DNA from: a virus
Virus record (IMG/VR): IMGVR_UViG_3300044591_000350
Span: 1-24,879 of that record
Length of the DNA: 24,879 nucleotides
Strand: one strand, 5' to 3'
The translations under genes were made by a program, and so were the position numbers. This document shows, piece after piece, positions 1 through 24,879 of this stretch; the first letter of the stretch is position 1; each line of letters opens with the position of its first letter. The notes beneath the pieces are model-generated. The model was not told the DNA's origin, made no database searches, and saw only the letters and a program-made list of their open reading frames with translations.

Positions 1-33
1 CGCAAGCTCCGCGGGAATGTCGGCAGCCTTCAT
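1..33 (-). CDS. Start of a further tail-tip gene, cut by the window edge
   Basis: Eleven codons (MKAADIPAELA) remain, from an ATG that overlaps the TGA of the preceding tail gene in an ATGA arrangement, the same coupling used by several upstream genes. The rest lies outside the window. In lambda-like order a peptidase-type tail-tip assembly protein or the tip/host-specificity protein would be expected here, but eleven residues cannot decide that. No Shine-Dalgarno sequence is visible, which fits translational coupling. Confidence 0.6.
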   Translation of the reverse strand, partial: MKAADIPAELA

Positions 34-668
34 TCGTATTCGGTTGGCCCCGTCTTGTCGCCTCCGTTCCAGTTCGTTTGCTGCGTCTGGTTCGGGTTGC
101 CCCAGTAAATGGCCTTCTCTTGGATCGCGGTCACGAACTCTAGCCCGAGGTCGCCGGGGAAAAGCGCGGTCTGCTCCTCGTGCGTGTAGCGCACTTCGCG
201 CGGGCGCTTGAAATCAACGAGCCGGTTCTCGGCCGTCATCGTGATGTCCGCGGACTGGCCGTCGTCCGAGATCTGCATCACGTCCATCCGCCCTTGGAAG
301 ACGGTCACCGGCGACGAGATCAGCGTTCCGGCGGTCGGTGAGAGCGCGCCGAAGAGCACCGTGCAATCGCGGCCTTGGTAATCCTCCGTCAGCGCAAGCG
401 CGATGTTCGCGGTAGGCACGCCCGAGAGCCGCATCGAGATGCCGCGGGCCGCGAGGTCGGTCGTCTCCTCAATCGGCGAGATGCTGCCGAAGGTGCCGAT
501 GCCGAGATAAGGCACGCCGGCGTAAGTCAGCGTGCCGTAGCCGGTCCAGAGGCGGGTGTAAGCGGAAGGGAAACTAAGCGAGACGAGGATGACTGGCGCC
601 AGCTGCACCGTCGTCACCTCCGTCACCATATCGGCCGAGAGCGTGCGGCCTGCGGTTGTGATGCTCAT
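30..668 (-). CDS. Minor tail / tail-tip protein (212 aa)
   Basis: This 212-residue protein is predicted to be a structural component of the distal tail or tail tip. It has no signal peptide or membrane segment. It is rich in beta-type segments and has the pattern IEETTDLAARGISMRLSG (about residues 65-84), then VFQGRMDVMQISDDGQSA, then a PGDLGLEFVTAIQEKAIYWG stretch. This layout is familiar from conserved siphophage minor tail proteins coded just downstream of the tape measure gene. Its ATG overlaps the TGA of the preceding gene by four bases, and its own TGA overlaps the next ATG, so it sits in a coupled chain. A GGAGGA stretch lies upstream of the ATG but farther than usual. The family call comes from pattern and position; no catalytic residues are recognised. 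A baseplate-hub-like role is inference. Confidence 0.6.
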   Translation of the reverse strand: MSITTAGRTLSADMVTEVTTVQLAPVILVSLSFPSAYTRLWTGYGTLTYAGVPYLGIGTFGSISPIEETTDLAARGISMRLSGVPTANIALALTEDYQGRDCTVLFGALSPTAGTLISSPVTVFQGRMDVMQISDDGQSADITMTAENRLVDFKRPREVRYTHEEQTALFPGDLGLEFVTAIQEKAIYWGNPNQTQQTNWNGGDKTGPTEYE

Positions 669-1246
669 TGCGCGACGTCCTCCGCGATGGAGAAGGTGAT
701 GCCGTAGATGCTCGCTAACTCAATCGACCACTCGGTGCGAGACTCGGCCAGCCGGAAGACGCCCTTGGCGCTGGAGTAGGTGATCGAGGTGCCGCCGGTG
801 TAGCTTGAGCGCAGGACCGGGAATAGGTCGACGCTGCTCGAGGAGTTGACCTGGACGACCTTGTAAAGCGAGGTCGAGATCTGAAGCCAGTCTCCGACCG
901 CGAAGGTGCCGGTCGCGCCGGAGATGCCGAGCGTCGAGGTATTGGCGGTCGCGCTGCTGACGGTCAGCGTGCCGGTCACGTTGCCCCGCGGCGCTGTGTT
1001 CGCGTAGTCTTGGAAGTAAAACGTGCCGCGCTGCGCTGCCAGCAAGAATCCGATCACCTCCTCGGCCGCGGCGCGCGTCATCGGCGGGCACTCGACCGAG
1101 CCCATCCACGCCTGCCCCGGCCAATTGTATTGCTGCGTCTGGAACGTGAACGGCGAGACGTTGCGCGAGGTCGCGCTCATCCCCGACAGCGTCAGCTTCG
1201 AGATGCGGAACGGCGACGGCGGCGTGAGTGGGTAGGAAATTGCCAT
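665..1246 (-). CDS. Minor tail protein downstream of tape measure (193 aa)
   Basis: This 193-residue protein probably belongs to the distal tail. It starts MAISYPLTPPSPFRISKL. It has a WPGQAWMGSVECPPMTRAAA region near residues 42-61, then LAAQRGTFYFQDYA, which resembles small siphophage minor tail proteins encoded immediately after the tape measure gene. The middle (about residues 90-165) is Ser/Thr/Gly-rich with alternating hydrophobics, suggesting a beta-sandwich domain. The C-terminus ends FRLAESRTEWSIELASIYG. The ATG lies three bases after the TAA of the tape measure gene and the TGA overlaps the next ATG. No enzyme motif is seen. Lambda gpM- or gpL-like placement is inferred from position. 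Confidence 0.6.
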   Translation of the reverse strand: MAISYPLTPPSPFRISKLTLSGMSATSRNVSPFTFQTQQYNWPGQAWMGSVECPPMTRAAAEEVIGFLLAAQRGTFYFQDYANTAPRGNVTGTLTVSSATANTSTLGISGATGTFAVGDWLQISTSLYKVVQVNSSSSVDLFPVLRSSYTGGTSITYSSAKGVFRLAESRTEWSIELASIYGITFSIAEDVAQ

Positions 1247-1249
1247 AGC

Positions 1250-2599
1250 TTAGGCGAACGCTGCGCGATAAGCGCCACCGCGGCGCACCATATCAGGGAT
1301 CTCGGCCTTGAGGCGCTTCCGCTCGGTCTCAAGGATCGGAACCAGCTCGGCGCGGGTGACGCCGGCGGCGATGTGGTAGTTGATCGTCACGCCAGTTGAT
1401 CCGCCTCCGCTCGAGCCAAGGCGATTGTTCGGCACGATGCTGCCGGACGAAGCCGGCATAAAGAGCTCCGGCCCCTTTTCGCCGACGAGGTACGGCGTGC
1501 CTCCGGTGACGGGTCCGCCAGATGCGCGGCCGGTGAAGAGATCCGCGAAGAAGTTCCCTAGGCCGCTCGCCATCGGCTTGGTAACTTGCTCGCGGAAGAT
1601 CAGCCGCAGCAGATCCTGGCCGAGTGCGCGGAGCACCTCGCGCAGCTTGGTGCCAGAAATGATCGCGTCCTCAAATGACTGGGAAATGGTTGCTCCGAAC
1701 TCCATTCCAAAAGAGCGGCGCTCCTTCTCTAGTGCGACGATCTTCTCGATCACGTCCTTGAGCTTATTCTCTGCATCGGTCTCGAGCTTCAGAACCTCGA
1801 CTCCGTTGCCCTTCAGCGAATTGATGAATCGAACCAGCGAAGCCTGGTCCCGGTAGAGAAGATTAAGCTCTTGCTCGGTTGTCAGCGCCTTTTTTCCGAC
1901 TCCCTCCAGTTCTCGCTCCGCTTGTCGACGGGTGTCTCGCGCAGCATCGAGCTTCTCGTTCGCCTGCTCCTCTGCTTTAGCTATCTGTTTCAGCAGCTGC
2001 TCGCGCTGCGCCAGAATTGCGAGCGCGTCCTTTTGCAGTCGGAAGCCTTTTTCCGGCTCACGCTCAAAAGCTTTTACCGCCTCCTCAAACCCCTTGGCAG
2101 CATCTTGCAGGAGCGTGTCCGCGAGCTCCTGCTCGGTCATATTCATCCGCGACATCTCGACTTGGAGCCTCCGCGTCTCCTCGGTGATCGACTCAATCTC
2201 CTTCTTGGATCGCTCGAACTTGAACTGGCGAATGATGTCTCCGGTCGCCTTGACTTTGCCGGGGTCGAAGACGCTTCCGATATTGATTCCGACTTGAGCC
2301 AGCGCGATCGGTATCTTGGTCAGGAAATTCAGGATGCCCTCGACGGCCTGCTCCATTCTGATGGCGCTTGCGATCTGCTCGTCGTCGAAGCCCATCTCCT
2401 CGCCCGCCATAGCGACTTTATCCAGTCGCTGCTTCATCATATTCAGCGTGCCGAGGACAGCCTCGCCGCCAAACGCGAGCTTCGTGATCTTCGCGATGCC
2501 CTTCGTCTGGTTCTCCAGCCGAGTCAGCGAATTTTGCACCGAGGCGAACGCAGCCCGCGTCGCGTCGACGGCCCTTAGCGTGAATGTTGCGCTAGCCAT
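1250..2599 (-). CDS. Tail tape measure protein (short, 449 aa)
   Basis: Tape measure proteins span the tail lumen during assembly and set tail length. The call rests on three points. A long, charged, mostly helical or coiled-coil middle covers about residues 120-310. A short hydrophobic segment lies at about 95-112. The C-terminal Gly-rich signature GGPVTGGTPYLVGEKGPELF (about residues 359-378) is typical of lambda gpH-type proteins. The ATG overlaps the end of the frameshifted chaperone frame (TAG at 2594-2592). At 449 residues it is about half the length of lambda gpH (853), so a short tail of roughly 65-70 nm is predicted from the usual 1.5 angstrom per residue. An alternative identity is unlikely given the G/GT chaperone directly upstream. 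Confidence 0.88.
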   Translation of the reverse strand: MASATFTLRAVDATRAAFASVQNSLTRLENQTKGIAKITKLAFGGEAVLGTLNMMKQRLDKVAMAGEEMGFDDEQIASAIRMEQAVEGILNFLTKIPIALAQVGINIGSVFDPGKVKATGDIIRQFKFERSKKEIESITEETRRLQVEMSRMNMTEQELADTLLQDAAKGFEEAVKAFEREPEKGFRLQKDALAILAQREQLLKQIAKAEEQANEKLDAARDTRRQAERELEGVGKKALTTEQELNLLYRDQASLVRFINSLKGNGVEVLKLETDAENKLKDVIEKIVALEKERRSFGMEFGATISQSFEDAIISGTKLREVLRALGQDLLRLIFREQVTKPMASGLGNFFADLFTGRASGGPVTGGTPYLVGEKGPELFMPASSGSIVPNNRLGSSGGGSTGVTINYHIAAGVTRAELVPILETERKRLKAEIPDMVRRGGAYRAAFA

Positions 2600-3073
2600 T
2601 GCGGTGTTGGGTTCGCTGCTGGTGGTTTAGGTAGGCGATCCAGCCATTCATCTCGTGGGCTGGCATCTGGAGGACTTCGTGAGCGAACTTGCCGAGACGA
2701 TCCGCGAGCGCGTAGACGGCGAGGAGGTCGGCACCAGCCTCGCCGCCGGCTAGTTTTTTAGCTCTTCAGCCTTCGGCGCATCGTCGGCCAGGATAGCGTT
2801 CGCCACTCGCGCGAGGACGTTGGAGTCCGCGCGATTGAGCAGCGTCGCTTTATCCTCGATGGTGAAGAGCTTCTTCCCGTCCTCGCTCGTCGCCTTCATC
2901 AGAAGGATGTCGACGAGGAGCTCCATATCACTCTCGCGGCTCTTCTTGTAGAGGCGCGCCTTCTCGGCCAGCGTGACGGGAGTGGCGTGGATCGTCAGCT
3001 TCCACTCGGGCACCTCAATCTTCTTGGTGCCGAGGGAGGCGAAGTGTTCGCGAACTAGGTCGATTGCTTCCAT
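2592..3073 (-). CDS. Tail assembly chaperone fusion (GT) made by -1 frameshift
   Basis: This is the 160-residue read-through of the G-like chaperone. The first 107 codons run in frame 0 to AAC at 2755-2753. After a one-base backward slip the next codon is CTA at 2753-2751 and 53 further residues follow (LAGGEAGADLLAVYALADRL at the junction, then MPAHEMNGWIAYLN) to TAG at 2594-2592. The T-like extension has no good start of its own, spans exactly to the tape measure start, and its MPAHEMNGWIAYL segment resembles the T domain of tailed-phage chaperones. In lambda the GT fusion binds the tape measure and recruits tube subunits; the same role is inferred here. Frameshift efficiency cannot be read from sequence. 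Confidence 0.85.
2750..3073 (-). CDS. Tail assembly chaperone, G-like (107 aa)
   Basis: This small, soluble, mainly helical protein is coded between the tail tube and tape measure genes, the invariant place for the G-type tail assembly chaperone of siphophages. Assembly chaperones coat the tape measure before tube polymerisation and are absent from virions. The N-terminal half carries a beta-type stretch (IEVPEWKLTIHATPVTLAEKA) and the rest is helical, ending DDAPKAEELKN. The ATG is preceded by a strong GAGGTGAAGG Shine-Dalgarno sequence, one of the clearest in the window, matching the need for high expression. Part of translation is predicted to slip into the -1 frame at 2759-2753. The function comes from position, length and the frameshift; sequence similarity to lambda gpG is not obvious by eye. 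Confidence 0.8.
   Translation of the reverse strand: MEAIDLVREHFASLGTKKIEVPEWKLTIHATPVTLAEKARLYKKSRESDMELLVDILLMKATSEDGKKLFTIEDKATLLNRADSNVLARVANAILADDAPKAEELKN
2753..2759 (-). promoter_or_regulatory. Programmed -1 frameshift slippery heptamer A_AAA_AAC
   Basis: On the minus strand the G-like gene ends GAG CTA AAA AAC TAG. The heptamer A AAA AAC is in the correct frame for a classical X_XXY_YYZ site, placed immediately before the frame-0 TAG. A GC-rich stretch follows in which short stems such as CGGCG with TGCCG can be drawn; whether these stimulate slipping is inference. The -1 frame stays open for 53 codons and stops within the start region of the tape measure gene. Confidence 0.88.
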
Positions 3074-3081
3074 CCTTCACC

Positions 3082-3468
3082 TCAGACCGTCAAAGTGGAC
3101 AGCGCGCCGTTGCCCTCGATGCTGATCGAGCCCTCGACCATCCCGTCGAACGCGGCGCTGATGTCGAACTTCGTCACGATGCCGCTTCCGGTGTAGTAGG
3201 TGGACGTCGACGCGATGCCCTCGGGATAGAGGTTCACGGTCACGGTCGAGCCGATGGTCAGAGCGATCTGGCCGGCATCGGTCTCGTCCCAGTAGAGGTC
3301 GCCGTTGACGCTCCAGGTCTTCAGCGTGGCCTTCCGCGTGCGGTAGGTGTCGCCGATGACCGAGTCCTCGACGACGTCGGAGGAGTGAGCCAAGGAGTAG
3401 TTGCGGAGCTCGCCGATGGTGGTCGACGAGATTTTGACGGTGCCTTCGCGGCCTAAGTGGTTCGCCAT
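3082..3468 (-). CDS. Major tail (tube) protein, gpV-like N-domain (128 aa)
   Basis: The tail tube subunit forms the hollow tube through which DNA passes. The sequence opens MANHLGREGTVKISSTTIGE, then has LRNYSLAHSSDVVEDSVIGD and later WSVNGDLYWDETDAGQIAL and FDISAAFDGMVEGSISIEGN. This beta-rich layout with an N-terminal 'G.V.....IGE...' strand is typical of the lambda gpV / TP901-1 tube fold. It is 128 residues, so it lacks the C-terminal Ig-like domain found in lambda gpV (246 residues). It lies one base after the tail terminator gene and eight bases before the chaperone gene, the usual order. No Shine-Dalgarno sequence is clear at its ATG. Confidence 0.82.
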   Translation of the reverse strand: MANHLGREGTVKISSTTIGELRNYSLAHSSDVVEDSVIGDTYRTRKATLKTWSVNGDLYWDETDAGQIALTIGSTVTVNLYPEGIASTSTYYTGSGIVTKFDISAAFDGMVEGSISIEGNGALSTLTV

Positions 3469-3469
3469 T

Positions 3470-3907
3470 TTAGTCGGTGGTTAAATAGATGCAGGAGAAG
3501 GTATGACGAGCGACGCCCCAGCGACGCTCTTCGTCAGGCTCGATCACATAATCCACGCTTGTCAGAAGGAGGTCGTCGCAGACGCCGCCCAGGGTCACGT
3601 CAGCCAGCACCGCGGCCTCGACCGCGGCCGAGCCCGTGTCGAAGAGGTCGTCGATGATCGTCGTGGAGCCGGCCACCTCCGCGGTAAAATACTCAACCAT
3701 CACTTGCAGCGTCCGGTACTGCGTCCGATTTGACGGCGCCAGCGTGCGGACCTCGACTTGCTCGTTGACCGCATAGACGGCGGCGGACGGGAAGCTCGTC
3801 GAGGCAAGCGTGTTGTTCCGGCCCTTGAGGAGATTCGCCGTGGGCACGACGCCGGCCTGCGTCAGCTTGAGCCCGATAGCGTTGCGGATATTGGTGCGGG
3901 TGCTCAT
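3470..3907 (-). CDS. Tail terminator-like protein, gpU position (145 aa)
   Basis: Tail terminators form the hexameric ring that stops tube growth and joins tail to head. This 145-residue protein begins MSTRTNIRNAIGLKLTQAGV, then has ANLLKGRNNTLASTSFPSAA, and ends RRWGVARHTFSCIYLTTD. The helix at the N-terminus followed by strands (QYRTLQVMVEYFTAEV) and a final beta strand is the alpha-beta pattern expected for gpU-like proteins. Its place directly before the tube gene supports the call. The ATG overlaps the TGA of the upstream gene by four bases, and GGAGA lies further upstream. A neck or tail completion role is the alternative. Confidence 0.6.
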   Translation of the reverse strand: MSTRTNIRNAIGLKLTQAGVVPTANLLKGRNNTLASTSFPSAAVYAVNEQVEVRTLAPSNRTQYRTLQVMVEYFTAEVAGSTTIIDDLFDTGSAAVEAAVLADVTLGGVCDDLLLTSVDYVIEPDEERRWGVARHTFSCIYLTTD

Positions 3908-4794
3908 CGTGGCATATTCTCCTGCACGACGCCGGCACCGCTGATGCGCGCGAATCCAAGGTTGACGGCGCGGTTGGCGAGGATGGCGTCGACTTTCTTG
4001 AGAGTAATCTTCGCGCGGAACTCCAGCGCATCATTTACGTAGCGATCAGGGTTTGGCACCTTGATGTTGGTCGCAGTGCCAGTCAGAAACGGTTTATCGC
4101 TGGTGAAATTGTGCGACTCGACGCCAGCCCGCGCCGCGTGACGACGCACCCAAGCTGGCACGCGCTGGCCGGTTGCCATAGCGGCCGCTGCAAATCCAGC
4201 CTTGGCCCAGCCAACCTTTGACTGAACCGAGTTGAGATAGCGGTCGGCGGATGCATCACTGATCCACATCTGACTTTGCACCTGCCAGCGGCCAATCGGA
4301 TTCCGGTCAACGTAGCCGATGCGTCCGTAGCGGTCTCGGTACTTCAGATGGAAGTTCCGCATCGTCGATACCGATGCGTTCTGCTGCCAGTATTTCCAGT
4401 AGATGCGAATCGTCTTGGACGTCTCCCAACCCAGACGGACGTTGACCGTTTCGGTCCGCGCTCTCTTGGGCGGAGTTACCTTTGAACTTCCGATCCTCTG
4501 GAAGATGCCGAGCGTCGTAATCTGCTTTTTGATTTTCCGCGTCCTTCCGCCGAAGAGATCCGATTTGATCGCGTATTCGCCCTGCTCCTTTGCAGCCGTA
4601 GTGAGGCCGGACTTGACCGGCTTTTTGCTCTTCCGGTGCTCGTGCTGTCCGGTCGGCGGCAGAATCATCATTATCGACCGTGCCACGTTTCCGCCCTCCT
4701 GCTTGATGACCTTGCCTAGATCGACGCGCGCCGACTGCGCCAGCCGCTCAAGCGCCAGGTCGAGCTTCCCAGAGTTTAGGGTGATGTCGATCAT
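3904..4794 (-). CDS. Tail completion / minor tail protein, gpZ or HK97 gp10-like (296 aa)
   Basis: Proteins here complete the head-proximal end of the tail. The N-terminus (ITLNSGKLDLALERLAQSAR, then LGKVIKQEGGNVARSIMMIL) is a helix pattern like HK97 gp10 / gpZ-type proteins. The middle (about residues 45-150) is very basic, with Lys/Arg clusters such as EHRKSKKPVKSG and GRTRKIKKQI, and looks like an insertion, since the protein is longer than lambda gpZ (192). The region FLTGTATNIKVPNPDRYVND near residue 240 and the helical C-terminus complete it. The start has a good AAGGTGAT Shine-Dalgarno sequence and a four-base ATGA overlap with the upstream gene. The positional argument is stronger than the sequence one. 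Confidence 0.55.
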   Translation of the reverse strand: MIDITLNSGKLDLALERLAQSARVDLGKVIKQEGGNVARSIMMILPPTGQHEHRKSKKPVKSGLTTAAKEQGEYAIKSDLFGGRTRKIKKQITTLGIFQRIGSSKVTPPKRARTETVNVRLGWETSKTIRIYWKYWQQNASVSTMRNFHLKYRDRYGRIGYVDRNPIGRWQVQSQMWISDASADRYLNSVQSKVGWAKAGFAAAAMATGQRVPAWVRRHAARAGVESHNFTSDKPFLTGTATNIKVPNPDRYVNDALEFRAKITLKKVDAILANRAVNLGFARISGAGVVQENMPR

Positions 4795-5111
4795 ATCACC
4801 TTAGCGACGTCGATCTCGCAGCCCGCGCCCTCCGCGTCGAACCGCACCTGCTCCACGAAGTAGGTTGTGCCGGCCCGCACCAGCGTCTGGCTCTGCGCCG
4901 GCGTGCCCGTGACCGATGAGGTCGTGAAGAACACGGTGAACTTCACGTCGTCCCGGCGCTGGTCCTCGAACTCGTCAAAAAGGTTCCGGCTCGAAGACCA
5001 GACGCCGGTGATGGTGCTGCCGAGGTAAGAGAACGTGATGCCGGCTTGCTCCAAGATGGCGCCCTGATCGAGCGCCAGCTGCACGGGATCGAAGTCGCGG
5101 ACTGCGGCCAT
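4791..5111 (-). CDS. Head-tail attachment protein, gpFII position (106 aa)
   Basis: The ATG at 5111 is chosen because the protein then begins MAAVRDFDPVQLALDQGAIL and sits two bases after the TAA of the glycosyltransferase gene; a longer in-frame start would overlap that gene by about 110 bases. The remaining 106 residues are beta-rich (GITFSYLGSTITGVWSSSRN, VKFTVFFTTSS, LVRAGTTYFVEQVRFDAEGA), close in length to lambda gpFII (117). In lambda-like order this small head-tail joining protein follows the capsid genes. It is here separated from the capsid gene by the HNH and glycosylation genes, indicating that those were inserted into an ancestral capsid-to-connector junction. No Shine-Dalgarno sequence is evident. 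Confidence 0.6.
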   Translation of the reverse strand: MAAVRDFDPVQLALDQGAILEQAGITFSYLGSTITGVWSSSRNLFDEFEDQRRDDVKFTVFFTTSSVTGTPAQSQTLVRAGTTYFVEQVRFDAEGAGCEIDVAKVI

Positions 5112-5113
5112 AC

Positions 5114-5827
5114 TTAATCGCCAACTGTCACAACGCGCGAGGCCGGCGAGAAGGCGTCGTCCTGCGCGACGCCAGAGCTTACGTGCCAGAACTCCTTCCG
5201 CACGGCGCCGGCGATGATGCACGGGGATGAGTTGATGGTGAACATCTCCTCGGCGTCGCGGATGATCCGCGGCAAGTGCGCCGGGGACTTGGCCCGCAGG
5301 ATCATCGATTGCGGCACGCGCCAGGTCAGGAGCTTTGCCTCCTGCGCCTCGTCCGCGAGGAACACAATCGGCCGCTTGGCGACCCGCCGGCAGGCTTCCA
5401 TTAGCGCCCCGGCGTGGTGCTGCTTGCCCTGCGAGTAGCCGAACGGCGCCAGCAGGCAGATCTCGCGGCTGAAGCCGTAGTCCTGCAGCGGCGGCTGCTC
5501 ATCGATCAGGTCGAACTCCGGCCGCTGGTTCAGCTGGGCGAACTCGGGGAAAAGGCCGAAGACGAAGTCGCCCCAGGGTTTCCCGCTCGCGCGGTATTCA
5601 TCGTAGCGGTGCGGCCAGATCTCAAGCTCGAGCACGCGGCCGAAGCGCATCTTGTCGCGCTGCTTCGGATCCGAGGGCCGCACGTAGCTGACGCAGGAAA
5701 AGAGCCCCCAATACTGGGCGAAGCACTCGACGTAGACCGAATGACCTTGGCCGGCCAGATGCCGCGCAATCGGAAGGATGCGGATGATGTCGCCGAGGCG
5801 CTGGTGGTAGACGATGCAGATTCTCAC
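5114..5827 (-). CDS. GT9-like glycosyltransferase (heptosyltransferase-type fold, 237 aa)
   Basis: The N-terminus MRICIVYHQRLGDIIRILPI, followed by ARHLAGQGHSVYVECFAQYW, matches the first beta-alpha-beta unit of the heptosyltransferase-type GT-B family, including the characteristic 'GD....P' turn (G12, D13, P19). The C-terminal half has LLAPFGYSQGKQHHAG and later MFTINSSPCIIAGAVRKEFW, where GT9 enzymes bind the nucleotide sugar and show a conserved Ser/Pro loop. At 237 residues it is shorter than cellular GT9 enzymes (about 320-350). It starts with GTG in a GTGA overlap with the methyltransferase gene, so the two are coupled. The sugar and acceptor cannot be predicted. It could be an inactive remnant, but the frame is intact. 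Confidence 0.68.
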   Translation of the reverse strand: MRICIVYHQRLGDIIRILPIARHLAGQGHSVYVECFAQYWGLFSCVSYVRPSDPKQRDKMRFGRVLELEIWPHRYDEYRASGKPWGDFVFGLFPEFAQLNQRPEFDLIDEQPPLQDYGFSREICLLAPFGYSQGKQHHAGALMEACRRVAKRPIVFLADEAQEAKLLTWRVPQSMILRAKSPAHLPRIIRDAEEMFTINSSPCIIAGAVRKEFWHVSSGVAQDDAFSPASRVVTVGD

Positions 5828-6462
5828 GCCTTAAAGACCATCGTGAGAATGTTCGGCCAGTCACCATCATTCTTGCGGACCGCGTCCTCGGGCGAGCCGA
5901 TGAAGACCGGACGAAGCCCGTTGATCGCCATCGCGTTTGCTAGCGTTTCCGGCGTGAAGTGCCAGAGGTGCTCGCCTGGGCGCCGGTGCTTCCAGTTGTA
6001 GAACCATTCCGCGCCGAGCGCTGGGTGATACCACGGGACCGAGACGATCGCACCATCGGCCTCGAACCGCGGCAGCTGGTCAAAGTGCTCAAGCGAGTCG
6101 AAGAACGTCAGCACCGGCCAGCGTGTCCGCTGCCACTCGGGATCCACGCGCACGAACGACGGCGCGGGATATGGGGAAACGTCGTAGCCCCAGCAATGGA
6201 CCCAAGGACTGCGATCGTTGACCGCCCGCAGGAACGCGCCGGTTCCGTAGCCGATGTCGCAGACGATAAACGCCTCTGGAAAGAAGCGACGGAACAGCGC
6301 CGCGCGGATCTCGGAGAGCTCGCGCTCGGGGTACTTCTCGTACCGCGCGACGTAGGCGTGATCGTACTGCGCGCGGATCGTGCGGTCGCGGGACATCAAC
6401 GCATCCGTCGAGTTGTGGATGCGATACTCGTAGGTGAATTGACTGCTCACGGCGTGGTCCAT
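5824..6462 (-). CDS. SAM-dependent methyltransferase (class I, 212 aa)
   Basis: Motif I is clear: VCDIGYGTGAFL at about residues 67-78, the 'D.G.GTG' loop that binds S-adenosylmethionine. An acidic residue at the end of the second strand follows (WGYDVSPYP, D94), then TFFDSLEHFDQL near 119-130, like the 'D..EH' post-motif of small-molecule or sugar methyltransferases. A C-terminal stretch (HRRPGEHLWHFTPETLANAM) resembles the 'H...F....L' segment of Methyltransf_23-like enzymes. No DNA-target motif (NPPY or PCQ) is present, so DNA methylation is not favoured. Flanking glycosyltransferases suggest a sugar or glycan substrate (inference). The ATG at 6462 overlaps the upstream gene by 16 bases. 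A GTG at 6450 would give the GTGA overlap used by neighbours and is a real alternative start. Confidence 0.78.
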   Translation of the reverse strand: MDHAVSSQFTYEYRIHNSTDALMSRDRTIRAQYDHAYVARYEKYPERELSEIRAALFRRFFPEAFIVCDIGYGTGAFLRAVNDRSPWVHCWGYDVSPYPAPSFVRVDPEWQRTRWPVLTFFDSLEHFDQLPRFEADGAIVSVPWYHPALGAEWFYNWKHRRPGEHLWHFTPETLANAMAINGLRPVFIGSPEDAVRKNDGDWPNILTMVFKA

Positions 6463-8168
6463 TTGGAGTCGGCGTCAGGGTTGCGCTGCTTGAAGAGCTC
6501 GAGGCCAGCGTCGTAACGCTCCTTCGTATTGTTGTGCTGGTAGGTCGCGTCCCAGTTCCCCTTTTTGAAGGATGGGTGCTGATGCTCGAACTTGTAGAGG
6601 TGGCGCGCGTCGATGACGACGCCGTCACGCCAGGCGCGGTGCGAGAACTCATTATCACTGAAGACCGACTCGTATCCCTCGTAGAAGAGCTCGCCGCCCT
6701 GCTGCTCGAAGCGCGCGCGCGAAAGGATCGCCATACAAAGCAGCGGGCCGGTGCGGTGACCGTCGTGGACCGCGATGACGATCGGCTCCTTCTGCAAGTC
6801 GCGATCCTCGACGAGCGACAGAAGCTTCGTGTCCCAGCCGATAGGCGGAACCCAGTCGTCGGACAGCTGCACGATCAGATCGCCGCGCGCCTTCTTGGCG
6901 GCCAGGTTCCAGGCTGCGACGCAGGAGCGCTTGTCCGAGACTACGCTCAGGAACTGCTTGCCCATCGTCACCGACTCCTTGTCGTCCGCGTCCACGGCGA
7001 AGACGTGCTCGATGCGGGTCGGATCTTGCGCGAGCCCGAGCCAAGCCTCGCGGCAAGCAACAGCCTTCGAGGTGCGGCCGCGTGTCGCGTGGACGAGCGA
7101 GATGCGCGGATGATTGCCGAGGTGAAACTGCTGCTGGAGCACGTCAGCCCGCGCTTCCATCCCAGCCAGTCGGAAGGCTCGCGCGGCCAGATCGTAGCCA
7201 GCCCAGCCGTAATACTTCGCCTCCGAGGTCCACGGCTTGTCCGCGCCGATTGGCTCGCGGTGGCGCAGCATCTCCTCGGCCCACCAGCGCGCACGCGCTC
7301 CGTCGTTCTTCTCGAAGAGCAGGAGGATGATCGCGGCGTAAGCCTCGCGGCACCACGGGAAGACGGCGTGCGCTTGCAGCGCGTAGCTCATCGCTTCGCG
7401 CGAATCGCCGCAAAGCTTGGCGAGGTTGAGCAAAGCCTCGTAGCGAAAGGACTGCTCAAGGTTCGGGAAGCTTAGAGCGATCTTGCCGAATTGCTCCGCG
7501 GCCTGCCGATTGCCGGCGCATAGGTGCTCCTGGTGGATGTAGAAATATTGCGTCGGCGTCTCCTTCACCGATTGCCCGAGGATGCGGAGATTGCGCCTGC
7601 GGTTCTCCTTCTTGACCGACTTCGGCGCGTGAACCCAGACCGGCCGCGGCCAGTCCTCGTGCTTGTCGCCGGGAAGCAGTAGGAGGTTCTCGTGGACGTC
7701 GTGGTGCCAGATGCGCCCAGCCTCGAAGGCAGAGCGGCGGATCGCGCGCTCGCGGTGCAGCTTCTTATTCGTCCCGCGGACATCATAAGGACAGCGCACC
7801 ATCAGCACCTCGGGCGCGACGGTGCGGAGGAGATCGCGGAAGTCGTGCGCCTCGTCGAGCAGATCGTCGCAGTCGGACCAGACGATCCAGTCGCCGGTTG
7901 CCTTGGCGAAGGCCGCGTTGCGGGCGCGAGCGAAAGAGTCGACGTGGTCCCACTTCTCGGCGCCGTAGCCGTTCCGGTACTCAGCCCCACGGAAGCCCTT
8001 GCCGTTCTCGCGGCACCAGGCGGCCGCCATCTCAAGGGTCGCGTCGGCCTCCTTCGCTCCGATAGCCCGCACGATGCAGAGCTCGTCGAACACAGGCGCG
8101 AAGCTCGAGAGCATCGCGATAATGTGCTCGGCCTCGTTCCCGCAGATGACGCAAAGTGAGACGCGCAT
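6447..8168 (-). CDS. Two-domain glycosyltransferase: GT2 - helical repeats - GT2-like (573 aa)
   Basis: The N-terminal domain (about residues 1-200) starts RVSLCVICGNEAEHIIAMLS, the usual GT2 'N-E-E' opening, and carries the metal-binding DxD in WSDCDDLL (D99, D101, D102). A middle section (about 200-345) is helical with TPR-like features (YFYIHQEHLCAGNRQAAEQF, LQAHAVFPWCREAYAAIILL). The C-terminal domain (from about 353, PRISLVHATRGRTSKA) is a second GT-A-like unit with HVFAVDADDKES and a DD pair in LIVQLSDDW (D437, D438), then YEGYESVFSDNEFSHRA. Two GT-A units in one chain suggest two successive sugar transfers, or one catalytic and one binding unit. The gene starts a three-gene cassette placed behind the capsid genes. 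Substrates are unknown; virion protein glycosylation is inference. Confidence 0.8.
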   Translation of the reverse strand: MRVSLCVICGNEAEHIIAMLSSFAPVFDELCIVRAIGAKEADATLEMAAAWCRENGKGFRGAEYRNGYGAEKWDHVDSFARARNAAFAKATGDWIVWSDCDDLLDEAHDFRDLLRTVAPEVLMVRCPYDVRGTNKKLHRERAIRRSAFEAGRIWHHDVHENLLLLPGDKHEDWPRPVWVHAPKSVKKENRRRNLRILGQSVKETPTQYFYIHQEHLCAGNRQAAEQFGKIALSFPNLEQSFRYEALLNLAKLCGDSREAMSYALQAHAVFPWCREAYAAIILLLFEKNDGARARWWAEEMLRHREPIGADKPWTSEAKYYGWAGYDLAARAFRLAGMEARADVLQQQFHLGNHPRISLVHATRGRTSKAVACREAWLGLAQDPTRIEHVFAVDADDKESVTMGKQFLSVVSDKRSCVAAWNLAAKKARGDLIVQLSDDWVPPIGWDTKLLSLVEDRDLQKEPIVIAVHDGHRTGPLLCMAILSRARFEQQGGELFYEGYESVFSDNEFSHRAWRDGVVIDARHLYKFEHQHPSFKKGNWDATYQHNNTKERYDAGLELFKQRNPDADSKWTTP

Positions 8169-8181
8169 TGCGCTGTCGGAC

Positions 8182-8189
8182 CCGTCAAA
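8182..8189 (-). promoter_or_regulatory. TTTGACGG start-associated motif, copy at the glycosyltransferase gene
   Basis: The minus strand reads TTTGACGG with 13 bases to the ATG at 8168. The same octamer at the same distance occurs before three other genes in the window (22546-22553, 13311-13318, 11286-11293). Here it overlaps the T-run of the terminator behind the HNH gene. No -10-like box lies 16-18 bases downstream, so a sigma-70 promoter is not supported. Confidence 0.55.
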
Positions 8190-8219
8190 AAGAAACCCGC
8201 GCCCCAGTTGGCGTCAGGT
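8187..8219 (-). terminator. Rho-independent terminator after the HNH gene
   Basis: On the minus strand the stem ACCTG-(A bulge)-CGCC pairs with GGCG-CGGGT around the loop AACTGG, with one G-T pair, followed by TTTCTTTTT. It starts inside the last codons of the HNH gene (stop 8216-8214). It shares the ACCTG stem start and an ACTGG loop segment with the terminator at 8898-8932. It should reduce transcription into the glycosyltransferase cassette. Confidence 0.65.
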
Positions 8220-8897
8220 CGTCATCTGCGCCAGATAAAAGTCGGCAAGACTCTCGGGCCAGAGATCGGAAGGCACGTCCTTGAAGTCCTTGTAATCCTC
8301 ACTCAGCCAGAACGGATCCGAGCTTTTGCCTAGGTTCACCGGCTCCGGCAGCACCTGCATATTCTGGTGGTGATGCCATCCGCCGTGCTTAATCGGGATG
8401 ATGTGATCGACGTGATGCTCGATGCCAGTCGCCAGCGTAAGCTGCCGTGCCTCATCGTGCATTGCGGCCTCGGCAACGAAATCGTGCGCCGGATGTAGCT
8501 GGCTGCGCTTGAGTGCGCGACGAGCCGAAGAGCTCTGCGCCCTGCGCGGCTTGTTCTCCGCGGACCACTTGCCCGTCCGCTCCTTCATCTTCAAGCGCAC
8601 GTCGGCACGTTCGGCGTAACGCTTCTTAGCGTAGGCGTTGAATCCATCGCGATACGATTGGGTCTGCCTAAGCTGACGCATCTGATTCCGCGACGCCTCC
8701 ATTCGTTTCTCAAATACAGCTTTAGGAGCCCAATGCTCGCCGTTTGCGTAGCCTGCGCCGTAGCCGCAAAAGATCAGTCCATCCTCGCGCGTCGTGCCGT
8801 TCTTTATCCTGCGATCAGGATTCGCCTTGAGCCAGGCGCGCATCTCTTCGGCGCGCTCCTTTCGCTCCTTGAATTTTGTTCCGGTCCACGGGTGCAT
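8214..8897 (-). CDS. Free-standing HNH endonuclease (227 aa)
   Basis: The C-terminal half contains a full HNH motif: EHHVDHIIPIKHGG (D164, H165), then WHHHQNMQVLPEPVN with an N at 179 and 188, then GKSSD. The zinc-finger-stabilised 'VDHI.P...GG.H...N.Q.L....N..K' pattern is standard for phage homing-type HNH nucleases. The N-terminal 120 residues are basic and helical (FKERKERAEEMRAWLKANP, then NAYAKKRYAERADVRLKMKE), consistent with DNA binding. The ATG at 8897 directly follows the T-run of the capsid terminator, and there is no Shine-Dalgarno sequence. A TTG at 8942 would run the frame through the hairpin and is less likely. Terminators on both sides and a position inside a head operon indicate a selfish insertion. 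It nicks or cuts DNA; the target is unknown. Confidence 0.85.
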   Translation of the reverse strand: MHPWTGTKFKERKERAEEMRAWLKANPDRRIKNGTTREDGLIFCGYGAGYANGEHWAPKAVFEKRMEASRNQMRQLRQTQSYRDGFNAYAKKRYAERADVRLKMKERTGKWSAENKPRRAQSSSARRALKRSQLHPAHDFVAEAAMHDEARQLTLATGIEHHVDHIIPIKHGGWHHHQNMQVLPEPVNLGKSSDPFWLSEDYKDFKDVPSDLWPESLADFYLAQMTT

Positions 8898-8913
8898 AAA
8901 AAAACCTGCACCC
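8890..8913 (-). promoter_or_regulatory. Inverted repeat that can mask the HNH start codon
   Basis: On the minus strand GGGTGCA (8913-8907) and TGCACCC (8896-8890) form a perfect 7-bp stem with a 10-base loop. The right arm covers the last two bases of the ATG (8897-8895) and the bases after it. The left arm overlaps the right arm of the upstream terminator stem, so the two hairpins cannot form together. This is an attenuator-like geometry; any regulatory effect is inference. Confidence 0.55.
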
Positions 8914-8932
8914 AGTAAAGGATGCAGGTTTT
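8898..8932 (-). terminator. Rho-independent terminator after the major capsid gene
   Basis: A perfect 10-bp stem (AAAACCTGCA at 8932-8923 with TGCAGGTTTT at 8910-8901, minus-strand sense), a 12-base loop and a run of seven T. It begins 18 bases after the capsid stop codon. It is the strongest terminator seen and would cap the capsid transcript. Confidence 0.88.
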
Positions 8933-8950
8933 GTTTACGCAAACGTTATC

Positions 8951-9916
8951 TCAACTGAATTGCGTGGCGATAAGCTGGCCGGCGTTGGTGTTGACCACCT
9001 TCTCCGCCACATAGTGCGAAGCGCGCACGATGTTGGACTTGATCGACTCGTCGCGGTAGGTGAACACGCCGACCGCGGGACCGTACTCGGACCAGTTGAG
9101 CGTGAAGCCCGCGCCGCCGCCGAAGTAGCCAGCGCCGGACTCGGTCACGGAACCGACCCAGATGTAGGTGTTCGCCCAGATGTTAGCGCTCGAGAACGCC
9201 ACGCCTTCAGCCGCGGAGTCATAGGCCGCGCGACCGATCAGCACCTCGCTCACGCCAAAGACCTCGGCCGCCGCCTGGGTGGAGGCGTTGAGGATCGTGT
9301 CGCTCGAGATGCCGGCGCCGCGGAGGCGGTTCTGGAACTTCGTGCTGGCGCGAATGCGGGTCCAGACGGGATACGGGATGACCACGCGCAGGTTGCTCGT
9401 GGACTCGCCGTTGGCGAGCAGGCGGTCAATGGCCTCCTGCACGTCCTGGCCGGCGTCGAACGTCGCCAGATTGGCGGTCGTGTAGGCGGTGCCGGAGTTG
9501 GTGCTGGTGAAGTTGCCCGTGCTGAAGATCTGCGCGGCCACGCGGAGTTCGTGAGCGAGCAGGAGCTTGCGGCGGGACAGCTTGGCGGCGACGACCTCGG
9601 CGTCGAAGAAACGCGAGACGTCGGCCGTCACGGTATCATCCACGGCCTGTTCGTACCCGTATTCCAGCGACAAGTAGGTTTCCTGCGTGAAGGAATTGGT
9701 CCCACGCGGGAAGGTGGAGTACGGGTCGCGCACCTTGACGTCCGACTTGAGCAGCTGGCCCTCCTTCAGCTTGAAGGCGGGGTACTGACCAGCGCGGACG
9801 GGGACGTTGAGGATCGGCATCACGCGCGTGCCGATCAGACCGGTCTCCCAGTCTTTGGCTTGCTCGAGAACGCCTGCGATGTCGCCACGGAAAACGGCGG
9901 CAGAATTGGTGTACAT
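8951..9916 (-). CDS. Major capsid protein (gpE-like, 321 aa)
   Basis: This 321-residue protein is coded after the decoration protein and before a strong terminator, the place of lambda gpE (341 residues), and most likely adopts the HK97 fold. Supporting segments are YPAFKLKEGQLLKSDVKV and FPRGTNSFTQETYLSLEYGY (extended-loop region), FFDAEVVAAKLSRRKLLLAH (long spine helix), ATFDAGQDVQEAIDRLLANG and LRVVIPYPVWTRIRASTKF (A-domain strands and helices), and VTESGAGYFGGGAGFTLNWS near the end. No signal or membrane segment is present. AAAGGA lies 10 bases upstream of the ATG, a weak, distant Shine-Dalgarno sequence. A scaffold is expected from the upstream protease/scaffold gene. Confidence 0.88.
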   Translation of the reverse strand: MYTNSAAVFRGDIAGVLEQAKDWETGLIGTRVMPILNVPVRAGQYPAFKLKEGQLLKSDVKVRDPYSTFPRGTNSFTQETYLSLEYGYEQAVDDTVTADVSRFFDAEVVAAKLSRRKLLLAHELRVAAQIFSTGNFTSTNSGTAYTTANLATFDAGQDVQEAIDRLLANGESTSNLRVVIPYPVWTRIRASTKFQNRLRGAGISSDTILNASTQAAAEVFGVSEVLIGRAAYDSAAEGVAFSSANIWANTYIWVGSVTESGAGYFGGGAGFTLNWSEYGPAVGVFTYRDESIKSNIVRASHYVAEKVVNTNAGQLIATQFS

Positions 9917-9941
9917 TGTAGGAAGATCCTTTCGTTAAGGG

Positions 9942-10298
9942 TTACAGGTTCTTCGGGATGAACTCGATCACCGCGGAGCCGTTGCCGCTGGCCTGAGTCG
10001 AGAGACTCTTGCCGACGGTGACGGTGCCGGTGGTGGAGACGAGGCCCGAGGCGGCGAGGTAGAGGTTGTCGCCAACGGTGACGGGAGTCCCGGTGACGGT
10101 CGCCTTCAAGGTGCCGGCGGAATGGAGGAAGCGGACGGTGACGTAATCGCCGGAGGCCGCATCGATCTGCGCGATGCCGTCGCACGCGGTCGACGTCGAG
10201 AGGCCGACGCCGCGGTTATTGGAAATCACGACGCCCTGGAAGGCGGTGATGGTGGTGTTGGCAAGGAACGTGCCGTTGCCGAGGTATTGGGTAGCCAT
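9942..10298 (-). CDS. Head decoration protein (gpD / DUF2190-like, 118 aa)
   Basis: This 118-residue beta-rich protein is encoded between the protease and the major capsid gene, like lambda gpD (110 residues). Decoration proteins bind as trimers on the expanded capsid and stabilise it after DNA packaging. The sequence has many Thr/Val/Gly strands (TFLANTTITAFQGVVISNNR, GDYVTVRFLHSAGTLKATVT, VTVGDNLYLAASGLVSTTGT) ending AVIEFIPKNL, which fits the small beta-barrel of DUF2190-type capsid cement proteins. The bases just before the ATG are CCTACA, identical to those before the capsid ATG; no Shine-Dalgarno sequence is visible. Confidence 0.78.
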   Translation of the reverse strand: MATQYLGNGTFLANTTITAFQGVVISNNRGVGLSTSTACDGIAQIDAASGDYVTVRFLHSAGTLKATVTGTPVTVGDNLYLAASGLVSTTGTVTVGKSLSTQASGNGSAVIEFIPKNL

Positions 10299-10311
10299 TG
10301 TAGGTTACTGG

Positions 10312-11271
10312 TTAGAGTTTGACGACCTCGCCAGCAGCGACGCGGGAGCGGTACTGCTGGTATTCGGCCGCGTGATTCTTGATTGCGAACGCGATCGCGT
10401 CGCCCTTGTTGCCCTTGAGCTCGGAGGTCTTCGCGGCCACAATGGCCTCGAAGCTCTTCGCCTCGCTCTTGGCGGCGGGAGCCGCAACCTCAGCGGACGC
10501 CGCGGGAGCCGCGGGCGCGCCGATGGTCTTGGCGAACTCCTTCAGCGCAGCCTCGGCGGCCTGCTTGGCAGCCAGCTGCACCTCGTCGTTCTTGGCGGAC
10601 ATCGCAGCCGGCTTCGGCTCGGTGCCGCAAGCGAGAGCCTCCAGCTTACCGAGGCGCTCGGTCATACCCATCATCGCGGACTCGATCATCCCCGCGATCT
10701 CCTTTTTCACGTCATCATTCATCGGAATTTTGATTTCGATTTCGGTTTTCGCCTCCTCGGGCGTAGTGCCAGATTCGGTCTGAAAGGATTTCATCCGGCG
10801 TTCGAACAAACCTGTTTTGTTCGCGGCTGGTTCTGAAACGAGGTCAACCGAATAGATCTCCGAGCAGCGCTGGAGCATCGTCTTCTTGTCGCTCGACATC
10901 TCGACCGGACCGGAGAACGCGATCGACAGCCCGAAGGTGTCGGGGATCTTCTCCGCGATTTCGAGCACGTACCCGCGGTGCGGCGAGTTTTGCAGCAGAT
11001 GCAGATCGCCCAGGAGCTTTTTGCCCTCGATCCGCAGCCCGTCGACGTAGCCGATAATGTCGCCGGCGCCAGAGTTGTGATCTAGCTTCACCTTAAGCCC
11101 GCCCTCGTATTGCTCCGCCGCGGCCTTCACTTGCTGGAGCGTGCGCGCGTCAACCATCACGCCGTGGCCCAGAGCCGGACCCTCAGAGATCAGCGACACG
11201 CCGCGGATCACGCCTGCTTCGGCGTCGATCTTACCCGCAGCAACAGCGAAGGTGATGGTGGGCGCGGCCAT
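10312..11271 (-). CDS. Prohead protease fused to scaffold domain (319 aa)
   Basis: Residues 1-155 form the protease part: KLDHNSGAGDIIGYVDGL with candidate catalytic H65, FGLSIAFSG with candidate nucleophile S116, and the conserved EIYSVDLVSEPAA segment at 139-150 that closes the fold in HK97-family (U35/S78-type) proteases. Residues 175-319 are charged and Ala-rich helix (EIAGMIESAMMGMTERLGKL, AAKQAAEAALKEFAKTIG), typical of a scaffold. The protease thus seems to cleave a scaffold joined to itself, as in lambda C/Nu3-type systems. The ATG at 11271 is preferred over a TTG at 11292 because it fits the family N-terminus (MAAPTITFAVAAGKIDAEAG) and leaves the TTTGACGG motif upstream. A nested scaffold start, for example the ATG near 10721, cannot be excluded. 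Confidence 0.8.
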   Translation of the reverse strand: MAAPTITFAVAAGKIDAEAGVIRGVSLISEGPALGHGVMVDARTLQQVKAAAEQYEGGLKVKLDHNSGAGDIIGYVDGLRIEGKKLLGDLHLLQNSPHRGYVLEIAEKIPDTFGLSIAFSGPVEMSSDKKTMLQRCSEIYSVDLVSEPAANKTGLFERRMKSFQTESGTTPEEAKTEIEIKIPMNDDVKKEIAGMIESAMMGMTERLGKLEALACGTEPKPAAMSAKNDEVQLAAKQAAEAALKEFAKTIGAPAAPAASAEVAAPAAKSEAKSFEAIVAAKTSELKGNKGDAIAFAIKNHAAEYQQYRSRVAAGEVVKL

Positions 11272-11285
11272 TGTAAAAGCCGCCG

Positions 11286-11293
11286 CCGTCAAA
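11286..11293 (-). promoter_or_regulatory. TTTGACGG start-associated motif, copy at the protease gene
   Basis: The minus strand reads TTTGACGG with 14 bases to the ATG at 11271. The whole leader (TTTGACGGCGGCGGCTTTTA) is very close to that of the gpW-like gene (TTTGACGGCGGCCGCTCTTT). It lies directly after the TGA of the upstream gene. CGTTAAA upstream could pair with TTTGACG with one G-T pair. Confidence 0.55.
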
Positions 11294-11548
11294 TCATCCT
11301 TTGCTTTTAACGTCTAAAGTAGCGCGGCGCTTGTATGCAGTAACGCGGACGACCTTTTTCGTAATCTCATCCCACACCGGGAATTGCGCGACCTCGACGG
11401 TCTTCGCGCGGATCGCTGGCCCGAGGAGCACGCGCACGTTGTCGACGCTGCACTCCAGCTGCTCGGCCACTTTGTCGCGCGAATCCCAGCCGGCAGGCAG
11501 CACGTAGGTCTTGCGGTTCTGCGCTTCGACTAGGGATTTCCAGTTCAC
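11294..11548 (-). CDS. Small putative winged-helix/HTH protein (84 aa)
   Basis: The protein is 84 residues, soluble and basic at the C-terminus (VTAYKRRATLDVKSKG). The segment GWDSRDKVAEQLECSVDNVR (about residues 20-39) reads as a helix-turn-helix: 'R..VAE.L.CS...VR..L' with a small residue in the turn. It is followed by two strands (VEVAQFPVWDEITKKVVRVT) that could form a wing. No family name is recalled with certainty. GTG at 11548 is used as start because it gives a GTGA overlap with the phosphoesterase stop. Between a phosphoesterase and the prohead protease its job is unclear; DNA binding is inference from the HTH-like pattern only. Confidence 0.6.
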   Translation of the reverse strand: MNWKSLVEAQNRKTYVLPAGWDSRDKVAEQLECSVDNVRVLLGPAIRAKTVEVAQFPVWDEITKKVVRVTAYKRRATLDVKSKG

Positions 11549-12495
11549 AGCTTAAGGAGCGCAGCGAAGTGCGACTCGCCCTCGATGATCGGAATGTTAA
11601 GATGCAGGAAGGCGCCGCTCTCCGCGACCAGCTGCACCGCGTAGCCGTGCGACCAATCGGTCGGCGCGGTGTGCTGCCAGAGCGGCTGGAGCTGGCAGAG
11701 GCAACCGGGATTCCACGCGCCGATGATGCCGGACGAGATCCGGCGCACGATGTTGGACTGGGCGCGGTGCGTGTGGCCGAAAACGCAGTTGCCTGAGATC
11801 TTGTCCACGGTCGCGGCCACAGCGTTCTTCGCCGTGCTCACGCCGTGAAAGAAGAAGCACTTCCCGCGCTTAATCACGCCGGGGACCGGGAGGCCGTCGT
11901 AGAACTCGCCCTGCCGGTAGTAGGAGATGCCGCGCTCCTTGAGCCCGAGCCGGAACTCCGGAGCCAGCAGGCGGCGCAAACCCTCGGCGTCCTTCTTGTG
12001 GCGCAAGACTTGCGTCACGCACCACGTTTCAACGCGGCGCTCGTGATTGCCCTCGAGGTACTCGATCTTTGCGCGCGGCGCTGCGGACTGGAGCGCGTCG
12101 AGGAAAGCCTTAGCTGCGGCAAGGTCTTCCTCGTAGGTGTAGTCCGTTTCCGCGACATAGCCCATCACGTGATGCTGCGCCAAAAACCCGCCGCAGTCTA
12201 CGTGATCGCCGAGGAGAATGATCTCCTGCGGGTCGAGCGCCTTGATGTCAGCGAGCATCGCGGCCAGCGCGGTCTTGTCGATCAGGCATCCGTGCGTATC
12301 AGGGATGACGACGCGGACGATGTCGCTGCCGGACCGGCGCCGCGTTGCGGCTGGCGCGGGCATCTTCGTCTTGCGCGCCTTGGTCGCGTTCGCGAGCGCG
12401 GACCGCGCCACCTCGAGCTCTTTACGCAGGCCCGCGACCTCGGCCTCGTACACCTTGCGGGTCTCGTCCCGCTGAACTGCGCTCCAGTCAGTCAC
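11545..12495 (-). CDS. Calcineurin-like metallophosphoesterase with coiled-coil N-terminus (316 aa)
   Basis: All metal-binding motifs of the calcineurin-like superfamily are present in order: PDTHG (D66, H68), LLGDHVD (D97, D100), EGNHE (N150, H151), FFFHG (H217) and FGHTHR (H241, H243). Residues 10-45 form a short charged helix (EVAGLRKELEVARSALANAT). Such enzymes hydrolyse phosphomono- or diesters with two metal ions; the substrate (nucleotide, cyclic nucleotide, nucleic acid or protein phosphate) cannot be told from motifs. GTG at 12495 is chosen because longer starts overlap the upstream one-TM gene extensively; the 8-base overlap then fits the compact operon. Its place next to lysis-like genes and the head protease is unusual. 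No signal peptide is seen, so it probably acts in the cytoplasm. Confidence 0.85.
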   Translation of the reverse strand: MTDWSAVQRDETRKVYEAEVAGLRKELEVARSALANATKARKTKMPAPAATRRRSGSDIVRVVIPDTHGCLIDKTALAAMLADIKALDPQEIILLGDHVDCGGFLAQHHVMGYVAETDYTYEEDLAAAKAFLDALQSAAPRAKIEYLEGNHERRVETWCVTQVLRHKKDAEGLRRLLAPEFRLGLKERGISYYRQGEFYDGLPVPGVIKRGKCFFFHGVSTAKNAVAATVDKISGNCVFGHTHRAQSNIVRRISSGIIGAWNPGCLCQLQPLWQHTAPTDWSHGYAVQLVAESGAFLHLNIPIIEGESHFAALLKL

Positions 12496-12688
12496 CCTTG
12501 CCCTCCTTAGCAGCGGCAGCGGCGGCGTCCTCGGCCTGCGCCTTTTGCCACTCGCGATGCCAGCGCCAAAAGATAAACGCCAGCGAGGCGATGCCGGTCG
12601 CGATGCCAAGCAGCGAGTTAATCTGGCCCGCGGTCACGGTGGCGACCGGAGGAGTGATAGCGGCGACGGCGTCGGCTGGCTTGATCAT
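12488..12688 (-). CDS. Small one-TM membrane protein, possible second holin or spanin-like (66 aa)
   Basis: This 66-residue protein has one strong hydrophobic segment (about residues 24-42, INSLLGIATGIASLAFIFW) followed by a charged tail (RWHREWQKAQAEDAAAAAAK). It follows the 3-TM holin-like gene after nine bases, so an accessory role in lysis (holin, antiholin or inner-membrane spanin) is plausible but unproven; no lipobox is seen. Upstream of the ATG the minus strand reads TAATCTCCTCCG, where TAA is the previous stop. There is no Shine-Dalgarno sequence. The last codons overlap the phosphoesterase start. Confidence 0.6.
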   Translation of the reverse strand: MIKPADAVAAITPPVATVTAGQINSLLGIATGIASLAFIFWRWHREWQKAQAEDAAAAAAKEGKGD

Positions 12689-12697
12689 CGGAGGAGA

Positions 12698-13132
12698 TTA
12701 TTTGCTGCGCGTCATCTGGTGGCGCACGCCGAGCCAGAAGTAAACGCACGCGAAGGAGACCGTGAGGATCTCCGGCTGAAGCCCAGCAAGTTGCTCGGGC
12801 GGACGGGTCCAGATGTAAGCGCAGGCGCCCGCGACCATCAGCGGCCGGACCATCTGCGTGCTGAACGCAGCGACGGCAAGGAGCCCGTGCTGCCAGCTGG
12901 GCGCGGTGGGCGGTGGCGCGTAGCTCGAGCCGAGCGTGCCCTCGACTGCCTTGGCGAAAGCCTCGACCTCGGCGATGGCGATCTGCTTTTCCTTCATCGC
13001 GGCCAGCTCCGCGATCCGCCGCTTGCTCGCGCTCCACTCCTTGAGCTCGCCCACCGCGGAGCCCAGAACTTGCGTCAAACCGCCGAGGATCGTGCCTCCG
13101 GCGGCGCTGGCGAGGAAGGAGATGAGGCTCAT
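12698..13132 (-). CDS. Holin-like 3-TM membrane protein (144 aa)
   Basis: Three hydrophobic segments are visible: about residues 8-28 (ASAAGGTILGGLTQVLGSAV), 84-108 (LLAVAAFSTQMVRPLMVAGA) and 120-137 (PEILTVSFACVYFWLGVRHQ). Between the first two is an amphipathic charged helix (SKRRIAELAAMKEKQIAIAE). The 'MVRPLM' motif inside the second segment and the FWLG..H..R end match the '3TM holin for GTA release' type. Holins open the inner membrane at the end of infection. ATG at 13132 is chosen; a TTG one codon earlier is possible. No endolysin gene follows in the window, so the lysis call rests on topology alone. Confidence 0.66.
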   Translation of the reverse strand: MSLISFLASAAGGTILGGLTQVLGSAVGELKEWSASKRRIAELAAMKEKQIAIAEVEAFAKAVEGTLGSSYAPPPTAPSWQHGLLAVAAFSTQMVRPLMVAGACAYIWTRPPEQLAGLQPEILTVSFACVYFWLGVRHQMTRSK

Positions 13133-13135
13133 CAA

Positions 13136-13297
13136 TTAGGAGCCACCCGGCAAAACCGGCGGCGCTTGGATTGCCTTCGCCAGCGTATCCACCGACTGGC
13201 GAAGGATGTCGTGCTCCTGCGCCGTACCGCGGAAAGCCGCGGCAACGTGCGCGAGATTCTGGAGTGCCTGCTCGGGAGTCAGTTGGTTTTGATTCAC
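13136..13297 (-). CDS. Small hypothetical protein (53 aa, GTG start)
   Basis: A short frame fills the gap between the 84-residue protein and the holin-like gene: GTG at 13297, TAA at 13138-13136, three bases before the next ATG. The product, MNQNQLTPEQALQNLAHVAA through AFRGTAQEHDILRQSVDTL to QAPPVLPGGS, is an amphipathic helical protein with no Cys or membrane segment. The start is supported by the TTTGACGG motif 13 bases upstream, at the same distance as before three other genes. It resembles small phage proteins near fibre or lysis genes, but the function is not recognised. Confidence 0.65.
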   Translation of the reverse strand: MNQNQLTPEQALQNLAHVAAAFRGTAQEHDILRQSVDTLAKAIQAPPVLPGGS

Positions 13298-13310
13298 GAG
13301 GCAGCGCGCT

Positions 13311-13318
13311 CCGTCAAA
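13311..13318 (-). promoter_or_regulatory. TTTGACGG start-associated motif, copy at the 53-aa gene
   Basis: The octamer follows the TAA of the 84-residue gene and lies 13 bases before GTG at 13297. CTCCG just upstream can pair with CGGAG, which starts at the end of the motif, giving a 5-bp stem with an 11-base loop. Confidence 0.55.
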
Positions 13319-13573
13319 TTACAGCGGAGTCAAACCGGCGTTCTGCGCGAGCACTTTGTAAAACGCCTCGTCAGTCGTCCACGCGGCGGTCTGAGCCTCG
13401 GTGGCATTGACCAGTTGGGCGCTCACTTCCGCACCGGCAGCGTCGAGGAGGACGCAGTCGGCAACGGCGGGGCCATTCTGGTAGGAGACGTAGCGGGCCG
13501 TGAACTTGGTCGCGGACTTGGTGCCGGTCGGGGTCCAGACAGACACGGGCTGCACATTGATGATGGTATTCAT
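13319..13573 (-). CDS. Small hypothetical protein downstream of fibre gene (84 aa)
   Basis: This 84-residue protein begins MNTIINVQPVSVWTPTGTKS and continues FTARYVSYQNGPAVADCVLL, then VSAQLVNATEAQTAAWTTDE and FYKVLAQNAGLTPL. The first half looks like beta strands, the second a helix with a W-T-T-D turn. Small proteins of this form are often coded behind phage fibre genes and may help fibre folding or be virion components; that is inference. The ATG lies six bases after the fibre TAA. The intergenic bases are TCTCCT, the reverse complement of a Shine-Dalgarno sequence, and the same TAATCTCCT string precedes the one-TM gene at 12688. Confidence 0.65.
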   Translation of the reverse strand: MNTIINVQPVSVWTPTGTKSATKFTARYVSYQNGPAVADCVLLDAAGAEVSAQLVNATEAQTAAWTTDEAFYKVLAQNAGLTPL

Positions 13574-13579
13574 AGGAGA

Positions 13580-15724
13580 TTAGTTGTTGGTGGTCTTGGC
13601 TGCGAGGTAGTAGATGGTGCCGCCGATATCCACCTCGATGGTGCGGTTGGGCGACGTAGGCGAGACGGTGGCGACGGTGCCGAGCTTCCAAGCAGCGGCG
13701 GTACCACCGGAAGGAGCGGCGGTCTTAATCGATCCACCCAAGGTGGTATTCCTGCTGGCATCAACCGAAAGCGCCGAAGCTGCGCCGGTTTCGTCCCAAA
13801 TATGAAAACCGACTCCAGCCGTTGAGCCCGAAGAACTTGAAGTTACGGAATACGAACGACCGCTAGTGCCGTTATTGACCAACCGCATCTGGCAATCTGT
13901 GCCAGTTGTCGTGCCGCGGAATGCAATCGCACCAGCAAAGTTTACATCGACAATCGCTCCCGCATAGATCGCCCCCGCCACCCCCACGCCCCCGCTCACC
14001 ACCAGCGCACCGGAGGAGGTGTTGTTGGAGGCGGTGGTATTGGTTAAGCGAGTCGTGCCCGCATTGAGGAGTCCGACATTGGTGCTAGACGCTCCAGACT
14101 GAGCGGCGATATCGATGCCGTATGCGTTGGTAACCCCAGTCGCTCCAATATTCTCGATTCGGAGTCCGGTCGCGGTAGTGACCGTCGAACCAGAGCCGAG
14201 GGTCGGCGTGTAGGCCCGCAAGACGAATGCGCTGCCCACCGTACTTGACGCAGCCGTCCGCATCGAGAAGAACCCAGCATCAGCGGTTGATGCGTTAATA
14301 GTGGGCGATGAGTAAACGCCATACTGGAACGATCCAGTAGATAGAGTCGGCTGACTGTTAACGCCAATGGTGGCATCGGTTGCGGCTCCAATGCCAACCG
14401 TGCCGCCAATGTTCACGTTGCCCCCCACCCCCAGCCCGCCACTCGTCCCGTTGCCCACCACCAGCGCGCCGGACGAGGTGGTGTTGGAGGCGGTGGTAAG
14501 AGGGATTGCGATTTTGGTGGAACTAGCACCAATCCATTGAGAATAGCTACCATCGCCAATGGAGATGGCATCTAACGTATCGTCGGTCCCAGCCGCCCAA
14601 ATGTTGCCACGCAGCGTTCCGGCACTACCAAGGAATTGTGTGCCTATGAACCAACCGCCTGAGTTGGCTTGGATGGAGATATTGCCTAAACTAGCGTTAA
14701 ATCGGATAGGCCGTCCACCAGATGGGGTGATGCTAAACTGTGGAGCCGTACCGTAGGTAGAAACCATCGAACCCGCTGCGGCGAACGAGCCGTTAGAGGT
14801 CAGCGTCCCGCCCACCGTGGCGTTGCTCCCGCTCACCGTGACGGCGTTGCTCCAGGACGCCGTGCTGCCATTCGTCGTGAGGAGGCGCCCGCTGTTGCTC
14901 GTCTGACTCGGCAGCCCAGCGACCGGCTGCGCGCCCCAGCTGACGGTGCCGCTCCCGTCCGTGAGCAGCATATACTGCGTGGAGCCCGCTTGATCGGGCA
15001 GCAGCGCGTTAAGCGCCGCAACGCGCGTCGTCTGGCCGGTGCCGCCTTGATTGATCTGCGCCACGCCAGCGAGCGAGCCGAAGTCGCCCACGCCTCCCGC
15101 GCCGCCACCGCCACGGCTGGCGAGCGTCTGCCATTGATTGCTGTTCTTGCTCGGCTTCTCGGTCACGCCATCGACGGTCGCGATGTAGCTCGAGCCCAGC
15201 CACGAGACGACGTCGAGGCGGTTGTAGGTCTCGCCATCAATGAACGTGCCGCGCGGATTCAGCGAGGCGCCCGCAGCGCCGGCAGGCCCAGGGATCAGTT
15301 GGAGCTTCTTGGCCTCCTCCTTCGCCGCGAACTCGACCCGCTCCAGCTGCTGCCCGAACTGCGTCACGAGCGAGCCCAGCTGCGATTGCAGCGCCACGAT
15401 CTCGGAGCGCAGCGCCTCCGCGTCCGCGCCCGCCTTGGCCGCGTTGGTCTCGTCGGCCTTCTTGAGCTCGAGCGCGATGACGCCCACTTGCTCGTCGACC
15501 GCCTTCCGCATCTCCTCCACGCGAGCGGAGAGCGCGCCCAGGTTGTTGTCGAGGACGTGAAATTGCAGCGCCTTGATGCCGGACAGCGCCGCGGAGAGCG
15601 CGTTCGTCGCGGCCTCCAGCGGGCGCGCCTGAGTCGAGAACTCGGCCTCGAGCTTCTCCGTCTTCGTTTTGACTTCGCCCAGCGTCTCCGCGAGGACAAG
15701 CAGTTCGTCGTATTCGGGGATCAT
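13580..15724 (-). CDS. Tail fibre-like / receptor-binding protein B (714 aa)
   Basis: Domains in order: a coiled coil (residues 1-140, ELLVLAETLGEVKTKTEKLE onward), a short collagen-like piece (GPAGAAGAS, 146-154), a WLGSSYIATVDGV module (about 158-204, like the small carbohydrate-binding-type modules of phage fibres), a Gly-rich hinge (RGGGGAGGVG), LPSQTSNSGRLLTTNG, then a long Ser/Thr/Gly-rich beta region to IGGTIYYLAAKTTNN. The low-complexity beta repeats and lack of enzyme motifs fit a trimeric adhesin. It shares architecture with the 801-residue protein at 17594-19999. Two 43-base repeats encode the TTASN.TSSGALVV unit twice. The ATG overlaps the TGA of the 80-residue coiled-coil gene. 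Its location between portal and protease leaves open whether it is a tail, neck or head fibre. Confidence 0.75.
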   Translation of the reverse strand: MIPEYDELLVLAETLGEVKTKTEKLEAEFSTQARPLEAATNALSAALSGIKALQFHVLDNNLGALSARVEEMRKAVDEQVGVIALELKKADETNAAKAGADAEALRSEIVALQSQLGSLVTQFGQQLERVEFAAKEEAKKLQLIPGPAGAAGASLNPRGTFIDGETYNRLDVVSWLGSSYIATVDGVTEKPSKNSNQWQTLASRGGGGAGGVGDFGSLAGVAQINQGGTGQTTRVAALNALLPDQAGSTQYMLLTDGSGTVSWGAQPVAGLPSQTSNSGRLLTTNGSTASWSNAVTVSGSNATVGGTLTSNGSFAAAGSMVSTYGTAPQFSITPSGGRPIRFNASLGNISIQANSGGWFIGTQFLGSAGTLRGNIWAAGTDDTLDAISIGDGSYSQWIGASSTKIAIPLTTASNTTSSGALVVGNGTSGGLGVGGNVNIGGTVGIGAATDATIGVNSQPTLSTGSFQYGVYSSPTINASTADAGFFSMRTAASSTVGSAFVLRAYTPTLGSGSTVTTATGLRIENIGATGVTNAYGIDIAAQSGASSTNVGLLNAGTTRLTNTTASNNTSSGALVVSGGVGVAGAIYAGAIVDVNFAGAIAFRGTTTGTDCQMRLVNNGTSGRSYSVTSSSSGSTAGVGFHIWDETGAASALSVDASRNTTLGGSIKTAAPSGGTAAAWKLGTVATVSPTSPNRTIEVDIGGTIYYLAAKTTNN
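13997..14039. repeat. 43-base repeat in fibre gene B, copy 1
   Basis: This stretch matches 14456-14498 with three mismatches in 43 bases and encodes the TTASN.TSSGALVV unit of the fibre. The copies are in the same reading frame, about 460 bases apart, so recombination between them would remove an in-frame block. Confidence 0.85.
14456..14498. repeat. 43-base repeat in fibre gene B, copy 2
   Basis: Second copy of the direct repeat at 13997-14039 (three mismatches). The surrounding C-rich bases on the plus strand are also similar, corresponding to Gly-rich linkers on the coding strand. Confidence 0.85.
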
Positions 15725-15966
15725 CAGATTTTGGTTTTGAGTTGTTCCACTTCCGCCCGCAAGGCCGCGAGCTCCTGAGCGAGAACGTGCGCCTGCATCG
15801 CAGAGATGCCGGTTAGTGCCGCGTTCAGCGCCGCGGTCGCGGCCTCCAGCGCCTTGGCCTGCGTGCCGAATTCGGCCTCGACCTTATCCGCGCGCGCCTT
15901 CACGTCGCCCAGCGTTTCGGCCAAGGCAAGGATCTCGTCGGTGCGCGTGCGGGAGGCGAGCCTCAT
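15724..15966 (-). CDS. Small coiled-coil protein, paralogue of the fibre B N-terminus (80 aa)
   Basis: The whole protein is a predicted coiled coil (TDEILALAETLGDVKARADK through EAATAALNAALTGISAMQAH to AALRAEVEQLKTKI). It aligns without gaps to the first 70 or so residues of the fibre coded directly downstream, at roughly half identity; the DNA is also clearly similar. It therefore arose by tandem duplication of the fibre start. Its TGA overlaps the fibre ATG (TGATG), so the two are translationally coupled. It could be a remnant of a lost fibre or a working partner in a coiled-coil bundle (inference). No Shine-Dalgarno sequence is visible at its ATG. Confidence 0.75.
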   Translation of the reverse strand: MRLASRTRTDEILALAETLGDVKARADKVEAEFGTQAKALEAATAALNAALTGISAMQAHVLAQELAALRAEVEQLKTKI

Positions 15967-15994
15967 CGTCGTATTTGTCGCTTGTGTCTAAAGG

Positions 15995-16315
15995 CTACAG
16001 CGCAGGCTCAGGCTCCGGCTCAACAGGATCAGGCCCATCCGGCGTGGGCTCAGGCACGGGCGCAGGCACGCAGTCCTGATAGCGCATATGGCACTCGGTG
16101 AAGAAAGGATCGTCCGGGTCATCCGGCCCCATCCCGCACCACGTATCGTAGTCGGCGTCGGACAGGAGCGCATCCTGCCTTCCCAGCAAGTTGCCGGTGG
16201 CAGACCAGTAGGCGATCTCCGACACGATGTTGTGGTTGACCACCCGGTGATTGGTGCAGGAGAAGGCCGTGGCCTCAGCCAGTAAACCCTGTTTTGGAAC
16301 GATGTTGACGCGCAT
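15995..16315 (-). CDS. Small acidic Pro-rich protein in the adhesin block (106 aa)
   Basis: The protein has a globular N-terminal 75 residues with four Cys (TAFSCTNHRVVNHNIVSEIA, DADYDTWCGMGPDDPDDPFF, TECHMRYQDC) and a Pro/Glu-rich tail (PAPVPEPTPDGPDPVEPEPE). No signal peptide is present. The tail is likely unstructured. It lies five bases after the beta-helix gene and 28 bases before the coiled-coil gene, so it belongs to the adhesin operon. Possible roles are a fibre assembly factor or small virion protein; no family is recognised. Confidence 0.65.
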   Translation of the reverse strand: MRVNIVPKQGLLAEATAFSCTNHRVVNHNIVSEIAYWSATGNLLGRQDALLSDADYDTWCGMGPDDPDDPFFTECHMRYQDCVPAPVPEPTPDGPDPVEPEPEPAL

Positions 16316-16320
16316 AGTGA

Positions 16321-17592
16321 TTAGCCGATGAAGGCGAAGGAGCCGCCAGCGGAGGAGGCGGGAGGCTCCTCGGAGACGCCGAAGCCCATTCCCCAGATGG
16401 TAGCCGTGTTTTTGATGCGGTAGTCCCCGCCTGCCACGTTCACCAGTTCCGAGGCATCGTCGCTGTCGGTGGTGTAGTTGACCTCAGTCGTCAGCGGATT
16501 GCCCGCGAGGGCGTTGAAATTCCCGGACGTTCCATTATCGCGCAGGCGATTGCTTTGAATGACGGCATATCCCTGACTCTGCCCGTCAATTCCTGCGGTA
16601 GTAGATCCGGCGATGTAGTTGCCGAAAATCAAATTGCCCGAAGTCTGGCCCGCATTGCTTGAGAGTCGGATTCCATATCCATTCCCGTGTGCGGTATTTT
16701 GGAAGATATGCCGAATTGAACCGGGGCTTGCAGTCATCAACAATCCCGAGCCGACATTGTTAATGAATGTCGATTTAACGACAACCACGTTCGATCCACT
16801 TGTATTTATTCCGTGGCGATTGCCGGACGTGGCGGACGCATTACCTATGATTCGGGAGTTGAAAATAAACGCACTGGCAGTGGCGTGAGAATAACTGCTT
16901 CCACTCATTTCCACCACGCAATTTTCCAGTGCTCCGCTGGCAACGGCCACCGAACTGGTGTTCGACGCCGAGTTGAGCACGTAGCACCAAGACAGTTGGC
17001 AATCGGAAACCACAAAACCGGTGGTCGTTGACCCACTTGCGGTGAATTTAATCAGCCGCATAATGAAATTAACACTACCGGTAATTGTCCGTATGTTGGT
17101 GGTAGTATTAAGTACCGGAAATGAGGAGGTGTCGTATGCTGCTTGATCGCTCGTCCAATTACCATCTGGAACGCTCAATGCAACGCCACTGGAATCGCAT
17201 CCGAGAAATGTTAGTGGTCGTGCTAGTGACGGAGCGCCGCTTGTGAACGATCCTGTAGTCAGCGTATTAGTTATTGTGTAGGTCTTATTCCCTTCGATAA
17301 GGCACAGCAGGGAATCTGCGCCACTAGTGAAATTGAATGCGGTGATAACCGCAGACCACGCGCTTCCGGCATAAAGTGCGGCACGCTTATTCCACGTTGT
17401 CCCATCGCACTCCTCCCAATACGTCGCGTAGTTTGCTCCCGTGATTGGCCTATCCGCAGCGGCGGACGTATGATTGAGGATGCACCTCCAGTTCTTGTTG
17501 TCAGTGCCTAGCACATAGTCGCCAACAGCGTAGGCTGTAGAGGTTACCCAAGTGGCTGCGGCTGGCTGGAAGTAACGAGTTGCGACTGCCAT
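16321..17592 (-). CDS. Beta-helix tailspike-like protein (423 aa)
   Basis: Residues 10-60 form a small module (WVTSTAYAVGDYVLGTDNKN, ATYWEECDGTTWNK) like the carbohydrate-binding-type modules of phage spikes. From about 95 to 370 the chain shows the short strand-turn rhythm of a right-handed parallel beta-helix: repeated Asn-rich turns and buried Ile/Val/Phe (SAFIFNSRIIGNASATSGNR, NVVVVKSTFINNVGSGLLMT, GNLIFGNYIAGSTTAGIDGQ, YAVIQSNRLRDNGTSGNF). Such folds occur in pectate-lyase-like proteins and tailspikes that bind or cut surface polysaccharide. No catalytic residues can be assigned, so enzymatic activity is open. The ATG lies one base after the TAA of the preceding fibre gene. Confidence 0.75.
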   Translation of the reverse strand: MAVATRYFQPAAATWVTSTAYAVGDYVLGTDNKNWRCILNHTSAAADRPITGANYATYWEECDGTTWNKRAALYAGSAWSAVITAFNFTSGADSLLCLIEGNKTYTITNTLTTGSFTSGAPSLARPLTFLGCDSSGVALSVPDGNWTSDQAAYDTSSFPVLNTTTNIRTITGSVNFIMRLIKFTASGSTTTGFVVSDCQLSWCYVLNSASNTSSVAVASGALENCVVEMSGSSYSHATASAFIFNSRIIGNASATSGNRHGINTSGSNVVVVKSTFINNVGSGLLMTASPGSIRHIFQNTAHGNGYGIRLSSNAGQTSGNLIFGNYIAGSTTAGIDGQSQGYAVIQSNRLRDNGTSGNFNALAGNPLTTEVNYTTDSDDASELVNVAGGDYRIKNTATIWGMGFGVSEEPPASSAGGSFAFIG

Positions 17593-17593
17593 C

Positions 17594-19999
17594 TTAGGTG
17601 CGGGTCACGAACAGTTGAAGGGTGACGCGTTTTACGGTGGTTGCGCTGTCCACATTAAATCCAATCACATCCCCGGCGCTGATGTCATCGGTAGTCCAGT
17701 CGGTGACATTGGTGTCCTCGGCCTTCTGCGCGCTGGAGAGGGTAGGCTCCTTGCCGGAGCCGGGCATCGAGTCCGCGTCAGTCGGCGGGAAGTTGGCGTA
17801 GGTGTCCTTCCAAACGTCGATGACGATGGAGCCGGAGGCGTCGGCAAAGATGCGCCACGCATCCACCGTACAAGCATACGGCACTTGGATGTATCCCTTG
17901 ACGCCCGTGGTGATGACGCTTCCGCCGCCATCAATCACAATGCCAACCACGTTGGTTTTGGCCGAGGCGGCTAGCTTGGCGTTGGTGACGGCAGCGTTGT
18001 CGATTGTCCACGTTGCGCCGGTAGCGGACACGGTGATGTCCCCCTTGTCGCCGTCGCTGATTCCGCCTCCGACTGCCCAGCTTGGATTTGCCCCCGCGCC
18101 GTTGGTCTGGAGGACATAGCCTGCGGTCGCCGCAGGCAGGCGGGTCCACGAGGTCGAGTCGCGATACAGTATGTCGCCCTGCGCCGCGCCGCTGATCGTC
18201 AGCTCGTCGAACGTCGGCCGAGCGTGCACGTGATCGACGCGCGCCGCGGTGACCGAGACGCCAGCCGTGGCCGAGACGGCAAGCGCAGCGGGAGCGGTCG
18301 AGTCGAACAGCTGCCGATTGCGCCAGACGGTCGTCGAGGCGTTGTAAGCAATGATATCATTATTCGCGACCGCGGTGATCGCGACATCGTGGAGCTCCTC
18401 GAGCTCGAGCCCATTCTGCACATCAACGAAGATGATGCCATCCGCGGAGCCCGCCTTCTTGACGACGTAGCCAACGCGCACGCCGTGGTAAGGCGCGACC
18501 GGCCGCACGTTGACCATCGCGCCCGGCGTCGTCGGCGAAAGCCAGAGCGTGTCGCCCGTGTTGTAAGCGTTGGTATCGATGGCGCGCAGCAAACCCTGCG
18601 TGATGATGATGCCGCTGCCGTTGTTGCCGATGGTCTGCGCGCAGAGGCCGAACGTCTGCGACGAGTTGGCGTCGTTGGTCGCGAGCGCGAGCGACGCCTT
18701 GAGGCGCGTCCCGCTCGAGCCGTCAACGCGGACGACTTGGCCCTTAGTGAAAGGCGAGCCGCTCTGGTTGTACACCTGAGCGTGTACGTCCATCCCGAGG
18801 AGCGTGTTGACCGAGGCGTTGAAACCCAGTTCTCCGGTGGACTCGGTGGCGTTCCAGACGATCTTCGCCGTCGTGACCGCAACCGTGCTCGAGACGTTGA
18901 GCGCGAGGTAATCAACTTGCGTGATCGTGTTCGTGGCGCCGAAGACGGAATCAACCGGGAAGTCGATTGGATCGCTGCCGCCGGTCTGGTGCGTCGAGGC
19001 GTGCGCGGTCGGAGTGCGCGAGTCGGACAAGCGCGCGTCGTTGGCCTGCACGGCCTTCAGCGCGGCGCTCTCGCCCGAGGTCGCAAACGTCACCACGCCC
19101 GAGGCCGTCGTCGTCGCGGCCTGCTTGATGTTAGCGAACGCTGCCGTGACCGATGCGACGTCGGTGAGGTTATTCGCGCCCAGCATATCGCCGCCGCCGG
19201 GGATCGTTTCCCAGAGCGTCGCGTTGCCGTCCGTCTTTAGGAACTTGCCCGCGTTGCCGGTCTGCGAGGGAAGCGAATCGCCGCCGCCTCCACCGCCTCC
19301 GCCCGCACCACGCGCCGCGATCACCGCCCACTTCGCGCCCTCGCGTCCGATGTTCTTGCGGCCGGGCGTGTCGTTCGTGTCCTCGAGCGCCAGATAAGTG
19401 GAGCCATACCACGAGAACAGGTCGCCGCGCTGCGCGACCATCCCTTCGCGCCATTGCCCGCGGTACGAGTCGATGAGCGTCGGAGCCGCGGCGAGTTCTT
19501 GCTTCGGGATCGCCGCGTTGATCGCGTGCTGGATCTCAACGACGAGCCCGCGCTCTAGCTTGGCGATCCGCTCCTCCGCGGCTCCGGTCAGCGTGCCGAG
19601 GATGCGGGTCTCGATCTGCTCGGCCGTGACGCCGATCTGTTTCTCGGCCTCGGTAAACTGCTGCGACGCCAGCGCGATGATCTCGCCCCGCACTTCCTCG
19701 AGCTTGGCGCGTGCGGCGTCGAGCGCGGCGTTGGTCCGCTGCTCGAACTCCGTCGTCTGCTGCGCGTGCATCTGCGCGAGCTCGGCGTTGTAGCTCTTGT
19801 ACGATTCGCGCACGAGCCGCGGCACCGCATCGACCATCCGGCCGTCGATCTCCTTTCGGATCTCCGGCACGGTCTTGCCCAGCTGATCCAGCAGCGAGTC
19901 GAGCGCCTTGTCGTGCTCGACCAGCAGTTGCGCGAACTGCTCCGTCCGCTGGCCGAGTTGCTCGTTGCTCGCGATGATGGCGTCGAGGACGCTGTGCAT
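17594..19999 (-). CDS. Tail fibre-like / receptor-binding protein A (801 aa)
   Basis: Residues 1-165 are a long coiled coil (SNEQLGQRTEQFAQLLVEHD, QTTEFEQRTNAALDAARAKL). A GDLFSWYGSTYLALEDTND module follows (about 179-230), then a hinge with eight Gly in a row (about 231-241) and LPSQTGNAGKFLKTDGNATL. Further on come HASTHQTGGSDPI, PYHGVRVGYVVKKAGSADGI and AATAGYVLQTNGAGANPSWA, motifs common in phage fibre proteins. The C-terminal 100 residues (YIQVPYACTVDAWRIFADAS onward) look like a beta-sandwich receptor-binding domain. The layout matches fibre B at 13580-15724, indicating paralogy. ATG at 19999 is two bases after the portal TGA; a TTG two codons earlier is a weaker alternative. The surface ligand is unknown. 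Confidence 0.78.
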   Translation of the reverse strand: MHSVLDAIIASNEQLGQRTEQFAQLLVEHDKALDSLLDQLGKTVPEIRKEIDGRMVDAVPRLVRESYKSYNAELAQMHAQQTTEFEQRTNAALDAARAKLEEVRGEIIALASQQFTEAEKQIGVTAEQIETRILGTLTGAAEERIAKLERGLVVEIQHAINAAIPKQELAAAPTLIDSYRGQWREGMVAQRGDLFSWYGSTYLALEDTNDTPGRKNIGREGAKWAVIAARGAGGGGGGGGDSLPSQTGNAGKFLKTDGNATLWETIPGGGDMLGANNLTDVASVTAAFANIKQAATTTASGVVTFATSGESAALKAVQANDARLSDSRTPTAHASTHQTGGSDPIDFPVDSVFGATNTITQVDYLALNVSSTVAVTTAKIVWNATESTGELGFNASVNTLLGMDVHAQVYNQSGSPFTKGQVVRVDGSSGTRLKASLALATNDANSSQTFGLCAQTIGNNGSGIIITQGLLRAIDTNAYNTGDTLWLSPTTPGAMVNVRPVAPYHGVRVGYVVKKAGSADGIIFVDVQNGLELEELHDVAITAVANNDIIAYNASTTVWRNRQLFDSTAPAALAVSATAGVSVTAARVDHVHARPTFDELTISGAAQGDILYRDSTSWTRLPAATAGYVLQTNGAGANPSWAVGGGISDGDKGDITVSATGATWTIDNAAVTNAKLAASAKTNVVGIVIDGGGSVITTGVKGYIQVPYACTVDAWRIFADASGSIVIDVWKDTYANFPPTDADSMPGSGKEPTLSSAQKAEDTNVTDWTTDDISAGDVIGFNVDSATTVKRVTLQLFVTRT

Positions 20000-20001
20000 A
20001 G

Positions 20002-22290
20002 TCAAGAGGTGCGGGAGGCGTTGAGCTTGGCGCGACGCTCTGCGACGTTGGCGATGAGCGCGGACAGTTTGCCCTCGGCGTCGGTCTTCTCCGAGAGCAT
20101 CCGGCGAGCGTCGGACAGCGTGACTTGCGGCAGCGGAGCCGGAACGGGCTTGGGCTCAAACCCGATGCGCTTGAGCGCCTGCTCGATCTGCGCCTCTGAT
20201 CTCGCGTTCTGGCCGAGCTTCTCGCGCACGGCGGAAAGCTTGGTCGCCTTCTCGGCCAGCTTCTCGAGCGGCTTCTTCGCGCGATTGCGTCCAGCCTCGA
20301 GCGCCTCGCGCACGGTAGCCGGGCGGCTCATCTCCTCGCGCTCCATCTGCGCGGCCTTGGCTCGCGCCCAGCTTTGCCCGGCGTCGCCGCCCCAGAGCGC
20401 CCACGCGATCCGGCCCGCGGACGGGTAGCCGTCTTCGTTGGGAGCAAACCCGGTCCCCGTCTTGTCCACCTCGTGCCGCGCGAAGTAAGAGACCATCCGG
20501 CGCACGGTGTCGGGCGATAGCGACTTCTTGTTGGAGATGTCGCGAGCGCGGGCAACGCCGACGGCCGTGCCGCCGCGGTTGAACTTCTCGCGCCACTCGA
20601 GCCCGCGGCGCGCCTCTTCGGCCATCGCATCCGTAGGCGTCAGATCGATGGCGGCGAACCGCGCCAGCTCGGAAGGCGTCGGAGGCTGGTCGGGTTCCGA
20701 GTCCTCGGGCGCTCCGCTCGAGGTGGCCTGCGCCTCGGACGCTGATTCCGCGACTGACTCGCCAGCAGCAGCGGCAGCGGCCGGAGTCGAAGGCAGCGAG
20801 TTGGTTACTAGGCGGATGCTCGTCTCGGGGATGCCGTACTTCTCCGCGAGCTCGCCCACATACGCCGCCTCCGCCGCGATCTGCTCCAAGCGCGTAAAGG
20901 CATCGGTGCCCTGCTCGGCCGCGATCTCTTGGAGAGACTTCGCGCCTTGGCGGTTCTCGTTCATATTGGCCGCGGATTCGCGACCAACGTCGATGGTGAG
21001 CTTAGGCGGGAATCGCCACTCGCCGCGGGTCGCGCGCTTGAGCGCCTGCACCGGCGTTTCGCCGGCGCGAGCCGGAGGAGCCGGGATCTCGCCGCGAGCG
21101 ATGGCGTCGAGGATGACCGCGTTCTTAATCGGGTCGAGCACCTTGTCTACGAGCACGCCCTGATGCCGCGCGAACACGCGGTCGGCCGCGGCAAACTCAG
21201 CGCGCACGCTCGGGCCGGCGTAATCCTGCGTGCCGAAGAGAACGCCCTTCGGGATGCCCACGGCGATGGACAACTCGTGCATCAGATGCGCGATGAATCC
21301 CGTGAACGCCGTGCTTGGCCGCGCCGGCATCGTCTCGACGCGGTCCGCTTGGCCGAGGTACTTAATCATCCCGACCTCGGAAAGCTCGTTCTTCTGCTGC
21401 TGGCCGCTGGGAAGCGTCGCGCTCGGGGTCGGCGTGAAGAGGTTGCGCGCGTTGGCCGTGCCGCGATCCGTGAAGACGAGCGCAGCCTGCTGCGAGGCGA
21501 AGCGCACGCCGGCCTTCTCGGCTTGGAGGATCTCGTGCAGCATCCGCGCCGTCTGGATCGCCGCGTGAAAGTCGGTGACGCCGCGGTACTGATCGACGCG
21601 GAACGGGTCGAAGTAGTGGCAGAAGTTGCCGGCCGGAACGTCCTCGGCGCCGAAGTAAACGCCCTCGCGCGTCACGCGGTAAATGCGATAAGCGACCGGC
21701 ACGCCGAACTCGTTCGTGATGACGCCCTCGAAGTAGTTCTCGGAGTCGAGGCCCATCTCGTTTGGATTGCCGATGCGGGTCGCCGGCACCAGCTGGAGCT
21801 TGAGCTCATCGCCCACGCGGCGGATGACGAAGCCACAGTCGCCATCGACCGGCCGGTTCTCCGCGGCCAACTGCACGAGCTTCCGGAAGGAGTTGCGGCC
21901 CGTCGCGTCGGCCTGCTTGCACCACGAGTGGAACCACTCGTTGACTGTGGCGTTGTAGTCGCGGTCTCCAGTCGTTGCCGAGTATTCGGTCGGGGTTAAG
22001 TAATTGCCGAACTTGCGCGAGACCTCCTTAACCTCGGGACAATTCTCTACCAAGTTCCGCGCTTCCCACATCATCACCACCCGCTCGCGCACCGTCTGCG
22101 AGGACTCGCTCGGCTGGCCGTACTGCATCGGAGCGTAGAGCCGATTCGTCTGCGCGGCGTTGTAGGAAAACAGCGCGGTCTCGACGCGAGCCTGGAGCCG
22201 GCGCAGCGCGGCCTGCGGAGCGATGGTCTCGAGCGCCCGCTCGAACCACGGCCGGTTGCGGATGACTTGGGTCGCGTCGAAGGTCTGCAT
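20002..22290 (-). CDS. Portal protein, lambda type, with extra C-terminal module (762 aa)
   Basis: The portal is the dodecameric DNA channel at one capsid vertex. Conserved lambda-portal-family stretches are RERVVMMWEARNLVENCPEV (about 68-87), PVDGDCGFVIRRVGDELKLQ (147-166), EGVITNEFGVPVAYRIYRVT (188-207), FDPFRVDQYRGVTDFHAAIQ (227-246) and HLMHELSIAVGIPKGVLFGT (about 325-345). Lambda gpB is 533 residues; the extra length comes after residue 500. It includes a separate module at 558-645 (RGLEWREKFNRGGTAVGVAR, SLSPDTVRRMVSYFARHEVD, YPSAGRIAWALWGGDAG), known to me as a conserved block in phage head proteins, then a helical, charged tail. The ATG at 22290 lies two bases after the gpW-like stop; a TTG at 22296 is possible. 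Confidence 0.88.
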   Translation of the reverse strand: MQTFDATQVIRNRPWFERALETIAPQAALRRLQARVETALFSYNAAQTNRLYAPMQYGQPSESSQTVRERVVMMWEARNLVENCPEVKEVSRKFGNYLTPTEYSATTGDRDYNATVNEWFHSWCKQADATGRNSFRKLVQLAAENRPVDGDCGFVIRRVGDELKLQLVPATRIGNPNEMGLDSENYFEGVITNEFGVPVAYRIYRVTREGVYFGAEDVPAGNFCHYFDPFRVDQYRGVTDFHAAIQTARMLHEILQAEKAGVRFASQQAALVFTDRGTANARNLFTPTPSATLPSGQQQKNELSEVGMIKYLGQADRVETMPARPSTAFTGFIAHLMHELSIAVGIPKGVLFGTQDYAGPSVRAEFAAADRVFARHQGVLVDKVLDPIKNAVILDAIARGEIPAPPARAGETPVQALKRATRGEWRFPPKLTIDVGRESAANMNENRQGAKSLQEIAAEQGTDAFTRLEQIAAEAAYVGELAEKYGIPETSIRLVTNSLPSTPAAAAAAGESVAESASEAQATSSGAPEDSEPDQPPTPSELARFAAIDLTPTDAMAEEARRGLEWREKFNRGGTAVGVARARDISNKKSLSPDTVRRMVSYFARHEVDKTGTGFAPNEDGYPSAGRIAWALWGGDAGQSWARAKAAQMEREEMSRPATVREALEAGRNRAKKPLEKLAEKATKLSAVREKLGQNARSEAQIEQALKRIGFEPKPVPAPLPQVTLSDARRMLSEKTDAEGKLSALIANVAERRAKLNASRTS

Positions 22291-22292
22291 AA

Positions 22293-22532
22293 TCAATTGC
22301 CCGTGAAGCTGACGAACGTCGTGTCGGTCGTGTTGCCGTTTTGGTACTCGATGGCGGCGGTGATGTCGCCCAGCATCCTGTTGAGCGTGTTAAGATCGGC
22401 GCGCGTGACGCTCTTGCCGTTGAGCGAGTAGCTGGTGTTGAGCAGGCAGGCCTGGATCGCGTCCAAGACCTTGGACTTGAGCGTTGTCAGCGTCGCAACG
22501 TCAATGTCGAGGAAAGGATTGTCTGCCGCCAT
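22293..22532 (-). CDS. gpW-like head-tail joining protein (79 aa)
   Basis: This small helical protein lies between large terminase and portal, the exact place of lambda gene W (68 residues). Two helices with a beta-type turn between them can be read: VATLTTLKSKVLDAIQACLL, then NTSYSLNGKSVTRADLNTL and NRMLGDITAAIEYQNGNTTD. This matches the gpW pattern of helix - hairpin containing a 'G..V' - helix. gpW adds to the portal after DNA packaging and makes the site for tail attachment. ATG at 22532 is chosen over longer frames that would run into the terminase gene; the TTTGACGG motif sits 13 bases upstream. There is no Shine-Dalgarno sequence. Confidence 0.75.
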   Translation of the reverse strand: MAADNPFLDIDVATLTTLKSKVLDAIQACLLNTSYSLNGKSVTRADLNTLNRMLGDITAAIEYQNGNTTDTTFVSFTGN

Positions 22533-22545
22533 AAAAGAGCGGCCG

Positions 22546-22553
22546 CCGTCAAA
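22546..22553 (-). promoter_or_regulatory. TTTGACGG start-associated motif, copy at the gpW-like gene
   Basis: The octamer lies 13 bases before ATG at 22532 and is also the right arm of a perfect 8-bp hairpin (22547-22566). The leader from the motif to the ATG closely matches that of the protease gene (11286-11293). Confidence 0.55.
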
Positions 22554-22566
22554 AGGTTTTTTGACG
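22547..22566. repeat. Perfect inverted repeat between terminase and gpW-like genes
   Basis: CGTCAAAA and TTTTGACG form an 8-bp stem with a 4-base loop, starting 10 bases after the terminase TAG on the minus strand. It is not followed by a clean T-run (CTCTTTT only after 11 bases), so it is a poor terminator; an RNA processing or stability hairpin is possible. Confidence 0.7.
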
Positions 22567-22576
22567 CCCCGTAATG

Positions 22577-24355
22577 CTACGACTTTGACGGCACGAAGCG
22601 GATGATGCCCGCGATGGTCGCCATACAGAGCAGCATCGCGCTCGTGTCCAAGCCGTGGTTGGGCGCGTTGCTTCGGACCTCCCTCCATTCCCACACGCCG
22701 GTGCGAACCTCGACCTTTGCCTCGCCTTTGATGTGCTCGAGGTAGAGCGGGTTAACGTCGGACGGCAGTTCCCAGCGTAGGTCGCCCTTGCCCTCCAGCG
22801 CGGTCGCGAGCGTGTCCTTGAAGTAGTCGCCGGACCAGTTGTAAAAGTAGACGTCGCCGCCGCGGTAGTCGCTCACCTGCGGATCGCTGAACGGGAAGTT
22901 TACCATCGTCCCGGTCGCCTCGTCGCGCATCGTCCAAGTCCGCCGGCCGTACCCGCGCATCGATCGCCAGCCGAACTCGGCGCAATCGCGGTCCACGTCT
23001 GCCGGCCGGTAGCCGCGATCCTGCGCGACGCACGCCGACGAGACCTTGAACCGCTCCTGGAGCGCGCGCAGTTGGTCCCGCGTGTCGATGCGGCCGAACC
23101 ACAGCTGACGATAGCGCGGCCCCTGCGCCGTGCTGAACGCGCCGACCTCGACCCAGAAGTGGTCCTGCTGCCGGTCGATCGCCATAAAGCGGATCGCCTC
23201 GTCGGGGATCGACTCGCCTTGCGCGTAGTCGGCCAGCTTGTAGCCCGAGTCCTTGAGCAGCACGTTCACCGCTTTCTTCTCCACGATCCACGGCAGCGCC
23301 TGCCGCTTAGTCCTAAACTCAATCTTAGCCTGCTCGTCGCCCGTGCGGACCAGCTGGTTTTCGGCCTGGAGGAACTCTTCGACGAGGAGCCGCATCGGCC
23401 GCGTGACGATTGCCTCGAGCCGGAACGACCGCACCTCCCGCGGCGCCGCAGGATTCATCGGCACGAAGCGCCCAGTCTTCGCCCAGCCGGCGCGGGTCGC
23501 ATCGCTGTCCGCGGACTCGTGGCCGCACGCGATGCATCGGAAACGGCACGTCTCGACCGCGCGCCCCACGTCCCACGTCTCGTCATCGCGGCGCGCGGCT
23601 CGGTCCCAGATCACGCCGCCGCGCTGCTCCTTGCTCAGAACCTCGAACGCGACCGGAAGGATCTTGCGGCAGCCTTGGCACTCGGCGTGCCACTCGCCCT
23701 GGTCTCCAGAGCGGAAGCTCGTGTCCTCGACGTTGCCAGTTTCCGCGTCCATCACCGGCGCTTGGCTTGCGTTGTAGATCTTCGAGCGCCCGACCTCCTC
23801 GAACTTGGAGACGCGCGCCACGGCGTGGCCGTAGATCTCCTGCCAGCGCGGAAGCCAAAGCTCGTCGTTGATCTTGTAGCGGATCGACTGGCTCTGCTGC
23901 GTCGAAAGGTTGGCCGCGTTGAGCGTGACGAAGAATCCGCCAAAGAAGATCTCGGTCGTCGTGCGGTGCGGCCCCGGCTTCGGCAATAGCGCAGCCACCG
24001 GCCGGCAGCGCTCGAGCAGCGGCCAGAGGCGCGTTTTCGCGTGCTTCTCCACCATCTCGTCGGTCTGCATCGTCCAGCTAATCGGGCCGGGATCGTTCGC
24101 GATGATCCACGGCAGCCAGACGTCGGCGACCAGCGTGCCGCCGATCTGCACGGCCTTGCGAAAGTGAACGCGCCGAACCAGCGGGTTTTGGAGTGCGTCG
24201 AAGATCGGCACGAGCCAAGGCGAGAGCCGCACGTTGAACGGCCCCGGCGTCGCGTAGGATTCCGGCAGCTGAACGTGCCGGCGCGCCCAGTCGTAGATCG
24301 GCGACCGGTCCGGTCGCGGTAGGCGGAAGCCGGCGAGGAGTTGCTCGGCGCTCAT
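22577..24355 (-). CDS. Terminase large subunit, GpA family (592 aa)
   Basis: The ATPase-nuclease motor packages and cuts concatemeric DNA. The N-terminal ATPase domain includes VRRVHFRKAVQIGGTLVADV (about 60-79, the deviant Walker A region of GpA proteins), PISWTMQTDEMVEKHAKTRL (91-110), and a Walker B-like YKINDELWLPRW (D164, E165). A zinc-ribbon-like set follows: C226/C229 and C274/C277, with the typical spacing of the GpA family. The nuclease domain has acidic residues in FMAIDRQQDHF (D394) and VAQDRGYRP (D446) and ends with HGLDTSAMLLC. ATG at 24355 overlaps the small subunit TGA (ATGA) and has GAGG just upstream. Length is close to lambda gpA (641). A cos-type packaging mechanism is likely from the family, but no cos site was identified. 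Confidence 0.92.
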   Translation of the reverse strand: MSAEQLLAGFRLPRPDRSPIYDWARRHVQLPESYATPGPFNVRLSPWLVPIFDALQNPLVRRVHFRKAVQIGGTLVADVWLPWIIANDPGPISWTMQTDEMVEKHAKTRLWPLLERCRPVAALLPKPGPHRTTTEIFFGGFFVTLNAANLSTQQSQSIRYKINDELWLPRWQEIYGHAVARVSKFEEVGRSKIYNASQAPVMDAETGNVEDTSFRSGDQGEWHAECQGCRKILPVAFEVLSKEQRGGVIWDRAARRDDETWDVGRAVETCRFRCIACGHESADSDATRAGWAKTGRFVPMNPAAPREVRSFRLEAIVTRPMRLLVEEFLQAENQLVRTGDEQAKIEFRTKRQALPWIVEKKAVNVLLKDSGYKLADYAQGESIPDEAIRFMAIDRQQDHFWVEVGAFSTAQGPRYRQLWFGRIDTRDQLRALQERFKVSSACVAQDRGYRPADVDRDCAEFGWRSMRGYGRRTWTMRDEATGTMVNFPFSDPQVSDYRGGDVYFYNWSGDYFKDTLATALEGKGDLRWELPSDVNPLYLEHIKGEAKVEVRTGVWEWREVRSNAPNHGLDTSAMLLCMATIAGIIRFVPSKS

Positions 24356-24813
24356 TCCTCGGTCGCGCTCTTCTTGATCGCCTCCGTCTCGAAGCGCGCA
24401 AGGTTCCCCGCGATCACCTCGCGGATCTCGTCCAAGATCAGCCCGCCTTCGACGTTCGCCTCCGCGGCCGACTTGCCGGCGACTCGCGGGCCGAGCTCGA
24501 CCTCGAGCTTGAGCCGCAGCAGCAAGTCGAGCTTCTGGGAAAGAAGCTGGAGCATATCCTGCACGACCTCGCGCTCGACCACGTTGCCGCGTTCGCGGCC
24601 CAGCTTTAGATCGCGAAGCTCGATGTCGCGCCGCATCAACTCGGCCTTCAGCGCGCCCAGGCTTCCGTCCTTGATTCGACCGAGCCCGCGCTCGTCGCGC
24701 CACGCAATCAGCTGCTCGACGGTCGCCCCGGTCGGCCAGTCGTCGCGCTTCTGCCATTCGCGCAGCGTCGGCCGCGTGATCTTGAGCGCTCGAGCGAGTG
24801 CGTCCTGTGTCAT
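24352..24813 (-). CDS. Terminase small subunit, Nu1-like (153 aa)
   Basis: The small subunit recognises the packaging site on phage DNA. The first 30 residues contain a winged-helix/HTH opening (MTQDALARALKITRPTLREW, then QKRDDWPTG), as in lambda Nu1. A long helix follows (LMRRDIELRDLKLGRERGNV, then VVQDMLQLLSQKLDLLLRLK) leading to the LGPRVAGKSAAEANVEGGL segment common to this family, with a C-terminal helix that would bind the large subunit. The ATG at 24813 starts directly at the HTH; a TTG six codons upstream (24831) is less likely. The remaining 66 bases to the window edge contain a run of seven A (minus strand) and TTGC/GCAA arms but no convincing promoter. Confidence 0.82.
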   Translation of the reverse strand: MTQDALARALKITRPTLREWQKRDDWPTGATVEQLIAWRDERGLGRIKDGSLGALKAELMRRDIELRDLKLGRERGNVVEREVVQDMLQLLSQKLDLLLRLKLEVELGPRVAGKSAAEANVEGGLILDEIREVIAGNLARFETEAIKKSATEE

Positions 24814-24879
24814 CGTGTCGCTTTCCGGCAAGATTGCCTCAAGGCCCAGCCCCGTTTTTTTGCGCTAGGTCTTGCAACC

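Follow-up and report, generated by a model that had tools for sequence, protein, structure and literature searches.

The window is the whole of IMG/VR record IMGVR_UViG_3300044591_000350 (24,879 bases). All of its recognisable phage genes lie on the minus strand, in a lambda-like order: terminase, portal, fibre-like proteins, metallophosphoesterase, protease, cement protein, capsid protein and an HNH gene, then a 573-aa glycosyltransferase (referred to here as GT573), a methyltransferase (MT), a GT9-like gene, an FII-like connector, a Z-like gene and the tail terminator, and finally the tail tube, chaperone, tape measure and distal tail protein. The genes of interest are the following.

9942..10298, minus strand: cement/decoration protein (Pfam Phage_cement_2, 1.4e-7; Ser+Thr 25 percent).
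8951..9916, minus strand: major capsid protein, the upstream neighbour (phrog_1005, 9.1e-29).
8214..8942, minus strand: HNH endonuclease gene, endonuclease VII-like (phrog_1035, 3.5e-11); only some relatives carry an HNH gene.
6447..8168, minus strand: GT573, two-domain glycosyltransferase, 573 aa (Pfam GT2, PHROG, AlphaFold, Foldseek, GmaR profile, motif invariance).
5824..6462, minus strand: class I SAM methyltransferase, 212 aa, first occupant of a variable slot (Pfam Methyltransf_23; homologs in D3, orf13, and in Psp6).
5114..5827, minus strand: short GT-B enzyme with a GT9 (heptosyltransferase-like) fold, 237 aa, second occupant of the slot (AlphaFold and Foldseek).
4791..5111, minus strand: FII-like head-tail connector, which closes the slot (phrog_82, 2.4e-4; Pfam Phage_attach, 0.004, below the cut-off).

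The three overlapping genes of the original prediction are all present as open reading frames on the minus strand, with overlaps of 16 nt (GT573 and MT) and 4 nt (MT and the GT9-like gene). The FII-like gene, whose start at 5111 was read from the sequence, abuts the GT9-like gene without overlap. The cassette had been placed between the major capsid gene and a gpFII-like connector. It does lie in the late head-tail operon, although the HNH gene, optional in relatives, stands between the capsid gene and GT573, and membership of the connector in the FII family is weak by sequence match. This location implies late expression but does not name the target of the enzymes.

The AlphaFold model of GT573 (pLDDT 88, pTM 0.77) comprises a GT-A domain (residues 1-180), a helical TPR-like domain (183-348) and a second GT-A domain (355-560); it was built with 20 sequences at 61-77 percent identity to the query, and it gives the individual domains with more certainty than their placement relative to one another. 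Pfam GT2 matched the protein twice (3e-12), and its PHROG matches mirror the domains, with phrog_13126 covering residues 1-342 (2.5e-18) and phrog_14945 covering 354-553 (1.6e-11). The motif DCDD at 99-102 is invariant in all 126 distinct sequences, in which conservation of the TPR part equals that of the first catalytic domain. Of these sequences, 77 retain the second active site, all with DxDD (393-396), SDDW (436-439) and H529; it is lost in the 49 short forms (~461 aa), where SDDW is replaced by EDGM or DDGM, H529 is deleted and a separate gene of ~205-214 aa comes next. That small gene was considered as a GT-A relative on account of a GT-A-like NDD motif; the profile comparison was not significant and the assignment was dropped. 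The model, the double GT2 match and the invariance of DCDD and SDDW bear out the predicted architecture of two GT-A domains with acidic motifs around a TPR-like middle.

A fold search of the 573-aa protein had been suggested as a check. Foldseek returned SunS as the top structural match (4.5e-12, ~370 alignment columns), with two-site synthases of heparosan and chondroitin ranked next, then ThuS and TarS; TarP and RmlT were also among the matches. SunS, which comes from the SPbeta prophage, and ThuS are peptide S-glycosyltransferases, and TarS, TarP and RmlT act in wall teichoic acid glycosylation. Identity in the fold alignments with SunS/GmaR-type proteins is remote (12-20 percent). A profile search with 20 relatives gave GmaR, the flagellin O-GlcNAc transferase of Listeria, as the best match (2.2e-9), with ThuS at 0.0017 and SunS at 0.0085. 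In a viral structure library, GT2-type matches of a similar kind came from uncultured caudoviruses and from giant viruses. GT573 has the features of GT2-TPR protein glycosyltransferases, namely a GT-A domain with an acidic motif, a helical TPR-like domain after it and a profile relation to the group. SunS, ThuS and GmaR likewise carry a GT2-type GT-A domain followed by a helical or TPR domain. GT573 differs from them in having a second complete GT-A domain at its C-terminus, in lying in a phage structural operon and in adjoining no peptide or flagellin partner gene. From fold and profile, we propose that GT573 is a putative initiating protein glycosyltransferase that would also transfer a second sugar. 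A protein target is favoured by these resemblances; it is not proven, since the teichoic acid enzymes TarS, TarP and RmlT share the match list.

Relatives of GT573 confirmed by tblastn in IMG/VR number 286. Linkage was tallied in both directions over the best 80 loci per scan, and in each of the two tallies some contigs count more than once because they carry several locus ids. Among capsid-relative loci with at least 400 nt of downstream sequence, GT573 lies no more than 1.5 kb behind the capsid gene in 133/134; in the sole exception among these best 80 per scan (L123), the contig runs out in an HNH gene after 736 nt. Conversely, this capsid gene lies upstream in 179/179 cases where 1.3 kb or more of DNA precedes GT573 (again the best 80 loci per scan). 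As the loci are the best 80 per scan, more distant capsid relatives lacking GT573 may exist. Because GT573 is nearly always found behind the capsid gene, it is a core gene of this lineage and not a recent insertion, contrary to the original description of an inserted cassette. Four relatives (L085, L198, L199 and L171) have different tail genes downstream of the cassette and keep the capsid gene and GT573. At E 1e-5, named phages yielded no close homolog of either GT573 or the capsid protein, and the terminase of the window reaches only 22-27 percent identity there.

Among close relatives, GT573 shows a dN/dS of 0.02-0.06 and the capsid gene one of 0.12-0.25, which places GT573 under strong purifying selection. 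These low ratios, together with conservation in more than 100 distinct phage sequences, exclude a chance open reading frame. A near-universal, strongly constrained gene among head and connector genes would also be expected of an essential assembly factor or structural component that uses the glycosyltransferase fold as a scaffold, with activity secondary. The invariance of the catalytic DCDD motif in the same 126 sequences, and the fact that the remaining slot genes are mostly recognisable enzymes, make this hardly probable at all.

The genes after GT573 had been described as part of a fixed glycosyltransferase-methyltransferase-glycosyltransferase unit. They instead occupy a variable slot: across 131 distinct regions between GT573 and the connector there are eight architectures, none of them empty. 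A short GT573 with the 214-aa gene accounts for 53 regions and MT with GT9 for 50; the others are a small GT2 alone (10), DUF5672 with GT9 (9), MT with an extra glycosyltransferase and GT9 (5), GT9 alone (2) and two longer sets. Most of the contents are recognisable by Pfam as glycosyltransferase or methyltransferase genes. The MT gene is swapped for other enzymes in relatives, and even inside a group at 97-98 percent a DUF5672 gene takes its place (L014 and L016). In L171 the slot holds genes for an E1 dehydrogenase and a zinc alcohol dehydrogenase, the sole such case noted.

Alleles of GT573 itself are also exchanged. In L085 and L107, protein identity falls to 56 percent in GT573, with the capsid gene on one side and the MT and GT9 genes on the other at 89-99 percent identity. 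This drop between near-identical flanks indicates allele replacement by recombination. The capsid proteins of L085 and the window are nearly the same and their GT573 alleles share 56 percent identity, which gives no hint that capsid and glycosyltransferase co-evolve tightly. GT573 distances correlate with those of the cement protein (0.92), tail terminator (0.90), FII (0.89) and capsid (0.80). Shared ancestry and mosaicism account for most of this co-variation, which was given no weight in naming an acceptor.

A swapped, multi-enzyme slot bears on whether the target might lie outside the virion and be a small molecule or some other protein of the infected cell, such as a host regulator, flagellin, pilin or a phage regulator. 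Any soluble protein could be a substrate of GT573, and GmaR, whose TPR is proposed to recognise flagellin, both glycosylates flagellin and acts as a transcriptional antirepressor (PMC9638930). However, the slot suits a surface-exposed glycan under selection better than it suits regulation, and the near-universal placement in the head-tail operon puts GT573 beside the most abundant phage proteins. We regard a non-virion target as distinctly unlikely.

Of the slot enzymes in the window, the SAM methyltransferase was correctly predicted (Methyltransf_23, 6.3e-12). Its best PDB profile matches are weak and are to aminosugar N,N-dimethyltransferases (3bxo, 2e-4), and we propose it as the glycan-capping enzyme. 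Its weak match to mad2 (6e-4), the only one from PADLOC, was read as generic SAM-fold similarity. The GT9-like protein has no Pfam, PHROG or NCBIfam match, and its 20-row profile has no match among PDB sequences. Its AlphaFold model (pLDDT 93.5) adopts a two-domain GT-B fold like that of WaaC and TibC, and the best Foldseek matches are nearly all GT9 (3tov 2.4e-7, WaaC 1.4e-6, TibC 2.3e-6; TM by query 0.6-0.67). Thus the prediction of a GT9-like enzyme is supported by the fold of a confident model but not by a match to the GT9 sequence family. Based on this model, we propose the protein as a putative third transferase.

GT9 enzymes are mostly LPS heptosyltransferases. This fold, and the presence of TarS, TarP and RmlT among the fold matches of GT573, would fit enzymes that act on the surface glycans of the host (LPS core, capsule or O-antigen) and so block superinfection or help release progeny from receptor debris. 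Variable enzyme sets would suit variable host glycans, and pelagimyophage glycosyltransferases have been interpreted in this way (PMC7029224). However, the cassette has no membrane partner or flippase, the best relatives of its conserved first enzyme are protein or peptide glycosyltransferases, and the link between that enzyme and the capsid gene holds in essentially all of the best 80 loci per scan. We therefore consider modification of the host surface, the main rival explanation, unlikely. No strongly hydrophobic 19-residue segment was found in GT573, MT or the GT9-like protein (maximum KD 1.56), and the features of serotype-converting gtr cassettes (a membrane glycosyltransferase and a flippase, GtrA/B, in a temperate phage) were not found. 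Looking for prophage copies that would point to the host, GTDB genomes were searched and gave one match, a Betaproteobacteria MAG contig that may represent binned free phage; from this contig, a host in the Betaproteobacteria is suggested. With this single MAG match and no tyrosine integrase in the viral contigs of 14 relatives, which are fragments, lysogenic conversion is unlikely.

PF00303, of the thymidylate synthase type, was not found in the contigs of 14 relatives, which are incomplete (27-48 kb); its absence would weigh against glycosylation of hypermodified phage DNA bases by the cassette. Glycosyltransferases with such a role are known in other phages, as PMC12619734 mentions, but the late structural location and an architecture of two glycosyltransferase domains and a TPR that resembles protein glycosyltransferases make a DNA target very improbable here.

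Several known systems resemble the cassette in part. The mycobacteriophages Che8, Corndog and Myrna encode glycosyltransferases whose proposed target is the capsid and tail-tube protein (Freeman et al. 2023, cited in PMC12363180 and PMC12619734). As described there, the glycan was observed on virions, whereas here it is predicted from the genes; the host also differs, and the enzymes are likened by description. A relaxed tblastn of GT573 against INPHARED gave no mycobacteriophage (such as Che8 with gp110 or Corndog with gp38) in a tally by organism name. Chlorovirus PBCV-1 also combines multi-domain glycosyltransferases (A064R, A111/114R) with a methyltransferase to make a methyl-capped glycan on its major capsid protein, and differences in that glycan accompany antigenic variants (PMC7826918). 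PBCV-1 differs in being a eukaryotic algal virus with N-glycans and a GT-GT-MT fusion in one protein, and the likeness is one of enzyme kinds.

Closer in arrangement are the Pseudomonas phages D3 (orf12-orf13) and Psp6 (genes 49-50), in which an MT homolog (A4 profile, 1.7e-14 and 8e-16) lies in the same head-tail connector region as in the window and adjoins a 275-aa protein with a GT9-like start. They differ in that no GT573 homolog was seen, and the GT9-like call for orf12 is a weak TIGR04414 match (0.02). In the Manatee Spring podovirus ctKR88 (MW202524), the major capsid gene is followed by a small gene, a GT2/TPR protein (A1 profile 1.6e-13; phrog_13126, like GT573) and two further glycosyltransferases. 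Here the second domain is GT-B, not GT-A, and the capsid and other genes were compared by arrangement. Given D3, Psp6 and ctKR88, the placement of the cassette is not unique. In cyanophage S-SM2, a further MT homolog belongs to a sugar cluster, where its neighbours are an alcohol dehydrogenase and a transketolase-like gene. The kind of enzyme is thus already known; what is new is its near-universal, modular and allele-swapped arrangement in one phage lineage. No paper on the lineage or on this gene placement was found in a literature search that mostly left out subscription journals.

Linkage to the capsid gene, a place in the head-tail operon and the absence of membrane partners lead us to prefer a virion protein as the target, and we consider it probable that the cassette is a late-expressed virion glycosylation system. 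In this model, the N-terminal GT-A domain of GT573, with the TPR-like domain as an acceptor clamp, would place a first sugar on the protein, as modelled on SunS, ThuS and GmaR. The C-terminal GT-A domain, judging from its intact motifs, would add a second sugar, and the slot enzymes, here the GT9-fold transferase and MT, would extend and methyl-cap the chain. The most likely acceptor would be one of the abundant proteins of the virion, either from the head (capsid or cement) or from the tail tube, with the capsid protein and the Ser/Thr-rich cement protein as candidates. Sugars would come from host nucleotide sugars; no nucleotide-sugar synthesis genes (PF00483) were found in 14 relatives. The virion glycosylation that had been predicted thus gains a protein, hence plausibly virion, target from the SunS/ThuS/GmaR resemblance and the universal capsid linkage, whereas the glycan itself is a prediction.

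On homology and models, the conserved part of the system resembles SunS/GmaR-like glycosyltransferases and the variable part would supply glycan extension and capping. Since both GT573 alleles and slot enzymes are swapped, phages that are near-identical in other respects would carry different glycans. The cassette is thus a candidate for variable sugar decoration of a virus particle, in which the first enzyme is fixed in nearly all relatives and the others are swapped.

To our knowledge, virion glycosylation has been demonstrated in few phages. We tentatively suggest, as something close to an even chance but short of it, that this large, uncultured lineage has virion glycosylation as a core trait. 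A fixed initiator locked to the capsid gene, with a swapped slot that holds transferases and methyltransferases as well as sugar-pathway genes, would set apart the surface glycans of near-identical phages, much as serotypes vary in bacteria. D3 and Psp6 have both been isolated and carry a related MT in a like operon region, and they offer a testbed now. If true, obligatory modular glycosylation would allow roles of the glycan in particle stability, shielding, attachment and avoidance of host defences to be tested, and would open up the question of how phages diversify their surfaces.

Behind the short forms of GT573, the two-domain GT-A glycosyltransferase that follows the major capsid gene, the variable slot of the cassette holds a gene in which an NDD motif is invariant (L109 and 48 other loci). 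Searches of Pfam and PHROGs with this gene returned no family match. The genes in this and two other settings are as follows.

L109 3192-3836, and 48 others: gene of about 205-214 aa with the NDD motif, after GT573 forms without the second GT-A site
L154 (Pseudomonas phage D3) 5073-6468: orf12 (275 aa, phrog_6804, a family annotated as of unknown function) and the overlapping methyltransferase gene orf13
L171 8735-11662: 256-aa protein with a GT9-like start, E1 dehydrogenase and zinc alcohol dehydrogenase, behind GT573

In D3, the start of the orf12 product appears, from its sequence, to resemble a GT9 enzyme, and the orf13 methyltransferase is a homolog of the one in the window. The genes listed for L171 are sugar-pathway-like and lie within a head-tail operon. 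L171 is also one of four loci (with L085, L198 and L199) that retain the capsid gene and GT573 while the tail module is exchanged immediately after the cassette.

Three further regions of the window were noted.

3904-4794: Z/gp10-like gene, between FII and the tail terminator
11294-12609: metallophosphoesterase and an 84-aa gene, between the fibres and the protease
13580-20005: hypervariable block, between portal and protease, whose proteins are fibre-like or of the right-handed beta-helix type

Among phages that are near-identical elsewhere, the Z/gp10-like gene has sharply divergent alleles (97-100, 77-80 or 29-30 percent). The portal-protease interval is an unusual location for adhesins, and one protein of the fibre-like block has a weak CBM5/12 match. 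Conservation of the 84-aa gene beside the metallophosphoesterase is very high.
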